A stretch of DNA of 64,000 nucleotides from Sedimentibacter sp. SX930 (GTDB lineage: Bacteria; Bacillota; Bacilli; Lactobacillales; Aerococcaceae), in contig MUZD01000006.1 of the NCBI GenBank assembly GCA_002155105.1, forward strand, positions 1 to 64,000, in the 5' to 3' direction. The notes beneath the pieces are model-generated. The model had not been told where the DNA came from. It ran no database searches and saw only the letters and a list, made by a program, of their open reading frames with translations. The stretch's first letter is position 1; each line of letters begins with the position of its first letter. The position numbers were made by a program, and so were the translations under genes. Shown piece after piece: positions 1 through 64,000 of the stretch.

Positions 1-45
1 TCAAAAGGTATCCTTTTTGTTTATCAGAAACCTCCGTAGGAGGAT

Positions 46-97
46 AAAAAAATAGGCGCGAGCTTACCCAACTTAGGTAAGCTCGCGCCTATTTTTA
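46..97. terminator. Strong bidirectional hairpin terminator
   Basis: A near-perfect inverted repeat with a stem of about 20 bp around the 7-base loop caactta, flanked by A and T tracts on either side. It could terminate transcription from both directions. No complete gene lies to its left in the window. Confidence 0.8.
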
Positions 98-150
98 CTT
101 TTGAGTTGGGTTTTGTCCCAGCCTCTTCCTTTTTTGTAATAGTCCTCGGG

Positions 151-335
151 ATGTCCGATTCTTTCTCGTTATCGGGCATCGGATCACCGCGACGTGCTCT
201 GCTTGTCCGATTCTTCCGCATTATCGGACATCGGACCATCCCGACATGCTCTGCTTGTCCGATTCCTCCGCATTATCGGACATCCAACAACCGCGACATG
301 CTCTGCTTGTCCGATTCCTCCGCATTATCGGACAT
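151..335. repeat. Four-unit array of 29-bp palindromes, 52-bp period
   Basis: Four units at 151-179, 203-231, 255-283 and 307-335. Each starts with TGTCCGATTC and ends with TTATCGGACA (the first unit with a few changes), so each can fold into a hairpin. Starts are exactly 52 bp apart. The 23-bp stretches between units are also similar to each other (ending in tgctctgc), so this is a 52-bp tandem repeat and not a CRISPR. A second array of the same family lies at 57834-58018. No protein-coding gene is supported here. Confidence 0.9.
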
Positions 336-367
336 CATTTGATATATCTGAAGGCACAACACGAAAA

Positions 368-389
368 GACTGTCCATAAAGAGACAGTC
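368..389 (-). terminator. Terminator of the first VOC gene
   Basis: The stem GACTGTC/GACAGTC with an 8-base loop is followed on the minus strand by TTTTC. It lies about 50 bp past the stop of the VOC gene ending at 439. Confidence 0.65.
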
Positions 390-438
390 CTCCGTTCCCT
401 ATACGCTATTTGATAATCCTCAGCCTATTCCAAAGTTG

Positions 439-834
439 TTATTTTGCGTTCAGGTCTGGTTGATGGATTCCGAACAGATTCCCTTCCGTATCGAAGTAGT
501 AACCCTGCCAAGCCATACCCGCCAGAGCGTTCTTCGGCATCGCGACTTTGCCGCCATTCTCTAGGATCAGCGCTTCGGTCGCATCGTAATCTTCGGTCCC
601 CATCGTGCACACAAAAGCATTCAGAGCTTGATTTGCCTCGGGCGGAGCACTTTGGCGTTGCATCAAAGCGCCGTTGATGCCCGGCGCGCTCGTGTCCCCT
701 GTGATCGCCCCGAAATAAGGCGCACCTACATAAGCGGTCCAATCTTCGAACGTCCATCCGAAAACATCGCCGTAGAAAAGTTTAGCCCTTTCCATATTGT
801 CCACGTGAATCTCAAAATGAATGACTCTTCCCAT
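439..834 (-). CDS. VOC (glyoxalase/bleomycin-resistance fold) family protein
   Basis: A 131-residue single-domain protein of the vicinal oxygen chelate superfamily. The N-terminal HFEIHVDNMERAKLFYGDVF pattern (beta strand, then helix) and the late YYFDTEGNLFGIHQPD strand are typical of glyoxalase-like proteins, with a metal-ligand candidate His near the start and acidic positions near the end. The start was set at MGRVIHF because AGGAGG lies 10 bases upstream; an upstream in-frame Met has no such site. The family includes enzymes and antibiotic-binding proteins, so the substrate cannot be named. It stands next to another VOC gene but is separated from it by about 90 bp. Confidence 0.82.
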   Translation of the reverse strand: MGRVIHFEIHVDNMERAKLFYGDVFGWTFEDWTAYVGAPYFGAITGDTSAPGINGALMQRQSAPPEANQALNAFVCTMGTEDYDATEALILENGGKVAMPKNALAGMAWQGYYFDTEGNLFGIHQPDLNAK

Positions 835-924
835 AACGCGATGACCTCCTATTTTTCGCAAATCATTTGCTGCAACTGGCTTATGTAGCGTGCAATTGGC
901 AAAGGTGTTCGCGCAAAAGGAAAG

Positions 925-1296
925 TCATCTATGCTGGTCGACGAGAATCGGATTGCCGTCAGGATCCTCAATGACGAAGCTTCCTGGCCCTTTAGTATCC
1001 GGATCGGCTTCCGAAACAAAAGTGATGCCCTTTTCCCGCAATTCTTCCTGTAGCTGGCGGACATCCTTGAACGGATTCACTTCTTCCGCGTCGCTGTTCC
1101 AACCGGGATTGAAGGTCAGCATATTTTTCTCGAACATGCCCTGGAACAGCCCGATGATGCAGTCCTCGTTCTTCATGATCAGCCAATTCTGGTCGATGTC
1201 CCCGCCGAATGTGCTGAAGCCCAACTTTTCGTAAAATGCCTTTGATGCATGTATGTCCTTGACCGTCAGACTGAGGGAAAATGCTCCGATGCCCAT
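925..1296 (-). CDS. VOC family protein
   Basis: A 123-residue vicinal oxygen chelate protein unlike the neighbouring VOC gene in sequence. It opens with SLSLTVKDIHASKAFYEKLG, the usual first beta-alpha unit, and closes with GSFVIEDPDGNPILVDQH, the conserved strand that often carries the last metal ligand. A GGAG site sits 7 bases before ATG. It resembles the lactoylglutathione-lyase-like proteins common in Firmicutes, whose substrates are mostly unknown. No operon partner is evident, and the gene upstream (CLC) has its own terminator. Confidence 0.82.
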   Translation of the reverse strand: MGIGAFSLSLTVKDIHASKAFYEKLGFSTFGGDIDQNWLIMKNEDCIIGLFQGMFEKNMLTFNPGWNSDAEEVNPFKDVRQLQEELREKGITFVSEADPDTKGPGSFVIEDPDGNPILVDQHR

Positions 1297-1514
1297 GCTT
1301 ATTCTCCGTTCTATTTGGAATTTTATCGCTTCTGATCCGGATCGTTCTGAAGAATATCTCTTTATAGCCTATTATAATTTTGTCGTATGCGAAAAGCTAA
1401 TTTTAGCGAATCATCCAAATTGCTCAGGGCCGAAATCGCGTGGGTTAAACGAGCCACTTGATTTGATTGTAGTAGATTGGACCGACTGGTTACCGTATTC
1501 CCTCACCGCCAAAC

Positions 1515-1543
1515 AAAAAAGGCTACCTCATTTAGAGACAGCC
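1515..1543 (-). terminator. Terminator after the CLC gene
   Basis: On the minus strand, GGCT..CTC-taaat-GAG..AGCC is followed by TTTTTTG, about 40 bp downstream of the CLC stop codon. Confidence 0.7.
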
Positions 1544-1581
1544 CGCATCGAAAGTATAAGTTACCCTTTTCTTCCGAGTGA

Positions 1582-2799
1582 CTATTGCAAATAATCGCTC
1601 TCGGCTTTTTCCTGCGCATAGATGGAATACCCGCTGTTGAACACGTAGGCGACCGACACAATCGCGAAAAAATACGGCAAGGTGTCATAACCGAAGACTT
1701 CGACTCCAATGAAGACGGGCGCGATGAAGGTGTTCGTCGCGGATGCGAAAACACTTGCGTATCCCAAGGCAGCCACAAATTCCGGCGGCAAGCCGAACAA
1801 CGGCGCCAACCAATAGCCCAAGCTTGCGCCGATCGAGAACAACGGCGTGACTTCCCCGCCTTGGAACCCCGCTGCCAGAGTCACGATAGTCAGCACCAGC
1901 TTCAGCACCCAGTCGTAACCGTAGATCGTGCCCTCATCGAAGCTGGCGCTGATCAGATTGGTGCCCAAGCCCGAGTAGCGTCCCGTATGCAACGCAAACA
2001 TCGCAATCGTCAGCAGCACGCCCACCACAAAAATCCTTCGGTACGGATCAGCTATCTTTTGCGCCAGCCAGCCTTTCGTATTCTTCAACAGCTTGGCGAA
2101 CAACCCGCCGACTGCTCCGAAGACAATGCCCAAGAGGACAACCTTTCCAGCAAAAGACAAATCAACCGGGACAGCCACATTCAAGTCCACCGAAAATTTT
2201 TCCAACCCGAGGAAATGTGAGGTATAGGAAGCCACAAAGGCGCTCAGCGCTGCGGGGAAAAGCGCGCGGTATTCGATCCTGCCGACCATCAGCACCTCCA
2301 AGGCGAAAAAGGTAGCCGCCATCGGTGTCTGGAACAAGCCCGCGAAACCGGCAGCCATCCCGGCAACCAACAGGATTTTTTTCGAACCTTGGAAAGGGAG
2401 CTTCTTGCCGAAAGTATAGCCTACGGTCGCTCCGATCTGCACGGCTACGCCCTCCCGGCCGGCACTGCCGCCGAAAAGGTGGGTCAGCCACGTTCCGGCA
2501 ATGACTAGCGGAACCAGCCGTTTCGGAATATCTTCATCCTGCCTGTTCCCCGCTGCAAATACTAGCCCCATCCCTTTGCTGCTGTTTTTGCCGAATTTTT
2601 GGTAGACATAGACGATCGCCAAACCGGCGACTGCGAGGAACGGCAACAATAATGCGATGTGCTGCCCGCGGAACTGCGTGATCAGAATGAGGACTTCGCC
2701 AAACAAAGCATCCAACGCCCCCACGAGTATGCCCATCAGGATTGCCGCAATCCCGTAAAATAAAATTTCTTGATAAACCGCTGATTTCTTTTGATCCAT
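1582..2799 (-). CDS. CLC family anion transporter, probable CLC-F fluoride/proton antiporter
   Basis: A 405-residue polytopic membrane protein of the CLC family. GSAGREGVAVQ (residues 111-121) is the conserved helix-N-terminus motif that lines the anion path, and GGEVTPLF (314-321) is the second. The form GGEVTPLF followed by ATNTFIAPVFIGVEVFGYD is, from memory, characteristic of the fluoride-exporting CLC-F (EriC-F) clade and not of chloride channels. The canonical GSGIP segment is not present. CLC-F proteins protect cells from weak-acid fluoride accumulation. No crcB-type fluoride riboswitch could be recognised upstream, so induction by fluoride is unproven. GAAGGA lies 8 bases before ATG. 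The fluoride assignment is inference; the CLC assignment is firm. Confidence 0.8.
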   Translation of the reverse strand: MDQKKSAVYQEILFYGIAAILMGILVGALDALFGEVLILITQFRGQHIALLLPFLAVAGLAIVYVYQKFGKNSSKGMGLVFAAGNRQDEDIPKRLVPLVIAGTWLTHLFGGSAGREGVAVQIGATVGYTFGKKLPFQGSKKILLVAGMAAGFAGLFQTPMAATFFALEVLMVGRIEYRALFPAALSAFVASYTSHFLGLEKFSVDLNVAVPVDLSFAGKVVLLGIVFGAVGGLFAKLLKNTKGWLAQKIADPYRRIFVVGVLLTIAMFALHTGRYSGLGTNLISASFDEGTIYGYDWVLKLVLTIVTLAAGFQGGEVTPLFSIGASLGYWLAPLFGLPPEFVAALGYASVFASATNTFIAPVFIGVEVFGYDTLPYFFAIVSVAYVFNSGYSIYAQEKAESDYLQ

Positions 2800-2961
2800 T
2801 GTTGTTATCCTTCTTCAATATGATATTTTTCACCGCGCCTTTTATGAGGCATCTCCCAATGATGATACCACGAAACCGTTCGTAATAACTGAAAATTATT
2901 GTCTGAACCTCACGCAACATTTGAATACAGAACCCAATTCCTCCTTGAAACGGAAACAAAC

Positions 2962-3019
2962 AAAAAAAGCCCGGAAGCCGATGACTCATCAATTGTGAGT
3001 CAGGGATTCCGAGCTTTTT
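2962..3019 (-). terminator. Terminator downstream of the small 43-residue gene
   Basis: A long imperfect hairpin (AAAAAGCTCGGAA.. pairing with ..TTCCGGGCTTTTTT) around GACTCAC-aatt-GATGAGTC. It ends in a T run on the minus strand and lies about 40 bp past the stop at 3057. Confidence 0.7.
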
Positions 3020-3056
3020 ATTTACAGTTCTCCGTTCATAGAGAGCCGCTTAGACC

Positions 3057-3188
3057 TTATTTGCCGCTTGTTTGCGCTTGTTTTTTCTTCAAACGCTCTT
3101 GTTTGCGCATGTCGATCTCTTTGTAATACGCTTCCCATGATATTTCAATAGTCACGTTCTGCGAATTCGTATAGACGATGTTCTTCAT
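3057..3188 (-). CDS. Small basic protein of 43 residues, unknown function
   Basis: A short reading frame with gene-like signals: GAAGGAG 10 bases before ATG, a stop at 3057-3059, and a strong terminator about 40 bp later. The product begins MKNIVYTNSQNVTIEIS and ends in a lysine/arginine/glutamine-rich tail (MRKQERLKKKQAQ), giving a short strand-forming N-terminus and a charged helix-like C-terminus. There is no signal peptide or membrane segment. A perfect 7-bp inverted repeat (3208-3231) lies just upstream of the ribosome site. I do not recognise the family. It is a real gene more likely than not, because both signals flank such a short frame. Confidence 0.6.
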   Translation of the reverse strand: MKNIVYTNSQNVTIEISWEAYYKEIDMRKQERLKKKQAQTSGK

Positions 3189-3207
3189 ATATTTATTGCT
3201 CCTTCTT

Positions 3208-3231
3208 TAGCGTAACCATATGCGTACGCTA
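3208..3231 (-). promoter_or_regulatory. Inverted repeat in the leader of the small gene
   Basis: TAGCGTA and TACGCTA are perfect 7-bp arms with a 10-base centre. They lie directly before the AGAAGGAG ribosome site of the 43-residue gene. This could be an operator or an RNA hairpin affecting translation. A possible 14-codon upstream frame (3207-3251) preceded by a purine-rich stretch spans it. Confidence 0.4.
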
Positions 3232-3283
3232 CTATCTTTCAACCTCCTCATATATCCTTTTTTTCTGTATTTAGAGAAATCAA

Positions 3284-3307
3284 AAAGGCACTCAATCGAG
3301 TACCTTT
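3284..3307 (-). terminator. Hairpin terminator (minus strand)
   Basis: AAAGGTACTC-gatt-GAGTGCCTTT is followed by TTG on the minus strand. It probably ends the nitroreductase transcript, whose stop is 376 bp upstream, before the small gene begins. Confidence 0.6.
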
Positions 3308-3683
3308 CCGTCTCTACTTATTATCATAAGAAAGAAAAAGGTATTCCTGTACAGGAATCGCGGCTTTTTCACTATCAAATCTAAATCTTGGAAATTCATG
3401 TTGCGGGCACCACACTGTGGCGCTACATAATAAATTTAACTTCGCTTATTTTTGGTTCCGTTTGCCTGCAGCATCCGCTGCAGAATAGAGAAAAGCCATG
3501 GTTCCATACATATAAGATGCATATGTTCTTGGACGTTGAAATGTAACTATAACACGAATATCCGTTCGATGCAAGAGAAAAGATTAATTCATGATAAGCT
3601 AAGGTGAAATGTGTTATTTGAAAAACTAAATTCCAGTTGAGTGGTTCAAAATACGGAATTAACTTCTGCAAAGCTCAAAACAA
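3308..3683. other. Intergenic stretch without a supported gene
   Basis: AT-rich. It holds a palindrome (ATTCCTGTACAGGAAT near 3343-3358) but no reading frame with a convincing ribosome site. It separates the nitroreductase stop from the terminator at 3284-3307. Confidence 0.5.
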
Positions 3684-4433
3684 TCAATGCTTGTTCATCC
3701 CTTGCTTTTCGACAAAGTCATGCATGTACATGCGTTGCGGATGGGAGAGCATCTCTGCCATCTGTCCGGTCCAGGTGTCGCAGCGTTCGCCTTCGGTCCG
3801 CGCCCGATAGTACTCTTGGATTTCTTCGTTGTACTGCTTCAGTTGGGCTTTGTAGACTGCATTATTTTGTTGATATTCATTTTCATGGTAAATATGTTCG
3901 AAAGGCAGACGCGGCTTCTGGTCGTTGACGCTGGCCGGATAACCGACCGCCAGTCCGAAGAGCGGGATCACTTTATCAGGAATCTTCAGGAGTTCGCTAA
4001 CTTTTTCAAGATCATTCCGCAAACCGCCTACGTAACAGATTCCTAGCCCCATAGCTTCAGCCGCCAAAGCAGCATTCTGGGCAGCCAGGGATGCATCAAC
4101 CACGCTGACCATGAATTTTTCGGTACTCTCAAGCGAGGCTGCAACGTCCTTCCCTTCCATATTTCCGATTATATCGTGGCGATGCAAGTCGGCGCAAAAC
4201 ACAAAGAAATGGCCATTTTCGGCAACAAAATGTTGGTTACGCGCGATTTTAGACAATTCGTGTTTTTTGTCGGGATCCGTGACTCCGATGATGGAATAGG
4301 CCTGCACAAAACTCGAAGTCGAAGCCGCCTGAGCGCTGCGGACAATTGTTTCTATCTGTTCCGAGCTCAATGCCTTGTCTTCAAAATCCCTTACCGTACG
4401 GTGCGCCAGGATGCGCTCAATCGTTTCATTCAT
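3684..4433 (-). CDS. NfsA/FRP-family FMN-dependent NADPH nitroreductase
   Basis: A 249-residue flavoprotein of the oxygen-insensitive nitroreductase family. The N-terminal RTVRDFEDKAL and AQAAST segments bind FMN phosphate and mark the NfsA/Frp branch. CYVGGLRND and LFGLAVGYP follow, and the C-terminal helical tail (residues about 180-249) matches the NfsA excursion domain. Such enzymes reduce nitroaromatics, quinones or flavins in the cytosol using NADPH. GAGGA lies before ATG. The gene stands alone, with neighbours on the same strand but separated by more than 150 bp. The physiological substrate is not evident. Confidence 0.87.
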   Translation of the reverse strand: MNETIERILAHRTVRDFEDKALSSEQIETIVRSAQAASTSSFVQAYSIIGVTDPDKKHELSKIARNQHFVAENGHFFVFCADLHRHDIIGNMEGKDVAASLESTEKFMVSVVDASLAAQNAALAAEAMGLGICYVGGLRNDLEKVSELLKIPDKVIPLFGLAVGYPASVNDQKPRLPFEHIYHENEYQQNNAVYKAQLKQYNEEIQEYYRARTEGERCDTWTGQMAEMLSHPQRMYMHDFVEKQGMNKH

Positions 4434-4538
4434 CTATTGTTTTCCTCGCCTTCAGAATAGCTTATATTGAATCCATAAGATCATTCTAAAGGATTGCAGA
4501 AGCCACGTCCAACCGGGTGCTCAAGGTAAGAACCGCGA

Positions 4539-4590
4539 AAAAGCCCCGCTCCTTTGCCATTTGGGCGAGGAACTGGGCCGGAAAATCCAG
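4539..4590 (-). terminator. Probable terminator after the DUF1232 gene
   Basis: On the minus strand an imperfect GC-rich stem (GCCC..CTC pairing with GAG.GGGC) is followed by TTTTTC, directly after the stop at 4594. Confidence 0.45.
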
Positions 4591-4593
4591 GTA

Positions 4594-4875
4594 TTATATT
4601 TTTTTGGCTTCTTTGATTGGGCGTTCGTGTTCTTCAATCGCTCCGTCGCTCAATAATTTTTCAGCGACCAAAAACAGGATCGGCAACAGCACATCATCCG
4701 CATAACCGGCCATCGGGATAAAATCCGGGATAATGTCGATTGGACTGATGATATAAAGAATGATCCCCAACACCAGCCATTTTTTCTTGCCTTCGACTTT
4801 GGAATCGAACAGGGAAAGGATAAGTGACTTGACTTTACTGAAAGGTGTCAGACTGATTTTCTTTTTTACTTTCAT
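4594..4875 (-). CDS. DUF1232 (YkvA-like) small membrane protein
   Basis: A 93-residue protein with the DUF1232 signature ILYIISPIDIIPDFIPMAGYADD in its middle, which forms a short hydrophobic hairpin with conserved Pro and Asp residues. The N-terminus is strongly basic (MKVKKKISLTPFSK) and the C-terminus is charged. Family members are small membrane-associated proteins of unknown role. The start was chosen at MKVKKK because AAAGGA lies 9 bases upstream; an in-frame Met 11 codons earlier has no ribosome site. It is apparently a single-gene transcript. Confidence 0.83.
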   Translation of the reverse strand: MKVKKKISLTPFSKVKSLILSLFDSKVEGKKKWLVLGIILYIISPIDIIPDFIPMAGYADDVLLPILFLVAEKLLSDGAIEEHERPIKEAKKI

Positions 4876-5026
4876 TTTGCATTTTCCTTTGCTGATTGAT
4901 TTGGACAACCATTCTTCGCACCTAGCTTGTGAGCGGGCTCTGTCTGGTTATCGTGAACAAAGTATACTGCTTATCTTAAGTAAATGAATCAGTCTCAAGA
5001 ATGATTTTTTGGCCTGCCGGAATGCC

Positions 5027-6007
5027 TCAGCTGTGCCCGATAATCAAATGCGGGACATAAGGTTCTTCCAGGAAGGCGACTTCGGCATCCGTCAGTTTGA
5101 CCGATATGGCTTCCACCGGTTTTTCCAGATGCTCCAGCTTGGTGGCCCCGATGATGGGAGCTACGACCGGTTCCTTCTGAAGGAGCCAGGCCAAGGCGAT
5201 TTCGACGCGCGAAACGCCTCTGTCGGCGGCTACCTGGGCCAGCCGTTCGACGATGATTCGATCCTTATCAGCAGTGGCATCGTATTTCGAACGCGCCACG
5301 TTGTCCGTTTCCATCCGTTTGGACGTCTCCGACCAATCGCGCGTCAGTCGGCCTGAAGCCATCGGACTGTAAGGGGTCACGGCGATTTTTTCTTCCCGGC
5401 AAAGCGGCAGCATTTCCCGCTCCTCTTCGCGGTAAAGCAGGTTCAGATGGTCCTGCATCGACACGAAGCGCGTCCAACCGTTCTTTTCCGCAACATGCAG
5501 CGCTTTTTGGAACTGCCAGGCATACATCGCGGAAGCGCCGATGTATCGAGCCTTCCCGGATTTCACCACATCATGCAGGGCTTCCATCGTTTCCTCGATC
5601 GGTGTATTGTAGTCCCAACGGTGGATGATGTAGAGATCCACATAATCCATATCCAGGCGCTTCAGGCTGTTGTCGATTTCGCTCAGGATGGACTTGCGGG
5701 ACAACCCGGAACCGTTCGGACCCTCATGCATCTTGCCGTGGACCTTCGTCGCGATGACCACTTCATCACGCTTGGCAAAGTCTTTGATCGCGCGTCCGAG
5801 GATTTCTTCGCTTCTTCCCAATGAATAGACATTCGCTGTATCAAAGAAATTGATGCCCAACTCCAAAGCGTGTTTGATGATTGGCCTGCTTTCCTCTTCC
5901 TTCAGCGCCCATTTGTGCAGCCACGTATCCGGATCCCCGAAGCTCATGCAACCCAAACAGATCCGGGATACATCCATCCCTGTGTTACCGAATTTCACAT
6001 ACTCCAT
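5027..6007 (-). CDS. Aldo/keto reductase, YajO-like
   Basis: A 326-residue NADPH-dependent TIM-barrel oxidoreductase. The AKR tetrad is visible: Asp and Tyr in NFFDTANVYSLGRSEE (about residues 53-68), Lys in IATKVHG, and His in YIIHRWD. The C-terminal PIIGATKLEHLEK segment is the usual cofactor-phosphate site. The sequence resembles the YajO/Tas-type group, which reduce aldehydes or sugar-derived carbonyls. It lies 41 bp downstream of a histidine phosphatase gene on the same strand and may be the last gene of the MBL/phosphatase/AKR transcript. The true substrate is unknown. Confidence 0.87.
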   Translation of the reverse strand: MEYVKFGNTGMDVSRICLGCMSFGDPDTWLHKWALKEEESRPIIKHALELGINFFDTANVYSLGRSEEILGRAIKDFAKRDEVVIATKVHGKMHEGPNGSGLSRKSILSEIDNSLKRLDMDYVDLYIIHRWDYNTPIEETMEALHDVVKSGKARYIGASAMYAWQFQKALHVAEKNGWTRFVSMQDHLNLLYREEEREMLPLCREEKIAVTPYSPMASGRLTRDWSETSKRMETDNVARSKYDATADKDRIIVERLAQVAADRGVSRVEIALAWLLQKEPVVAPIIGATKLEHLEKPVEAISVKLTDAEVAFLEEPYVPHLIIGHS

Positions 6008-6048
6008 CTTTTTTCCTCCGTTCCTCTTAAACGTACAGTCTTATTGCG

Positions 6049-6618
6049 CTATACAACCGGCCGGACAACTTCCTCCAATTGGAACACCTTGTCTTTGTAT
6101 CCGTAAACGAAGATGCTCCCGTTCGGGAAACCTTTCGCCAACTCCTCCGCCGGGTCTTGCCAAAGCTTCAAAAAGTTGTAGCAGGCGCCGCTATGGGAGA
6201 CCGCCAAAACGTTCCGGTGATCATCCTGCTCCATAACTTCTGTCAACGTCTTCGCCATCCGTTCCGCTACATCATTCGTATTTTCCCCGCCGAACGGCAC
6301 AAAGAAAGACACGATTTCCTGCGGCTCCTTCGGTTTGAGCATCTCCCGCTCCCCTTCGAAAAAGCCGTAATTGACCTCTTTCAAGCCTTTCAGACGTGCA
6401 TAGGGCATGTCGGCAATCAATTCCAATGTATCGCTCGCCCTTTCCGATGTGGAACTGTAGGCATGATCGAAGCTGATGCCTTCCGATTCGAAATAATTCC
6501 GCACGGCCTGAGCCTGTTTGATGCCCCGTTGCGTCAAAGGCGAGTCGCTCCAGCCCTGAATCTTTCCTTGGATATTGAACAAGGTTTCACCGTGACGGAC
6601 CAAATATAATCGTTTCAT
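6049..6618 (-). CDS. Histidine phosphatase (phosphoglycerate-mutase-like) family protein
   Basis: A 189-residue member of histidine phosphatase branch 1. YLVRHGETLFN near the start carries the phosphorylated His, and the late AVSHSG carries the second catalytic His. ARLKGLKEVNYGFFEGE provides the acid/base Glu. The length fits a small broad-specificity phosphatase (GpmB/CobC/PhoE-like) more than glycolytic mutase. The start was set at MKRLYLV, 8 bases after GGGAG; an earlier in-frame ATG directly abuts the preceding gene's stop. Eighteen bases separate it from the MBL hydrolase gene, so the two are very likely co-transcribed. Confidence 0.85.
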   Translation of the reverse strand: MKRLYLVRHGETLFNIQGKIQGWSDSPLTQRGIKQAQAVRNYFESEGISFDHAYSSTSERASDTLELIADMPYARLKGLKEVNYGFFEGEREMLKPKEPQEIVSFFVPFGGENTNDVAERMAKTLTEVMEQDDHRNVLAVSHSGACYNFLKLWQDPAEELAKGFPNGSIFVYGYKDKVFQLEEVVRPVV

Positions 6619-6636
6619 CCGCAAATCTCCCGTCAT

Positions 6637-7440
6637 TTAGGATTTTTTCAGGCTGAATGGCTGCCCTGGAGCATAAGCATGGATCCTTTCCGGATTAACC
6701 ACCCGGTCGTACAAGGATTGCGGATCGGCGTTGAAAACGTTCAGATCCGGCGCATCCACCGTTCCCCAATGGCAAAGGATCAGATGCGCTTCAGGATAGG
6801 TGTTCGCCATTTTGATGGCTCCTTCCAATCCGATATGCCACTCGTTGTCGGAAAAGTCAAAGAGGATCGCATCCGGCTGAGGCATCTCCAGGTGCTCCTT
6901 CATCAACCGGGAATCACCCGGTGCCCAGATGATCCCATCCGGCGTCTCGATCCAAAAGCCGCAGTAATCCTCCAACCGGAATACCCGGTAGTTGTATTTG
7001 GCTTTTTCATTCTGCCAGGCATGGTCCGCCGGCGTCAGCGTTATTTTGGCCGGACCGACTTCGAAGCTGTCGCCGATGTCATGCCCGTTTGCCGGAAACC
7101 CTTCCGCCTGCATCAGTTCGGCCACATAATGCGGCCCGTGGAATGCCTTGGAGACATGCTCCATCGCGTGCAGCGACGGCACGCTGTAATGGTCATTGTC
7201 GCAGTGCGTAATCAAGACCGCATCCAGATGCGGGATATTTTCAGGCGCAATCGGCATGTCGATCAAAAGCGGCATATCAAAACCCTTCAGCATCGGATCC
7301 ATCATGATGCAGGTACCACGGGTGTTCACGAACATCCCGCCGCTTCCCATCCAGCGGACTTCCGTGTGATCAATCGGTTGAAAAGCTTCTTCTCCAAAGA
7401 ATACGGTAGGTGGTGGAACGGCTTGTTTGTGTGTTGCCAT
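6637..7440 (-). CDS. MBL-fold metallo-hydrolase, UlaG-like
   Basis: A 267-residue metallo-beta-lactamase-fold hydrolase. The metal-binding loop is THCDNDHYS, an H-x-D-x-D-H variant of the usual HxHxDH, and later ligands lie in the ADHAW, APGDSR and LCHWG segments. It resembles the UlaG/PhnP-like branch but is clearly different from the true UlaG encoded at 20383-21447. It is probably a lactonase or phosphodiesterase of unknown substrate. It is the first gene of a probable transcript with the histidine phosphatase and aldo/keto reductase. Confidence 0.8.
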   Translation of the reverse strand: MATHKQAVPPPTVFFGEEAFQPIDHTEVRWMGSGGMFVNTRGTCIMMDPMLKGFDMPLLIDMPIAPENIPHLDAVLITHCDNDHYSVPSLHAMEHVSKAFHGPHYVAELMQAEGFPANGHDIGDSFEVGPAKITLTPADHAWQNEKAKYNYRVFRLEDYCGFWIETPDGIIWAPGDSRLMKEHLEMPQPDAILFDFSDNEWHIGLEGAIKMANTYPEAHLILCHWGTVDAPDLNVFNADPQSLYDRVVNPERIHAYAPGQPFSLKKS

Positions 7441-7549
7441 TTTATTTCCTCCTTCTGTTCCGGTTCATCCGGACAACTGCAGACTATCTTATAGTGCTTA
7501 TCTTAAAGCTGTTTGAGCGCCAACGCCAATAGTTGTTTTGCATCATGAA

Positions 7550-8431
7550 TCATGCCTGGAAAGCATGTTTCAATTCCTCGATGAACTTCGCGACGACAGG
7601 GGGGAAAGTCTGGTATTTTTTCCAAGCAATCACAACGCCCGTTTCCAATACGGGATCCAACAATTTAAAACAGATGGGACTATCCTCGCTTTCCGGAATA
7701 AGCTTTTCAAGACAAAGCGCATATCCAAGGTCCGCTTCAACCATGATGGCCGCATTGTAGATCAGGTTATAGTTGCCGATAATGTTCAAGCGATCGTATG
7801 CGTCACCGAACCAGTTCACCAACTCATTGCGGACAATCGACCTGCCCGCGACCAAAATCGGATAAGGCAGGAGGTCATCCGGATTGATTTCTGGTTTTTG
7901 CGCAAGGGGGCTGTCCTTTCTCATGAGGACGCCCCATTTTTCTTTTTGCGGAATCCTAAGGAAGTCGAATTTTTCGACGTCTACCGGTTCCGTCAACAGA
8001 CAGATATCGAGCAGCCCTTTATTGACGCGATCCTTGATTTCGTCGGCATCCGCGCTATAAAATTTGTAGGTGACCTGCGGATAATCCAAACTGAAGCTTT
8101 TGATATGCTCCGCCAACAGCCGCATGAACTGTGTTTCGCCCCCGCCGATTGCAATTTCTCCGTTCATGAGCGGCTTCTGCTGCTTCAACTCTTTCTCGGT
8201 CCGATTGGTCAAATCAAGAATTTCTTCCGCCCTTCGCTTCAGGAGCAGCCCCTCGCTCGTCAAAGCGATCTTCCTTTTTCCGCGTCGGAACAACTGGACG
8301 CCCAACTCCTCCTCCAACTGCATCATCTGCCGGGACAATGTCGGTTGCGTGATGTGCAATTTTTCGGCTGCGCTGGTGATGTTTTCCTCATAAACAACCG
8401 ACAAAAAATAATGCATGACCCTTAATTCCAT
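7550..8431 (-). CDS. LysR family transcriptional regulator
   Basis: A 293-residue LTTR. The N-terminal winged helix-turn-helix reads ITSAAEKLHITQPTLSRQMM (about residues 18-37), followed by the linker helix and a periplasmic-binding-protein-like effector domain (about 90-290). The start MELRVMHYF has GGAG 10 bases upstream; upstream in-frame codons are unlikely. It follows the malY/patB-like gene on the same strand, about 150 bp away. Its targets could be that gene or a sulphur amino-acid regulon, but the sequence does not show which. Confidence 0.88.
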   Translation of the reverse strand: MELRVMHYFLSVVYEENITSAAEKLHITQPTLSRQMMQLEEELGVQLFRRGKRKIALTSEGLLLKRRAEEILDLTNRTEKELKQQKPLMNGEIAIGGGETQFMRLLAEHIKSFSLDYPQVTYKFYSADADEIKDRVNKGLLDICLLTEPVDVEKFDFLRIPQKEKWGVLMRKDSPLAQKPEINPDDLLPYPILVAGRSIVRNELVNWFGDAYDRLNIIGNYNLIYNAAIMVEADLGYALCLEKLIPESEDSPICFKLLDPVLETGVVIAWKKYQTFPPVVAKFIEELKHAFQA

Positions 8432-8580
8432 AATTACTGTGCTCCGTTTGCTGATTATTTCGCCATCGAAGGCGTTTACACTTCCATGATGACACAAGTA
8501 TCCCCATCCGACAAGCGGGAGCCCAAAACATAAAAATCCTGCATTTCCGCATCAATAGTGCGGCCTTGCAGCGTTTCCCC

Positions 8581-9756
8581 TTATAGCGGATATTCCATTT
8601 TGTACGACGCAATTCCTTCGGCGAAACGTTTGATGCCGTCCTCCAGTAGTGCTTTCGGGCAGGCGTAATTCCAGCGGACAAAGCGCGAGCCGTTTCCGCC
8701 GAAGATATCCCCTGCGGAAAGATACAGTCCGGTTTTCTCCCTGATGAACGCGCACAACTCCTTCGTGTCCTCCGTTATTTCTGAGCAATCGATCCAAGCC
8801 AGATAGGTTGCCTCAGCCTCGATCACATGGAGTTCGGGAACAAGTTCCTTCAAAGAACCTATCAGGAATTTCCGGTTCAGTTCCAGATATTCCCGCAGTT
8901 CTTCCAGCCATTCCTCCCCTTCGTCGAAAGCCGCTTCAGCCGCTTGGATCGCGAAGGTATTCGGTTCCGCCACTTCATCCGTGTTGATCCCTCTGTCCAC
9001 CAGTTTTCTGATTTCAGGATTCGGGATGACGATCGCCGCAGTCTGCAGCCCGGCAAGATTGAACGCTTTTGTCGGCGCAATGCACGTGATCGTCCGGTCA
9101 GCAATTTCCTCGGAAAGGGAGGCAAACGGGATGTACGAATGGTTGATATGCGTCAGATCGCAATGGATTTCATCGCTTACGACCAGCACATCATGCTTGA
9201 TGCACAGTTCGGCGATCCGTTCCAGCGTCGGCCGATCCCAGACTTTTCCGATCGGATTGTGCGGGTTGCAGAAAATGAACAGCGAAGTCGTGCTGTGGGA
9301 CAGTTTTTCTTCCAGATCCGCGAAATCGATGGCATAGCTTCCGTCTTCATAGCGCAATTCGCTCGCTAAGACTTTCCGACCGTTGTTCAGGATGGAATTG
9401 TAGAAGATGTTGTAGACCGGCGAAAGAACGACAATGTCATCGCCTATTTCCGTCATTTTCCGAACGATCGAAGAGATGGCCGGAACGACGCCTGTGCAAT
9501 AGAGGATCCATTCCTTTTCCATCGTGAATTGATGCCGCCTCTGCCACCAACGGATGAAGCTTTCCCGGAAACTGTCCGGGACAGTATTATAGCCGAATGC
9601 GCCCTGCCGCAGACGCTTTTCGATGGCATCGATGATAGCAGGCGCCGTCCCGAAGTCCATGTCCGCCACCCACATCGGCAACTCATCCGCTTTGACATCC
9701 CACTTGTAAGAGTTTGTGTTCCGTCTGTCGATGATCTGATCAAAATCGAATGGCAT
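8581..9756 (-). CDS. MalY/PatB-type PLP-dependent C-S lyase / aminotransferase
   Basis: A 391-residue fold-type I PLP enzyme of the MalY/PatB class. MWVADMDFG near the start, NPHNPIGKVW, SDEIHCDL and APTKAFNLAGLQ (Schiff-base Lys) are the class landmarks. Known members cleave cystathionine or other cysteine S-conjugates and act in methionine biosynthesis or sulphur recycling. The start MPFDFDQ lies 9 bases after GGAGG. It overlaps the end of the DUF3737 gene by 17 bp, which implies translational coupling in one transcript. Either beta-cystathionase or a general cysteine-conjugate lyase activity would fit. Confidence 0.88.
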   Translation of the reverse strand: MPFDFDQIIDRRNTNSYKWDVKADELPMWVADMDFGTAPAIIDAIEKRLRQGAFGYNTVPDSFRESFIRWWQRRHQFTMEKEWILYCTGVVPAISSIVRKMTEIGDDIVVLSPVYNIFYNSILNNGRKVLASELRYEDGSYAIDFADLEEKLSHSTTSLFIFCNPHNPIGKVWDRPTLERIAELCIKHDVLVVSDEIHCDLTHINHSYIPFASLSEEIADRTITCIAPTKAFNLAGLQTAAIVIPNPEIRKLVDRGINTDEVAEPNTFAIQAAEAAFDEGEEWLEELREYLELNRKFLIGSLKELVPELHVIEAEATYLAWIDCSEITEDTKELCAFIREKTGLYLSAGDIFGGNGSRFVRWNYACPKALLEDGIKRFAEGIASYKMEYPL

Positions 9757-10606
9757 ATTCCCGATCCTCCGCAAGCTGGTATTTGGTGTTTTCGGCCGCG
9801 ATTTCCGGATCATCCAGAATCAGCTCACCGATTCCCGAAGCGGTTATCGTACCGCTGATCGGATTTTTGATGCTGTCGATGCGGCTGTTTGCTTGAACGT
9901 CGACCGTCGAATATTCGAACGCCAGATCCGTGTTGATGATCGTGCAATTCTCCATTTTCACGTTCTCCATGTAGCACATGCCTTGGTTGCTCTCGATGAT
10001 GCAGTCGATGAAGGTAATATTTTTCGAATTCCAGCCGAGATATTCGCCGATGATCGTCGAATCCCTTACGACCACATTCTCGCAATTCCAGAAAGCATCT
10101 TTTGAAAGCAATTTGGCATGCGAAACCTCGATGTTCTTCGCGCCATCAAAAGCATAGTTTCCCGATAGCGTAAAGTGCTCGATTTGGATGTTTTCGCTGT
10201 TCATCGCAAAATAATCGCCTGCTGCGTTTACGTGTTTCAGCGTAATATCGTTGCAGTTCCATAACGTCTCTTGGGCATTTGGTATTTCCACACGTTCCAG
10301 TGTGATATCAGTTGCTCTTCGGAATGTCTTGGGCGCTTGGATCATGCTGTCGGCGATGGTGATGCCATTGGTATACCAAATGCCGGAACGCGCCGTTTCC
10401 ACTAAAGTGATGTTGTTTGCCTGGATGTTCCGCGCATACCACAATGGATATTTCCAGCGGAAGATCGTGTTGTCGAGTGCGATGTTGTTGCTTTCCTTCA
10501 AAGGGGACTCCCCGTCCGCAAAGACAGAATGGCTGATCTGCAGATCTTTCCCTTTGAATAGAGCCCTTTCCCCGGTGAATAGCTGTTGATTAAGATGTTC
10601 CATCAT
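9740..10606 (-). CDS. DUF3737 family protein, predicted right-handed beta-helix
   Basis: A 288-residue protein matching the DUF3737 family of Firmicutes. The sequence is built of short repeated strands containing asparagine and phenylalanine/tryptophan (for example IRWKYPLWYARNI, GIWYTNGIT, DAFWNCENV, EYLGWNSKNI), the pattern of a right-handed parallel beta-helix. There is no signal peptide, so it is cytoplasmic. Its function is unknown; many relatives sit beside MerR regulators or aminotransferase genes, as here. It follows a MerR-type promoter with a 19-bp spacer and overlaps malY/patB, so the two form one regulated operon. Confidence 0.85.
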   Translation of the reverse strand: MMEHLNQQLFTGERALFKGKDLQISHSVFADGESPLKESNNIALDNTIFRWKYPLWYARNIQANNITLVETARSGIWYTNGITIADSMIQAPKTFRRATDITLERVEIPNAQETLWNCNDITLKHVNAAGDYFAMNSENIQIEHFTLSGNYAFDGAKNIEVSHAKLLSKDAFWNCENVVVRDSTIIGEYLGWNSKNITFIDCIIESNQGMCYMENVKMENCTIINTDLAFEYSTVDVQANSRIDSIKNPISGTITASGIGELILDDPEIAAENTKYQLAEDREYAIRF

Positions 10607-10632
10607 TCATTACCCCTCTCTGATACATACAG

Positions 10633-10663
10633 AGCGTACACCTTAACCTTGACATTAAGTCAA
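10633..10663 (-). promoter_or_regulatory. MerR-type promoter of the DUF3737-malY operon
   Basis: On the minus strand, TTGACT, a 19-bp spacer and TACGCT. The overlong 19-bp spacing, with a CTTGAC-ttaat-GTCAAG dyad over the -35, is the hallmark of promoters activated by MerR-family DNA distortion. The MerR gene lies just upstream on the same strand. Confidence 0.7.
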
Positions 10664-10670
10664 GGGATAA

Positions 10671-10700
10671 AAATAAACCCACCAATTGGCGGGTTTATTT
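10671..10700 (-). terminator. Terminator of the MerR gene
   Basis: AAATAAACCCGCCAATTGGTGGGTTTATTT forms a hairpin overlapping the MerR stop codon and followed by a T run. It separates merR from the regulated promoter downstream. Confidence 0.75.
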
Positions 10701-11108
10701 CGTACTTTTTTCTTTTTCTGCTTCCGGCTGGGAGCTGAAGTCTTCATTTTTCACTTGAAGGCGCTCCTCGTAGAAATCGATCTTGTTTTCGATCACCTCA
10801 AGATTGTGCATCAATGCTTGGATATCTTTTTCCAACAAGCGGCGCCGCTTCTCCAAGAGTTCCATCCGTTCCAGCATCGTCGCATCCCCTTCGGCACGCC
10901 AAATGGTGTACTGCTTCAGTTCCGCCATCGACATGCCGGTGCCTTTCAGATGCAGAAGAAAAGTTACCCATTTCAAATCCTGATCGGTATAGACGCGCAG
11001 GTTATTACCATCGCGATCCGGTTTCAATAGCCCTTCATTTTCATAATAACGCAGCGTCGACACAGGTAGACCGATCATTTTCGAAAATGCTCCGATTGAA
11101 TAGGACAT
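10695..11108 (-). CDS. MerR family transcriptional regulator
   Basis: A 137-residue regulator. MSYSIGAFSKMIGLPVSTLRYYENEGLL is the classic MerR winged-helix start, and residues about 75-125 form the long coiled-coil dimerisation helix (rich in Leu, Glu, Lys). The C-terminus is short and lacks metal-binding cysteines, so it is of the small-molecule or redox-sensing type (AdhR/TipA-like), not a metal sensor. The start lies 9 bases after GGAGG. It probably activates the promoter at 10633-10663. The similar promoter at 12266-12296 is a second candidate target. Confidence 0.9.
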   Translation of the reverse strand: MSYSIGAFSKMIGLPVSTLRYYENEGLLKPDRDGNNLRVYTDQDLKWVTFLLHLKGTGMSMAELKQYTIWRAEGDATMLERMELLEKRRRLLEKDIQALMHNLEVIENKIDFYEERLQVKNEDFSSQPEAEKEKSTK

Positions 11109-11144
11109 TTGCTCCCACCTCCATTTATTACGCATACTATAGCA

Positions 11145-12020
11145 CTATTTTTTAGTGAAAGGAAAAAGCATCGGGACTCTTTTGGTGTATTCTTCCCATC
11201 CATCGTATTTCTCCATATTTTTCTCCAGTAATGGCGTTGATATTTTGATTAATACGGTACTCATTAAAATAGGCGAGATGATTAATAACAGATAATAATA
11301 AGGATTGATGGAATCCGTAAAGAACAACGTAATACCACTCGCATATAATCCGATCCAAATCAGGATTTCACCAAAATAGTTTGGATGACGCGTGATTGAC
11401 CATAATCCTGATTGCAGAAGTGTGCGTGTTTTTTTATTGATGTGTCGTCTTAGTTGTTCATCCCCGACTACTTCAAAGAACAATCCTACTAGCGCAATGA
11501 ATAGTGCAGCATAAACGAAATAGCGGTGAGCTGAATCAAAACTAAATTCATTGTATTTGATTACCACATAGCTTGCAGATCCAACGATAAAGTTGATGAT
11601 GCCCTGAACCACAAACACTCTAAAAAAAGCTGTGATGACTACTTTATCGCCCCACTCCTTACGCCACTGTGCGTACCTGAAATCTTCGGGTTTCCCATAA
11701 TTTCTTTTTAATAAACGCAAGGATAACCTAAGGCCCCACACACTAATGAATCCAACGATAGCATACGATAGAACGGTGGGATTTTCAGTCACAAGCAGTG
11801 TAAGCCAACTCCCCACAACAAACCCCATCCCCCAACCAATATCGACAATTGAATTGTTTTTGATTACTGTTGCGATAATAAAAATGATCGTAAAGTAAGC
11901 AAAGGTAAAAATTAACGGGACAAGCAGCCCGTCCAAACCTGTATTCGTGAATCCCTGTGTTGCTATTGCTAACGTTGCTATAAATAATAGCGTATAAATT
12001 ACAATTCTTTTCTTATCCAT
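11145..12020 (-). CDS. DUF1295 (steroid 5-alpha-reductase-like) membrane protein
   Basis: A 291-residue integral membrane protein with six or seven hydrophobic helices. The C-terminal half carries QSGLWSITRHPNYFGEILIWIGLY, the RHPNYFGE motif of the DUF1295/isoprenylcysteine-methyltransferase-like fold that binds NADPH or SAM in relatives. Its function in bacteria is unknown. The sequence is more AT-rich than its neighbours, with more Ile, Tyr and Lys codons, which may indicate separate acquisition. It lies 36 bp upstream of merR on the same strand. Confidence 0.83.
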   Translation of the reverse strand: MDKKRIVIYTLLFIATLAIATQGFTNTGLDGLLVPLIFTFAYFTIIFIIATVIKNNSIVDIGWGMGFVVGSWLTLLVTENPTVLSYAIVGFISVWGLRLSLRLLKRNYGKPEDFRYAQWRKEWGDKVVITAFFRVFVVQGIINFIVGSASYVVIKYNEFSFDSAHRYFVYAALFIALVGLFFEVVGDEQLRRHINKKTRTLLQSGLWSITRHPNYFGEILIWIGLYASGITLFFTDSINPYYYLLLIISPILMSTVLIKISTPLLEKNMEKYDGWEEYTKRVPMLFPFTKK

Positions 12021-12265
12021 AGGCCACCTCTTTCAAATTTCTAAACATCCTGCCACACCCCAAAAAAGTAAAATAATTCAGCCAGTTCTATCACTAAGAT
12101 GTAACACTCTCATTGTACACTAATCTATAACAAGCAATCGAATAGAAGCTCTTACATCAAGCCCGAATTTTCTACCCTTCTCAGATAATGCTCAAATTGA
12201 ACAGGCCATGCGCTTCCATCCCCATTTTCTGAAGGTAGAACAGCATAAAAATGTTGAGTTCGCCC
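12021..12265. other. Intergenic region between divergent transcripts
   Basis: AT-rich spacer between the DUF1295 gene (minus) and the CMD gene (plus). A TACAAT-like -10 for the minus strand is visible near 12110-12120. No reading frame is convincing. Confidence 0.4.
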
Positions 12266-12296
12266 TTGACTTAAAGTGTACTCTAGGGAGTATGCT
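12266..12296 (+). promoter_or_regulatory. MerR-type promoter with 19-bp spacer
   Basis: TTGACT, 19 bp, TATGCT, with the dyad-like AGTGTACTCTAGGGAGT in the spacer. The spacing and the CTTGACTTAA lead are shared with the promoter at 10633-10663. It is followed 30 bp later by AAGGAG and the CMD start codon. Confidence 0.72.
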
Positions 12297-12325
12297 GAAT
12301 CTAACATTCCTAAGGAGATGATTTT

Positions 12326-12643
12326 ATGGCAAAAGTAACTGCAGGAAGAGATTTATTAGGTGATTTTGCGCCAAAATTTGCTGAATTGAATGACGATGTC
12401 CTGTTTGGGCAAGTCTGGTCGCGGGAAAAGGAATTTGCGCCGCGCGATCGTTCCATCGTCACCATCACAGCGCTGATCACAGGCGGAAACTTTGAACAGC
12501 TTCCGTTCCATTTGAGCAAAGCCAAGGAAAACGGCGTGACCAAAGAGGAGATTGTGGAAATCATCACCCAGCTCGCGTTCTATGTCGGCTGGCCAAAAGC
12601 TTGGTCCGCTTTCAACATCGCCAAAGAAATATACAAAGATTAA
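12326..12643 (+). CDS. Carboxymuconolactone decarboxylase family protein
   Basis: A 105-residue all-helical protein of the CMD/AhpD-like family. RDRSIVTITALITGGNFEQLPFHLSKAKENGVTKEEIVEIITQ matches the family core. The peroxidase CxxC of AhpD is absent, so it is of the CMD type, whose Firmicute members are usually uncharacterised. It has an AAGGAG site, a MerR-type promoter upstream, and the cupin gene 18 bp downstream. CMD-cupin pairs of this kind are common in Lactobacillales as MerR-regulated stress operons. Confidence 0.88.
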   Translation: MAKVTAGRDLLGDFAPKFAELNDDVLFGQVWSREKEFAPRDRSIVTITALITGGNFEQLPFHLSKAKENGVTKEEIVEIITQLAFYVGWPKAWSAFNIAKEIYKD

Positions 12644-12661
12644 TTCACAGGAGGAAAAAAT

Positions 12662-13075
12662 ATGTCCAAAAACGAAGAAGTGAAAAACGGCATCATTTTC
12701 CCTATCGGGGATGAAAACACAGCTTACGCGCAGTACTTTGTCGGCCAAAGCTATTTTAATTCACTGGTGGCCGATCCAGAAGTGGCTGTCGGCGTTGGCA
12801 ATGTGACCTTTGAACCAGGTTGCCGCAACAACTGGCATATCCATCACGACGGCTACCAAATCCTGTTGGTCACAGGAGGAGAGGGCTGGTATCAGGAAGA
12901 CGGAAAACCCGCCCAATCATTGAAGCCCGGGGATGTCATCGTTACGCATGACGGCGTGAAACACTGGCACGGTGCCGCCAAGGATAGCTGGTTCGAACAC
13001 ATCGCCATCACTGCCGGAAGGCCGGAATGGCTGGAACCCGTCGCTGAAGATTTATATGAAGGATTGCATAAATAA
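12662..13075 (+). CDS. Cupin domain protein
   Basis: A 137-residue single-domain cupin. The first motif NNWHIHHDGYQILLVTGGEGWYQEDG contains the His-x-His metal ligands and Gln in place of the usual Glu. The second, PGDVIVTHDGVKHWHGA, supplies the last His. This is a small metal-binding beta-barrel of the kind that accompanies CMD proteins. Its substrate is unknown. It is the second gene of the two-gene operon and is followed at once by a strong terminator. Confidence 0.88.
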   Translation: MSKNEEVKNGIIFPIGDENTAYAQYFVGQSYFNSLVADPEVAVGVGNVTFEPGCRNNWHIHHDGYQILLVTGGEGWYQEDGKPAQSLKPGDVIVTHDGVKHWHGAAKDSWFEHIAITAGRPEWLEPVAEDLYEGLHK

Positions 13076-13081
13076 TTGCGA

Positions 13082-13127
13082 AAAAAAGAATGTCCAGCCT
13101 CGAAAATGGGGCTGGACATTCTTTTTT
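13082..13127 (+). terminator. Terminator of the CMD-cupin operon
   Basis: AAAGAATGTCCAGCC pairs with GGCTGGACATTCTTT around an 8-10 base loop, followed by a T run. Confidence 0.88.
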
Positions 13128-13154
13128 GATTGTATGGTATTAGTGAAAAAGATT

Positions 13155-13372
13155 AGCGGTGGCCGTTAGTCGGAGGAAATCTATGTTGCCGGACCTCCAG
13201 CTCCGGCTAGGCGGCTGCACGCCGGAGGACACCGGTCAGAACCGACCTCAGCTCCTGCGAATCGGACCTCGCAGGAGAACACAACCATTACTGTTTGCCG
13301 AACTTCGGCGAAGCCTCCGTTCACCGGAGGAGAACAATCAGATGTCCTGTCCTCCCGCCAGACGAAAATTCC
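13155..13372. repeat. GC-rich inverted-repeat mosaic, copy 1
   Basis: A string of palindromes: CTCCGGC/GCCGGAG (13201-13227), CTCCTGCG/CGCAGGAG (13252-13277), CCGAACTTCGG (13298-13308) and CTCCG/CGGAG (13315-13329). Positions 13297-13324 match 50842-50869 with one difference in 28 bp, and the region at 47041-47280 is built from the same elements. No gene is supported. The region lies between convergent gene ends. Confidence 0.75.
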
Positions 13373-13379
13373 CGTCGCA

Positions 13380-14411
13380 TCAGTCTTCCACTATATAGAC
13401 TGCTGCTTCATTGCCGGTATGGTTGGCGGCTACGATGATGTCCCGATCCGCTTCGTTCACTACCATGATATTGGACGGCCCACAGCCTTTGTCGACTATT
13501 TCTGTTTTGAATTCGCCATCCACATATTGAATATAGAACAGGTCGCAGTTTTCGCGCCGGATACCACCCACAAAACTAGGAACTCCCCTAAGCGTGGTGC
13601 CCACCAATGTATGGGCGAAATCGATTTTATGCGGATATTCATAGACCGCTTCGTATCCGGATTCCGTCTTTTTGTAGATTTTGATGCTGTCGCCATGGAA
13701 AGGCTCGATCGTTATCATTTCCTTCGTGCCGTCCGAGTCGATGTCGAAAAGGGCAACTTCGCCTATTGGAGTGTCCAAAATCTGCTCGATTTCCCATTCT
13801 TTATCGGCAAAAGGCGTCACTTTGATGATCCCTTGATCACTTGTGAAATAGCCGACCGGTTTGTCGCCTTCATAATCCTTGTAGTAGCCATGGTTGCGGA
13901 AATAGCCTTTCCCTAAAACCTTCAGCTTGACGCCTTCGGTAGGGTCTTCCGGCAGTACACCATAATAGATGCTGCCAGATCGCGACCAATCATCCTTGAA
14001 ATCCTTGTCATCCGCTATCGTGGCGCCGACAAAGTAGTTCACGCCATCCACATCATAGATGTCGAAACGGTGCAGATAAGGCAGGTACAGCACATCCTTG
14101 ATTTCCCAGCCAGTTTCGGAATCATACTTGCCCCAGACCACTTTCGCTTTGCTTGGGCTGACCTTCAGGTAAAAATCGACGATGGCCAGAAATTCATTTT
14201 CTTTATTCGGGATAGGGATGATGGACATGCAGCCACCGCCCTTTTCCCAAACGGTTTCTTTTTTTTCGAAGTCTTTGCCCGAATACATGTAGCAAGGGTA
14301 GCCTTCCTCTTCGCTTGCGATCAGCGCGCACGTTTCGCCTCCGATAGTGATGTAGCTAGCGCAGTAGCTTCGGTACATATCATCCAATTTCTTCTTGGTT
14401 ATTTTCATCAT
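13380..14411 (-). CDS. Uncharacterised protein with FG-GAP/VCBS-like propeller repeats
   Basis: A 343-residue cytoplasmic protein without signal peptide. It has repeated strand-rich blocks with aspartate turns, such as HRFDIYDVDGVNYFVG and VALFDIDSDGTKEMITIEPFHG, which resemble calcium-binding VCBS/FG-GAP blades, so a beta-propeller is likely. A late Cys-Gly-Pro-Ser-Asn segment and an NHTGNEAAVYIVED end are visible. I cannot assign a function. The gene starts 50 bp after the transketolase stop and may be its last operon member. GGGAG lies 7 bases before the first of two adjacent Met codons. Confidence 0.72.
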   Translation of the reverse strand: MMKITKKKLDDMYRSYCASYITIGGETCALIASEEEGYPCYMYSGKDFEKKETVWEKGGGCMSIIPIPNKENEFLAIVDFYLKVSPSKAKVVWGKYDSETGWEIKDVLYLPYLHRFDIYDVDGVNYFVGATIADDKDFKDDWSRSGSIYYGVLPEDPTEGVKLKVLGKGYFRNHGYYKDYEGDKPVGYFTSDQGIIKVTPFADKEWEIEQILDTPIGEVALFDIDSDGTKEMITIEPFHGDSIKIYKKTESGYEAVYEYPHKIDFAHTLVGTTLRGVPSFVGGIRRENCDLFYIQYVDGEFKTEIVDKGCGPSNIMVVNEADRDIIVAANHTGNEAAVYIVED

Positions 14412-14461
14412 TAATGTGCTCCCTTCATCATTTGCCCCGCACAGTTGCAGCAGGATTCCGT

Positions 14462-16474
14462 TTACTTTACGAACTTCGCTTGATAAGCCGCAACCACTTT
14501 TTCGGTCGTAAAGCCGAACTCAGCCATCACCGTGTTGCCATTGCCGCTTGCACCGTAAGTGTCGATGCCGTAAGCCAATCCGTCCAGGCCAACATAACGT
14601 TCCCAACCGAAGGTCGCGCCCATCTCGATGGACATACGGTTGCGGACTGCACCAGGCAAGACTTGCTCTTTGTAGGCTGCATCCTGCGCTTCGAACAGAT
14701 CGAAACTCGGCATGGAGACAACAGACACGTCCACTCCAGCTTCACGCAATTGTTGCTGCGCTTCCACTGCCATGTTCACTTCCGAACCGGTTGCGATCAG
14801 GATGCCGGCAGGCGTTTCGCCTTGTTGTGGCGAAAGAACGTACGCGCCCTTCTTCACGCCTTCGCGGGCCATTTCTTTTGTGCCTTCCAAAACAGGTAAG
14901 TTTTGGCGCGTCAACACCAACATCGTTGGTTTGTCTGCTGAAGACACAGCGATTTCCCATGCCGCGCTGACTTCGTTGCCGTCAGCCGGACGCAGAACCG
15001 TCAAGTTCGGCATACCGCGGTAGCTTGATAAGTGTTCCACTGGCTCATGCGTCGGGCCATCTTCGCCGACTGCAATCGAGTCATGCGTCATCACGTAAGT
15101 GGCAGGCAAATGCGAAATGGCTGCCAAACGCATAGCTGGGCGCAGATAATCCGTGAAGACGAAGAATGTCCCTGCATACGTTCTGGTTCCGCCGTGCAAA
15201 ATAATGCCGTTCATGATAGCAGCCATCGCGAATTCACGCACACCGTACCAAATATTTCTTCCTGCATAGTTGCCGGGCTCAAAATCAGACGCTTCTTTGA
15301 TCATTGTATTATTTGAAGACGATAAGTCCGCAGACCCGCCCCAGAAATAAGGTACAGCTTCACTCAATGCTTGGATGGATTCCGCACTGGTTACACGGCT
15401 TGCTTTTGCAGCGCTGCCCACTTCATAAGTCGGCAGTTTGTCTTGCCAGCCTTCAGGTAATTCGCCTGCCATCGCTGTTTCGAATGTGTCAGCCAACTCC
15501 GGATAAGCCGCTTTGTAGTCGTTGAACATCGCTTTCCATGCCGCTTCCGCTTTTTGGCCTTCTGCAATCGTTGTTTCGTCGAAACGAGCTGCCACTTCAG
15601 CAGGCACACAGAAAGCTTCGTCCGAACATCCGTAAGAGGCTTTCGCGAAAGCAACGCCCTCCGCTCCCAACGGAGCACCATGGACTTTATGCGTTCCTGC
15701 ATCAGGAGCACCAAAGCCGATGATCGTTTTGATTTCGATCAAAGTCGGTTTTTCGGTTTCAGCTTTCGCTTCTTCGATGGCTTTCGAGATGGCTTCCAGA
15801 TCATTGCCGTCCTTAACCAAGATATGTTGCCAGCCGTACGCTTCGAAACGGGCAGCAACGTTTTCCGTAAAGGATTTGGATGTCGGACCATCCAAGGAGA
15901 TATCATTGGAGTCATACAAACCGATCAGTTTGCCCAATTTCAGATGCCCTGCCAAGCTGGCTGCTTCATGGGAGATGCCTTCCATCAGATCGCCGTCGCC
16001 GTTCAGGAAGTAGGTGTAGTGATCCACAACCGGGAAGTTTTCTTTGTTGTAGGTAGCAGCCAAGTGCGCTTCCGCCATCGCGAAACCGACCGCATTCGCG
16101 ATCCCTTGTCCCAAAGGACCAGTCGTCGCTTCCACGCCGTCCGTGTCATGCACTTCCGGGTGTCCAGGTGTCTTGCTGCCGAATTGACGGAAGTTCTTCA
16201 CGTCGTCCATGCTAATGGCGAAGCCAGATAAATGCAATAAGCTGTACAACATGGATGACCCATGTCCAGCTGATAATACGAAACGGTCACGGTCTGCCCA
16301 TAAACTGTTCTTAGGGTTGACTTTCAAATGCTTTGTCCATAAAGCATAGGCCATTGGTGCTGCACCCATTGGTAACCCGGGATGCCCTGAATTTGCTTTC
16401 TGTACCGCCTCAACGCTAAGGGTGCGTACGGTATTTACCGCCAACTCGTCGATTTGATCAAATGTATTTTGCAT
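14462..16474 (-). CDS. tkt: Transketolase
   Basis: A 670-residue thiamine-diphosphate enzyme of the pentose phosphate pathway, of usual full length. The ThDP motif [32 protein letters not shown] is present (read as separate halves around residues 157-190), with the N-terminal [15 protein letters not shown] and the central [13 protein letters not shown] pyrimidine-binding region. It moves two-carbon units between ketoses and aldoses. Its location directly after the ascorbate genes makes sense, because UlaE/UlaF yield D-xylulose 5-phosphate, a transketolase substrate. A terminator at 16505-16530 separates it partly from ulaE, so it may have both read-through and independent expression. Confidence 0.95.
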
Positions 16475-16504
16475 ATTTCCGTATATCCTCTCTTCCTAAA
16501 AAAT

Positions 16505-16530
16505 GGTTGAAGGTCTTTTGACCTTCAACC
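16505..16530 (-). terminator. Hairpin terminator between ulaE and tkt
   Basis: A perfect 11-bp stem GGTTGAAGGTC/GACCTTCAACC with a 4-base loop, followed by ATTTTTTAG on the minus strand. Confidence 0.85.
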
Positions 16531-16538
16531 AAACTCAA

Positions 16539-17381
16539 TTAATGGCCAACTTTTTGAAATTTCCCTCTTAAGAAAGTTTGTGCGAACTGGATATCTTCCA
16601 GCCAATTTTCTTGACCGGTATACCAGAATTCGGCAACAAAGCGTCGGACGCCTTCTTTCCACATCGTTTTGATCGTTTCTTCGAAAGATACATGTCCCGT
16701 ACCGAAGGGGATTTCACGGAAATGACCCGGTATTGTTTCCTTCAGATGTGCTGCAACCATATGCCCCCTGCCCGTTTGGATATCTTCATAGACAGAGTTC
16801 GTGCTGGATAAGGAGGCATTTTTCAAGTTCCCTGTGTCCGGGTAGACTTGCAGATACGGTGATTGGATAATATTCACATATTCCATCGCCTTCTCCACGG
16901 TGTTCATGAACGGTGTTTCCATCGTCTCGAACCCCAACAGAATCCCTTTTTTGCTCGCCATATCGACGGCTTTCTGCAGATTTTCGATGAAGTATTCCTT
17001 GGTCTGCTGATCACCATCTTCATAATAAACATCGTAGCCTGCCAATTGGATGATGCGTATTCCCAAATCATCCGCCAGATCGATGGCTTTTCCCATGATC
17101 TCCAAACTTTTTTCACGGATGAGCGGATCATGCGATCCCAGAGGATATTTCCGATGGCCGCTGAGGCACATGGAGCGGATCGGCAGCCCGACCTCATACA
17201 TGGCATCCACAAGTTCTTTGCGCTCTTGTTTACTCCATTCGATTCGTGCAAGTTTCTCGTCGGTTTCATCGACACTCATTTCCAAAAAATCATAGCCGGC
17301 ATTTTTCGCAATTGACAGCTTTTCCTTCCAGCTCAGATTGCCCGGCATCGATTTTTCATAAATTCCTAACGTGTAAGTCAT
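16539..17381 (-). CDS. ulaE: L-ribulose-5-phosphate 3-epimerase (UlaE type)
   Basis: A 280-residue TIM-barrel epimerase of the xylose-isomerase-like superfamily that converts L-xylulose 5-phosphate to L-ribulose 5-phosphate in L-ascorbate catabolism. Landmarks are [47 protein letters not shown] (metal Glu) and [21 protein letters not shown]. The start overlaps the end of ulaF by 26 bp, showing tight coupling. It is the last ula gene before a terminator. Confidence 0.93.
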
Positions 17382-18084
17382 CTTGCTCCTCCTTGACCTG
17401 TCCGTAGTAGGCTCCCGGACCGTGTTTTCGAAGAAAATGTTTGTCCAACAGTTCCTGCTGCATACTTTCGATCCCAGGATTCATGACGCGGTTGCGCCAC
17501 GACATCATGGCAACTTCTTCCATGACGACCATATTGTGGACCGCCTCGAAGGCATCCTTCCCCCAAGCGAAGGGCCCATGGCTGTGGACCAGCACGCCCG
17601 GAACTTGATTCTCATCGATAGCTTCAAACGTTTCGACGATGACTTTGCCTGTTTCCAGTTCATAAGATCCCGCTATTTCTTCACTCGTCATCCGGCGGGT
17701 GCAAGGGATTGTTCCGTAGAAGTAATCCCCTTGCGTCGTCCCGTAAGCCGGAATCGCTGCTCCCCCTTGCGCCAAGGTAGTTGCCCATGGCGAATGCGTA
17801 TGGACCACCCCTCCGATATCCTTAAAGTTTCTGTATAGTTCAAGATGCGTATCCAAATCCGAAGATGGTTTCAGACTGCCTTCCACTACATTCCCGTCCA
17901 TATCGACAATAACGATGTCTTCAACAGTCATATCCGCATATTCGACCCCGGATGGCTTGATTGCGATGATTTGTTTTTCACGGTCTATTTCGGAAACATT
18001 GCCCCAGGTGAATTTCACCAGCCCGTATTCTGGCAGCGACAGGTTAGCTTCCAACACTCTTTTTTTCAATTCAGTGTATGTCAT
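17356..18084 (-). CDS. ulaF: L-ribulose-5-phosphate 4-epimerase (UlaF/AraD type)
   Basis: A 242-residue class II aldolase-fold epimerase that makes D-xylulose 5-phosphate from L-ribulose 5-phosphate. Zinc ligands are visible in [13 protein letters not shown] and [12 protein letters not shown], the substrate site in TWGNVSEID and KPSGVEY, and the catalytic region in [13 protein letters not shown]. The start was placed at MTYTELKK; the longer upstream extension is rich in Arg and untypical. The ribosome site (GGCGGTG) is weak. It sits 12 bp after ulaB and overlaps ulaE, so it belongs to the ula operon. Within the ascorbate setting UlaF is preferred over AraD. Confidence 0.92.
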
Positions 18085-18095
18085 GGGAGCACCGC

Positions 18096-18383
18096 CTATT
18101 CGCCCAAGACGATTTCGCGGACTTTTTCTTCGATCTCTTTTTCGGACAAGAGATTTTTCAACCCAATGATTTTCGTTTTGCTTTGGTCCACATTTTTGAA
18201 TACGTCCAAGAGCGAGTTCGAACAAACAACCACATCATAGCTCGGTGCCAGCGTTTTTGCTTCAGAAACCGCGCAGTGATGGATTTCCAAAGGGATATCT
18301 AATTTTTTGAAGACATTCGTAATTTTCATCTTGATGATTTGGCTTGAACCCATTCCACTTCCACACGCTGCTAATACTTTCAT
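18096..18383 (-). CDS. ulaB: PTS ascorbate-specific IIB component
   Basis: A 95-residue IIB protein of the PTS L-ascorbate family. [14 protein letters not shown] carries the phosphorylated Cys7 in the P-loop. It receives phosphate from the IIA protein (UlaC) and passes it to ascorbate at the UlaA channel. The start ATG lies 8 bases after AGGAGG; a TTG two codons earlier is too close to that site. It is 36 bp after ulaA and 12 bp before ulaF. Confidence 0.93.
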
Positions 18384-18419
18384 AATCAATTCCTCCTATT
18401 ATATATCCTGGTTTTTCGG

Positions 18420-19913
18420 TTAGGCTGCTTCAACGCTTAATTCAGCTTGGTTTTCAGCTTCGATTTCTTCTTTGTATTGCTCATAATCTTCCGCGATCAT
18501 GAAGTAGTGTTTTTTGTTTTTGCGGTATTGCATCTGCGGTATCAACAGCATTCCGATGACAAGTGCAGCGACACCGGCATAACCGCCGTATTTCATGATG
18601 ACTCCGTAACCCAACCATAAAGTATCCCAGTCGAAGTTACCGTGCCAGCCGCCGAATTGGGAAAGCTGGAAGATGTAGGCAGCCAAGCCGCCACCGATTA
18701 CTTGAATGACACCTGAAATGAACGGGATGATCATTGCGGCTTTCATGCCGCCTTTGTGGTTCGCATATACAGCGAAGGTTGCATTATCAAAGAATACAGG
18801 TACGAATCCGGTGATGACCAACACAGGGCTCTTGAATACAACCAAGCCGATGATCGCCAAGAATTGTCCCAAAGCTCCGAACAAGAAGCCGAATGTGACG
18901 GCATTTCCTGGGCCGAATCCATAAGTTGCTGCGCAGTCGATTGCCGGCATGGAACCAGGCAACAGTTTGTTGGAGATACCTTGGAAGGATTCCGTCAATT
19001 CTGATACGAACATGCGGACACCAAGTTGTAAAATTTGCAGATAGACTGCGAAGTACAACGATTTTTCCAGGATGTAGAATATGTAGTTACGTTCGCCTGT
19101 ATAAGTGGCATCGATGGTCATCATCAGATCTTTCCCGAGGATACCCATGATGATACCGAAGAACAGGAACATCAGGATACTTGTCGAAACGACGCTTTCT
19201 TTGAAGATGGATAGGAACCCTGGCAGCGTGACGTCTTCTAATTTTTTGCTGTTTTTGCTGAATTTCCCTGCAAATTTATCGGTCAACCAAACACCGAACA
19301 TTTGCTGATGCCCGATGGCAAAGCCGCCGCCTTCAGTCAAATCTTGCGTTGCTTCAACGGTCAGATTTGAGAAGACTGACCAATACGTTCCCAACAAAAG
19401 GCCCAACATGACGATCACGCCTGCATCCTGCAATTCAGGAAAAGCGAACAAGACAAGCCATAAAGCAGTGGAAGACTGTTGCACCATGATGTGGCCGGTG
19501 ATGAACACGGTCCGGACTTTAGTATATTTACGGAAAATGACTAAAACAATATTCACCATGAAAGCGATAAGTAACACGATAACCATAAGGCTGAAGGAAC
19601 GTCCTGCACCTTCAATCGCTTGTTGTGCAGCTGTTTGTCCAAAATAAGGATCGATTACGACTGCCGATAAGTTGAATCTTTCTTTCAATCCTGCCAGGAT
19701 CGGACGGAAATTTCCGACCAAACCGCCAGCCGCTACATTTAAGACTAAATATCCGACAGTTGCCTTGATGAAACCGGCAAGAGCGTCATATACGGGTCTG
19801 CCCAACAACAAGTAGCCGACGAATACGATAATACCGAGGAAAAAAGCAGGTTGCGTTAAGATATTAACTTGAAAGAATGTCCATACACTAATTAGTAGTT
19901 CCAAGATATTCAC
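18420..19913 (-). CDS. ulaA: PTS ascorbate-specific IIC permease
   Basis: A 497-residue integral membrane permease of the UlaA/SgaT family with about eleven hydrophobic segments. Recognisable stretches are QPAFFLGIIVFVGYLLLGRP, FITGHIMVQQSSTALW, and GSMPAIDCAATYGFGPGNAVTFGF, the signature of ascorbate IIC. It imports L-ascorbate with phosphorylation by UlaB. The start overlaps the end of ulaC by 26 bp. The C-terminal tail (about 35 residues) is acidic and cytoplasmic. Confidence 0.95.
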   Translation of the reverse strand: MNILELLISVWTFFQVNILTQPAFFLGIIVFVGYLLLGRPVYDALAGFIKATVGYLVLNVAAGGLVGNFRPILAGLKERFNLSAVVIDPYFGQTAAQQAIEGAGRSFSLMVIVLLIAFMVNIVLVIFRKYTKVRTVFITGHIMVQQSSTALWLVLFAFPELQDAGVIVMLGLLLGTYWSVFSNLTVEATQDLTEGGGFAIGHQQMFGVWLTDKFAGKFSKNSKKLEDVTLPGFLSIFKESVVSTSILMFLFFGIIMGILGKDLMMTIDATYTGERNYIFYILEKSLYFAVYLQILQLGVRMFVSELTESFQGISNKLLPGSMPAIDCAATYGFGPGNAVTFGFLFGALGQFLAIIGLVVFKSPVLVITGFVPVFFDNATFAVYANHKGGMKAAMIIPFISGVIQVIGGGLAAYIFQLSQFGGWHGNFDWDTLWLGYGVIMKYGGYAGVAALVIGMLLIPQMQYRKNKKHYFMIAEDYEQYKEEIEAENQAELSVEAA

Positions 19914-20355
19914 CCTCGATTTCCATAATTTTTTCTAAATCAGCGACTGAGTTGGCTTGAATAAAGGCATCCACGACACTTTCATCAGACAGTAAGGTCA
20001 CAAGCGACGACAGATTCGCCAGATGTTTTTCATTATCCGTCGATGCCAATACGAAGAAGATGCGCGCCTCGTACTCGGCTGCCGGCCCGAAGTTCACAGG
20101 CACTTTCGTACGCATGAAGCAGATAGCGGTTTCATTTACGCCCTTGCCTTCTTGTGCATGCGGGATGCAGATGTCCGGTGCGATGACGATGTAAGGTCCA
20201 AATTCGTTTACGTTCTCAATGATGTACTCGGGATAAGCGCTCTCGATGGCGCCTTCTTCGATAAGCGGTTGACAAGCAGCACGGATGCTGTCTTGCCAAC
20301 TATCGAATCCCTCGTGGAAAGAATACCTTTGATTTTTGATGACTTCATCTAACAT
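19888..20355 (-). CDS. ulaC: PTS ascorbate-specific IIA component
   Basis: A 155-residue EIIA of the mannitol/fructose fold as used by the Ula system. The phosphorylation site is His66 in DICIPHAQEGKGVNETA. The fold elements FFVLASTDNEKHLANLSSL and LLSDESVVDAF match the family. HPr passes phosphate to this protein, which passes it to UlaB. It lies 27 bp after ulaG and overlaps ulaA by 26 bp. Confidence 0.92.
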   Translation of the reverse strand: MLDEVIKNQRYSFHEGFDSWQDSIRAACQPLIEEGAIESAYPEYIIENVNEFGPYIVIAPDICIPHAQEGKGVNETAICFMRTKVPVNFGPAAEYEARIFFVLASTDNEKHLANLSSLVTLLSDESVVDAFIQANSVADLEKIMEIEGEYLGTTN

Positions 20356-20382
20356 ATGATCTCTCCTCTTAGGTGCTTTTTC

Positions 20383-21447
20383 TTATAGGAATGAAGTGAA
20401 AGGCAAATCATTTTCGACGCTGAACACATCGTCAAATCCGCGGTTGAAATTGAACTCCATCTTGTCTTTGTCATTCGGATAGACGAATTTGCCGCCGACT
20501 TGCCAGATATATGGCTTGAACCCGTATTGAAGACGATCTTTTTTGAATTTCCACAATTCGATCAGTTCTTTAGGATCCGCCTGGAAGTTCGACCAGATAT
20601 CATAGTGGACTGGGATGACTACTTTTGCGTTCAAAGATTCCGCCATTCTCAGCATGTCCACTGAAGTGACCTTGTCGGTGATTCCACGTGGGTTTTCACC
20701 GAATGCCCCTAAGCAGACATCCACTTGGTGATCGTTTCCGTGTTTTGCGAAATAGTTGCAGTAATGGGAATCGCCTGCGTGATACAAGTTTCCGCCTGAT
20801 GTTTTGAACAAATAATTGACTGCGATCAAATCCATGTCCTGCGGCATTTTTCCTCTTAAAACTTCTCCTTCAGAAGCCGTAACCAAGGCTGTGCGGTCGA
20901 ATGCTTCCAGCGCAACAATCTCGATGTCTTTGATTTTGACGCTGTCTCCCGGTTTCACGACTACGCATTTCTCTTCAGGAACGCCCCAGCCGATCCAAGT
21001 ATCCACAACCGCTTGCGGGCCTACGAATTTAACCGCGTCGCTGGAGTTTTTCAGAACAGCCGCTGCTGTATTGATGTCCAGGTGATCGGAATGGATATGT
21101 GTAACGACCAATGCATCCACGTTTTTCACTGCGAATGGATCAATGACAAAAGGCTGTGCTCTGAGGTTAGGCTGCATATTTTGAACGCCGCTCATGCGTT
21201 GCATTTGGTGGCCGTCCTTCATCTTGCCGCTGCCGTGTGATTGTTTGCCTGTGCCGCACCATAAGTCACAAAGGATATTTGTCGATTCATGTGATTTCAA
21301 CCAAATGCCTGTACAGCCTAGCCACCACATTGCGAATGTATTTTCAGCAACCACTGTGTCTTCGATTTCTTCATTCAGCCAAGTGCCCCATTCAGGAAAG
21401 GTGCTCAATACCCAAGATTCTTTTGTAATCTCATTAACATTAGCCAT
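20383..21447 (-). CDS. ulaG: L-ascorbate-6-phosphate lactonase
   Basis: A 354-residue MBL-fold lactonase that opens L-ascorbate 6-phosphate to 3-keto-L-gulonate 6-phosphate. The metal motif is [10 protein letters not shown] (HxHxDH), with later ligands in [12 protein letters not shown] and [11 protein letters not shown]; the tail [20 protein letters not shown] is typical of UlaG. GAAGGAG lies 8 bases before ATG. It is the first gene of the ula operon behind putative UlaR and CcpA sites. The next enzyme of the route, UlaD, is not encoded in this cluster. Confidence 0.95.
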
Positions 21448-21513
21448 TCGTCATTCTCCTTCTGCGTAATCGTTATGATCACTTTTTCTTATTATTTGTA
21501 CACCGATCTTAAA

Positions 21514-21532
21514 ACGTTCATATAACGAACAT
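21514..21532. promoter_or_regulatory. Candidate UlaR operator upstream of ulaG
   Basis: ATGTTCGTTATATGAACGT (minus strand) is an imperfect palindrome. The half site ATGAACGTTTT is repeated in the palindrome upstream of ulaR (22648-22666), which suggests one regulator for both. Confidence 0.55.
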
Positions 21533-21556
21533 TTCTTTCGATGAGGTAATCATACA

Positions 21557-21571
21557 ATAAAACGCTTTCAG
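21557..21571 (-). promoter_or_regulatory. cre-like site upstream of the ula operon
   Basis: CTGAAAGCGTTTTAT on the minus strand matches 13 of 15 positions of the WTGNAANCGNWNNCW consensus. It would give CcpA-mediated catabolite repression of ulaG. Confidence 0.5.
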
Positions 21572-21703
21572 CCGCAATAGGTCCTAAACAAACAATCTTT
21601 AGCTTATTTTTATGATCGTTTCATTGGTTATGAACGATTCAAACGCCGGTGTTCTTCTTTATGATCGCTTCAATGAAGGCGTGCATGCTGATTCCAACGA
21701 AAA

Positions 21704-21746
21704 AGCGACAAAACACTGCTGGGGATCCCAGTCGTGTTTTGTCGCT
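21704..21746 (-). terminator. Terminator of ulaR
   Basis: AGCGACAAAACAC pairs with GTGTTTTGTCGCT around a loop that itself holds CTGGGATCCCCAG, followed by TTTTCG on the minus strand. Confidence 0.88.
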
Positions 21747-21766
21747 GTATTTGTATTCTATTATAT

Positions 21767-22579
21767 TCACTCTTCGATTCTGATTTCGTTCTCACCGTTG
21801 ACGTTGACTTCGGTGACGTACAGTACCTTGACGCCCTTGGCTTCGATTTTCTGGATCTCCTCTTTATCCGCAGAGCGGTCAGTGACCAAATGCGTGATGA
21901 GGCTGATACTGGCGGTGGAAAAGTTTTGTTCCCGTCCCACTTTGCTGCCTTCCGCCACTACTATGCGCGGCCCGTTCGTCCGCTCCAGAATCAGCCTGTT
22001 GACCGCCGTTTCCGGCAAGGCATAGGTCGTGATCCCTTTTTCGTTGATGCCGCCTACGCCCAAAAAGCAGATATTTGCCGTCACCTTTGAGAAGGTGTAC
22101 AAAGCGAAATCCCCAACGAGAGATTTTTTCTTTTCGTATATTTCCCCGCCGGACAGCACGATTTCCGCCTTCGAGGACGGATTCCGAAAGATTGCCCGCC
22201 CGTTGTTGGTTATGATGGTGACATTCCGGTCCGACAAATAGTTGAGCAAGAGGAATGCGGTCGATCCCGAATTGATGAAAATCATATCATGATCATGGAC
22301 CAAGGTGGCAGCCAACTTCGCGATTTCCTGTTTTTTTGAACGATGTGGCTTGACTGCCGGGTACTCTTCTTTTTGAAAAGATCCCTCCAGCAAACGCGCG
22401 CCTCCATAAAAGCGCTCGATCAGATGCTGGTCATCGAAACTCTGCAGATCCCGCCTGACGGTAATTTCAGAGACACCCAGTTCCTTCGCCATGTCTTCCA
22501 CTAACACAACTTTCTTTTCTTGAAGGGCCTTCAAAATGTGCTGCCTTCTCTTGTAGACGATCCCTTGACTTGATTTCAT
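21767..22579 (-). CDS. ulaR: DeoR family regulator, probable UlaR
   Basis: A 270-residue DeoR-type repressor. The N-terminal helix-turn-helix KVVLVEDMAKELGVSEITVRRDLQSFDDQ is followed by the RFYGGARL wing. The C-terminal sugar-phosphate sensor domain carries FINSGSTAFLLLNYL, IITNNGRAIF, LSGGEIYEKKKSLVG and GVGGINEKGITTY. The start MKSSQGIVYKRR follows a purine-rich GGGGTG; an upstream extension reads as intergenic DNA. Its place directly upstream of the ula operon on the same strand, with shared operators, supports UlaR. It probably has its own promoter under autoregulation. Confidence 0.85.
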   Translation of the reverse strand: MKSSQGIVYKRRQHILKALQEKKVVLVEDMAKELGVSEITVRRDLQSFDDQHLIERFYGGARLLEGSFQKEEYPAVKPHRSKKQEIAKLAATLVHDHDMIFINSGSTAFLLLNYLSDRNVTIITNNGRAIFRNPSSKAEIVLSGGEIYEKKKSLVGDFALYTFSKVTANICFLGVGGINEKGITTYALPETAVNRLILERTNGPRIVVAEGSKVGREQNFSTASISLITHLVTDRSADKEEIQKIEAKGVKVLYVTEVNVNGENEIRIEE

Positions 22580-22647
22580 GCATTCACCCCGCTCCTTTTC
22601 TTCTATTGTACTTGAAACAATCGGAAAATCAAAATAAAATTCACCAA

Positions 22648-22666
22648 ATGAACACAAAACGTTCAT
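22648..22666. promoter_or_regulatory. Candidate UlaR operator upstream of ulaR
   Basis: A perfect palindrome with arms ATGAAC/GTTCAT and a 7-base centre, 69 bp upstream of the ulaR start codon. Confidence 0.55.
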
Positions 22667-22800
22667 TTCATATCCTGCAAGCGTGCCATGCGGTATTCGT
22701 GGTTGATACTGAAGTTATTGATCATCATATTGACCGTGAACATCCCCATGATAACTTGATCGACGATTACGGGAATATCCCTCAGATGGATCTGTGTATT
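22663..22800 (-). pseudogene. Open C-terminal gene fragment beside the tnpB element
   Basis: A reading frame of 45 residues (ending YRMARLQDMK then TGA) is open up to the right end of the insertion element and has no start of its own. It looks like the tail of a gene cut by the insertion, but no matching upstream part was found on the other side of the element. The family is not recognised. Confidence 0.3.
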
Positions 22801-22955
22801 TTGACACTCCCACCACTAAAGCAGTTGGATTCTAGAGTACCTTACCGAACGCAGGCCATTTCTGTTTTGTTCAGGTCTCAAGTTTAGGGTGTGCCAACAC
22901 CCCTCCCGTGGCAGGTCATATAGACCCACGGGCACCGATGCTATGACCACATCGG
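22801..22955 (-). ncRNA. Omega-RNA (reRNA) scaffold at the tnpB right end
   Basis: Directly after the tnpB stop, the minus strand folds into CCGATG/CATCGG (22935-22955), CCCGTG/CACGGG with an inner GGTC/GACC stem, and GGGTGT/ACACCC hairpins, before the TGGGAGTGTCAA end. This is the arrangement of omega-RNA for TnpB. The 20 bases next to it, AATACACAGATCCATCTGAG (22800 to 22781), would be the guide. The transcript's start probably lies inside the tnpB 3' end. Confidence 0.65.
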
Positions 22956-23975
22956 TTAGATTGTTTTGGCGATGTTCAGGGCGCCTACCCTGTCGCGGTG
23001 GGCATGATACCCGCAGCCGCATTGATAATTGCGGTCCTTCACCTTGTTTCGCTCCCCACATGACGGGCAAGACTGGGAGGTATATTCGGGTTTGATGTAG
23101 ATTACTTTGATCCCAAGTTCTCGCGCTTTGTATTCGATGAAACTTGCCAGTTCAAAAAAGGTCCAGTTGTGCAGGCTCGCTTTGTTTTTTCCTCTTAACC
23201 TTGAGGTCCGACGGATGCCGGAAAGGTTTTCCAGATGGATGGTGCCGCAATTGTTTTCCGCTGCGAACGTGACTATCTGTCTGGAAAGCTTGTGGTTGAT
23301 GTCCCGCATGATTCTGGATTCTTTGTTGTTGATGGCTCGGAAGGCATTGACTTTTTTCTGCTTACCCAATTGACGGCGGAGTTCTTTGTACTTCCTGCGG
23401 AGGTGCTTGTTTTGCCGGCCGTTGCCGAAGAACTGGGTCTTACCATCGGCAGCGACTACACCTACAGCTGGACAAAGGATACCCAGATCCACGCCGAGAA
23501 TCCCGTCGCCGACAAATTCTTTATCTTCGGCGCGAACACAGATTTGCGCCATCCAATGGAAGCCTTTCTTCGTGATCCGTAAAGTTCCCAATTTGGATTC
23601 GGACAGCAACGCAAATATTTCTTCCGGAATGACGGCTTTGATGGCCGTTTTCTTCGCCTTTCCGTCTGCCATAATCGGAAAACGAATGGCGGTTGCGTCC
23701 ACCGAAAAATTCTGGTTGTTATACGAGAGCATCGGTTTCTTGAAAATGCACTTTCCGAACTGCTTGTGCTTGCTTTTGGCATACCGGATCAATTCATTTT
23801 TCAGGACCGAAGGAATATCCGATTCAATGTGCTTTGATGAGACACGCGGGAATTTTTCTTCACTGATTGCCTGTTTGACCAATGCGTTTGCCTGCCGAAT
23901 GTATTCTAACGAGAGCCTTTTCAGTTCCATATCCTGTGTCTTGGTCGGCTTCAGTTTGATTTGGACCGTCTTCAT
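22956..23975 (-). CDS. tnpB: TnpB RNA-guided nuclease (IS605 OrfB family)
   Basis: A 339-residue TnpB. RuvC-like catalytic residues are visible: Asp in GILGVDLGIL (about 163), Glu in HLENLSG (about 249) and Asp in YHAHRDRVGALNIA (about 328). The zinc finger CPSCGERNKVKDRNYQCGCG lies between the last two. Known TnpB proteins use an omega-RNA from the element's right end to cut the empty donor site and help keep the element. The protein is compact, shorter than the best-studied examples, but all motifs are intact. The ATG start is assumed; a GTG three codons earlier is equally possible, and neither has a strong ribosome site. The gene is a lone insertion between ulaR and a membrane-protein gene. 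Confidence 0.9.
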   Translation of the reverse strand: MKTVQIKLKPTKTQDMELKRLSLEYIRQANALVKQAISEEKFPRVSSKHIESDIPSVLKNELIRYAKSKHKQFGKCIFKKPMLSYNNQNFSVDATAIRFPIMADGKAKKTAIKAVIPEEIFALLSESKLGTLRITKKGFHWMAQICVRAEDKEFVGDGILGVDLGILCPAVGVVAADGKTQFFGNGRQNKHLRRKYKELRRQLGKQKKVNAFRAINNKESRIMRDINHKLSRQIVTFAAENNCGTIHLENLSGIRRTSRLRGKNKASLHNWTFFELASFIEYKARELGIKVIYIKPEYTSQSCPSCGERNKVKDRNYQCGCGYHAHRDRVGALNIAKTI

Positions 23976-24112
23976 CTGCGACACTTCTTTCCATTGCTTG
24001 AGATACCTCTATTATACGAACAAACGTTCTATAAAGCAAAGAAAAGCGCTTATCATCCTACACCTAAAAGGGAGGTGTTGACACAACGTGGTGGGCTTTC
24101 TCAGCACCAAGA

Positions 24113-24502
24113 TCAGTAAAGGACAACGAGCAGCAGAATGAACAGGAACGTAGCGGTTATGATCATGATGAAGTAACGTTCGAACAGGGCATCCAGTTTT
24201 CTCCTGAAAAGTTTGCTTAGGATAAACGACAGTACCTCTGTAACGGCTACCGCAAGATACAGATTTCGGGTCAAAGCGGACAAGATAGCTTCATCAGTAT
24301 ATTGAGCCGGGATCGTTCTGATCACAAACATCGTTGCGATAAGGGCAGATCCGTAATAGATCGTTTTCCCCAAGCTGATGACTTCGGAAGCATCCCTTTT
24401 TTCATCTCCCAGAAGCAAGAAAATACCGCTGAACACAAACCCGGCAAGTATCCCGGCAAAATTCGCATAGTTGCTGCTCATAGCGGCCCAATCAACTAGC
24501 AT
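24113..24502 (-). CDS. Small integral membrane protein, unknown function
   Basis: A 129-residue protein with four hydrophobic segments: NYANFAGILAGFVFSGIFLLL, GKTIYYGSALIATMFVI, NLYLAVAVTEVLSFILS and YFIMIITATFLFILLLVVLY. The loops are charged, and the third one is Lys/Arg-rich, so the C-terminal region is inside-positive. The start MLVDWAAM was chosen as the first Met after the upstream terminator; its ribosome site is weak (AAGGAT directly before it). I do not recognise the family. The stop lies only about 25 bp from the tnpB element, so its original terminator may have been lost. Confidence 0.6.
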   Translation of the reverse strand: MLVDWAAMSSNYANFAGILAGFVFSGIFLLLGDEKRDASEVISLGKTIYYGSALIATMFVIRTIPAQYTDEAILSALTRNLYLAVAVTEVLSFILSKLFRRKLDALFERYFIMIITATFLFILLLVVLY

Positions 24503-24551
24503 ATCCTTATCCCCATCCTTTAAGAACAAGCATTCCGGCGCTTCAGCAAAA

Positions 24552-24577
24552 AAGACCGAGCTTTTGCACTCGGCCTT
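24552..24577 (-). terminator. Terminator of the D-2-hydroxyacid dehydrogenase gene
   Basis: AAGGCCGAG/CTCGGTCTT stem followed by TTTTTGC on the minus strand, 23 bp past the stop at 24600. Confidence 0.82.
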
Positions 24578-24599
24578 CATTCGGTATTCATCATTGGAA

Positions 24600-25604
24600 T
24601 TAGCTGATCACACTCGTAGGTTGATCCTGAAGGTAATTGACCAGATTATCCAAGGCGATTTCGATGGCCCGCAAGTTTGTTTCCTGCGAACCCCATGCGA
24701 TATGCTGCGTGATTCTGACATTATCCAACTGGAACAGTTCGATATTTTTGGTGGGCGGCTCTTCGGAGAGGACATCCAAGCCTGCCGCATAGATTTTGCC
24801 TGATTTCAACGCTTCAGTCAACGCCAGCTCGTCGATGATCTCTCCGCGGGCCGTGTTCAAAAGGATCACCCCATGCTTCATCTGGTCGATAGCCGCACGA
24901 TCGATCAGATGATAGGTTTCGCTCGTCAAAGGTGTATTGATTGAAATGATATCCGATTCCTCCAGCAACTGCTCCAGAGAGACTTGATCAATGAACTGAT
25001 AAGCTAGCCCCTCCTTATAGGTGCGGCTGTAGCCAAGAACATGCATCCCCAAAGCGTCGGACTTGCGGGCCAACTGGAAACCGATATTCCCCAATCCGAT
25101 GATGCCGATTGTTTTGCCGCTGATTTCCAGTTGCCTCGTTGCGGGAATGAACCAACTACCGGGCTGCGGGTCCGTCCAATCCGTACTTTTCACGATATCG
25201 CTGTTCGTTTGAACATTTTTACAGATATCAAACAAAAGTCCTAGCGTGAATTCGGCGATCGCTTCCGCACCATAGATGGTATTCGTCACGGTCACACCAT
25301 ATTTTTGCGTCAAAGCTTTATCCATCTCGGCATAGCCATGCGATAAGGTAGCCAAGTAGCGAATATTGGGATGTCTGATAAACAATTCTTCATTGAAATT
25401 CTCTTCGGTGATGAAAAAGCCGATAACGATTTCGGCATCGCCGATGGCTCGGTCATACGACTCGAAGGAAGAATCATGGACGATTTCGACCCGATAACCG
25501 GTTATTTCCGGTATGTCGGATATCCCTTCCCACGCATTCAAAAGATTTTGGAAATTATAGTTCGATGAATCCGGACGCCAGTTTTGTAGTATGACCGCCT
25601 TCAT
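24600..25604 (-). CDS. D-2-hydroxyacid dehydrogenase (NAD-dependent)
   Basis: A 334-residue enzyme of the D-isomer-specific 2-hydroxyacid dehydrogenase family. The nucleotide-binding motif is TIGIIGLGNIGFQLA (about residues 163-177), the catalytic Arg is in LLNTARGEIID, the Glu in LDVLSEEPP, and the His in ITQHIAWGSQET. The sequence is nearer to glycerate/phosphonate-type dehydrogenases (NTIYGAEAIAEFTLGLLFD) than to D-lactate dehydrogenase. Substrate unknown: glyoxylate, hydroxypyruvate or an aldonate-derived acid would fit. It stands between the ula region and the rhamnosidase cluster with its own terminator. Confidence 0.87.
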   Translation of the reverse strand: MKAVILQNWRPDSSNYNFQNLLNAWEGISDIPEITGYRVEIVHDSSFESYDRAIGDAEIVIGFFITEENFNEELFIRHPNIRYLATLSHGYAEMDKALTQKYGVTVTNTIYGAEAIAEFTLGLLFDICKNVQTNSDIVKSTDWTDPQPGSWFIPATRQLEISGKTIGIIGLGNIGFQLARKSDALGMHVLGYSRTYKEGLAYQFIDQVSLEQLLEESDIISINTPLTSETYHLIDRAAIDQMKHGVILLNTARGEIIDELALTEALKSGKIYAAGLDVLSEEPPTKNIELFQLDNVRITQHIAWGSQETNLRAIEIALDNLVNYLQDQPTSVIS

Positions 25605-25816
25605 ATATTTTCCTCCTTATTGAAAAAGTTCCACACTGGAATAACTTTTTGTGAAAAATTCTAACATGAAATTTGTTATAAATGAATATTAGAGTAGTTT
25701 TTTCAGAAATTCAAACTTATCCTGTCTTTTTCGAGTAAGAAAACCTCACACGCAACAATTGTTTTTTTCTTCATTTGAATATTTATGTCATATTTCCTGA
25801 TGTTTAGGTATGCGAA
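25605..25816. other. AT-rich upstream region of the hydroxyacid dehydrogenase
   Basis: No gene is seen. The region probably holds the promoter of the minus-strand dehydrogenase gene, but no pair of hexamers stands out clearly. Confidence 0.35.
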
Positions 25817-25860
25817 AAAAGAAGCTACCACCTCGATTTAATCAGATGGCAGCTTCTTTT
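25817..25860 (-). terminator. Terminator after the first GH78 gene
   Basis: AAAAGAAGCTGCCA pairs with TGGTAGCTTCTTTT and is followed by TTCGC on the minus strand. Confidence 0.82.
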
Positions 25861-25926
25861 CAATTAAATAACTTGCAATTATCCATAGTCAGCAAAACGT
25901 TTGTGCAGCCAAATCCAATAGATCCG

Positions 25927-28791
25927 TCAGGCGAAAGACGCATTCATCCGCTCCAAGGCTTGCTCGCTGACAAAATTAGAAACAATCGGCAGGTCCTTGA
26001 ATTTTTCCATCGGCATATCCAGATACTGCAAGGCGATGTCGTTGTTGCGCATCATCGGTAACTGTTCAAAAATCACTTTCCGGGCTGGGGTGTATTCCAG
26101 TAATTCCCGGAAAGACAACTCGGTTGTGACTTCAGGTCGATAGTTCCGTGTCGGCATGTACGTGACACGGTATTCACCTGCTTTGACTGTGACTTTTGTG
26201 CTATCCTCGGCAGCCACTGCAGACTGAAGCCACTCCGTTTTCTGCGCTTCTTCAAGAGCCAGATCCGGCAGGGTGATGGTGGCGGTCGTCCCGAAAGGCA
26301 CGCGGAAGGCGAAATCCAATTGTCCGTCCGCCAATAGTTCCCACGCGCTTTCGATGCGACCGGATACCGATTGATAATACCCTTCTGCTTTGCCCAACTG
26401 CGCGCTTGGTTGCGGTGACAGGAAGAAATGTTTGTATCCTGGCTGATTGCTGTCCGCCTGGATGCCCAGGACGCAACGGTACAGCCATTCCACGATTGAT
26501 CCATAAGCATAGTGGTTCAGGGAGTTCATGTCCGTTCCGGAGATTTTTCCGTCCGGCAGAATCGAATTCCAGCGTTCCCAGATGGTGGTTGCGCCCATCT
26601 TCACCGCGAACAGCCAGCTCGGATAATCCTCATTCAGCAACAAACCATAAGCCAGTTCGTTCATGCCGTTCTTGCTCAAAGCCTCGGCAAAATACGGCGT
26701 CCCAACGAACCCGGTCTGCAGGTGGACGCCGCTGGAAATGACTTTATCATAGAAGTCTTTTGTCATCCGCTCTTTGAATGGTTCCGGGCAGAGATCGAAA
26801 TAATGGAAGAGGATGTAGGCAGTCTGGGTCGTCACCGCCAGACGCCCCGTCGCGGTCAGGTATTCGTTTTGGATGGCTTGTTTCACTTCCGCGGCCAATT
26901 TGGTGTACGCCAACGCATCATGCGCATTGCCCAAAACCTCAGCGGCCTGCGCCAGCAAGGAAGCCGAATGATAGTAGTATACGGATGCGACCAACGACGT
27001 ATCGGTTCCGCCCATAGGCGAGTGCGGATTGTCCCCGTCCAACGCCAACCAGTCGCCGAACTGGAAGCCGGTCGTCCAGAGGCGTTTGCCGCCGGATTTC
27101 ATATCCTCGCGAACGATATAGCCCACCCAATCCTTCATGGTTTGATATTGTTCCTTCAGCAATGAACGGTCCCCGTACTGCTCATAGAGTACCCAGGGAA
27201 TGACCGTCGCCGCATCCGACCAGGCCGCCGCTCCGGTACCGGTCACAAAACCGGCATCATCTTTTGGTTTGATCTGCGGAACCACAAATGGAACGGATCC
27301 ATTGAGCGCTTTTTGCTCAAGACGCAAATCGTGCATGAATTTTTTATAGAAAGCCGGTGTATACATATGGTAGCTGGCTGTCCGGGCAAAGATCTGGGCG
27401 TCACCAGTCCAGCCCATGCGCTCATCTCGTTGCGGACAATCCGTCGGCACATCCAGGAAGTTGCCTTTTTGCCCCCAAAGCGCATTCTTCAGCAATTGGT
27501 TCACATCCGGATTGGCTGTGATCATGCCGCTCGTCTCTTCCAATTCGCTCTGTAGCACGTAGCCTTTGAAGCCAAGATCCTGCTTCAGAAGATCGAAGCC
27601 AGTTATTTTTGCGTAACGGAAGCCGTAAAAAGTGAAGTACGGGCGCACTTCTGCCGGTTTCCCATTACTGATGTAAGTGAATTTTGCTTCCGCCGTGCGC
27701 AGATTATCGCGGTAAAAGTTGCCTTCCTGCAGCACTTCGCCGACCTCATAGGTGATGGTTGTTCCTTTTGGCACATCAGCGGTGAAAGTGATCCAGCCGG
27801 TCATGTTCTGCTTGAAATCCAGCACCTGTTCCCCTGCTGGAGTCAGGATCAGTTCCGGCACAAAGGCATCCACGATTTTGACTGGAACGCTCAACCGTGC
27901 CTGAAGTTTTTCGGTATCCGTATCGCTCAGTTGCATCGGTTCCCAGCAATCATCTGATTCTGATTCGCTGTATTTGTTCCAAGCGTCGATTTCCAGGTTC
28001 GCGTCATAGACTTCCCCGTCGTAGATGCTGCTGGAGACGAGCGGTCCTTCCGCCACTTCCCATGTATCATCACTTGCGATGGTTTCTTCCGTTCCGTCCT
28101 CATAAGTGACGAGGCATTCCGCAATCAGACGGAACTGGTCCCCGTACAGATTTTCGTATCCGCCGTCGAAACCGAAGCGGCCTTTGAACCAACCGTCCCC
28201 AAGCATCAAGCCTATTGCGTTTCCGCCTGCTTGAAGGGCTTTTGTCACATCGTAAGTCTGGTATTGCTGCCAAAAATCATAGGAATGGAAGCCGGGAGCC
28301 AAATATTCATCACCGATTTTTTCACCGTTCAGGTACAGTTCATAAATGCCCAGTCCTGTCGCATAAACGCGCGCTTTGCGGATAGGTTTTTCAGACAGTC
28401 GGAACAATTTCCGCACAATCGGCATCCGTTCCAGCTTTCGGGCAGGTTCGATCCATTTCCCGTTCCACTGTTCTTCTTCCTTCGCCGTTTCGAAGTACTG
28501 GATTTCGGAATACGACTCGTCTCCGCCAGCATTCTTCGCGATCACTTTCCAGAAGTAGCGCGTGCGCGGCTGCAGTTTGATTTCCGGCTGATAGCACAGC
28601 GGATCCAAATCGGCTTGCAACCCGCTGTCATGGATGACCTCTTCAAAGTTCTCATCCAGTGCAATGATGACCTGGGTCCCTTGCAGTTCTTCCTCAAACG
28701 GCGCGTCAATTATCCAAGACAATGTCACTGTGTCCATCAAAAAACCGATAGGATTCAGGATGTGATTGCTTTTCAGATTATATATATTCAT
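25927..28791 (-). CDS. GH78 alpha-L-rhamnosidase, paralog 1
   Basis: A 954-residue intracellular glycosidase (no signal peptide) that removes terminal alpha-L-rhamnose from glycosides. Domain order: N-terminal beta-sandwich domains (residues about 1-400, including ARVYATGLGIYELYLNGEKIGDEYLAPGFH), then the (alpha/alpha)6 barrel, then a C-terminal beta domain. The acidic catalytic motif DCPQRDERMGWTGD lies at about 451-464, the partner Glu in TTIWERWNS. The start at MNIYNLK has GGGGG 8 bases upstream. The gene lies 55 bp after the GPH transporter, separated by a hairpin. Rhamnose released here would enter the rhaBAD pathway at 52-57 kb. Confidence 0.92.
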   Translation of the reverse strand: MNIYNLKSNHILNPIGFLMDTVTLSWIIDAPFEEELQGTQVIIALDENFEEVIHDSGLQADLDPLCYQPEIKLQPRTRYFWKVIAKNAGGDESYSEIQYFETAKEEEQWNGKWIEPARKLERMPIVRKLFRLSEKPIRKARVYATGLGIYELYLNGEKIGDEYLAPGFHSYDFWQQYQTYDVTKALQAGGNAIGLMLGDGWFKGRFGFDGGYENLYGDQFRLIAECLVTYEDGTEETIASDDTWEVAEGPLVSSSIYDGEVYDANLEIDAWNKYSESESDDCWEPMQLSDTDTEKLQARLSVPVKIVDAFVPELILTPAGEQVLDFKQNMTGWITFTADVPKGTTITYEVGEVLQEGNFYRDNLRTAEAKFTYISNGKPAEVRPYFTFYGFRYAKITGFDLLKQDLGFKGYVLQSELEETSGMITANPDVNQLLKNALWGQKGNFLDVPTDCPQRDERMGWTGDAQIFARTASYHMYTPAFYKKFMHDLRLEQKALNGSVPFVVPQIKPKDDAGFVTGTGAAAWSDAATVIPWVLYEQYGDRSLLKEQYQTMKDWVGYIVREDMKSGGKRLWTTGFQFGDWLALDGDNPHSPMGGTDTSLVASVYYYHSASLLAQAAEVLGNAHDALAYTKLAAEVKQAIQNEYLTATGRLAVTTQTAYILFHYFDLCPEPFKERMTKDFYDKVISSGVHLQTGFVGTPYFAEALSKNGMNELAYGLLLNEDYPSWLFAVKMGATTIWERWNSILPDGKISGTDMNSLNHYAYGSIVEWLYRCVLGIQADSNQPGYKHFFLSPQPSAQLGKAEGYYQSVSGRIESAWELLADGQLDFAFRVPFGTTATITLPDLALEEAQKTEWLQSAVAAEDSTKVTVKAGEYRVTYMPTRNYRPEVTTELSFRELLEYTPARKVIFEQLPMMRNNDIALQYLDMPMEKFKDLPIVSNFVSEQALERMNASFA

Positions 28792-28816
28792 TGTGTGTGC
28801 CCCCATCTTAAAAAAT

Positions 28817-28840
28817 AGGCTGCCTATGATACGGCAGCCT
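28817..28840 (-). terminator. Hairpin between the transporter and GH78 genes
   Basis: AGGCTGCC-gtatcata-GGCAGCCT followed by ATTTTTTAAG on the minus strand. It may reduce, not abolish, read-through into the rhamnosidase gene. Confidence 0.75.
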
Positions 28841-28846
28841 GTAACA

Positions 28847-30223
28847 TTATCCGTTCACTCGTTTTGCTTTCAAGTCTTCCGCGATTTCAGGAAGTTTTTT
28901 GTCCAAGTCATAGAACAGAATCAACAAAATACATATTGCCGTGAAGGCGATCGGCAGATAGGCGAAAATAGCCTTGATCGCGAATAAAGCTTCAGCTGAT
29001 TGCGTTACGCCTTGCGAGACATAACCGCCAAGTCCCAAAACAACACCCAGAATCAGGCCGCCCACTCCGGATCCGACTTTTTCGGCAAAAGTTCCTGCCG
29101 AGAAAATCAAACCTTCGCTGCGGATGCCCGTTTTCCATTCGCCGTAATCGGCAACGTCACCCAACATAGCGAATCCAGCAACAGCTCCCGGAGCGATGCC
29201 CAGTCCGCGGATGACCAAACCGACCAAAATCATGGAGAAGTTTTCCGGGAACAGCGCGATGATCAGCAAACCTATCATCATTACGATGCCTCCGATCAAA
29301 GTGATCGTCTTTTTGCTGAATTTGCTCAGCAGAAACGGCATGAACACTGCTCCGGCCGCAATCGGCATAAAGGAAAGGATACCGATGACCGCCACTTTTG
29401 CGGGATCTCCCAAAATCCATTGGGCATAGAAAATGTTGATACCTCCCAAACCGGAGCTGATGAAACTTATTAGCATATACAGGATCATGATGACCCAGTA
29501 TTTATTCTGAAACAGTGCTTTGATGTTTGTTTTCAACGGTACCTTTTCGACAGCCACAGTAGACTCGATTACACGTTCCTTTGAATTTTTGAACAGTATC
29601 AGCAACAGCACTGTTGAGATCACGCCGAAAACAGCAGCCATCCACGTCCAAGCCTGTTTATCGCCACCGAAGAAGTTGACGACCGGCAGAACCACTGCAG
29701 TCACGCCCATTGCCCCCACGAATCCGGCCAATGTACGCGATGTCGAAAGGTTGCCGCGATCGACAGGATTTGAGGTCGTCGTACCGATCATTGCATTATA
29801 GGGAACCATCGTCGCCGTGTATACACCAGCCAAAGCAATCACATACGTTACGAAAGCATAGATGGCTTTGCCCGTCGATCCCAAGAAATCAGGGGAAGTG
29901 AATAAGAGTATCATTGCCAAAGCATAAGGGATTGCCATCCATAAAATCCAAGGTCTGGCCTTTCCGTGTTTCGAACGTGTCTTGTCGACGATCGCACCCA
30001 TCGCCAAATCGGAAGCGCCATCAAAAAGTCGCGCCCATAACAGGATGTTCCCGACGATGACTGCACTCAGACCGACCACATCGGTATAGTAGTAAGTGAT
30101 GAAGGAACTGGCCGTCGTAAGCATCAGATTGGCCGCCAGATTCCCGAAACCGAACGTCAGCTTCTCACTCAGCGGCAGCTTGTTTTCGTCAGCTTGATCC
30201 AAAATTCTTGTTTCAGTTGCCAT
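28847..30223 (-). CDS. GPH family sugar:cation symporter (MFS-like)
   Basis: A 458-residue permease with twelve hydrophobic segments, of the glycoside-pentoside-hexuronide:cation family (MelB/YicJ/LacS-like). The start KLPLSEKLTFGFGNLAANLM, the FDGASDLAMGAIVDKTRSKHGKARPW loop with its conserved aspartates, and GLGIAPGAVAGFAMLGDVADYGEWKTG are typical. It would import an oligosaccharide or glycoside with Na+ or H+. Lying between an AraC regulator and a GH78 gene, its likely substrate is a rhamnose-containing glycoside. AAAGGAG lies 9 bases before ATG. Confidence 0.9.
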   Translation of the reverse strand: MATETRILDQADENKLPLSEKLTFGFGNLAANLMLTTASSFITYYYTDVVGLSAVIVGNILLWARLFDGASDLAMGAIVDKTRSKHGKARPWILWMAIPYALAMILLFTSPDFLGSTGKAIYAFVTYVIALAGVYTATMVPYNAMIGTTTSNPVDRGNLSTSRTLAGFVGAMGVTAVVLPVVNFFGGDKQAWTWMAAVFGVISTVLLLILFKNSKERVIESTVAVEKVPLKTNIKALFQNKYWVIMILYMLISFISSGLGGINIFYAQWILGDPAKVAVIGILSFMPIAAGAVFMPFLLSKFSKKTITLIGGIVMMIGLLIIALFPENFSMILVGLVIRGLGIAPGAVAGFAMLGDVADYGEWKTGIRSEGLIFSAGTFAEKVGSGVGGLILGVVLGLGGYVSQGVTQSAEALFAIKAIFAYLPIAFTAICILLILFYDLDKKLPEIAEDLKAKRVNG

Positions 30224-30319
30224 AATTATTCTCTCCTTTGTTCTGTTTTGTTTACACCCTTATTAAACCGCTTTCGGCAAAGGCTTACAATGTCGCCTGA
30301 ACAGAACAAAGTGGTCAAA

Positions 30320-31324
30320 CTACAGGTCCCTGTGCAAGGCTTCCTCGCGGATCTGACCTGGCGTCTTGCCATGCGTTTTTTTGAAGGACCTGAAAAAGTA
30401 GCTCGTGTCCAGATAGCCGATTTCCTCGGATATTTCCTCCATCGAATAATTTGAATAAAGCAGCAGATGGTGCGCGTGAAGCATGCGTTGGCGCTGCAGC
30501 AACTGTTTGAAAGTATCTCCCGTCTCTTTTTTGATCAGATTCCCCAAGTAATTCTTGTTGAAGCCCAATTGTTGCGCCAACATTTCCAAAGAAAGAGTGC
30601 GGTAATCCTTTTCGATGATGGCCAACGCTTCGGTGACGACCTGATTGTGGTGTCGTTGCTGTCCTTTCGTTTCTTCTTCAAATGTGCGCGCCAGTTCCAT
30701 GAACAGCAACGGCAGATAGAGGTGGATCACTTCGATATTCGGTTCAGTTCCGCCGTAGTATTCCTCCAAAATGTAATGCATGAAGGTCTGGACCTTTTGA
30801 TTTTCTCCCGTCCGGAAGACCAAAAACTGATCCTCCTCATGGGTGCGCTGGCTTGCCAGCACCAGGAACTCAGTCAATACTCCGCGTTTTCTCACGAGCT
30901 GCTGGAGGATTTTGGTATTGATCGTCTCCACTTTCAACAGGACATTGACGAGGATATCGTTCTCGCCCAGTGCCTGGAAAGAATGCGAGCTGCCCCGATC
31001 CAGCATGATGATGTCACCTTCATGGAGGATGATTTTTTCACCGCTCACTTCCTGGGTGCAGGAACCGGAATACATATAGTTCAATTCCAAAAACTGATGG
31101 TGGTGCAAGGGCATATCCGAATAGCGGTTGTGTTTACGGATATGGACGTCCCCTTTTTTGAAGAACATTTCCTCACTCAGAAGGAAATCGCCATTTAAGC
31201 GGAACTTATCCCCACTCAAAATCAGTTCATCGAGAATGTCCGGATCCGTCACATTGAACCCAGATTTCCGCTGCTCTTTTTCGACATTGGTCTCTTCCCT
31301 TAAAAAACGATCCAGTTCAAACAT
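30320..31324 (-). CDS. AraC family regulator with cupin-like sensor, paralog 1
   Basis: A 334-residue regulator with an N-terminal cupin-type ligand domain (HNRYSDMPLHHHQFLELNYMYSGSCTQ) and a C-terminal double helix-turn-helix of the AraC/XylS type (SLEMLAQQLGFNKNYLGNLI and ISEEIGYLDTSYFFRSFKKTHGKTPGQIR). It closely resembles the regulators at 33941-34939 and 56863-57819. The start MFELDRF follows GAGGAG by 7 bases. It lies directly upstream of the GPH transporter and GH78 gene and probably activates them in response to rhamnose or a rhamnoside. Confidence 0.88.
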   Translation of the reverse strand: MFELDRFLREETNVEKEQRKSGFNVTDPDILDELILSGDKFRLNGDFLLSEEMFFKKGDVHIRKHNRYSDMPLHHHQFLELNYMYSGSCTQEVSGEKIILHEGDIIMLDRGSSHSFQALGENDILVNVLLKVETINTKILQQLVRKRGVLTEFLVLASQRTHEEDQFLVFRTGENQKVQTFMHYILEEYYGGTEPNIEVIHLYLPLLFMELARTFEEETKGQQRHHNQVVTEALAIIEKDYRTLSLEMLAQQLGFNKNYLGNLIKKETGDTFKQLLQRQRMLHAHHLLLYSNYSMEEISEEIGYLDTSYFFRSFKKTHGKTPGQIREEALHRDL

Positions 31325-31408
31325 TTTGCCGCTCCTCTCTAACGTTATCTCACCCACCATTATACAGAAAAGCCCAACCGGACTCATCAGGTTGGGCTCT
31401 AAAAAAAT

Positions 31409-33088
31409 CTATCTGCGGGCATCCATCAGTCCGCAATAAGGATCGATCGGACTTACGCCTTTGAAATCACTCTTGCCGAGAAGTTTGGCGACTAGCGCTT
31501 CAATTATCATCTGATGATTATCGTAGGCATTGATGTAGGTCCTCACCATCGGCACATCCATCAGATGGTAGGGATTGCCCAGGCTCGCGAATACGGTAGG
31601 TACTTCATCGACGAACCAGGGGATATTGTTTCCCAGACCGAAGAAGGTATACCAGTTGATTCTTGTCGTTGTGGCGTTGCTGCGGTTTTCGACATTGGCC
31701 AGATAGAGGACAGCATCATATTTGGAACGGAACTGGGAAACGGATTCGAATCCGGTCGTGAAATCTTCTGGCTGATACAACGTCACCTGGAAGCCTTCCT
31801 TCTCCAAAAGCGGCAGCACCTTGGAAAAAATCTGGCGGTTCGATTCCTCATAAGGCCCCAGCAGTTGCAGCAACAGACGCGGTGTCGCGTCGGGTCGCAA
31901 CGGCAGGTTTGCGGCTGTATCCTTAACGAGCGTGATACCGTTGTCGGCTGCTTCCATAGCCCATTGAACGTGTTGTTCCGCCTGAAGGACAGCCAGTTCT
32001 TCCTTTGCCGGAACCAACAATGCATCCGCCTGTTTTTCAGGCAACTTCAATGCTGCTTTCATCGCCAGAATGCGGGTGACAGCTTCATCGATCCGTTCCA
32101 ACTTCAGGATGCCATTTTCAATCCCTTCCTTCATGAAGCGGATATCCTCCTCCAAGTCTTTGTTGAACAGGAATATATCGCACCCAGCTGCGATCGCTGT
32201 CGGAACGGCCAAACGCCGCTCCATCGCCGCGCAAAAACCGACCATCGGCGTCGCATCGCTTGTGATGACGCCATTGAATCCGAGTTCCTCGCGCAACAGT
32301 TCCTGCATGATGACCGGAGACAAGGTGGCCGGCAGAAAAGCATCTGCTTCTTCCTTCTGGACGGCAGGCAAAGCGATATGGCCGATCATTACGGAAAGCG
32401 CTCCGGCTTCAATGAGACCCGAATAGACTTTCCCATAGGTATTCCGCCATTCTTCGAGAGGTAGAGTGTTGACCGAAGTCACCAAGTGCTGATCGCGGAA
32501 GTCGATACCGTCCCCGGGGAAGTGTTTGATTGAAGCCGCCACACCGTTTTGCTGCACGCCTTCAACGTATCCTTGCGCATAGTTCAGGACGGTTTCGGGA
32601 TCGCTGCCGTACGTGCGCACGTTCGTGATCGGATTGTGGCAATTGTAGTCGATGTCCACGACCGGCGCGAAGGCCCAGTTCACCCCTACCGCTGAGCCTT
32701 CCTTGGCGCAGACTTCACCGAGATGGTGCCCAAATTCGGCATCCTGACCAGCCGCCAACAGCATCGGATTGCCTATGCGCGTACCGTCAACGGCGCTTCC
32801 TGTACCTCCCGCTTCCAAGTTGGCTGCAATCAGCAATGGAATCTTGGCTTGTTGTTGCAGATAACGTTGCGCTTGCTGCACTTCTTCACCTTTTCCGGGA
32901 CGGAACAGCAAGCCACCGATTTTTTTGTTCACGGCCAAGTCAAACAGCGCCTTTTCATCCGTGAACATGCCGATTGGGCAGAACAGCTGCCCCACTTTTT
33001 CATCCAACGTCAAGTTTGCCAAAGTCCGGTTTACCCATGCTATTTGTTCATCCTTCAGGTAAAAAGGATTCCCCTTCAAATCGATCAT
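31409..33088 (-). CDS. GH3 family enzyme, NagZ-type; possible beta-glycoside phosphorylase
   Basis: A 559-residue cytoplasmic GH3 protein. The nucleophile is Asp278 in GVITSDATPM. KHFPGDGIDFRDQH (188-201) is the NagZ loop, and the Asp199-x-His201 pair aligns with the Asp/His acid-base dyad of NagZ-type enzymes, not with the distant Glu of classical beta-glucosidases. GH3 enzymes with this dyad have been reported to be phosphorylases. The usual second His of KHFPGHG is Asp here. A C-terminal alpha/beta domain (about 370-559) is present. The start codon overlaps the stop of the beta-phosphoglucomutase gene (ATGA), so the pair is translated together. The substrate is inferred to be a beta-glucoside; a GlcNAc-like substrate is the alternative. 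Confidence 0.85.
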   Translation of the reverse strand: MIDLKGNPFYLKDEQIAWVNRTLANLTLDEKVGQLFCPIGMFTDEKALFDLAVNKKIGGLLFRPGKGEEVQQAQRYLQQQAKIPLLIAANLEAGGTGSAVDGTRIGNPMLLAAGQDAEFGHHLGEVCAKEGSAVGVNWAFAPVVDIDYNCHNPITNVRTYGSDPETVLNYAQGYVEGVQQNGVAASIKHFPGDGIDFRDQHLVTSVNTLPLEEWRNTYGKVYSGLIEAGALSVMIGHIALPAVQKEEADAFLPATLSPVIMQELLREELGFNGVITSDATPMVGFCAAMERRLAVPTAIAAGCDIFLFNKDLEEDIRFMKEGIENGILKLERIDEAVTRILAMKAALKLPEKQADALLVPAKEELAVLQAEQHVQWAMEAADNGITLVKDTAANLPLRPDATPRLLLQLLGPYEESNRQIFSKVLPLLEKEGFQVTLYQPEDFTTGFESVSQFRSKYDAVLYLANVENRSNATTTRINWYTFFGLGNNIPWFVDEVPTVFASLGNPYHLMDVPMVRTYINAYDNHQMIIEALVAKLLGKSDFKGVSPIDPYCGLMDARR

Positions 33089-33768
33089 CCTTCAACACGC
33101 TCCTTCATCGTCACTTCGCGTACAATTTCTTCCAGGTTTAATTCTTTTGTAGCCGTCACTTCAATGTCGGGGAGCCACTCACCAAAAGCTGGGATGCCGA
33201 TGGCGACGGCGGGCATGCCCGCCCGTTTGATCCCTTCGATGCCAGCCAATGAGTCTTCGAAGCCGATGCATGCGTGTGTTTCCAGACCCAAAGCCTGAGC
33301 CGCCCTTTCGAAGATCTCCGGATGCGGCTTGTTCTGTTTCAGAGATTCCGGATCGACGACGGCATTGAACGAAGCCGACAGACCCAGTCTTTCCAGAATG
33401 AGCGGCGCATTTTTACTGGCGGAGGCGATTGCCATGTGGTAGCCTGCATGTTTTGCTTCTTCCAAAAGCTCCGAGATACCCGGCAGGATGTCCGCTGCCG
33501 TAATCTCCGCGATCAACTCCAGGTAATGCGCATTTTTTTCTTTCAACAGCTGTTCTTTTTCTTCCGCATTAAGGAGAAGGCTCGGCTTTTCAGCCAAAAT
33601 CAGTTCCAAGGATTCAGTCCTGCTGATGCCTTTGAGTCGTTCGTTCCATTCGCGGTCGATCACGATCCCCAATCGATCCGCTATCCTTTTCCACGCCAAG
33701 TAGTGTCGTTCCGCTGTATCGGTGATGACACCGTCCAAATCAAATACCAATCCTTTTATTTCGCTCAT
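33085..33768 (-). CDS. pgmB: Beta-phosphoglucomutase
   Basis: A 227-residue HAD-superfamily mutase that converts beta-D-glucose 1-phosphate to glucose 6-phosphate. VFDLDGVITDTAE carries nucleophile Asp10 and acid/base Asp12. ERLKGISRTESLELIL is the substrate-specificity cap motif, IASASKNAPLILERL and KPHPEIFE follow, and GFEDSLAGIEGIKRAG binds Mg2+. The match to the Lactococcus beta-PGM layout is close. Beta-PGM is normally paired with an enzyme that makes beta-glucose 1-phosphate; here the only overlapping partner is the GH3 gene. It is the first gene of this two-gene unit. Confidence 0.9.
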   Translation of the reverse strand: MSEIKGLVFDLDGVITDTAERHYLAWKRIADRLGIVIDREWNERLKGISRTESLELILAEKPSLLLNAEEKEQLLKEKNAHYLELIAEITAADILPGISELLEEAKHAGYHMAIASASKNAPLILERLGLSASFNAVVDPESLKQNKPHPEIFERAAQALGLETHACIGFEDSLAGIEGIKRAGMPAVAIGIPAFGEWLPDIEVTATKELNLEEIVREVTMKERVEG

Positions 33769-33922
33769 TTGTCTGCTCCATTCGAAGAATCCTAGTTTAC
33801 ACCTTCATCCTACCGAATTGGAGCATCCCGAACAATGGCAGAACCAAAGCGCATACTGTCCAAATCACAGGTCTGTTCCTGCTTTCCCAAAATAAGTAAA
33901 TCTCATATCCATTCAGACAAGC

Positions 33923-33952
33923 AAAAAAGCTATGAATTTCTCATAGCTTTTT
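33923..33952 (-). terminator. Terminator of the second AraC gene
   Basis: AAAGCTATGA/TCATAGCTTT stem, overlapping the stop codon, followed by TTTGC on the minus strand. Confidence 0.82.
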
Positions 33953-34939
33953 GCTTCGGTGCATTTTTTTCCGCAACTGATTGGGTGTCTCTCCGTACTC
34001 ATTCTTGAATATTTTGAAGAAATAACTCGGACTGGTGATGCCAAGCTCTGCAACGATTTTTTCGATCGGTTTGTCGGTCCCGATCAGCAGATCATAGGCC
34101 TTTTGCAGTCTTCGTTTCGTGACCCATTCTTTGAACGTCAGACCCGTTTCTTGCTTCAGCAGATTGCTGAGATAATTTTTGTTGAAATTCAACTTTTTCC
34201 CCAGGCCTTCCAGTGTGATGCTGGCATATTCACTGTCGATGATCTCCAGGGCATCGATCACCTTCTTGTTGAAAGGGAGTTCCCCGGCTTCGCTGGACAT
34301 GATATCCTCCAGTTCAGCCAGGATAACCAGTAACCAAAGTTCCACTTTCTCGAATTTAGGCGATTCTCCTCCAAAATAATCGGCAAGCAAATAGGACAAG
34401 CACGTGCTGATCCGTTGATTATCGGTGGTGCTGAAATGCAGATATGGTCGATGACGGCTATTTTTTTTGCCCACGGTCAACAAAAAATCAGTGATCAAAC
34501 TGTGCCGCTGGGCCATCCTTTGGAGCACCTTCGTGTTGATGGCATCCGACTTGATCAATATGTTGATCAGGATGTCCTGCTCACCGAGCTTGTCGATGGA
34601 ATGGCCGGTCCCAGGATCGATCATCAGCAGATCGCCTTGCTTCATCTGGATTTTTTCCTGGCCGATCCACTGGGTGCAATGCCCTTGCAGAAGATAATTC
34701 AGCTCGAGGAATTCATGCGAGTGGGTGGGCATGGGAAAGTAGCGGGCATGCCGGTTCATGAAGATTTGATGGTCCACAAAAAAATCCTCATCAGACAAAT
34801 GGAAATCAAGCAGATAGCCTGCTGTTGCCGCTTGATTTTGGAATTTGGCGGTTATTTGCTCAGCCGTCATGGTTTTCATTTCAGCTTCAAGCGGCGTTTC
34901 TTTCAGCAAGGTTTCCAGAACATCTTGTGGTGCGGACAT
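33941..34939 (-). CDS. AraC family regulator with cupin-like sensor, paralog 2
   Basis: A 332-residue regulator with the same architecture as its paralogs: a cupin-like domain with NRHARYFPMPTHSHEFLELNYLLQGHCTQ, then two C-terminal helix-turn-helix units (ITLEGLGKKLNFNKNYLSNLL; IVAELGITSPSYFFKIFKNEYGETPNQLR). GAGGAG lies 8 bases before MSAPQD. It lies directly downstream of the second GH78 gene on the same strand, with a terminator between. Likely targets are the neighbouring GH78 gene or the pgmB-GH3 pair. Confidence 0.87.
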   Translation of the reverse strand: MSAPQDVLETLLKETPLEAEMKTMTAEQITAKFQNQAATAGYLLDFHLSDEDFFVDHQIFMNRHARYFPMPTHSHEFLELNYLLQGHCTQWIGQEKIQMKQGDLLMIDPGTGHSIDKLGEQDILINILIKSDAINTKVLQRMAQRHSLITDFLLTVGKKNSRHRPYLHFSTTDNQRISTCLSYLLADYFGGESPKFEKVELWLLVILAELEDIMSSEAGELPFNKKVIDALEIIDSEYASITLEGLGKKLNFNKNYLSNLLKQETGLTFKEWVTKRRLQKAYDLLIGTDKPIEKIVAELGITSPSYFFKIFKNEYGETPNQLRKKMHRSKKL

Positions 34940-34986
34940 ATTTTTCACTCCTCTGTTCTTCATGCCCATTTTATCAACTCCATCCA

Positions 34987-35018
34987 AAAAAGCAAAGGCT
35001 TTTGGGCCTTTGCTTTTT
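34987..35018 (-). terminator. Terminator of the second GH78 gene
   Basis: AAAAAGCAAAGGC pairs with GCCTTTGCTTTTT around a 6-base loop, followed by TGG on the minus strand. Confidence 0.85.
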
Positions 35019-35021
35019 GTG

Positions 35022-37769
35022 TCAGATACTATTCAATTTTTTCATTATATCTTCGGCCTCGGCGACCATCTCTGCAGTAATGCCAGTGTAGAATAATTTT
35101 GACAGCTGATTCAATGACAGGTTCAGCTGTTCCTCATCGGCAAACGCCCTGAATCCTCTGACGCGTTCGTGAATGCCGAGGATTTCTTCGAACAGCTCCT
35201 TGTTTTCGTTCTTGATGATCGAAAGGCGTGTATCCGAATCATAAAGCACGCTCAGATCTTTTGTCGGTTTGTAGGTGTACTCGTAAATGCCTGACGCCAC
35301 TTTGATTGGCTCCTGATTGGCGTACGGCAACACGATCTCAGCCTGCGCGCCAAAAGGCACTTCGAAATAGCAGCTCAGTTCGCCATTTTTAAGTATCTTC
35401 CATTCACTGACGAATTTGCCGGCCGCCGACTGATAGCTTCCGCGGGCATATCCCAGTTTTACATTTGGATTGGGCGCTAATCTCGCGGTACGGAATCCAG
35501 CTTCCAACGGTTGGATACCCACCACGTATTTATAGACAAACTCGATGACGGATCCGTAACTGTAGTGGTTCAGGGAATTCATGCCTGCAGGATTCATGGT
35601 GCCATCCGGCATTACACTGTTCCAGCGCTCCCAGATTGTCGTCGCGCCAAGATTCACCGCATACAACCAGCCCGGGAAGCCTTCATTGAGAAAGAACTCA
35701 TAGGCCAGATCGACCATGCCATTCTCCGACAGCACTTGGCAAAAAATCGGAGTCCCCACGAAGCCGGATTTTATTTTGTACAGATCTTTTTTCAAACGGG
35801 TTTTCAGCTGCTCGATGACCACTTCGCGCTCACGGAATAGTTTGAACTTCAAAGCAATGATGTACCCCGATTGGGTGTCGATGGACAGGCGTCCGGATGG
35901 GGTCACATACTCGAACAAGATCCGCTCACGGACTTTTTCGCTGAGTCCGCGGTAATAGATCGCGTCAGACTCATTCCCCATCAAAGCTGCGACTTCCGCG
36001 ACGATGCACAGACTTTCATAATAATAAGCTGAAGCAATAAACGTATCGTCAGTGCTCCCTTTGAATGATGAAGGAGTCGCGCCATCCAATGCCAGCCAAT
36101 CCCCGAACTGGAACCCACCGGCATTGAGCTCCGTTTTCGATCCCTGCGCTTTTTCGATTTGAGAGCCTGTCCAATCCACCCAATCTTTCATCAGCGGGTA
36201 GTACTGCCCGACTTCTTCCTTGTTCCCATAAGCAGTCCATAAAGCCTTAGGTATGAACGTCGCGGCATCTCCCCAGACAGCTGCGCCACCTTGCGTAGCC
36301 ATCGCCGGCATATAATTCGGGATGCTTCCCGACAGTTTTTCCTGTTCCGTACGCATGTCGATCAGATATTTGCGATAAAATGCCCGCGTGTCCATATGAT
36401 AACTTGCTGTCGGAGCAAATACTTGCGCGTCCCCAGTCCAGCCCAAACGCTCAGCCCTTTGCGGACAATCGGTAGGCATATCGAGGAAGTTTGATTTGAG
36501 CCCCCAAAGCGAGTTTGAATACAATTGATTCACTTTAGCATTGCCTGTTTCGATGATGCCCGTTCGCGTCATATCGGAATAGATGGCCAACCCGCGTACG
36601 GCTATCTCCTTGTCTGCCGGCCAGCCCGTCACACGCACATAGCGGAAACCAAAGTAAGTGAAATGCGGGTGAACCGTTTCGGCTATTCCATTGGAAATGT
36701 AACGGAAGCCTGCTGTGGCAGTGCCGTAATTCTCATTATAAAAATTGCCTTGCTGCAGTATTTCCCCGAATTCAAAGTGCACCTCGGTCCCTGCCGGAAA
36801 ATCGGCATCAAACGCAAGCCAACCGGCAAAGTTCTGCCCGAAATCAAGGACCGTCTCACCATTCGGGGTTTGGATGACCTCCTGCAAAGGAACTACTTCA
36901 TGAATGCTCAGTCCCGGGCTCACGCGTTCTTTCAATTTTTCTTTTGAAATGCCAACGATCGCTATCTCATCACTGCGCCCCGATTTATCAAGTGTCCGGT
37001 CGATCGTTTCGCCATCGTAGATGCCGCTGTTCGTAATATCGCTCAGCGTCGCTTTCCAACTGAGATCCGTCACGATCCGCTCTTTCGTCCCGTTTTCGTA
37101 GCGCACCACCAATTCGGCGATTGTCGCAAATTTGTCTCCGAAATAAGCATTCTCGCCGCTCAGGCCGAATCTCCCTTTGTACCAGCCGTTGCCCAACATG
37201 ATCGCCAGCTGATTGCTTTGTTTTAATTGATCGGTGACATCATACGTCTGGATTTGGATGAAAGCATCGTAGTTGTTGACGAACGGCGCCAGAACATCAT
37301 TTCCGATTTTCTTTCCGTTCAAACTCGCTTCATAAAGCCCAACCCCACTGATATATAAACGGGCTTCCTTCACTTGCTGGCTCAGTTCGAAATCCTTGAA
37401 CAGAATCGGATGGATCTCTTCCTGCACCTTCGGCCCGATCCATTCGGCATCCCATGCTTCATCCATTTTCCCAGTCTCAAAAAAGCTTGTCGATTCAGCC
37501 ACTTCACCATCTTCAGCAGTTACACGAATCTGCACATAATAGCGTGTTCTGGGCTTCAACTGAAGCGCCAACGTTTCCCCTGAACTGTCCAGATCACCAT
37601 TTTTTCCAAGCACAATCTCTTTGAATTCGTGATCGGCAGCTACCTGGAGGCTTGCCTCTTTTTGCATTTTCCCTAACCCGTTGTCGACCGCCCAACTGAC
37701 GATCAAGGGCTCAAAATGATACCCGATAGGCTCAACAATGCCGTTAAATTTAATATCCGTAATTTCCAT
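35022..37769 (-). CDS. GH78 alpha-L-rhamnosidase, paralog 2
   Basis: A 915-residue cytoplasmic GH78 enzyme, alignable with the 25927-28791 paralog but clearly divergent. N-terminal beta domains (ARLYISGVGLYEASLNGKKIGNDVLAPF) precede the catalytic barrel with DCPQRAERLGWTGD and TTIWERWNS, then GMNSLNHYSYGSVIEFVY and a C-terminal beta domain. One acidic residue of the first motif (Asp in paralog 1) is Ala here, so activity or linkage preference may differ. A strong cre site lies just upstream (37793-37807), so glucose should repress it. Confidence 0.9.
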   Translation of the reverse strand: MEITDIKFNGIVEPIGYHFEPLIVSWAVDNGLGKMQKEASLQVAADHEFKEIVLGKNGDLDSSGETLALQLKPRTRYYVQIRVTAEDGEVAESTSFFETGKMDEAWDAEWIGPKVQEEIHPILFKDFELSQQVKEARLYISGVGLYEASLNGKKIGNDVLAPFVNNYDAFIQIQTYDVTDQLKQSNQLAIMLGNGWYKGRFGLSGENAYFGDKFATIAELVVRYENGTKERIVTDLSWKATLSDITNSGIYDGETIDRTLDKSGRSDEIAIVGISKEKLKERVSPGLSIHEVVPLQEVIQTPNGETVLDFGQNFAGWLAFDADFPAGTEVHFEFGEILQQGNFYNENYGTATAGFRYISNGIAETVHPHFTYFGFRYVRVTGWPADKEIAVRGLAIYSDMTRTGIIETGNAKVNQLYSNSLWGLKSNFLDMPTDCPQRAERLGWTGDAQVFAPTASYHMDTRAFYRKYLIDMRTEQEKLSGSIPNYMPAMATQGGAAVWGDAATFIPKALWTAYGNKEEVGQYYPLMKDWVDWTGSQIEKAQGSKTELNAGGFQFGDWLALDGATPSSFKGSTDDTFIASAYYYESLCIVAEVAALMGNESDAIYYRGLSEKVRERILFEYVTPSGRLSIDTQSGYIIALKFKLFREREVVIEQLKTRLKKDLYKIKSGFVGTPIFCQVLSENGMVDLAYEFFLNEGFPGWLYAVNLGATTIWERWNSVMPDGTMNPAGMNSLNHYSYGSVIEFVYKYVVGIQPLEAGFRTARLAPNPNVKLGYARGSYQSAAGKFVSEWKILKNGELSCYFEVPFGAQAEIVLPYANQEPIKVASGIYEYTYKPTKDLSVLYDSDTRLSIIKNENKELFEEILGIHERVRGFRAFADEEQLNLSLNQLSKLFYTGITAEMVAEAEDIMKKLNSI

Positions 37770-37792
37770 GTGGTTCCCCGCCTTGTTTTTTT

Positions 37793-37807
37793 AGTATACG
37801 CTTACTA
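37793..37807 (-). promoter_or_regulatory. cre site in the promoter of the second GH78 gene
   Basis: TAGTAAGCGTATACT on the minus strand matches 14 of 15 positions of the CcpA consensus. It overlaps the end of a TATAGT -10-like element, so bound CcpA would block transcription. Confidence 0.7.
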
Positions 37808-37979
37808 TAATCAAAACTAATCTGTAAAACTACATCAAAAACATATACAAAAATGCTCTAAATGCAGATTTATATTTCTGCTCAAAGTGTCGCAGAGTCT
37901 TGATTTGTAAACTCAGTCTGTACTACTCTCGCCATTTGGCTTATACTTTTGATTAATGACAGATAATGGAGGGATTATG

Positions 37980-38456
37980 ATGAAAATTGCCGTTTCCAGC
38001 GACCATGCCGGCTTCGCATTGAAAGAAGAAGTCAAAGCTTTACTCGAACAGGAAGGCCATGAAGTGCTCGACTTCGGACCTTATAACGAAGAACCTTGTG
38101 ACCTGTCCGATTATGTTTACCCTGCCTCACTGGCTGTGGCGGAAGGAAAAGCCGACCGCGGCATCTTTGTGGATGGCGTCGGTTACGGCAGTGCCATGAT
38201 CGCCAACAAAATCTACGGCGTCTATGCAGCGGTCTGCCAGGATCCTTTCTGCGCGAAACTGGCGCGTTCCCACTCCGACACGAATGTACTCTGCCTTGGC
38301 GGAAAAATCATTGGTTCGGCATTGGCGCTTGAAATCGTGACGGCTTGGATGACGACCGATTACCTCAGCGATATCGAAAAATACACGAACCGCGTCGACA
38401 AAGTGAAAAAGATTGCCGAAAAGCATCTGAAGAAATTGGATGAAATCCAGGACTAG
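37980..38456 (+). CDS. RpiB/LacA/LacB family sugar-phosphate isomerase, atypical
   Basis: A 158-residue isomerase of the RpiB/LacAB family. VSSDHAGFALKEEV at the start, SHSDTNVLCLGGKIIG and the C-terminal RVDKVKKIAEK match. The usual active-site CGTGIG reads DGVGYG here (Asp65 in place of the catalytic Cys), so it may act on a different sugar phosphate. The start was set at the second of two adjacent Met codons, 7 bases after GGAGG. It is divergent from the second GH78 gene and the only plus-strand gene of the rhamnoside cluster. Confidence 0.85.
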   Translation: MKIAVSSDHAGFALKEEVKALLEQEGHEVLDFGPYNEEPCDLSDYVYPASLAVAEGKADRGIFVDGVGYGSAMIANKIYGVYAAVCQDPFCAKLARSHSDTNVLCLGGKIIGSALALEIVTAWMTTDYLSDIEKYTNRVDKVKKIAEKHLKKLDEIQD

Positions 38457-38507
38457 TCAGTCACGAATTGACTGCACACTGTTCAAAGAAAAAATTACAA
38501 CAAAAAC

Positions 38508-38552
38508 AAGACCGCACCGAAATGGATAACAAATCCATTTTGGTGCGGTCTT
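38508..38552. terminator. Bidirectional terminator between convergent genes
   Basis: AAGACCGCACC..AATGGAT pairs with ATCCATT..GGTGCGGTCTT. The same AAGACCGCACC sequence recurs in the terminator at 39235-39274. Confidence 0.8.
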
Positions 38553-38584
38553 ATTGATTTTTCTCAAATCCGTCAGCAACGGTC

Positions 38585-39031
38585 TTAATATTGCGAGGCC
38601 AATACTTCTTCCATCGATTCGGCAAGCAATCTGTGGTCCTCCCGATGAGACAAACCGGATACAGAGATGACTCCGGTCACCTCCCCTTTCTCGATGATCG
38701 GAAAGCCGCCGCCGTAAATGGCGTATGCTTCGTCGCTCTCCCACGCCTTATATTCAGGCACATCATCTGCATACAAGTAGGTATATAGGGAACTGTGCCC
38801 GCTGTCCAACACGGTCTTTTCCTTACGGTCCAACCAAGTGTTCTCTTCCCTGCCATCCATCGAATAATAGAAGATCACCTGACCCTTGTGCACAATCCTG
38901 ATGCCTACAGGTTTTGTGGCTTGTTCCTTGACTTTTTTGATGATCCTCAGCGCGATCTCCAACCCCAGCTCATGCGTGAATACTTCAAACTGCAGCTTCT
39001 GCTCTTGCTTCACTATCTCGGTTTTATCCAT
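38585..39031 (-). CDS. UPF0303 family protein (HbpS/GlcG-like fold), copy A
   Basis: A 148-residue protein of the UPF0303/heme-degrading-domain-like family. Characteristic stretches are KPVGIRIVHKGQVIFYYSMDG, WLDRKEKTVLDSGHSSLYTYL and YAIYGGGFPIIEKGEVTGVISVSGL, which are the GlcG/HbpS alpha-beta fold. Members are cytoplasmic and of uncertain role, often near sugar catabolic genes. It is a close paralog of 40253-40696. An AAAGGA site lies 9 bases before ATG. Upstream of it lies only the decayed tail of an oxidoreductase gene, so it is probably a leftover from a duplicated gene pair. Confidence 0.85.
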   Translation of the reverse strand: MDKTEIVKQEQKLQFEVFTHELGLEIALRIIKKVKEQATKPVGIRIVHKGQVIFYYSMDGREENTWLDRKEKTVLDSGHSSLYTYLYADDVPEYKAWESDEAYAIYGGGFPIIEKGEVTGVISVSGLSHREDHRLLAESMEEVLASQY

Positions 39032-39113
39032 TACACATTTTCCTTTCCATTAATGGGGCAGTCTCATCTCGAGTCGACCACTTATACAGAGCCCAATAAA
39101 TGTCAGTAATTTA

Positions 39114-39232
39114 CTAATATTTTACCATATTACTCACCGCCACCGCCTTCCCGACAATTACCATTACGACTTTGCTTTGCTTTTGGATATCCTTCATAGT
39201 TTCAGTACAGTTGATGACTTCATAATGCAAAA
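39114..39232 (-). pseudogene. Remnant of a Gfo/Idh/MocA oxidoreductase C-terminus
   Basis: The minus strand keeps an open frame that ends TAG at 39114-39116 and reads MKDIQKQSKVVMVIVGKAVA near its end. The last 19 residues align with the C-terminus of the oxidoreductase at 40767-41744 (KELLEQSQVVMEIAEEALA) with 9 identities. There is no start or catalytic core, so it is a decayed copy. Confidence 0.5.
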
Positions 39233-39234
39233 TA

Positions 39235-39274
39235 AAACCGCACCAAAACGGAGTTCTCCCATTTGGTGCGGTCT
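39235..39274 (-). terminator. Terminator after the 39308-40210 oxidoreductase
   Basis: ACCGCACCAAA-type arms with an approximately 13-base loop, followed by TTTTATTTT on the minus strand. Confidence 0.8.
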
Positions 39275-39307
39275 TCTTAATTTATTCTCAAGCGAATTGG
39301 TAACTCA

Positions 39308-40210
39308 TCAGTAACCGTTGTCCTGCAGGATTTTTTCGCAGAGAGAATGGCTCAAATAAGCGGAATCGGTCGTGACCGGATTTTCCTTCTTCGTGACTCC
39401 TTCGATGAAGCCTCGGATCATCGGTTCGAAGCCGCGTTTGCGCAACGTACCTTCCCAGTCGCCAAAACCAACAAGCTGGTTTCCAGATTGATTGGCGGTC
39501 GTCATATCGGTCAGATCCACGACCCTTACGATTCCTTCCGGTCTCTGAACCTCCATCACTTCCTGATTAGCGCCCGCCTCGTAGTTCATCGAAATAAAAC
39601 AGCTGGCCGACTTCGTTTCCAGTTCCATCCAAATCCGCATCAGGTTGCCATCCTTTTCGATGATTTTCGATTGCATCGAGAGGACCTCTTCATCCAGCAA
39701 ATATAACGCTGCATCAGCGATGTGCAGGAACAAATCATAAACCGCATGACGGACCGGCTCGACCAAATTGATTCGGTCCTTACGGATGAAGACCATATTT
39801 TTGCCAGGAATCTCCTTCAACCGTCGGATCATCGGCGCAAAGCGGCGATTGAATCCGGCTGTCAGCAGCAAACCTTTCGAATCGGCCAACTCGATCAGCT
39901 GCTTCACCTCAGCCAAATCATCGCTGATCGGTTTGTCCACATAGACCGAAATACCCCGTTCCAACAGACTGCGTATCACTTTCCCATGGGCCGCAGTAGC
40001 CACATGCACGAAGGCAGCCTCGATGCCGCTGTCCATCCACTCATCCATATCGGTATACAGCTGTCCGAAACCATATTTCTTCCCGACTTGTTCAAGCGTT
40101 TCCTTGTTCCGGGAGCACAGATGCCACTCCACCGTATCCCGCATTTCCGCCATGATCGGCAAATAGGCTTTCTGCGCGATGTTCCCGATTCCGATGACGC
40201 CAACTTTCAT
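39308..40210 (-). CDS. Gfo/Idh/MocA family oxidoreductase C
   Basis: A 300-residue NAD(P)-dependent oxidoreductase. The Rossmann motif is VGVIGIGNIAQKAYLP at the N-terminus, EKP-like VDKPISDD (about residues 92-99) is the conserved active-site loop, and the C-terminal beta-sheet domain follows. It is shorter than the two relatives in the same operon. Such enzymes oxidise or reduce ring hydroxyls of inositols, sugars or glycosides. It is the last gene of the RpiR-controlled operon, 42 bp after UPF0303 copy B. Confidence 0.88.
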   Translation of the reverse strand: MKVGVIGIGNIAQKAYLPIMAEMRDTVEWHLCSRNKETLEQVGKKYGFGQLYTDMDEWMDSGIEAAFVHVATAAHGKVIRSLLERGISVYVDKPISDDLAEVKQLIELADSKGLLLTAGFNRRFAPMIRRLKEIPGKNMVFIRKDRINLVEPVRHAVYDLFLHIADAALYLLDEEVLSMQSKIIEKDGNLMRIWMELETKSASCFISMNYEAGANQEVMEVQRPEGIVRVVDLTDMTTANQSGNQLVGFGDWEGTLRKRGFEPMIRGFIEGVTKKENPVTTDSAYLSHSLCEKILQDNGY

Positions 40211-40252
40211 GCTCGTTCATCCCCTTTTGCGGTTTATATTTCCTTCAAAAAA

Positions 40253-40696
40253 TCAGGCGCTTGCCAGCACTTCTTCGATCGATTCGACGATTAATCTGTG
40301 ATCCTCCAGATGTTCCAAACCGGAAACGCAGATGACGCCTGTGACTTGTCCATCTTCGATGATCGGAAAGCCGCCTCCACAGATGGCGTATTCTTCGCTG
40401 CTCTCCCACTCTTTGTATTCAGGCATCTCATCCATAAACAGGTAGGTATAGAGAGAACTGTGCCCGCTGTCCAAAACCGTCTTTTCCTTCCGGTTCAGCC
40501 AAGGACTTTCTTTTCTGCCGTCCATCAAATAATGCAGAATCAACAGATCATTGTGCACAATCCTTATGCCCACAGGCTTTGTTGCTAGTTTTTTGACTTT
40601 TTTGACGATGCGCTGCGCGATTTCCAAGCCCATATCATGCGTAAATGATTCAAATTGCAGTGTCTGTTCCTGTTCCAATATCTCAACTTTGTCCAT
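40253..40696 (-). CDS. UPF0303 family protein, copy B
   Basis: A 147-residue paralog of 38585-39031, with the same KPVGIRIVHNDLLILHYLMDG, WLNRKEKTVLDSGHSSLYTYL and EYAICGGGFPIIEDGQVTGVI landmarks. It lies between two Gfo/Idh/MocA genes, after a hairpin terminator. This repeated pairing with oxidoreductases hints at a shared pathway role, but the molecular function is unknown. AAAGG lies 10 bases before ATG. Confidence 0.85.
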   Translation of the reverse strand: MDKVEILEQEQTLQFESFTHDMGLEIAQRIVKKVKKLATKPVGIRIVHNDLLILHYLMDGRKESPWLNRKEKTVLDSGHSSLYTYLFMDEMPEYKEWESSEEYAICGGGFPIIEDGQVTGVICVSGLEHLEDHRLIVESIEEVLASA

Positions 40697-40717
40697 TATA
40701 CACTTACCTTTCCATAA

Positions 40718-40745
40718 AAAACTGCCGGAAGAACCCCGGCAGTTT
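40718..40745 (-). terminator. Hairpin within the oxidoreductase operon
   Basis: AAACTGCCGG/CCGGCAGTTT stem followed by TTTATGG on the minus strand, between oxidoreductase B and UPF0303 copy B. Confidence 0.78.
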
Positions 40746-40766
40746 CCTTTTTCAATTTAATTTTTA

Positions 40767-41744
40767 TCAGCCTAAAACGATTCCGGCTCCTGCCAGTGCT
40801 TCCTCGGCGATTTCCATCACGACTTGGCTTTGCTCAAGCAATTCTTTGGCTTTCGCAAAATCCTTTTCGTCGATCATGCGCGCAAATTCGCGGAATTCTT
40901 CATACATCCGATGCGGATGGACCTTTTTGTCCACTGATTGGCACTCCTGCCCGTTCATGTTCACATCAAAGGAGTTGCAGATATTCGCCGGCCCATGCAA
41001 CACGACAGATCCTTTGTCTCCTTGGATGATTGAACGGATCGGTGCCGCTGAGTCCTTCGCCCCGATGCAGACGACTTTGCAACCAGGGTAATCCAACAGC
41101 AGAATTCCGGATGTATCAATCCCTCGCTCGACATTCGCAAGGTATTTCACCGAATTAGGTTTCCCTAGGATCCCGACGACAAAATGGATATTGTAGATAT
41201 TGATATCCATCAAGGCGCCGCCGCCAGCTTTCGGACTGAAGGCAGGCAGTACTTCCCCTTTCTTGAAGGCATCGTATCTGGACGAATACTGGGAGTAGTT
41301 ACACTCGATGATCTTCAAGTCCCCCAGTTGCGGGATCTGTTCCTTGATCGCCAGATAGTTGGACAAATATCTTGTCGTAATCGCTTCGACCAGAATCAGC
41401 TTTTTGCTTTCAGCCAGTTCCTTCAGTTCGATCAATTCAGCCGACTTGATTGTGAATGGTTTTTCGCAGATCACATGTTTTCCGTTCTCTAAGGCTTGTT
41501 TCGTAAATGTGTAGTGCAGATGATTGGGCAGTCCCACATAGATGGTGTCGCACTCCGGATCATTCAGGACCTTTTCGAAGTCCGTAAACACTTTCCCGAT
41601 GCCGTATGTGTTTGCCAGGCCCTCCATTTTCACGCGTTCCGCTTCGATGCCGAACATGCTGACCAATTCCGTATCCGGCAAGTCCTTCGCCATCGTCAGA
41701 AAATCCATGACGATTTGTCCCGATCCTAGTATTGCAAGTTTCAT
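40767..41744 (-). CDS. Gfo/Idh/MocA family oxidoreductase B
   Basis: A 325-residue enzyme with the dinucleotide motif LAILGSGQIVMDFL, the loop VICEKPFTIKSAEL (EKP active-site motif, about residue 92), and GGGALMDINIYNIHFVVGILG, where His of the DINIYNIH helix is the usual catalytic-region residue. AAGGAG lies 8 bases before ATG. Its C-terminal sequence is repeated, decayed, at 39114-39232. The substrate is unknown; it is part of the RpiR operon with an orphan PTS IIC. Confidence 0.88.
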   Translation of the reverse strand: MKLAILGSGQIVMDFLTMAKDLPDTELVSMFGIEAERVKMEGLANTYGIGKVFTDFEKVLNDPECDTIYVGLPNHLHYTFTKQALENGKHVICEKPFTIKSAELIELKELAESKKLILVEAITTRYLSNYLAIKEQIPQLGDLKIIECNYSQYSSRYDAFKKGEVLPAFSPKAGGGALMDINIYNIHFVVGILGKPNSVKYLANVERGIDTSGILLLDYPGCKVVCIGAKDSAAPIRSIIQGDKGSVVLHGPANICNSFDVNMNGQECQSVDKKVHPHRMYEEFREFARMIDEKDFAKAKELLEQSQVVMEIAEEALAGAGIVLG

Positions 41745-41797
41745 ATGTATGACTCCTTTTTCGATTCTTTGTATTCCGATTAATGTCTATTGAATTT

Positions 41798-43120
41798 CTA
41801 TGCTTCGACAGCTTCCATTAGATGCTTCGTTTCCTCTTCATTTTCCAATTCCTGTTTGACAGCCAAATTGTCCGCTATTTTGAAAAACGGGAAGTAGATA
41901 GCAGCTGAAAGTCCAATCTGCACAATGTTCAGCACGGCCCCTCTCCAGCCCGAAACCAAGAAGCCTGAAATGACCGGAGGAGTGGTCCATGGGATATTCA
42001 CTCCATTTGTATAAGGTACGAGACCAGTGCTCATGGAGAAATAAGCAACGGTACTCAAGACAAGCGGCGCCAAAAGGAATGGCACGATCATGATTGGGTT
42101 CAGGACAATCGGCATGCCGAAAATGATTGATTCATTGATCGTAAAGATTTCCGGACCAATCGACAATTTGCCCAATGCTCTGAATTGCTTCGATTTGGCT
42201 GCGAATAAGAGCAACAAGCATAGACCGAATGTGGCACCAGAGCCGCCGACTTTGACGAAATTGCTGTAGAATTGATAGTTCACGATATTCGGGATGACCT
42301 GCCCTGCAGCAACAGCAGCAGCGTTTTCGGCAGTCAGCGTCAACCAGATTGGTTGCATCACACTGCCGACGATGTTCGCACCATGCAGCCCGAATGACCA
42401 AAGGACACCTTCAATAATCAGCACGACGATGGTCGCCGGCAAGGTGCTGCCCAGTGCAGTCAATGGTGTCTGCAAGTTGTTAAAAATGAACGTCTGTACG
42501 TCGCCGTAGCTGGTCTGTTCGAAGCCGATGCGCACGAAGTTGAAGAAAATGATGACCAGAGCAACCGGAATCAAGGAAGAGAAGGACTTCGAAACGTTTT
42601 GTGGAACCGAATCGGGCATTTTGATTTTCCAACCCATTTTGTCGGTAAAGCGCATGATTTCGACTGCAATGATTGCAACCAGGATACCGACAAATAATCC
42701 GGCAGCTCCCAAGTTCCCTAATGGAATCCCGATTCCCAAGCCTTCCTCTGCAAAAGCGTGCATCGGTGTGACTACGAAAAAGGAAGCCATTGCCGCAAAG
42801 ATACCGGCCATACTGTCCAATCCGTACGATTTAGCTAATTCATTACCTATCCCGACTACAACGTAAATGGTCATCATGCTCATGGAAATGTTGTTGGGGA
42901 TTGTGAACATCCGTTGCCAATCGGCTCCGAACGTGTTCAGCATGAATTCGGTATAAGCGTTAATCGGCAAGTAAGCTAATAGGATAAAGAAAGACCCGAT
43001 GATCAAAAGCGGCATCGCTGACATAAAGCTGTTTTTTACAGCGCTCAAATAGCGGTTTTGTTCCAATTTCACGGCTATCGGAGTCAATTTTTCCTCAAGG
43101 ACATTTAATAAGTTCTCCAT
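41798..43120 (-). CDS. PTS IIC permease, cellobiose/beta-glucoside (CelB) type
   Basis: A 440-residue PTS IIC of the lactose/cellobiose family. The N-terminal EKLTPIAVKLEQNRYLSAVKNSFMSAMPLLIIGSFF and the central FGLHGANIVGSVMQPIW and INESIIFGMPIVLNP are family signatures. There is no IIA or IIB gene anywhere in the window, so it must borrow them. The start MENLLNVLE lies 9 bases after AGGAGG; 30 more codons upstream are open but atypical. It lies 19 bp after oxidoreductase A in the RpiR operon and would import a beta-glucoside or disaccharide. Confidence 0.9.
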   Translation of the reverse strand: MENLLNVLEEKLTPIAVKLEQNRYLSAVKNSFMSAMPLLIIGSFFILLAYLPINAYTEFMLNTFGADWQRMFTIPNNISMSMMTIYVVVGIGNELAKSYGLDSMAGIFAAMASFFVVTPMHAFAEEGLGIGIPLGNLGAAGLFVGILVAIIAVEIMRFTDKMGWKIKMPDSVPQNVSKSFSSLIPVALVIIFFNFVRIGFEQTSYGDVQTFIFNNLQTPLTALGSTLPATIVVLIIEGVLWSFGLHGANIVGSVMQPIWLTLTAENAAAVAAGQVIPNIVNYQFYSNFVKVGGSGATFGLCLLLLFAAKSKQFRALGKLSIGPEIFTINESIIFGMPIVLNPIMIVPFLLAPLVLSTVAYFSMSTGLVPYTNGVNIPWTTPPVISGFLVSGWRGAVLNIVQIGLSAAIYFPFFKIADNLAVKQELENEEETKHLMEAVEA

Positions 43121-43139
43121 TTTTAATAACCTCCTAATA

Positions 43140-44156
43140 TTATTCCTTAATCGTGTTGATGCCTTCTTCAAGAATTTCAATCTGGCGGATGGTCTCTTCA
43201 TCTTTAACAATCTTTTCTTTTCCGTTCACAATCGACTCATAGACACCGGCATAGACTCTTCCGTAATCTCCAACTTCGGAAACGACTTTCTCTTCGTGGT
43301 AACGACCCGCATCATCCATATAAGTGAGGATGCCATAATGTTCGGGCAAATCGATCCCGAAATCAGCATTCGAAGGCATATGGAATACTTTCAAGTGCTC
43401 CTCTTGACGATCCTTGGTCTGCTTGACGAATGAGCCCTTTTTCCCGGTGACGATAAAACTTGGACGTTCTTTCAGTCGGAAATAGCTGGATTTGACGGAA
43501 ATTTTCTTCGTATCATAGAAGAAGTCCAAATCGAAGTAATCGTTGAAGCGGCCTTTGCCCAAAAGCTGTCTGACATCATACGTGATGCTTTCCGGATTGC
43601 CGAAGTAGGACAGGACCTGGTCGATTGTATGGCAGCCATGCCCATACAGGTAGCTGTTGATCTTAGAAAAGCTTGTGATGGACTCCGGAATTTCCGGTCT
43701 GAAGTAGTCGTAGTGCATTTCGACTTCCAGGATATCCCCCAACACGCCGCTCTCAATCACTTTTTGGACCGTCAGGAAGTCAGAGTCGAATCTGCGGTTT
43801 TGGTAGCACTGGATAAAAAGATTTTTTTCTTTCGCCAAGGCAAACAGTTCTTTGGCTTCTGCGGATGTGTTCGTGAAAGGTTTTTCAACCAGCGCGTTTT
43901 TGCCTTTTTCCAGGGCCATTTTGCCATATTGATAATGGAAGTCGGATGGCGTGGACACCACTACCAATTGGACTTCATCATCGTTCCAGATGTCTTCAAT
44001 ATTGTCTGTGTAAAGAACTTCTGGCACTTTTTCCCAAGCATCGTTTTGTACCGGAGAAAAGATTGTCTTGACGCGGATGTTTTCGTTTTTCAGGGAGAAG
44101 GGCATGTGATAACGGTGGGCGCTTTTCCCGCCGCCGATATAAGCGATTGTTAACAT
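43140..44156 (-). CDS. Gfo/Idh/MocA family oxidoreductase A
   Basis: A 338-residue enzyme with LTIAYIGGGKSAHRYHMPF at the N-terminus (nucleotide binding), ALVEKPFTNTSAEAKEL (EKP motif), and HGCHTIDQVLSYFG with the conserved His/Asp of the catalytic helix. GGAGG lies 9 bases before MLTIAY. It is the first gene of the operon, divergent from the RpiR regulator and behind a TATAAT promoter with a cre-like site. The group includes inositol, scyllo-inosose and glycoside-oxidising enzymes. Confidence 0.9.
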   Translation of the reverse strand: MLTIAYIGGGKSAHRYHMPFSLKNENIRVKTIFSPVQNDAWEKVPEVLYTDNIEDIWNDDEVQLVVVSTPSDFHYQYGKMALEKGKNALVEKPFTNTSAEAKELFALAKEKNLFIQCYQNRRFDSDFLTVQKVIESGVLGDILEVEMHYDYFRPEIPESITSFSKINSYLYGHGCHTIDQVLSYFGNPESITYDVRQLLGKGRFNDYFDLDFFYDTKKISVKSSYFRLKERPSFIVTGKKGSFVKQTKDRQEEHLKVFHMPSNADFGIDLPEHYGILTYMDDAGRYHEEKVVSEVGDYGRVYAGVYESIVNGKEKIVKDEETIRQIEILEEGINTIKE

Positions 44157-44189
44157 AAGATAATTCCTCCATTTCTCTTGCATGGCCTC

Positions 44190-44226
44190 ATTATAGGGAA
44201 TAACAACTTCAACGAAAACGCTTTTA
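44190..44226 (-). promoter_or_regulatory. Promoter and cre-like site of the oxidoreductase-PTS operon
   Basis: TATAAT at 44190-44195 (minus strand), with a cre-like sequence (plus strand ACGAAAACGCTTTTA, 44212-44226; 13 of 15 positions) covering the -35 region. Confidence 0.55.
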
Positions 44227-44430
44227 CGCCAGATGGGACCTTCTGTTCAACGTAAATCCGAATTGCTTGTAAAACACTGAACATAATGTTCAGCGCGCAT
44301 GTGAATATCCTTTGCCATTCACTGTTCGCAGTTGCCTTTTCCGGGTTTATTGCTTATATTGAAGGAAATGTCGGATCGGACAAAGGGATCGAATCGTTGC
44401 TGGATACATTACATATATGGAGGGAACAGG

Positions 44431-45288
44431 ATGAGTTTGCTGAAAAAATTGAAATTGAAAGAAAGTTTTACGGACACCGAGCATAGAATCGCTGATTACA
44501 TTTTGACAAACTTGGATGATGTGCCCGATATGGTGATCCAGCAGCTTGCAGAAAATACATTCACTTCCCATTCAGCGATCATCCGGCTGAGCCAGAAACT
44601 GGGTTTTTCAGGCTATCGGAGCTTCAAGGTGGCGCTGATCCATGAAATCCAAAGCAGCAAACATACGCCCACAAATGTCGATCCCAACTTCCCTTTCCTG
44701 CCGATGGACGGTTCGATGGACATCGCCAAAAAAATGGCCGACCTGACAATCGAAACAATCAGAAAAACCTTGGTGAAACTGGAAAAGGACAAACTGAACA
44801 AAGCGGCTGACCTGCTGCAAAAGGCGGATAAAATATTCCTTTTCGCGACAGGCGATTCCCAGATCCGCGCCCGCAGCTACCAGAATAAATTCATCAAGAT
44901 CAACAAGCATTTGGTCATCGCCGACGAATACGGCGAAGCGGCCTGGAATACCTTGAGCATGGGTAAGAATGATTGTGCCCTGTTCATCAGCTACGGCGGC
45001 AATTCAGCGACCCACAGAAAAATCATCAAATATTTGAATTCCATGAAGATACCTTGCATCCTGCTGACCGCAAATACGGAGCAACCAACAAGCAAGCTGT
45101 GCGACCTTGTGATCGAGGTGCCTTATGATGAGTTCGACTTCTTCAAAGTCGGCACCTTCTCATCACAGATATCCTTTGAATACATCCTGGATACGCTGTT
45201 TTCGATCCTCTACGCGCGCGAATACACAAAAAACCTCAACAGCCTCAAGCGCAAATCAGAAGCGGCGAAGAAATGGGAACTGCTATAG
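44431..45288 (+). CDS. RpiR family transcriptional regulator
   Basis: A 285-residue RpiR-type regulator. The N-terminal helix-turn-helix (TDTEHRIADYILTNL; HSAIIRLSQKLGFSGYRSFKVAL) is followed by a SIS sugar-phosphate-binding domain (IFLFATGDSQIRARSYQNK; DCALFISYGGNSATHRKI). The start MSLLKKLKLK follows GGAGGG. It is divergent from oxidoreductase A and probably controls that operon in response to a phosphosugar, in line with the PTS IIC in the operon. Confidence 0.9.
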   Translation: MSLLKKLKLKESFTDTEHRIADYILTNLDDVPDMVIQQLAENTFTSHSAIIRLSQKLGFSGYRSFKVALIHEIQSSKHTPTNVDPNFPFLPMDGSMDIAKKMADLTIETIRKTLVKLEKDKLNKAADLLQKADKIFLFATGDSQIRARSYQNKFIKINKHLVIADEYGEAAWNTLSMGKNDCALFISYGGNSATHRKIIKYLNSMKIPCILLTANTEQPTSKLCDLVIEVPYDEFDFFKVGTFSSQISFEYILDTLFSILYAREYTKNLNSLKRKSEAAKKWELL

Positions 45289-45416
45289 GACTTGGCAAAC
45301 TAGCAGCATTAACGCGGCCAAATGTGCGTTGGCGGGTTTTTCGAATCGAGTCAACACCAGGATTACCCTCCGAGCAGCGTTTCGCGGGGAATTCTGAGGA
45401 AAATCATGTATTTTTT

Positions 45417-45439
45417 CCCGCCAAACCGATTTTGGCGGG
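45417..45439 (+). terminator. Terminator of the RpiR gene
   Basis: CCCGCCAAA/TTTGGCGGG stem followed by TTATTTTGG, 128 bp past the stop. Confidence 0.7.
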
Positions 45440-45496
45440 TTATTTTGGATTCCTCGGCTCCTTTGCACCTAATTATTCCCTTCGAAAATGGAATTC

Positions 45497-45678
45497 TATG
45501 ACTTTTGCTTCCATTTGTGATATAGTAGGCCAGTCACGCTGTTGCTCAGAGAACCTATATAACGTTTCGCGGTGAGGAATTTGGCAAACGAGGGTCCGAC
45601 TCTCTTTCCCAAACTGGGCTGACCCGAAACATACCCACTAAAATCAAATGCATGTAGAACATGCTGAAGGAGAACCAT
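45497..45678 (+). promoter_or_regulatory. Promoter and structured 5' leader of the DEAD-box helicase gene
   Basis: TATGAC-18 bp-TATAGT (45497-45526), then about 145 bases of leader. Stems are visible: CGTTT/AAACG (45563-45590) and GGGTC/GACCC (45592-45625) with an inner CCCA/TGGG. Long structured leaders before cold-shock helicases are common, but I do not recognise a named RNA family. Confidence 0.45.
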
Positions 45679-46962
45679 TTGTTATTTAAAGAACTAGAAT
45701 TAAACCAGCACCTGTTGCGCGCACTGAAAGAAGCTGGCTACACGAAAGCTACGCCCATCCAAGAAGATGCCATTCCGCATCTGATGAACAACAAGGATTT
45801 GTTGGGCTGTGCCCAAACTGGTACCGGTAAGACCGCTGCCTTTGCCCTACCGATTCTTCAGAACCTGACGGAACAAGAAACCGCTGGAAAAGGCGCCATC
45901 AAAGCGCTGATCCTTGCTCCTACCCGTGAACTTGCCCTGCAAATCGGGGAAAGCTTCCAAATTTACGCTAAATACCTTCCATTGAAGATCCAAGTCATTT
46001 TCGGCGGTGTTTCCCAGAATCCTCAGACAGCCGCGCTGAAACGCGGAACGGATATCCTGGTCGCGACACCAGGCAGACTGTTGGACCTGATCGGACAAGG
46101 ATACATCAAACTGAACCAGGTCGATTTCTTTGTTCTGGATGAAGCGGATATGATGTTGGACATGGGGATGCTGCATGATGTACGCCGCATTATCCGCGAA
46201 TTGCCTAAGAAACGTCAAAGCATGTTCTTTTCAGCGACTATGCCGACTGAGATCGAAAAACTTGCGGGGACCATTTTGTCAAATCCGGTGAAAGTGGAAG
46301 TCACTCCGGTTTCCTCGACTGTGGAAATCATCCACCAAAGCGTTTATCCTGTAGCCAAAACCGATAAAACTGACCTGCTTATCCATCTGTTGAAGGAAGA
46401 TTCAATGGAGCGATCACTTGTCTTCTCAAGAACGAAGCACGGCGCCAACAAGATCGTCAAAAAGCTTTTGCAAGCCGGCCTTTCAGCTGAAGCGATCCAC
46501 GGCAACAAATCCCAGACTGCGCGTCAGCGTGCTTTGGAAAACTTCAAAACCAAAAAAACCAGCGTTCTTGTAGCGACAGATATCGCAGCCCGTGGTATCG
46601 ATGTGCCTGAGCTTTCGCATGTTATTCTGTTTGATCTGCCTGAAGTTCCGGAAACCTATGTTCACCGTATCGGCCGTACAGGACGCGCAGGACGCGGCGG
46701 AAAAGCCATCTCATTCTGTGATGAAACCGAAGCATCTTTGTTGCGTGACATCGAAAAACTTATCCAGAGAAAAGTTCCGGTCGTAACAGATCAGCCTTTC
46801 CTGTTGAAAGAAGGCACTAAGGCAGCTGCACCACAGCCGAAAAAACCGGTTGCCGCGCGCAATAACGGAACTCGCGTCAAAAACCAGCAAGGTCCAAGAG
46901 GCGGCCAAAAAGCCGCACAAAGACCGCGTTTCCAGACCAAAAAAAATACACAAAGTAACTGA
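45679..46962 (+). CDS. DEAD-box RNA helicase
   Basis: A 427-residue ATP-dependent RNA helicase. The motifs appear in order: Q-motif (TKATPIQEDAIP), AQTGTGKT, PTRELA, TPGR, VLDEAD, SAT, ARGIDV and HRIGRTGRAG. A Lys/Arg/Gln-rich basic tail follows (about residues 380-427). This is the RhlE/CshA-like class involved in ribosome biogenesis or mRNA turnover, especially in the cold. The start is likely TTG at 45679, because AAGGAG lies 6 bases upstream; an ATG six codons earlier would place the ribosome site inside the gene. It stands alone between two terminators. Confidence 0.93.
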   Translation: MLFKELELNQHLLRALKEAGYTKATPIQEDAIPHLMNNKDLLGCAQTGTGKTAAFALPILQNLTEQETAGKGAIKALILAPTRELALQIGESFQIYAKYLPLKIQVIFGGVSQNPQTAALKRGTDILVATPGRLLDLIGQGYIKLNQVDFFVLDEADMMLDMGMLHDVRRIIRELPKKRQSMFFSATMPTEIEKLAGTILSNPVKVEVTPVSSTVEIIHQSVYPVAKTDKTDLLIHLLKEDSMERSLVFSRTKHGANKIVKKLLQAGLSAEAIHGNKSQTARQRALENFKTKKTSVLVATDIAARGIDVPELSHVILFDLPEVPETYVHRIGRTGRAGRGGKAISFCDETEASLLRDIEKLIQRKVPVVTDQPFLLKEGTKAAAPQPKKPVAARNNGTRVKNQQGPRGGQKAAQRPRFQTKKNTQSN

Positions 46963-46973
46963 TAATAAACAAA

Positions 46974-47004
46974 AGAGCTCCCGCCGAAAAATGGCGGGAG
47001 CTCT
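46974..47004 (+). terminator. Terminator of the DEAD-box gene
   Basis: A perfect 12-bp stem AGAGCTCCCGCC/GGCGGGAGCTCT followed by CTTGTTTT. Confidence 0.9.
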
Positions 47005-47040
47005 CTTGTTTTCTGAAAAAATCTGATGAATGCGGTAGGA

Positions 47041-47320
47041 TGAAACGCCTCCTCCGGCGAACGGAGGCTTCGCCGGAGCTAACGCGTGCGCAAAACTCTC
47101 ATCTTCGACTAGCCCTCGTTCGACGGAGGACAGCCTCCGTCCGCGCACTCAGCTCCGGCCAACATTCGCTAGCAGGAGGACAGCTATTACCGGGAACCGC
47201 AACTCCGTTGAGAGGGGCACTCACCGGAGGAAAGCATCTACTCCGGCCACCAGGCTCTTCGTCGGAGGAGCGCACTTGATGCTGCCACCACCCTGCTTCG
47301 ATAAACGACGCCCCGACGAA
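47041..47320. repeat. GC-rich inverted-repeat mosaic, copy 2
   Basis: Built of CTCCGGCGA/TCGCCGGAG (47052-47078), GGAGGACAGC repeats, and CTCCG/CGGAGG pieces also found in the copies at 13155-13372 and 50695-50905. No gene is supported here; it lies between convergent gene ends. Confidence 0.72.
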
Positions 47321-47327
47321 TTCGCAT

Positions 47328-48188
47328 TCAGATCAGATTTTTGATGCCGTCGCAGATCCTTTTTGCGACGATTGGATTGTTCATCGTGTAGATATGGATG
47401 CCATCGACATCATGCGCCAGTAGATCGACAATCTGATTGATCGCATAGGCCATGCCCGCATCGAAAAGCGCTTCTTTGTTGTCTTCGTATTTGTGCATCA
47501 CTCTGGAAAACTTTTCCGGCAAGGAGGCACCGCAGAGCGTCACCATCCTTTCGATCTGGGCTTTATTGATGACAGGCATGATGCCCGCCTCAACCGGCAC
47601 GTGCATGCCGGCGATCTGGATATGTTCTTGGAAGGAATAGAAGGCATTGTTGTCGAAAAAAAGCTGGGAAATCAAATGTTGCACCCCGCTGTCAACCTTC
47701 TCCTTCAGATGGGCGATGTCCTCGACTTTGTTCTTGGATTCCGTGTGGCATTCCGGATAACAGGCTCCGCTGATGGAAAAATCACCGTACTGCCTGATGA
47801 ATTTGACCAGATCGCTGGCATACCGGAAATCCTTCTTGGCTTCGACTGCCGGGTTTGCATCCCCGCGCAAGGCAAGGATGCTGTCGATGTCGGCAGCCCT
47901 CAATTCCTCCAACAATTCGCAGATTTCGAATTTCGAATGATTCAGGCAAGTCAGATGCACGAGCGGATCGATCCCATATTGATGCTTGATTCGTTTCGCC
48001 AATTCCACGGTCTGGTTATTCGTGTGGCTTCCGCCGGCGCCAAAGGTTACGCTGATGAAATCAGGGTTCAGTTCGCTCAGGATCGCCAGTGTCTCGTCGA
48101 TGTTCTGGATCGCTTTATCGCGCTTCGGCGGAAAGATTTCGAAGGAAAGCACCGGTTTTTTCTTTTGGAATTTGGATTCTATTTTCAT
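47328..48188 (-). CDS. metF: 5,10-methylenetetrahydrofolate reductase
   Basis: A 286-residue FAD-dependent TIM-barrel enzyme giving 5-methyltetrahydrofolate for methionine synthesis. FEIFPPKRDKAIQNI, ISVTFGAGGSHTNNQT, ILALRGDAN and AGIMPVINKAQIERM are family landmarks. It lies 16 bp after metE on the same strand, and the two form the classical methyl-transfer operon. AGGTGAAGG precedes ATG closely. Confidence 0.95.
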   Translation of the reverse strand: MKIESKFQKKKPVLSFEIFPPKRDKAIQNIDETLAILSELNPDFISVTFGAGGSHTNNQTVELAKRIKHQYGIDPLVHLTCLNHSKFEICELLEELRAADIDSILALRGDANPAVEAKKDFRYASDLVKFIRQYGDFSISGACYPECHTESKNKVEDIAHLKEKVDSGVQHLISQLFFDNNAFYSFQEHIQIAGMHVPVEAGIMPVINKAQIERMVTLCGASLPEKFSRVMHKYEDNKEALFDAGMAYAINQIVDLLAHDVDGIHIYTMNNPIVAKRICDGIKNLI

Positions 48189-48204
48189 CAGCCTTCACCT
48201 CTTT

Positions 48205-50484
48205 TCAGACCGAAACTGCGTCTTTTATGATTTTCGCCGCCGCCACAAGATTGGCCAGGCTTTCTCTTGTTTCTTTGATGCCTCTGGTTTTCAGTCCGCA
48301 GTCCGGATTGATCCATAGGTTTTCCTCGTCTATCTTCGTCAGCGCGTTCTTCAATACCGCCACCATCTCTTCGACACTCGGCACGCGCGGTGAGTGGATG
48401 TCGTAAACGCCCGGCCCGACTTCTGTTTCGAATTGGTTCGCCTTCAAGGCATCGATGATCGTCAGTTTGGAACGGGAAGCTTCGAATGAAATGACATCCG
48501 CATCCATGTTGTCGATATCCTTTACGATCTCCTCGAATTCGCTGTAGCACATATGCGTATGCACCTGCGTCTCCGGCCGCACGCCGCTGTGGCAAAGGCG
48601 GAATGCCGGGATCGCCCAATCAAGGTATTCGCTCGCCCATTCTTCCCTGCGGATCGGCAACTTCTCTTTCAGAGCCGCTTCATCGATCTGGATGATCTTG
48701 ATGCCCGCCGCTTCCAAGTCCTGAACCTCTTCACGGATTGCCAGACCAATCTGGAAAGCCATCTCCCTCAGCGAAATGTCCTCACGCGGGAACGACCAAT
48801 TCAGGATCGTCACCGGACCCGTCAACATCCCTTTGACCGGTTTGTCGGAAAGACTCTGCGCATATTCCGAATAGAACACGGTGATCGGGTTTTCGCGTCG
48901 GATATCGCCGAAGATGATCGGCGGCTTGACGCATCTTGTTCCGTAGGACTGTACCCAGGCTTTTTCGGTAAATACGTATCCCGCCAGGTTTTCGCCGAAG
49001 AATTCAACCATGTCGTTGCGCTCGGATTCGCCGTGGACCAGTACATCCAGCCCCAGTTCCTCCTGCAGATCGATGCACTCTTTGATGAAGCCTTTGATGT
49101 TTTCATCGTATTCGGCTCTATCGATATCGCCTTTGCGGTATTTGCTGCGGTTCTGCTTGACTTCCCTCGTCTGCGGGAAGGAACCGATCGTCGTTGTCGG
49201 CAACAACCCAAGTTGCAGCCTCTCCTTTTGGATCACTCTCCGTTTTTTTCTCGGAACGTTTCTGACAAAATCTCTTTCCGTCAAGCTTGCCACGGACGCT
49301 TGCACGTGCTTGTCTTCGTATACCCGGTCCGCTGAAAAGACTTGTTGATTCGCAAGATAGTTTTCGTTTTCCTCATAGTCTCCGGATGTGCCGATCAATT
49401 CCGTCAGTTCCTTGATTTCCTGCAGCCTTTCCTTCGCGAAAGCGAAATACTGGGAAACTTCCTCAGGCAAGCTGGTTTCATTTTCCAACGTGTAAGGAAC
49501 ATGCAGCAGCGAACAGGAAGTGCTGATGACGATATCATTGCTGTATTTTTCCAACCCATTTACCAAGTCGATGACCTTTTTGTAGTCGCTCTTCCAGATG
49601 TTTTTACCGTTCAGGATGCCGGCAAACAAAGTTTTATCAGCTGGAAATCCATGTCTTTCCAAAAGTTCCACCGTTTGCTTGCCTTCGATGAAGTCAAGAC
49701 CGATGCCATCGAAGTCGAGCCCGATCACTTCTTCGTAGCTGTCCCTGATATCCCCGAAGTATGTCTGCAGCAATACTTTTACATTGCCTTTATGCGCCAA
49801 GACTTTTTCGTAAAGGGAAGCAAACAACGCCACATCTTCATCGGACAGATCGGTAACCAAACTCGGCTCATCGAACTGCACCCATGCCACGCCTTGCTCA
49901 TTGAACCGATCGAGTATTGCGATGTAGGCATTTGCCACTTGGTCAGCAAAATCATTTATTGTTTTGGAACCTTTATATTTGGCCAGTTTCAGGAAAGTGA
50001 ATCCGCCGATGATGACAGGTTTCGTCAGCACGCCGATTTCTTTGGCTTCTTCATACTCGGCAAAAGGCTTGTCGCCCACCAATTTGATTTCGGTATCGTC
50101 GAACAGCTCAGGAACCAAATAATGATAATTGGTGTTGAACCATTTCTTCATCGCCAACGCTTTGACGTCGCCCGCTTCGCCCTGATAGCCGCGCGCAGCC
50201 GCAAAATAAGTGTCCCGCTCGTTCAGCCCCAACTGTTTATAGCCATTTGGCAGAGCATTCAACAAAACAGTCACATCCAACAAGTTGTCGTAATATGAAA
50301 AATCATTCGAAGGGATATGAGTGATGCCGGCTGCTTGCTGCAGATTCCAGTGCATTATCTTAAGACCCTTTGCGACTTTCTCCAACTCTTCTACTGAAAT
50401 TTCTTTTCTGAAATATTTTTCGGATGCGAATTTCAATTCGCGCCCTTTGCCTACTCTTGGAAAACCGATTAGTGAACTGTTCAT
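48205..50484 (-). CDS. metE: Cobalamin-independent methionine synthase
   Basis: A 759-residue two-barrel enzyme that transfers the methyl group of 5-methyltetrahydropteroyl-glutamate to homocysteine. SSLIGFPRVGKGRELKFA at the start and TTTIGSFPQTREVK at the second barrel are diagnostic. The zinc site is visible in VHTHMCYSEF (His, Cys) and WINPDCGLKTRG (Cys). Length is normal. The start MNSSLIGF has GGAGG 8 bases upstream; an extra five-codon extension lacks a site. A MET-box-like palindrome lies about 185 bp upstream, so a LysR-type MtaR/MetR regulator may control it. Confidence 0.97.
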   Translation of the reverse strand: MNSSLIGFPRVGKGRELKFASEKYFRKEISVEELEKVAKGLKIMHWNLQQAAGITHIPSNDFSYYDNLLDVTVLLNALPNGYKQLGLNERDTYFAAARGYQGEAGDVKALAMKKWFNTNYHYLVPELFDDTEIKLVGDKPFAEYEEAKEIGVLTKPVIIGGFTFLKLAKYKGSKTINDFADQVANAYIAILDRFNEQGVAWVQFDEPSLVTDLSDEDVALFASLYEKVLAHKGNVKVLLQTYFGDIRDSYEEVIGLDFDGIGLDFIEGKQTVELLERHGFPADKTLFAGILNGKNIWKSDYKKVIDLVNGLEKYSNDIVISTSCSLLHVPYTLENETSLPEEVSQYFAFAKERLQEIKELTELIGTSGDYEENENYLANQQVFSADRVYEDKHVQASVASLTERDFVRNVPRKKRRVIQKERLQLGLLPTTTIGSFPQTREVKQNRSKYRKGDIDRAEYDENIKGFIKECIDLQEELGLDVLVHGESERNDMVEFFGENLAGYVFTEKAWVQSYGTRCVKPPIIFGDIRRENPITVFYSEYAQSLSDKPVKGMLTGPVTILNWSFPREDISLREMAFQIGLAIREEVQDLEAAGIKIIQIDEAALKEKLPIRREEWASEYLDWAIPAFRLCHSGVRPETQVHTHMCYSEFEEIVKDIDNMDADVISFEASRSKLTIIDALKANQFETEVGPGVYDIHSPRVPSVEEMVAVLKNALTKIDEENLWINPDCGLKTRGIKETRESLANLVAAAKIIKDAVSV

Positions 50485-50669
50485 TTTGAATTCCTCCATT
50501 TCATTTTTTTGGTTCCTGCTATTTCAAGTCCCTTCCCAGTCATCAGGGAAAACTGCGAACATGATGTCTTACGACTGTCCCGATAGTTGCTGATCAGCTG
50601 CTATCAGAAGGTTGCTCCAGTATGCCACGGAAAACGGATATAGGATAACACTTAATAAATATACGCAGT

Positions 50670-50686
50670 TATAGATTTATGCTATA
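50670..50686. promoter_or_regulatory. MET-box-like palindrome upstream of metE
   Basis: TATAGATTTATGCTATA, 17 bp, fits the TATAGnnnnnnnCTATA frame of the MtaR/MetR MET-box known in streptococci. The 185 bases between it and the metE start hold imperfect hairpins (for example GATAG..CTATC) but no recognised SAM riboswitch or T-box. Confidence 0.5.
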
Positions 50687-50694
50687 TGGTCAGG

Positions 50695-50905
50695 TGGGCC
50701 AATCCAGGTTGTCCGGAGTTGATCAAGCTGCGGTGGTCGATCTGCTCCGGTTAACGCTAGCTTCGACGGCGAAAGCCTTTCTCTCGTCGAGCTGTCCTCC
50801 ATCAAGGCCGTCCTCACCGGAGGACAGGACCAGAAATGTGCGCCGAACTTCGGCGAAGCCTACGTTCACAAACAGATGCGAATGCTGGATGCACCAGCAA
50901 CTAGC
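50695..50905. repeat. GC-rich inverted-repeat mosaic, copy 3
   Basis: CCGGAG/CTCCGG and CTGTCCTCC/GGAGGACAG (50792-50827) palindromes, then GCCGAACTTCGGCGAAGCC at 50842-50860. The stretch 50842-50869 matches 13297-13324 with one difference. No gene is supported here. Confidence 0.75.
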
Positions 50906-51069
50906 CTAGTTTGAACATTATGTCCGGAATAGGCTTGTTTTCGCATGAAATCAATGATACTTTTTCCCCATTTTCGACGAAAGCCTTTTCAAAATCCGCA
51001 ATCAGCCTATAATAAAGGTACACACATACTGCCTGTAAAAGAATAAGATACAAACAAAGGAGACTACTT

Positions 51070-51852
51070 ATGACAAAGTATCAGATCGCTTTTTTTGATA
51101 TCGATGGCACCTTGATCGATTCCAGCAATCACAAAGTCAACATGAATGATGGCATACCCGAGTCCACAAAAGATGCCATCCATAAGATCCGGCAGGCAGG
51201 AATCATTCCTGTGATCGCTTCTGGGCGCCACAAGGAAGCTGTATTGGATTTGGCTTCCATTCTCGGCATCGACAGCATGATCACCTCGAATGGACAGGAA
51301 ATCACCCTGCATGGCAAGAGCATCTACCAGAATTGGATCGAACAGGATGTGGTGGAGGAAATTTACACCAGCTTCAACCAGCGCGGGATTGATGTATTCT
51401 ACGACACTGTTCATGGGATCTTCAGTGCCGCTGATCGAAAGAATCTCTTGGACCGTGGCGTTGAGATCCGCTTCCTCAAACCAGGCGAATACCCGTCGAA
51501 AGTCCTGCAGATACTGGTCGACAGCGCTGACGTCGAGGGCATCTGCAGTTGGCTGACGGAATTGAAAGTCGTCAAATCCACACCGCGAACCTTGGATATC
51601 CTGCCCCATGGCATATCGAAAGCCAGCGGAATCCAGCAGCTCCTGAACATTCTGGATTTGCCTGTAGAATCCTCCTTAGCTTTTGGGGATGAGCAAAACG
51701 ATATGGAAATGTTCGATGCGGTCGGAACCGCCGTCGCCATGGGCAATGCTATCGATCAGCTGAAAGAAAAAGCTGATTTTGTCACCCGGGAAGTGTGGCG
51801 GGATGGTATCTATTATGCCTGTCAGCAACTGAATCTGTTTTTGGAGGACTGA
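51070..51852 (+). CDS. HAD-IIB (Cof-type) sugar-phosphatase-like protein
   Basis: A 260-residue HAD hydrolase of the Cof/YbiV type. AFFDIDGTLIDSS carries the nucleophile Asp, VIASGR is motif II, and SLAFGDEQNDMEMFDAVGTAVAMGNA is the Mg2+-binding motif IV, with Lys in HGISKASGI. Members dephosphorylate various sugar phosphates or flavin precursors. A TATAAT -10 element lies about 55 bp upstream (near 51012), and AAAGGAG lies before ATG. It stands alone between the repeat region and a convergent terminator. Confidence 0.88.
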   Translation: MTKYQIAFFDIDGTLIDSSNHKVNMNDGIPESTKDAIHKIRQAGIIPVIASGRHKEAVLDLASILGIDSMITSNGQEITLHGKSIYQNWIEQDVVEEIYTSFNQRGIDVFYDTVHGIFSAADRKNLLDRGVEIRFLKPGEYPSKVLQILVDSADVEGICSWLTELKVVKSTPRTLDILPHGISKASGIQQLLNILDLPVESSLAFGDEQNDMEMFDAVGTAVAMGNAIDQLKEKADFVTREVWRDGIYYACQQLNLFLED

Positions 51853-51875
51853 TGCCCCGGAGCTGTAAAACCAAG

Positions 51876-51937
51876 AAACCCTGCTGAAAAACTGAAGCAC
51901 TCGTTTTTTCGAGTGCCCAGTTTTCCAGCAGGGTTTT
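51876..51937. terminator. Bidirectional terminator between HAD and fucO genes
   Basis: A long stem AAACCCTGCTG.AAAACTG..GCACTCG with its complement, flanked by A and T tracts; it serves two converging genes. Confidence 0.9.
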
Positions 51938-52017
51938 AGTTTGGATAACCTTATTTTTGGACAAATTCGGATTATCTGCATTTTTTTGAAAACTTCGTAT
52001 TTTGGCTCAGGTGTGGG

Positions 52018-53175
52018 TTATTGGAACAATTTTTTGTACATCGCAATCGTTTCTTCCAATGTCGGAGTGAATGGGTTTCCTGGAGCGCAGGCATCGATCA
52101 TGGCATTTTTGGACAGGTAGTCGTAATCGAATTCCTCTTCCTTGATGCCCAGCTCATTCAATGATGTTGGAATGCCAACAACTTTGGACAAACGTTTGAT
52201 TTCTTCGACCGTGTAATCTGCGCAGGCTTGATCGGATACGTCAGCCGTCACTGCCAAGCCTAAAGCCTTCGCTACTTTGCGGAAACGTTCAGGCGCAAAT
52301 TTAGCATTTTCGGCTTCTACGATTGGCAACAGCATCGCACAGCAGACGCCGTGCGGCAAGTGGTAGACGGCACCCAATTGGTGAGCCATCGAATGCACAT
52401 AACCCAGGCCGGCATTGTTGAAGGCCATTCCGCCCAAGAAAATGGCATTGACCATTTTATCGCGCGCATCCAAGTCCGTTCCGTTTTCGACAGCTTTCGG
52501 CAAGTATTCACTGATCAATTCGATCGCTCCGGCTGCCAATACTTCCGTCACAGCGTATGCGCCAGGTGTTACCATCGATTCGATCGCATGTGTCAACGCG
52601 TCCATCCCGGTTGCGGCTGTCAATGATTTCGGCATCGTCAACATCAATTCAGGATCGTTCACGGAAATCTTCGCCAAGCTGTTTTTGTCGACCATAACCA
52701 TCTTCACTTTGCGGTCTTCATCGGTGATGACGTAGTTGATCGTGATTTCAGCGGATGTTCCGGCAGTCGTGTTGATCGCCACAACCGGCAAGCCGGCTTT
52801 AGCGGATTTGTGCAAACCTTCGTAGTCCTGCGGTTTGCCGCCGTTCGTCAGGATGATGCTGATGGCGCTCGCTGCATCCTGCGGAGAGCCGCCGCCGAAG
52901 GAAATGATGAAGTCGCAATTTTCAGCCTGGGCCATAGCCACGCCTTCATTCACGTTTTTGCAGGTCGGGTTCGGATCGACATCCGCATAGACCACATAGT
53001 CGATTGCCGCATTGTCCAACTCTGCCAAAACAACGTCGATCATTTCGCTTTTGGCCAAAAAGTTATCCGTTACGAACAAAGCTTTCTTATAGCCAAGTTC
53101 CTTCACATTGCTGCCCAATTCCTTGATGCAGCCTATCCCGATAAGGTTTATTGCCGGTACATAAAAAGTTGCCAT
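52018..53175 (-). CDS. fucO: Lactaldehyde reductase / 1,2-propanediol oxidoreductase
   Basis: A 385-residue iron-containing group III alcohol dehydrogenase that reduces L-lactaldehyde, the C3 product of rhamnulose-1-phosphate cleavage, to 1,2-propanediol. FIISFGGGSPQDAASAI (NAD site), the metal ligands in SMAHQLGAVYHLPHGVCCAM and DALTHAIESMV are typical. The ATG start was preferred; a TTG two codons earlier is closer to AAGGGG. It lies 25 bp after rhaD and is the last gene of the rhaB-rhaA-rhaD-fucO operon. Confidence 0.92.
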   Translation of the reverse strand: MATFYVPAINLIGIGCIKELGSNVKELGYKKALFVTDNFLAKSEMIDVVLAELDNAAIDYVVYADVDPNPTCKNVNEGVAMAQAENCDFIISFGGGSPQDAASAISIILTNGGKPQDYEGLHKSAKAGLPVVAINTTAGTSAEITINYVITDEDRKVKMVMVDKNSLAKISVNDPELMLTMPKSLTAATGMDALTHAIESMVTPGAYAVTEVLAAGAIELISEYLPKAVENGTDLDARDKMVNAIFLGGMAFNNAGLGYVHSMAHQLGAVYHLPHGVCCAMLLPIVEAENAKFAPERFRKVAKALGLAVTADVSDQACADYTVEEIKRLSKVVGIPTSLNELGIKEEEFDYDYLSKNAMIDACAPGNPFTPTLEETIAMYKKLFQ

Positions 53176-53200
53176 TTTCAATTATCCCCTTTTGATAAAA

Positions 53201-54019
53201 TTAGATGTTCAAGTAGCCCGCTTTTGGAGTTACAGAGAAACGTTTGCCCAGATTGCTCAGTTGTTCATCAGTGATTTCCTGTCTGATGCCGCCTTGTGAT
53301 TGAACAAGTGTGTAGACAGTCGCTGATTTTTCAGCCGTTTCGACCAAACCGAAACACTCTTCCAAATCTTTTCCGGCTGCGTACAAACCGTGGTGCGGCC
53401 ATACGATTAGGCGGTATTCCTTCATCTTTTCAGCAGTCGCTTCGCCGATTTCGTTCGTTCCAGGCATCAACCAAGGCAGGATGCCCACGCCTTCAGGGAA
53501 CACGACCAATGATTCGGTACACATTTTCCAAAGGATGCGCGTGAAGCTTCTTTCATCCAACTCGCAAGAGAAGGACATCGCCAACAGGTTGGTGGCGTGG
53601 CAGTGGTAAACGACACGGTTTTCAGGATCGACCGACAAGCGCGAAATGTGCGACATCAAGTGAGCAGGCAATTCGCTGGTAGGAGCCGCTCCATTTTCAT
53701 AGCCCCATAACAGGTCTACACTGTTGCCTTCCGCAGTTACTTTCAGGATACCCAAGACATCAGCCGGGTCATGGATGACGTTTTTGAAGAATTTCCCTGT
53801 TCCTGTGACCAGGAAATATTTCCCAGCCAATGCTTTGCCGTCGAAAGCGATCGGAATGTTGCGTTTCACTTCGTTCAGATCCAGATATTCCGTGATTTCC
53901 TCTTCTTTCAGCAGGTAGGACAAGTTGCCGCTGTTTCTTTCGTGCCAGCCAAATTTGTACATGACGTCCGTCAACAGCATAACTTCTTTGATGAATGGTG
54001 CTTCTAAAATGTTTTTCAT
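53201..54019 (-). CDS. rhaD: Rhamnulose-1-phosphate aldolase
   Basis: A 272-residue class II zinc aldolase that splits L-rhamnulose 1-phosphate into dihydroxyacetone phosphate and L-lactaldehyde. Zinc ligands lie in VVYHCHATNLLA (two His) and IVWPHHGLYAAG. The N-terminal YKFGWHERNSGNLSY is family-specific. It is in line with rhaA (16 bp upstream) and fucO (25 bp downstream). Confidence 0.95.
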   Translation of the reverse strand: MKNILEAPFIKEVMLLTDVMYKFGWHERNSGNLSYLLKEEEITEYLDLNEVKRNIPIAFDGKALAGKYFLVTGTGKFFKNVIHDPADVLGILKVTAEGNSVDLLWGYENGAAPTSELPAHLMSHISRLSVDPENRVVYHCHATNLLAMSFSCELDERSFTRILWKMCTESLVVFPEGVGILPWLMPGTNEIGEATAEKMKEYRLIVWPHHGLYAAGKDLEECFGLVETAEKSATVYTLVQSQGGIRQEITDEQLSNLGKRFSVTPKAGYLNI

Positions 54020-54035
54020 TTTTATGATTTCCCCC

Positions 54036-55292
54036 TTATTTGCGTTCCGTAAGAATTTTTTGTTCGTAGTCTTTTACTTCAGTCAGCCATTCCGTACCAG
54101 CTGGTACATTTTGTTGTTGGCAATAGAATTCCCAGACAGCGCCGAATGGATAAGATTTCATTTCTTCCGTAACAGCCAAACGGGTTGTGAAATCGCCTGT
54201 GCTTTCGGCATCCTTCAATGTTTCGATTGGGCTCAACATACCCAACAACAAGGATTTCAACGTGCTGCGCGCGCCGATGACCATGGCTGCCACACGGTTA
54301 ATCGTTGCATCGAAGAAGTCCATACCGATGAAAGTTTTGTCCAACAAGTCGTTGCGCACCAATGTTTCGCCGATGCGGGTAGTCGCTTCATCCAAGATGA
54401 CCACGTGATCGGAATCCCAACGGATCGGACGGCTCACGTGCAGCATCAAGCCTTTACCGAAAGGCAGGAAGGCCGTGAATTTATCGGATACATCCTCGGT
54501 TGGGTGGAAATGTCCGGCATCGATTGTCCACAGGATGTCCCTTGTCAAAGCGTAGGACAGGTAGAAATCATTGGAACCGGTCGTGAAGCTTTCTGCACCG
54601 ATACCGAAGAGTTTGCCTTCGACCGCGTCCAACATGTGTGCATCATCGAATTTTTCTTCCAAGCATTGATCCAACGCATCACGCAGGCGTACCCGCGGCG
54701 ACATTTTGTCGATCGGGTTGTCTTTGTAGCCATCCGGGATCCAGATGTTGTTCACGCAAGTTTGGTTCAGTTCTTCGCCGAAGTATGCGGCCACTTTGCG
54801 GCTGCGTTTCACGTGTTCGATCCAGAACGCTTGTGTTTCAGGGTCATTGCTGGACAATGTGCCGTCTGTCGATTTCGGATGGGAGAAGCAAGTAGGGTTA
54901 AAATCCAGTCCAAGACCTTTTTCTTTTGCCCATTGCACCCATTTTTCGTAGTGCTTCGGTTCGATCTGATCCAAGTCGATTTTTTCGTCTGTATCCACAT
55001 AGATGGCATGCAGATTCACTTTATGGTTGCCGGGGATCAGGCTCAAGGCTTTATCCAAATCGGCACGCAGTTGCGCTGGTGTCGTAGCTTTGCCCGGGTA
55101 GTTGCCGCTGACGGAAATTCCGCCGGTCAAGGCTTGATCAGGGAACATGAATCCCAATACGTCGTCCCCTTGCCAGCATTGCAAGGAAACCTTGATTTGG
55201 CTTAATTTTTCAAGTACTGCATCCGTATCCACACCGATGGCGGCGTATTTTTGTTTCGCTAAAGTGTATGCTTCTTCAATAGGTTTTGTCAT
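54036..55292 (-). CDS. rhaA: L-rhamnose isomerase
   Basis: A 418-residue metal-dependent aldose-ketose isomerase, L-rhamnose to L-rhamnulose. VSLQCWQGDDVLGF near the N-terminus, DFNPTCFSHPK, NLHAIYVDTDEKIDLDQIEP and TIDAGHFHPTEDVSDK (metal and proton-transfer residues) are diagnostic. The start MTKPIEEAY follows GGAG by 9 bases. It lies only 4 bp after the rhaB stop, so the two are translationally linked. Confidence 0.96.
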   Translation of the reverse strand: MTKPIEEAYTLAKQKYAAIGVDTDAVLEKLSQIKVSLQCWQGDDVLGFMFPDQALTGGISVSGNYPGKATTPAQLRADLDKALSLIPGNHKVNLHAIYVDTDEKIDLDQIEPKHYEKWVQWAKEKGLGLDFNPTCFSHPKSTDGTLSSNDPETQAFWIEHVKRSRKVAAYFGEELNQTCVNNIWIPDGYKDNPIDKMSPRVRLRDALDQCLEEKFDDAHMLDAVEGKLFGIGAESFTTGSNDFYLSYALTRDILWTIDAGHFHPTEDVSDKFTAFLPFGKGLMLHVSRPIRWDSDHVVILDEATTRIGETLVRNDLLDKTFIGMDFFDATINRVAAMVIGARSTLKSLLLGMLSPIETLKDAESTGDFTTRLAVTEEMKSYPFGAVWEFYCQQQNVPAGTEWLTEVKDYEQKILTERK

Positions 55293-55296
55293 TTGT

Positions 55297-56745
55297 CTAT
55301 ACTCCAATCTTTTCTTCATATTTTTTTAAGTGCTCCCGGTCTGCGATCGGGTTTGGCGGGTATTCTTCAACATGGATCTGACTTCTCAGCCATTTTCTGG
55401 CTTCCGCCAGGTCAGCAAATTCGCCGGTTGCGATCATCTGCACAAGCAAGTTTCCGATTGCGGTACCTTCGGTAGGTCCGGCAACGACCAACTTCCCGGT
55501 GACATCGGCAGTCAGCTGATTCAGCAGTTTGACGTTCGCTCCGCCACCAACGATGTGCAGCACGTCAATCGTTTCCTTCGTTAGTGCTTCGACTTTCTTC
55601 AGTTCATGCGCGTAGGCCAAGGCCAGATTGCTGTATACGCACATCACCAATTCGCCGGTCGTTTCCGGAACGATTTCGCCCCGTTCGCGGCAATAGGCTT
55701 GGATTTCCTCAATCATATTTGCTGGATTGAGGAAGCGCGGATCGTTCAGGTCGACATACTGCAGGAACGGTTCGACTGCATAGGCCATCTGCGCCATTTC
55801 GCCGTAGGAGTGTCTGTAATCCAGGTTGCGCGCAATTTCCTGCACGAACCACATGCCCGTGATGTTCTTCAGGAAACGATAGGTACCGTAAGCGCCCCAC
55901 TCATTCGTGAAGTTCGCTTCGTAGACGGGACGGTCGTTGATCGGAGCATCATTTTCCACACCGATCAACGACCAGGTTCCGCTGCTGAGGTAGGCCCATT
56001 TCCAGCCCAGCGCCGGCACGCCGACGATGGCGGATGCCGTATCGTGTGTCGCCGCAGCGATCACTTCGATTTTGGGCAGGTCATAGCTTTCCGTCAGCTC
56101 AACCTTCACATCGCCGATTTTCGTTCCTGGCACAACCAGTTCCGGGAACTTCTCTCTCGGGATGCCGACAAGTTCAAGCAGGTCCGTATCGAACTCCCCG
56201 GTTTCGAGATTCAACATCTGCGAAGAGGACACATTCGTCACTTCGCCGACCATTTCCCCGGTGAGCCGGTAAGCCAGATAATCCGGTATCATCAAAATTT
56301 TGTCTGTTTTGGCCAACAATTCCTTGTCCTCTTCATACAGTTGATACAAAGTATTGAAGTTCAGGAATTGGATGCCCGTTTTGGCGTAGATCGTCTCTTT
56401 GTCGATCGCTTGCGCCACTTTTTCCATCGTACCTTTCGTGCGTTCGTCCCGGTAACTGATCGGGAGCTGCAGCAGTTGGCCGTCCGTTCCGATCAGGCAG
56501 TAGTCGACCGCCCATGTATCGATCCCGAGATGGCATTCCGTCACGCCGAGTGCCTTCAGTTTGGATAACCCAGTCAGGATTTCTTCGAAAATGGTTTCGA
56601 TATCCCATCTGTCCGACCCGTCGATGTGGCTGAAGCCATTTTTGAAACGGTGCACTTCCTGCAATGCCAATTGCTTATTATCTATTTCCGCCAGCATGAT
56701 CCGCCCGCTGGAGGCGCCTATATCTATCATCGCATAGTACTTCAT
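55297..56745 (-). CDS. rhaB: Rhamnulokinase
   Basis: A 482-residue FGGY-family kinase that phosphorylates L-rhamnulose at O1. MIDIGASSGRIMLAEI (phosphate 1 loop), WDIETIFEEI, LGIDTWAVDYCLI, ATHDTASAIVGVPA and VGGGANVKLLNQLTADV are characteristic. It is the first gene of the operon. Its GGAGG ribosome site is unusually far from the ATG (14 bases), and a stop codon directly before the ATG excludes a longer product. Confidence 0.95.
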   Translation of the reverse strand: MKYYAMIDIGASSGRIMLAEIDNKQLALQEVHRFKNGFSHIDGSDRWDIETIFEEILTGLSKLKALGVTECHLGIDTWAVDYCLIGTDGQLLQLPISYRDERTKGTMEKVAQAIDKETIYAKTGIQFLNFNTLYQLYEEDKELLAKTDKILMIPDYLAYRLTGEMVGEVTNVSSSQMLNLETGEFDTDLLELVGIPREKFPELVVPGTKIGDVKVELTESYDLPKIEVIAAATHDTASAIVGVPALGWKWAYLSSGTWSLIGVENDAPINDRPVYEANFTNEWGAYGTYRFLKNITGMWFVQEIARNLDYRHSYGEMAQMAYAVEPFLQYVDLNDPRFLNPANMIEEIQAYCRERGEIVPETTGELVMCVYSNLALAYAHELKKVEALTKETIDVLHIVGGGANVKLLNQLTADVTGKLVVAGPTEGTAIGNLLVQMIATGEFADLAEARKWLRSQIHVEEYPPNPIADREHLKKYEEKIGV

Positions 56746-56773
56746 TTACTTGTTTCACACCTCCGCCTTGTAA

Positions 56774-56796
56774 TTGTTTACATTACTATTAAACAA
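56774..56796. promoter_or_regulatory. Candidate RhaR operator between rhaB and the regulator
   Basis: A 23-bp palindrome with TTGTTT/AAACAA outer arms. It overlaps the -35 (TAAACA) of the divergent regulator promoter, whose TACAAT -10 is at 56812-56817, and the -35 (TTGTTT) of a possible rhaB promoter. Confidence 0.5.
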
Positions 56797-56862
56797 CTTC
56801 TGGATTTATGCTACAATGTCACTGAATGAGTTGTGAGTACCAAATATACAGGAGGTGTTGGA

Positions 56863-57819
56863 ATGGATCTGATTGCGCTGCTGTCGCAGGAATCTGTCAT
56901 CGAAAAGGAACAAAAAAAGCGGCATAAATTTGTGCCCGATCTGCCGGAACTGGAAGGGGAGGCGACTCGGGCGCCAAAGATCAAGGAGCATCTGTTTTTC
57001 GAAAACAAGGATATCTATATCAGCAAACACAACCGCTACGCCGCCTACCCGGAGCACTCGCACCAATTCCTCGAGCTCAACTACATCGTGAAGGGCGAAT
57101 GCCGCCAGATTATCAACGGCGTCCCTTACCTGTTGAAGGAAGGCGATATTTTGTTGATGGACACCGGCAGCGAGCATTCCATCGAGGCGCTCGGCAAGGA
57201 CGATCTGCTTTTGAACATCCTTTTCAACAACAAGAGCATCTCGATCAACTGGCTGATGAACATGAACCACAACGACAGCATCCTCTACAAAATTTTGCTG
57301 ACTAACAACCCACTTGACACGAACGCCGCGAACTTCATCCTGTTCCGCAACGAACAGAATGAGCACATCAAGCAGATCATCAACAATATGGCCGACGAAT
57401 ATTTCTTCCCGAAGGTCTTTTCCGGAAAGATCATCAGCAGCTACCTGCCGATTCTGCTTTTCGAATTGGCGCGTTCCCTGCCGCACGAGTACAGCGAAAC
57501 GTTCAGCAAAAAGGACCCCTTTTACGAGGTCCTCCAACTGATTGATACCGAGTTCACGACGCTGACCTTGGACGCGGCATCCAAACGACTGAACTTCAAT
57601 AAAAACTACTTGAGCAACATGATCAAAAAGCGCAGCGGCCAGACGTTCACAGAACTGCTGAACGAAAAGCGGCTGCTGAAGGCCAACCTGCTGATCGAAT
57701 CCACCGAAATCCCGATCCAGACGATCCTGACCGAAGTCGGCTTCTCGAACAAGACCTATTTTTATACGTGTTATAAGAACAGATTCCACTGTTTGCCATC
57801 TGAAGTGCGAAAAAAATAA
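56863..57819 (+). CDS. AraC family regulator of the rhamnose operon (RhaR-like)
   Basis: A 318-residue regulator with an N-terminal cupin-like sensor domain (ISKHNRYAAYPEHSHQFLELNYIVKGECRQ) and a C-terminal AraC domain (TLDAASKRLNFNKNYLSNMI; IQTILTEVGFSNKTYFYTCYKNRFHCLPSEVR). It is divergent from rhaB. AGGAGG lies 7 bases before MDLIALL. Its strong likeness to the two AraC regulators in the GH78 cluster suggests a common ancestor and possibly overlapping targets, with L-rhamnose as the likely inducer. Confidence 0.88.
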   Translation: MDLIALLSQESVIEKEQKKRHKFVPDLPELEGEATRAPKIKEHLFFENKDIYISKHNRYAAYPEHSHQFLELNYIVKGECRQIINGVPYLLKEGDILLMDTGSEHSIEALGKDDLLLNILFNNKSISINWLMNMNHNDSILYKILLTNNPLDTNAANFILFRNEQNEHIKQIINNMADEYFFPKVFSGKIISSYLPILLFELARSLPHEYSETFSKKDPFYEVLQLIDTEFTTLTLDAASKRLNFNKNYLSNMIKKRSGQTFTELLNEKRLLKANLLIESTEIPIQTILTEVGFSNKTYFYTCYKNRFHCLPSEVRKK

Positions 57820-57833
57820 CATACGCTTGTGAG

Positions 57834-58018
57834 TTGTCCGATTCTTCGCGATTATCAGACAAGTTCCAGTTCTGACGATGGCCGGTTGTCCGATTCTTTG
57901 TGGTTATCGGACAACTCCGAGTTCAATCGTTGTCTGCTTGTCCGATTCTTCGCACTTATCGGACAATTCCAAGTTCAATCGTTGTCTGCTTGTCCGATTC
58001 TTTGCGGTTATCGGACAA
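57834..58018. repeat. Four-unit array of 29-bp palindromes, 52-bp period, second copy
   Basis: Units at 57834-57862, 57886-57914, 57938-57966 and 57990-58018, each with TTGTCCGATTCTT and TTATCGGACAA arms (the first with one change). Starts are exactly 52 bp apart, as in the array at 151-335. The intervals share GTTCAATCGTTGTCTGC. It lies just after the stop of the rhaR-like gene. Confidence 0.9.
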
Positions 58019-58056
58019 CTGCCAGACGCGCACACCCTCTATTACCGAACTAATTG

Positions 58057-58105
58057 AAAAAGTGAAGGACAGCCCCTAAAAAAACGGGGCTGTCCTTCAC
58101 TTTTT
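58057..58105. terminator. Bidirectional terminator at the galE end
   Basis: AAAAAGTGAAGGACAGCCCC pairs with GGGGCTGTCCTTCACTTTTT around about 9 bases. It overlaps the galE stop codon. Confidence 0.9.
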
Positions 58106-59115
58106 CATTCGTAGCCGTTCGGATTTTTATTTTGCCAGTTCCAGGAATCACGACACATGTCCGCTAGCGTCTTCTGGGCGGTCCAACCCAGTTCTTCTTT
58201 GGCTTTGGTCGCATCCGCGTAGCAGGTCCCGACATCGCCGGGGCGTCTGTCGACGATCACGTAAGGGATCACGACGCCATTGGCTTCCTCGAAATTGTGC
58301 ACCAAGTCCAGCACGCTGTAGCCGATGCCGGTACCGAGGTTGTAGATGCCGACGCCATTCGACTCCTTGATCTTGTCCAAGGCTTTGATGTGGCCCAGCG
58401 CCAAATCGACGACGTGGATGTAGTCGCGCACACCGGTACCATCCGGTGTGTCGTAGTCGTCCCCGAAAACGCTCAAGCGCGGCAATTTTCCGACCGCCAC
58501 TTGTGTGATGTACGGCATCAGGTTGTTCGGGATGCCGGTCGGGTCTTCGCCGATCAGACCGGATTCGTGGGCACCGATCGGGTTGAAGTAGCGCAGCAAG
58601 GCGATGCTCCACTCGGAATCGGCGAACGCCACATCCTGAAGGATCTGTTCAATCATGACTTTCGTGTAACCGTAAGGGTTCGTTGCGCTTGTCGGCAAGT
58701 CCTCCGTCAGCGGCGACACGTTGTTCATACCATAGACCGTCGCCGAGGAACTGAAGACGATTTTTTTCACACCGTGGCTGCGCATTACGTCGCACAAAAC
58801 CAAGGAGCTCGTGATGTTGTTGTGGTAATATTCGATCGGTTTCGCCACGGATTCGCCCACCGCTTTGTAGCCCGCGAAATGGATGACGGAGTCGATATCC
58901 TCTTTTGAAAAGACTGCGTCCAAGGCTTCGCGGTCCAGCACGTCCACTTCATAGAAAGTCGGCGTTTTGCCGGTGATCGTTTGGATTCGGTTCAACACTT
59001 CCGGTTTGCTGTTGGAGTAATTATCGACGATGACCACTTCCTCGCCGGCTTTCAATAATTCCACTACGGTATGGCTGCCGATATAGCCGGCTCCGCCTGT
59101 TACTAATACTGACAT
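58105..59115 (-). CDS. galE: UDP-glucose 4-epimerase
   Basis: A 336-residue short-chain dehydrogenase-type epimerase interconverting UDP-glucose and UDP-galactose. VLVTGGAGYIGSHTVVEL binds NAD, SSSATVYG and NPYGYTKVMIEQIL give the catalytic Ser/Thr-Tyr-Lys, and DGTGVRDYIHVVDLA is the substrate loop. GGAGGG precedes ATG. It is the third gene of the galK-galT-galE operon. Confidence 0.96.
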   Translation of the reverse strand: MSVLVTGGAGYIGSHTVVELLKAGEEVVIVDNYSNSKPEVLNRIQTITGKTPTFYEVDVLDREALDAVFSKEDIDSVIHFAGYKAVGESVAKPIEYYHNNITSSLVLCDVMRSHGVKKIVFSSSATVYGMNNVSPLTEDLPTSATNPYGYTKVMIEQILQDVAFADSEWSIALLRYFNPIGAHESGLIGEDPTGIPNNLMPYITQVAVGKLPRLSVFGDDYDTPDGTGVRDYIHVVDLALGHIKALDKIKESNGVGIYNLGTGIGYSVLDLVHNFEEANGVVIPYVIVDRRPGDVGTCYADATKAKEELGWTAQKTLADMCRDSWNWQNKNPNGYE

Positions 59116-59142
59116 ATGATCCCTCCACTTTCATTTAAAAGT

Positions 59143-60648
59143 TCAACGCAACTGTCCGACGAAACGAAGGAACGCTTGCTGGCCTTCAGGGGTGCGTTTG
59201 AACACACCAGCATCCTCCAGCACCCGCAAAAAGGCTTCGCTTACAGCTTCCTGCACCACTTCCGCCGCATCAGCGCCAGTCCGGTCCTTTTTGTCCACCA
59301 AGCCTGCCACCCATTCCTGATGGTAAGGAGCAATCTCAGCTGTTTCTCCGTTAAGATAATTTTCGATTTCAATCAACTCATCCTTCAAACGCGGAGGCAA
59401 AATGGCTAGCCCCATAACTTCGATCAAGCCAATGTTCTCTTTTTTGATGTTCTGCACGTCCGGATGTGGATGGAAAATGCCGTCCGGGAACTCCGGCGAA
59501 GTCCGGTTGTTCCTCAGAACCAGATCCAGTTCGAACAAGCCGTCCTTCATGCGTGCGATTGGCGTGATCGTATTATGCGGAATGCCCTCCGTGACATGCA
59601 GAATTTCGGCCGCTTCATCCGAATAGCCTCGCCATGCGTCCAGGATAAAGGACGCCGCCTCCGCCAATTCATGCGCATCCTTACCAGCAAGCCGAATGAC
59701 GGACATCGGCCACTTAACGATGCCTGCCTGAATCGAATTGAATCGGTTCATTTCAAAAGGCCGTTCGACCGGTGCTTCCGCCATCGCGAAGGTATGCCGG
59801 CCGCCTTGATAATGATCATGCGACAAGATCGAGCCACCGACAATCGGCAGGTCCGCATTCGATCCGACGAAATAGTGCGGGAATTGCGTGATGATCCCAA
59901 GCAGCTTATCGAAAGTATGCTTGTCCAATTTCATCGGCTTGTGCTCCTCGGCCAAAAAGATGCAGTGCTCCTCATAATACGCATAAGGCGAATATTGCAG
60001 ACCCCACTTTTCGCCGTTTAAGGGCATTCTGACGATGCGGTGGTTGGCGCGGGCCGGATGGTCGATGCGCCCGGCATAGCCTTCATTTTCCATGCAGAGT
60101 TGGCAAGCTGGATAAGCGGAAGCAGGCACGTTTTTCGCCAACGCAATCTGCTTCGGATCCTTCTCCGGTTTGGACAAGTTTATTGTGATTTCCAGTTCAC
60201 CGTAATCGGTCCGGTGCTGAAACGCGATATTTTTGGCGATGCTGCGGGTTTTGATGTAATCATTTTTCTGGCTGAGCTCGTAGAAATAGTCAGTTGCGGC
60301 TTCCGGATTTTCTGCATAGACTGCCCAGAAATGCTTGTTGATGACGGAAGGCATCGGCGTGACCAAAGACATGATCTGCGCCTCCAGCGTCTCCCTCGCG
60401 TATTGGTAGTCCGCGATTTTACCGTTTGCGACCGCCCAATCCACCAACCGATCCAGCAGATCCAAACGATCCGGCAAACTTTGCGACGGCACCAGTTGCG
60501 TATCCAAGTCTTCCTTTCCGATCATGGCCAACAGCAGATTGCGCAGCGCAATCCTGTCCATCGCATCCGTTTCGCCGTTTACGATGCCCGTTTCCACGAA
60601 ATCGACAACAGCTTGGTCGATCGCATTCACTGTCTCATTTATCGTCAT
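59143..60648 (-). CDS. galT: UTP-hexose-1-phosphate uridylyltransferase, class II GalT
   Basis: A 501-residue enzyme of the Firmicute class II GalT family, which exchanges UMP between UDP-glucose and galactose 1-phosphate. SILSHDHYQGGRHTFAMA carries the His-x-His-type active site. YPACQLCMENEGY and HPARANHRIVRM follow the class pattern. The length is typical for class II and not class I. The ATG lies 8 bases after AAGGAG. It is 12 bp after galK. Confidence 0.95.
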   Translation of the reverse strand: MTINETVNAIDQAVVDFVETGIVNGETDAMDRIALRNLLLAMIGKEDLDTQLVPSQSLPDRLDLLDRLVDWAVANGKIADYQYARETLEAQIMSLVTPMPSVINKHFWAVYAENPEAATDYFYELSQKNDYIKTRSIAKNIAFQHRTDYGELEITINLSKPEKDPKQIALAKNVPASAYPACQLCMENEGYAGRIDHPARANHRIVRMPLNGEKWGLQYSPYAYYEEHCIFLAEEHKPMKLDKHTFDKLLGIITQFPHYFVGSNADLPIVGGSILSHDHYQGGRHTFAMAEAPVERPFEMNRFNSIQAGIVKWPMSVIRLAGKDAHELAEAASFILDAWRGYSDEAAEILHVTEGIPHNTITPIARMKDGLFELDLVLRNNRTSPEFPDGIFHPHPDVQNIKKENIGLIEVMGLAILPPRLKDELIEIENYLNGETAEIAPYHQEWVAGLVDKKDRTGADAAEVVQEAVSEAFLRVLEDAGVFKRTPEGQQAFLRFVGQLR

Positions 60649-60660
60649 GCTCACCGCTCC

Positions 60661-61824
60661 TTATAACCGTTTTGCGCCGTCGCTGATTTCGGCGATGTAG
60701 AATTCTGCCGGATAACCGATCGCTGCTTCATAGGTTTTACCGACATTTTCGATGAAGGCCGGAATCGCCTCTTTTTGAACAATGGCGATCGCGCAGCCGC
60801 CGAATCCTGCTCCGGTCATACGTGCTCCCAAGACACCAGGTTGATCCCAGGCGGCTTGAACCAATGTGTCCAATTCGATGCCGGTAACTTCGTAGTCGTC
60901 CCGCAAAGAAATATGCGATTGGTTCATCAACTGGCCGAATGCCTCCAATTCGCCTGCCTGCAAGGCCGCTTTGGCTTTCAAGGTACGCTGGTTTTCTGTG
61001 ACGGCATGACGCGCGCGGCGGTACAAGACATCGCTCTCCAGAACTGCTTTCGCATTTTCGAACGTTTCTTCATCGAGTTCGCCCAGGCTGCCGACCGAGA
61101 CGACTGTCTGCAGCTTCGCCAACGCTTCTTCGCATTCGCTGCGGCGTTCATTGTACTTGGAGTCGACCAATTCACGGCGTTTTTTCGTATTCATGATGAC
61201 GATTGCGTGATTGCCCAATTCCACGGGAACCAACTCATATTCAAGCGTATTGCAGTCCAGCAAAATCGCTTTGTTTTCCTCACCCATGCCTACAGCGAAC
61301 TGATCCATGATGCCGCTGTTCACGCCGATGAACTCGTTCTCCACGCGCTTGCCGGTTTTGATGAGGTCCAAACGATCCACGTTCAAATCGAAGAGATTAT
61401 CCAAAACGACACCCATCAACAGCTCAAGGGATGCGGAAGAAGACAGACCCGAGCCATTCGGGATATTTCCGAAGATGACCATATCCATGCCTTCCGGGAT
61501 GGCGTGACCGGCTTCCTTCAGATAACGCAGCATGCCTTTCGGGTAGTTCGCCCAGCTGTCCGCTTTTTTGTGATCAAGATCGGCCAGGTCGAAGCTGATG
61601 ACGCCGGCTTCCGGGAAGTTTTCCGAGTAGAGGCGAACTTGTTTCAGATCATTTTTTGCCGCAATCGCGTATGTTCCCAGTGTGATGGCGCAAGGAAAGA
61701 CATTCCCGCCGTTGTAGTCCGTGTGCTCTCCGATCAGATTGATCCGTCCCGGTGCGAAAAATGCTGTGTAATCCTCTTTGCCGAATAGTTCCTCAAATTT
61801 TTGCTTCAACCCTGTCAATTCCAT
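60661..61824 (-). CDS. galK: Galactokinase
   Basis: A 387-residue GHMP kinase. FFAPGRINLIGEHTDYNGG near the start is the galactokinase signature, GNIPNGSGLSSSASLELLMG is the ATP-binding GLSSSAS motif, and GARMTGAGFGGCAIAIV is motif 3. It phosphorylates galactose at C1. The second Met was chosen as start (9 bases after AAGGAG); the first is only 3 bases away. It is the first gene of the operon. Confidence 0.96.
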   Translation of the reverse strand: MELTGLKQKFEELFGKEDYTAFFAPGRINLIGEHTDYNGGNVFPCAITLGTYAIAAKNDLKQVRLYSENFPEAGVISFDLADLDHKKADSWANYPKGMLRYLKEAGHAIPEGMDMVIFGNIPNGSGLSSSASLELLMGVVLDNLFDLNVDRLDLIKTGKRVENEFIGVNSGIMDQFAVGMGEENKAILLDCNTLEYELVPVELGNHAIVIMNTKKRRELVDSKYNERRSECEEALAKLQTVVSVGSLGELDEETFENAKAVLESDVLYRRARHAVTENQRTLKAKAALQAGELEAFGQLMNQSHISLRDDYEVTGIELDTLVQAAWDQPGVLGARMTGAGFGGCAIAIVQKEAIPAFIENVGKTYEAAIGYPAEFYIAEISDGAKRL

Positions 61825-61869
61825 CTTCATCCGCTCCTTTTTGTTTTAGATAAATATTTACTTGTTATT

Positions 61870-61889
61870 TTTACTAAATATTAACTAAA
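61870..61889. promoter_or_regulatory. Candidate GalR operator
   Basis: TTTACTAAATATTAACTAAA (plus strand) is an imperfect palindrome immediately downstream of the gal -10 element, as expected for a LacI/GalR-family repressor. No galR gene is present in the window. Confidence 0.55.
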
Positions 61890-61892
61890 TGA

Positions 61893-61921
61893 ATTATAAC
61901 CCCACAACATAGAAGTGTCAA
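61893..61921 (-). promoter_or_regulatory. Sigma-A promoter of the gal operon
   Basis: TTGACA, 17 bp, TATAAT on the minus strand: both hexamers are consensus, with optimal spacing. Confidence 0.9.
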
Positions 61922-61927
61922 GTGATT

Positions 61928-61942
61928 TTGGAGCGCTTTCAT
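61928..61942 (-). promoter_or_regulatory. cre site upstream of the gal promoter
   Basis: ATGAAAGCGCTCCAA matches 14 of 15 positions of the CcpA consensus, just upstream of the -35. Confidence 0.65.
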
Positions 61943-62030
61943 TCCGCGGTAATCGATCTTAGAAATCTGTTGCGAATCTGTTCAGGAGCACATTAGTTAC
62001 GCCGAATTTAAGAAACCATGAATAACTGCC

Positions 62031-62199
62031 GGTTATCCATGCTTTTGGAATCGCGAACACATCAAAAAGATGGATATAAAATTGTTATCCATTGTTTTGG
62101 CTCCCGAGCGGACCATAAACATGAATGACGAATCTTTATCCATCTTTCCGAAATCACCATAAACAAAAAAGATGGATAACATCAAAGTATCCATCTTTT
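62031..62199. repeat. Clustered GATGGATA inverted repeats
   Basis: ATGGATA/TATCCAT pairs at 62070-62092 and AAAAGATGGATA/TATCCATCTTTT at 62167-62199, plus single TTATCCAT copies at 62033-62040 and 62135-62147. The last pair could be a terminator. No gene lies between 61825 and 62315. Confidence 0.6.
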
Positions 62200-62231
62200 C
62201 CCCACTAACAAATTCAACACCAAAAATTAAA

Positions 62232-62252
62232 GCCGCCTCGCAAGGAGACGGC
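62232..62252 (-). terminator. Terminator after the broken dgaE gene
   Basis: GCCGTCTCC-ttgc-GAGGCGGC followed by TTTAATTTTTG on the minus strand. Confidence 0.78.
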
Positions 62253-62315
62253 CTATCTTTATCAACGCAAGCCCATGTAGATGGTGTAAGAACTCACGGG
62301 TCACAGCGGTGGAAA

Positions 62316-63422
62316 TCAGTCTTTCTCATCGCCTAAAATTTCATGTAATCGCTGAACAATTTTCGTCATTTCTGCTTGGTTGACGGAACGAATGTCAAAT
62401 TCAATGATGCCGTTATTGGCTTGGTATTCACGCGTATAAATCGCTGGACTTTGCGTTTTTAGCTGTTATATGACTTCTTTTGCACTGATTGTTCCGGTCA
62501 CTTTGACGCTGGCCCGATAAATTTCTCTGCCTGCACTGTCTTGCACAGTGCAGGCTTGTAGATCCGGCATTTGATTGAGCCCTTCAATAAAAGGGACTAA
62601 GCGCGCCTTCATCGATTCGCCACTTTCGCTGCCGTTAGTCAAATAATCTTCCACAGCTTGAGCCAGCCCTAAAATATTGTCTTTGCCGATCTTCATGGCG
62701 CGACCAATTCCCTTGCCCTGGAGCCGCACCCACTCAATCGCGCTTTTTTTCCCGACAACCAAGCCGGCACTTGGGCCTTCAATCGCTTTGGCTCCTGAAT
62801 AAATCACTAAGTCCGCCCCTGCTGCATAATAGCGGAATAAATCTTCTTCCGCTGCGGCATCGACGATCACCGGCAAATCGTATTTCCGGGCGACGGTCAC
62901 CATTTCTTCCACTGTCAGCATGCTTTTCTGCACGGTGTGGTGACTTTTGATGTAAAGCAGGGCAGCCGTTTCCTCGGTGATCATCATTTCCACGTGTTCT
63001 GGGGTGCACATATTTGCATATCCGGCTTCAACGACTTTTCCGCCTCCTTGTTCGACCATGACTTCGACGGGCGTACCGTAATCCACATTATGGCCTTTGG
63101 GTAAAATAATTTCTCGTTGCGTGATTTTTTCTGTATAAGGATGGTAAGCATGAAATAATCTTCCTTTGCCGATTACGCCTGCCACGGATTGGGCGATGCC
63201 TGCTGAAGCAGAAGACACGATTTGAACATCTTCGGCTTTGAGCAGTTCAGCCAAATAAGCGCCTACTTTCACCGACAGTTCTTCCATTTCAAAAAAATGT
63301 TCTCCTCCATATTGTTGGGCAGCCAAAACCGTCGGGGATACTTTTGACACTCCCAGGAGTGTCATTCTACCTGAAGCGTTGATTACTTCCTTTAATCCCA
63401 ATTTATCGTAACTGATTGTCAT
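62316..63422 (-). pseudogene. DgaE-like PLP-dependent ammonia lyase, broken by an in-frame stop
   Basis: A SelA-like PLP enzyme related to D-glucosaminate-6-phosphate ammonia lyase (DgaE). INASGRMTLLGVSKVS, MCTPEHVEMMITEETAALLY and LVIYSGAKAIEGPSAGLVVGKK (Schiff-base Lys) are clear. The frame meets a TAA at 62466-62468 after 318 residues, but continues without shift for 49 more codons (QLKTQSPAIYTREYQ.. to TGA at 62316), which completes the usual family length near 370. One point mutation of a Gln or Glu codon would explain it. The C-terminal strands would be lost. No DgaF aldolase or PTS partner is nearby. Confidence 0.82.
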
Positions 63423-63447
63423 AAAAATTCCCTCCGATGTATCGAAC

Positions 63448-64000
63448 CTATTCCATGGTGACCTTCCCGACTTTCAGCAGATGCACGTCCTTCTCCATGC
63501 AGTAGAGCCTGATCAAAGTCGTTGCCAAAAAGCAGCTGTACAGCGCCATTTGGCTACCAGCCAAGCGGAACACGATAATGTATAGGATGGCACCCAGTAT
63601 GGAAGCCATCGCGTAGACCTCTTTGCGGAATACATAAGGGATCTCCCGAGCGAATACATCCCGGATAAGCCCGCCGCCGGTTCCGGTCAGGACAGCCAAC
63701 GTCACGACCACGTACCACTGCTGGAAGCCCATCCGCACAGCCACTTCCGCTCCGATGGCGGTAAATGCCCCGAGCCCGATTGCATCAAAGAACTGAAGCT
63801 TCTTCGCCAATTTGCTGATGTGCGTATAGAAAAGGATGACGAAGCCCGCCGAAAGCAGGCTGATAAGCGCATAGAGCGGGTTTTCCAAGGATGCCGGCAA
63901 CGGGCGATCGATCAACAGGTCCCTGACGATCCCTCCACCCACCGAAGTCGTTATCGCAAATATCCCGATTCCGTAATAATCAAGATCCTTCTCGATCGCG
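63448..64000 (-). CDS. TRIC/UPF0126 family membrane protein, 5' end outside window
   Basis: A UPF0126 (TRIC-like, YicG) membrane protein cut by the right window edge. The visible part has the two family repeats: ITTSVGGGIVRDLLIDRPLP and VLTGTGGGLIRDVFAREIPYVF, each a GGG-x-x-RD motif next to a hydrophobic helix, and five or so membrane segments. Bacterial TRIC homologues form trimeric cation channels; a glycine-transport role has also been suggested for YicG. The stop lies 26 bp upstream of the broken dgaE gene on the same strand. The start codon is not in the window; the frame is open to base 64000. Confidence 0.87.
   Translation of the reverse strand, partial: AIEKDLDYYGIGIFAITTSVGGGIVRDLLIDRPLPASLENPLYALISLLSAGFVILFYTHISKLAKKLQFFDAIGLGAFTAIGAEVAVRMGFQQWYVVVTLAVLTGTGGGLIRDVFAREIPYVFRKEVYAMASILGAILYIIVFRLAGSQMALYSCFLATTLIRLYCMEKDVHLLKVGKVTME

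Follow-up and report, generated by a model that had tools for sequence, protein, structure and literature searches.

A BglX/BglP-type GH3 protein encoded with beta-phosphoglucomutase and predicted to act in rhamnosyl-glucoside use

Maltose and trehalose phosphorylases of family GH65 make beta-glucose 1-phosphate, from which beta-phosphoglucomutase (bPGM) then makes glucose 6-phosphate. The mutase can also serve other phosphorylases. Within family GH3, NagZ/YbbD of Bacillus subtilis is a muropeptide hydrolase. A 2022 review (PMC8950772) counts BglP, a retaining beta-glucoside phosphorylase with cellulose and cello-oligosaccharides as substrates, as one of only two GH3 phosphorylases that have been characterised. 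BglX/BglP was discovered by activity-based metagenomics (Macdonald et al. 2018, cited in PMC8950772), and the review explains the His/Asp dyad as allowing the approach of anionic phosphate. According to another paper (PMC6987092), RmNag3 and a Herbaspirillum enzyme, both GH3 N-acetylglucosaminidases, do not behave as phosphorylases. This means that an Asp-His dyad alone is weak evidence for phosphorolysis.

The stretch of DNA analysed here, hereafter the window, comprises 64,000 nucleotides from Sedimentibacter sp. SX930 and carries overlapping genes for a GH3 protein and a bPGM (Table 1). An earlier reading of these letters, referred to below as the original prediction, proposed a retaining beta-glucoside phosphorylase that feeds bPGM beside GH78 enzymes, and knew of no described pair of a beta-glucoside-specific GH3 phosphorylase and bPGM. 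The claim of novelty fails as regards the enzyme because BglP/BglX, with crystal structures 5VQD and 5VQE, has already been characterised. The proposed route has fared better, since homology to BglX/BglP and a recurring gene team both speak for it, even though the dyad by itself would have carried little weight.

Table 1. Genes of the window that are discussed in the text, with positions, strand and supporting matches
Feature	Position	Strand	Basis
D-2-hydroxyacid dehydrogenase family protein, 3' end of same-strand run, pathway link uncertain	24600..25604	minus	PF02826
GH78 alpha-L-rhamnosidase (a)	25927..28806	minus	PF17389, PF08531, PF05592; signal peptide not evident by eye
GPH-family sugar:cation symporter, presumed importer	28847..30223	minus	TIGR00792, 356.4 bits (cut-off 231.35)
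AraC-family regulator, ~20 bp downstream of GH3	30320..31387	minus	PF12833, PF02311
GH3 protein of 559 aa, predicted BglX/BglP-type retaining beta-glucoside phosphorylase	31409..33088	minus	PF00933, 5vqd match
pgmB, beta-phosphoglucomutase, 227 aa	33085..33768	minus	TIGR01990; nearest PDB entries are beta-phosphoglucomutases
AraC-family regulator, upstream of pgmB	33941..34987	minus	PF12833
GH78 alpha-L-rhamnosidase (b)	35022..37769	minus	PF17389 and others; signal peptide not evident by eye
Iron-containing alcohol dehydrogenase, probably lactaldehyde reductase	52018..53181	minus	TIGR02638, 453.5 bits (below cut-off 523.15)
rhaD, rhamnulose-1-phosphate aldolase	53201..54019	minus	TIGR02624, 442.3 bits (cut-off 400.95)
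rhaA, L-rhamnose isomerase	54036..55319	minus	TIGR01748
rhaB, rhamnulokinase	55297..56745	minus	TIGR02627, 594.1 bits (cut-off 527.95)

The GH3 protein scores 231.8 bits against the model of the N-terminal GH3 domain (PF00933, cut-off 27). In the PDB, the entry 5vqd, which bears the title 'Beta-glucoside phosphorylase BglX', is by a wide margin its best sequence match (E 6.8e-153, with the next match at 3.9e-47), and BLASTP gives a full-length alignment of the two at 45.8% identity (window residues 7-558). An AlphaFold2 model of the protein (pLDDT 87.1) reaches a TM score of 0.92 to 5vqe. The catalytic residues named in the original prediction are confirmed, with Asp278 as nucleophile and an Asp199-x-His201 dyad that lies in the motif RDQH, so that Gln200 stands between Asp and His. 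We assign the protein to the BglX/BglP type on the combined basis of full-length homology and predicted fold, the Asp nucleophile with its Asp-x-His acid/base, and the intervening Gln, which is also found in BglX. Unlike BglX/BglP as described, the window protein is known in the company of bPGM, GH78 and GPH symporter genes, and it is known from its gene alone.

The intervening Gln deserves particular attention. The 2018 abstract on BglX reportedly states that an active-site Gln sets phosphate recognition and that its replacement by Ser switches specificity to GlcNAc. Gln200 is presumably that same residue. In the phylogenetic group that contains both the window protein and BglX (clade B, described below), Gln occupies this position in 94 of 95 proteins and in BglX, and the NagZ-like outgroup has Ser; Asp199, His201, Asp278, Lys188, His189 and Arg158 are invariant in all 95. 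The phosphorylase reading is therefore better supported by sequence than it was by the bare DxH motif.

The second gene of the pair, pgmB, encodes a protein that scores 250.4 bits against the bPGM equivalog model TIGR01990 (cut-off 189.4). When the window protein is pooled with those from 49 loci of the genome scan described below, 49 of the 50 match this model at E<=1e-50, and five residues are invariant in the 50-protein alignment: Asp10 and Asp12, which we take to be the HAD Asp pair, and Thr18, His22 and Arg50, presumably the characteristic bPGM residues. The two genes share 4 bp at the start of GH3 (33085-33088), just as originally noted.

On the minus strand the genes run in the order GH78, AraC, pgmB, GH3, AraC, GPH symporter, GH78, 2-hydroxyacid dehydrogenase, and both GH78 proteins contain the PF17389 six-hairpin domain. 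The rhaABD genes lie approximately 14-20 kb away in the same window, and the window rhaA is the only match to RhaA (PF06134) in a whole-genome search of the source assembly. No signal peptide is evident by eye at the N-termini of the GH3, pgmB and GH78 proteins. Together with the presence of rhaABD in the window, this favours the intracellular use of an imported rhamnosyl-glucoside. Scans for control elements returned 16 promoter sites versus 15.3 expected by chance, 23 terminator-like sites versus 15.8 expected, and no Rfam match at gathering scores; neither site count was given weight.

Our preferred explanation, to which we give a probability of roughly three in four, is that a cytoplasmic GH3 phosphorylase of the BglX/BglP type and bPGM act together in the use of rhamnosyl-glucosides. 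The GPH symporter would import such a compound, either a plant rhamnoglucoside or something resembling rutinose. Its alpha-L-rhamnose would be stripped by the GH78 enzymes and catabolised by RhaA, RhaB and RhaD. The GH3 enzyme, presumably residing in the cytoplasm, would attack the exposed beta-glucoside through Asp278 in a retaining reaction, and phosphate would then release beta-glucose 1-phosphate. Phosphate should be admitted because the acid/base is His201, together with Asp199, rather than a carboxylate. Finally, bPGM would turn beta-glucose 1-phosphate into glucose 6-phosphate, sparing the ATP of glucokinase, if flux runs in this direction. The proposed pair resembles GH65 with bPGM in that a phosphorylase supplies beta-glucose 1-phosphate for conversion to glucose 6-phosphate. 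GH65 enzymes invert on alpha-glucosides, whereas retention on a beta-glucoside by the window protein would yield the same product. Homology and gene company make the phosphorylase step highly probable; on the same grounds, a rhamnoglucoside is the substrate that we favour, with odds somewhat better than even.

The expectation that DxH-bearing GH3 genes and pgmB would adjoin in other genomes was borne out. Contigs from one genome per species were scanned for relatives of the window GH3; of 570 confirmed stretches, the best 80 by similarity to the query were analysed. Among these best 80 of 570 loci, bPGM lies within 5 kb of GH3 in 49, always on the GH3 strand (49/49). GH78 is equally near in 35 of the 80, and 24 have both partners at this distance. 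Where GH3 is flanked by 5.5 kb or more on each side, bPGM is present in 35 of 53 loci. By chance, bPGM would be expected within 5 kb at approximately 0.3% of loci, a rate that follows from 25 bPGM genes scoring above the cut-off in the 94.6 Mb of 20 hand-picked genomes, mostly isolates, behind the 80 loci. Tests on these loci ignore shared ancestry. The position of pgmB is variable, however, as it can precede GH3, follow it or lie beyond GH78. This indicates that the association has outlived rearrangement and argues for selection rather than shared ancestry only. The pair is spread over many genera. It occurs in Lactobacillales, Lachnospiraceae, Oscillospiraceae, Bacillaceae and Paenibacillaceae, and also on one Vibrio contig and in one bin labelled Muribaculaceae; GH78 stands beside it in many loci, not all.

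A broader control gave a weaker signal. Among 100 relatives of the source genome, 13 of 78 BglX-type GH3s (E<=1e-60) have a bPGM at a distance of up to 6 kb, versus 7 of 73 other GH3s (those among the matches listed, with one entry that overlapped the BglX-type list removed), a difference with a Fisher p of 0.24. One of the seven belongs to the source genome and shares a cluster (C6) with a BglX-type GH3 and GH78. Within 1 kb the counts are 10 of 78 versus 0 of 73. These Fisher tests on proximity ignore phylogeny. A phylum-wide draw was useless for counting partners because it produced a match in only one of 148 other genomes, showing the family to be patchy.

A plausible reason for the weak overall signal is that BglX-type GH3s are divided into two clades. 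Loci were pooled from the window, the 80 scan matches and 40 hand-chosen GH3 regions (6 from the source genome and 34 from relatives), the second batch of which mostly sampled what became clade A. A tree of 127 GH3 proteins, to which BglX and an outgroup were added, was built with IQ-TREE (LG+G4, quick search). Clade A, with 31 proteins and an SH-aLRT of 99, is separate from the 95 others that make up clade B, among which are the window protein and BglX; one protein (L062) falls outside both, and the deepest split in clade B is weakly supported (33). The clade-B copy of L138, identical to that of L137, was omitted from the tree, and the GH3 genes of L145, L146 and L148, closer to clade A by score and not in the tree, were added to clade-A counts. 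The motif NPYHL was tried as a divider and misassigned members, so the tree was used instead. A search for clade-specificity positions at strict thresholds gave one column only, which was uninformative.

The two clades keep different company. Among full-flank genes, bPGM lies within 5 kb of 46 of 67 in clade B. When loci that hold both clades are omitted, bPGM accompanies 40 of 61 clade-B genes (leaving 21 without it) and 1 of 19 in clade A (p=2.5e-6, with ancestry ignored). A match at L060 (25-29% identity) that is probably not a bPGM was counted for clade A. At the level of whole genomes, bPGM is found in 16 of 16 relatives with a tree-placed clade-B GH3, and in 5 of the 15 whose placed GH3s all belong to clade A. 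This count omits four genomes whose GH3 matches were not placed as A or B (G007, G041, G042, G093) and assigns to the clade-A group two genomes with one further unplaced match each (G009, G059). The genome behind L115, whose GH3 has a D-H-H motif, yielded no bPGM match at E<=1e-30.

Several other explanations for the window GH3 were weighed against these observations. Its 'NagZ-type' label in the original prediction holds for the Asp-His dyad and little else. A NagZ-like N-acetylglucosaminidase or phosphorylase of wall recycling would account for this dyad, for the common GH3 fold and for a match to the NagZ equivalog model NF003740, yet that match scores 124.9 bits, short of the cut-off of 207, and the protein carries KHFPGDG and DQH in place of the KHFPGHG and DSH of the sole NagZ-like GH3 in the compared set. 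Likewise, B. subtilis NagZ/YbbD (3BMX, 4GYJ) shares the fold over the full model, with TM scores of up to 0.80 among the matches listed, but it differs in its D-S-H motif and is only approximately 25% identical in structural alignment. The neighbours scanned in the window belong to GH78, bPGM, GPH, AraC and dehydrogenase families, leaving a role in wall recycling very improbable. Cellulomonas fimi Nag3, compared by description only, would share a His acid/base and retaining phosphorolysis with the window protein as predicted; PMC8950772 presents it as a GlcNAc/Glc phosphorylase with GlcNAc-anhydroMurNAc as its reported preferred substrate, which sets it apart.

A more serious competitor is hydrolysis: the protein could be a conventional beta-glucosidase with a retaining mechanism that prefers water despite its His dyad, with pgmB serving the product of some other phosphorylase. 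Such a division of labour gains credence from the versatility of bPGM and from two further bPGM genes of the source genome that exceed the cut-off. RmNag3 and the Herbaspirillum enzyme provide precedents for non-phosphorylases in the His acid/base class. It fits poorly with a pgmB that overlaps GH3 here and accompanies its near relatives at most of the best 80 of 570 loci, with a nearest characterised enzyme (BglX) that is a phosphorylase, and with the Gln retained nearly throughout clade B, and we judge it unlikely. Greater credit, still well short of even odds, goes to a BglX-type phosphorylase that acts on a non-rhamnosylated substrate (cellobiose, gentiobiose or aryl glucosides), in which case GH78 would form a separate module. 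The reported substrates of BglP agree with this view, as do the 45 of the best 80 of 570 loci that lack GH78 within 5 kb, some of them cut by contig ends. Against it stand the loci in which GH78 does accompany GH3, frequently with bPGM, as well as the same-strand run and the rhaABD genes of the window itself. Phosphorolysis of a glucoside released from a rhamnosyl-glucoside remains our preferred reading.

Clade A presents a different picture. One of its members is another GH3 of the source genome (G000:C1:195702, locus L047), whose gene starts approximately 50 bp after that of a HAD protein carrying the motif DSDGCAMDTM; ahead of the HAD gene lie those for KDPG aldolase, glucuronate isomerase, mannonate dehydratase and mannonate oxidoreductase. 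Among full-flank, single-clade loci, 10 of 19 clade-A genes have uronate genes (UxaC, UxuA or UxuB) no more than 5 kb away, versus 0 of 61 in clade B, and the counts for the DSDGCAMDTM HAD are the same (10/19 versus 0/61), so that approximately half of clade A has such company and half does not. The 100 relatives contain 30 copies of this HAD, 20 of them no more than 200 bp from a BglX-type GH3; of the 28 genomes that encode it, 27 also have a BglX-type GH3. Eleven loci hold both GH3 clades, several in the order GH78-GH3B-bPGM-GH3A-HAD. The HAD clearly adjoins GH3A in six of them (L073, L089, L094, L103, L105, L118); L137 and L138 have a distant version 1 kb from GH3A, L081 has a HAD piece cut by the contig end, and no HAD was detected next to GH3A in L087 or in L140, which is near a contig end. 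Among 18 DSDGCAMDTM HAD proteins scanned against NCBIfam, none came near to being named (best E 2.4e-06), and a predicted model matches phosphoglycolate phosphatases and bPGM with query TM scores of only approximately 0.4-0.5. Where the window protein has Pro281, 28 of 31 clade-A proteins have His.

These associations suggest that clade A is a beta-uronide phosphorylase with its own sugar-1-phosphate phosphatase, although a clade-A GH3 may instead simply hydrolyse its substrate and have no connection with the neighbouring HAD. More tentatively, at somewhat less than even odds, the DxH GH3s considered here could be a retaining phosphorylase family in which each member is matched to a HAD protein for its sugar 1-phosphate. 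Clade B would pass beta-glucose 1-phosphate to bPGM, and clade A would convert a beta-glucuronide (uronide) to beta-uronate 1-phosphate, which the HAD would dephosphorylate for UxaC, UxuB and UxuA. Tandem GH78-GH3B-bPGM-GH3A-HAD operons would then dismantle plant glycosides that bear rhamnose, glucose and glucuronate.

What the window adds is a probable member of a known enzyme class, the GH3 beta-glucoside phosphorylase, in a gene setting that we have not found described. Among the matches listed in a literature search, judged on titles and abstract openings, no GH3-pgmB or GH3-HAD-uronate pathway was found; a 2021 study by Franceus et al. on GH3 phosphorylase evolution may cover part of this ground. 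GH3 beta-glucoside phosphorylases have so far been biochemical rarities, and their gene company offers a physiological role, namely rhamnoglucoside catabolism with a saving of ATP. The combination of D-Q-H and pgmB is offered as an annotation rule, and the predicted substrate and product of the window GH3 can be tested directly. For a uronide branch, to which the sister clade points, we likewise found no description. These routes bear on the dismantling of flavonoid and saponin glycosides by gut and plant bacteria.

The source genome (G000) carries a second cluster, at locus L044 on contig C6, with a second BglX-type GH3 that shares ~48% identity with the GH3 protein of the window. The GPH-type symporter of this second cluster scores slightly below the model cut-off. 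The window that holds the GH3-pgmB cluster also encodes rhamnose catabolism, and further features are listed in the table.

Coordinates of features in the window and at two further loci of the source genome
Feature	Location	Strand	Details
TnpB-family RNA-guided endonuclease gene	window 22956-23984		NF040570, 177.9 bits (cut-off 100)
Terminator-like hairpin	window 38508-38552	+	20 pairs, T-rich tail; past the GH78 end of the cluster
rhaD-rhaA-rhaB and probable lactaldehyde reductase	window 52018-56745		
Second cluster	L044:3050-18426 (G000:C6)		bPGM, GH2, GH43-like protein, large GH3, GPH-type symporter, AraC, GH78, BglX-type GH3
Clade-A GH3 with HAD protein and uronate genes	L047:10627-17436 (G000:C1)		

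Two further observations concern clade B, the GH3 group that includes the window protein and BglX. At L130, on a contig labelled as the gammaproteobacterium Vibrio sp. HA2012, a GH3-bPGM pair has GH78 nearby, and BglX is the tree neighbour of its GH3 (support 85). In Gottfriedia endophytica (L115), D-H-H replaces the D-Q-H motif of the clade-B GH3, and no bPGM match was found in that genome at E<=1e-30.

Some loci, including those in bins of rumen and gut Clostridia, carry GH3 proteins of both clade B and its sister clade A (L073, L081, L087, L089, L094, L103, L105, L118, L137, L138, and L140), several of them in the order GH78-GH3B-bPGM-GH3A-HAD. At L047 in the source genome, a clade-A GH3 adjoins an undescribed HAD protein (motif DSDGCAMDTM) and genes for uronate catabolism, and the same company recurs at L143-L146, L149, L152, L154, L157-L159, L103, and L105. 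Across these clade-A loci, the uronate genes in most cases are UxaC, UxuA, UxuB, and Eda. The clade-A GH3 and its HAD partner may represent a beta-glucuronide phosphorylase with a 1-phosphatase.
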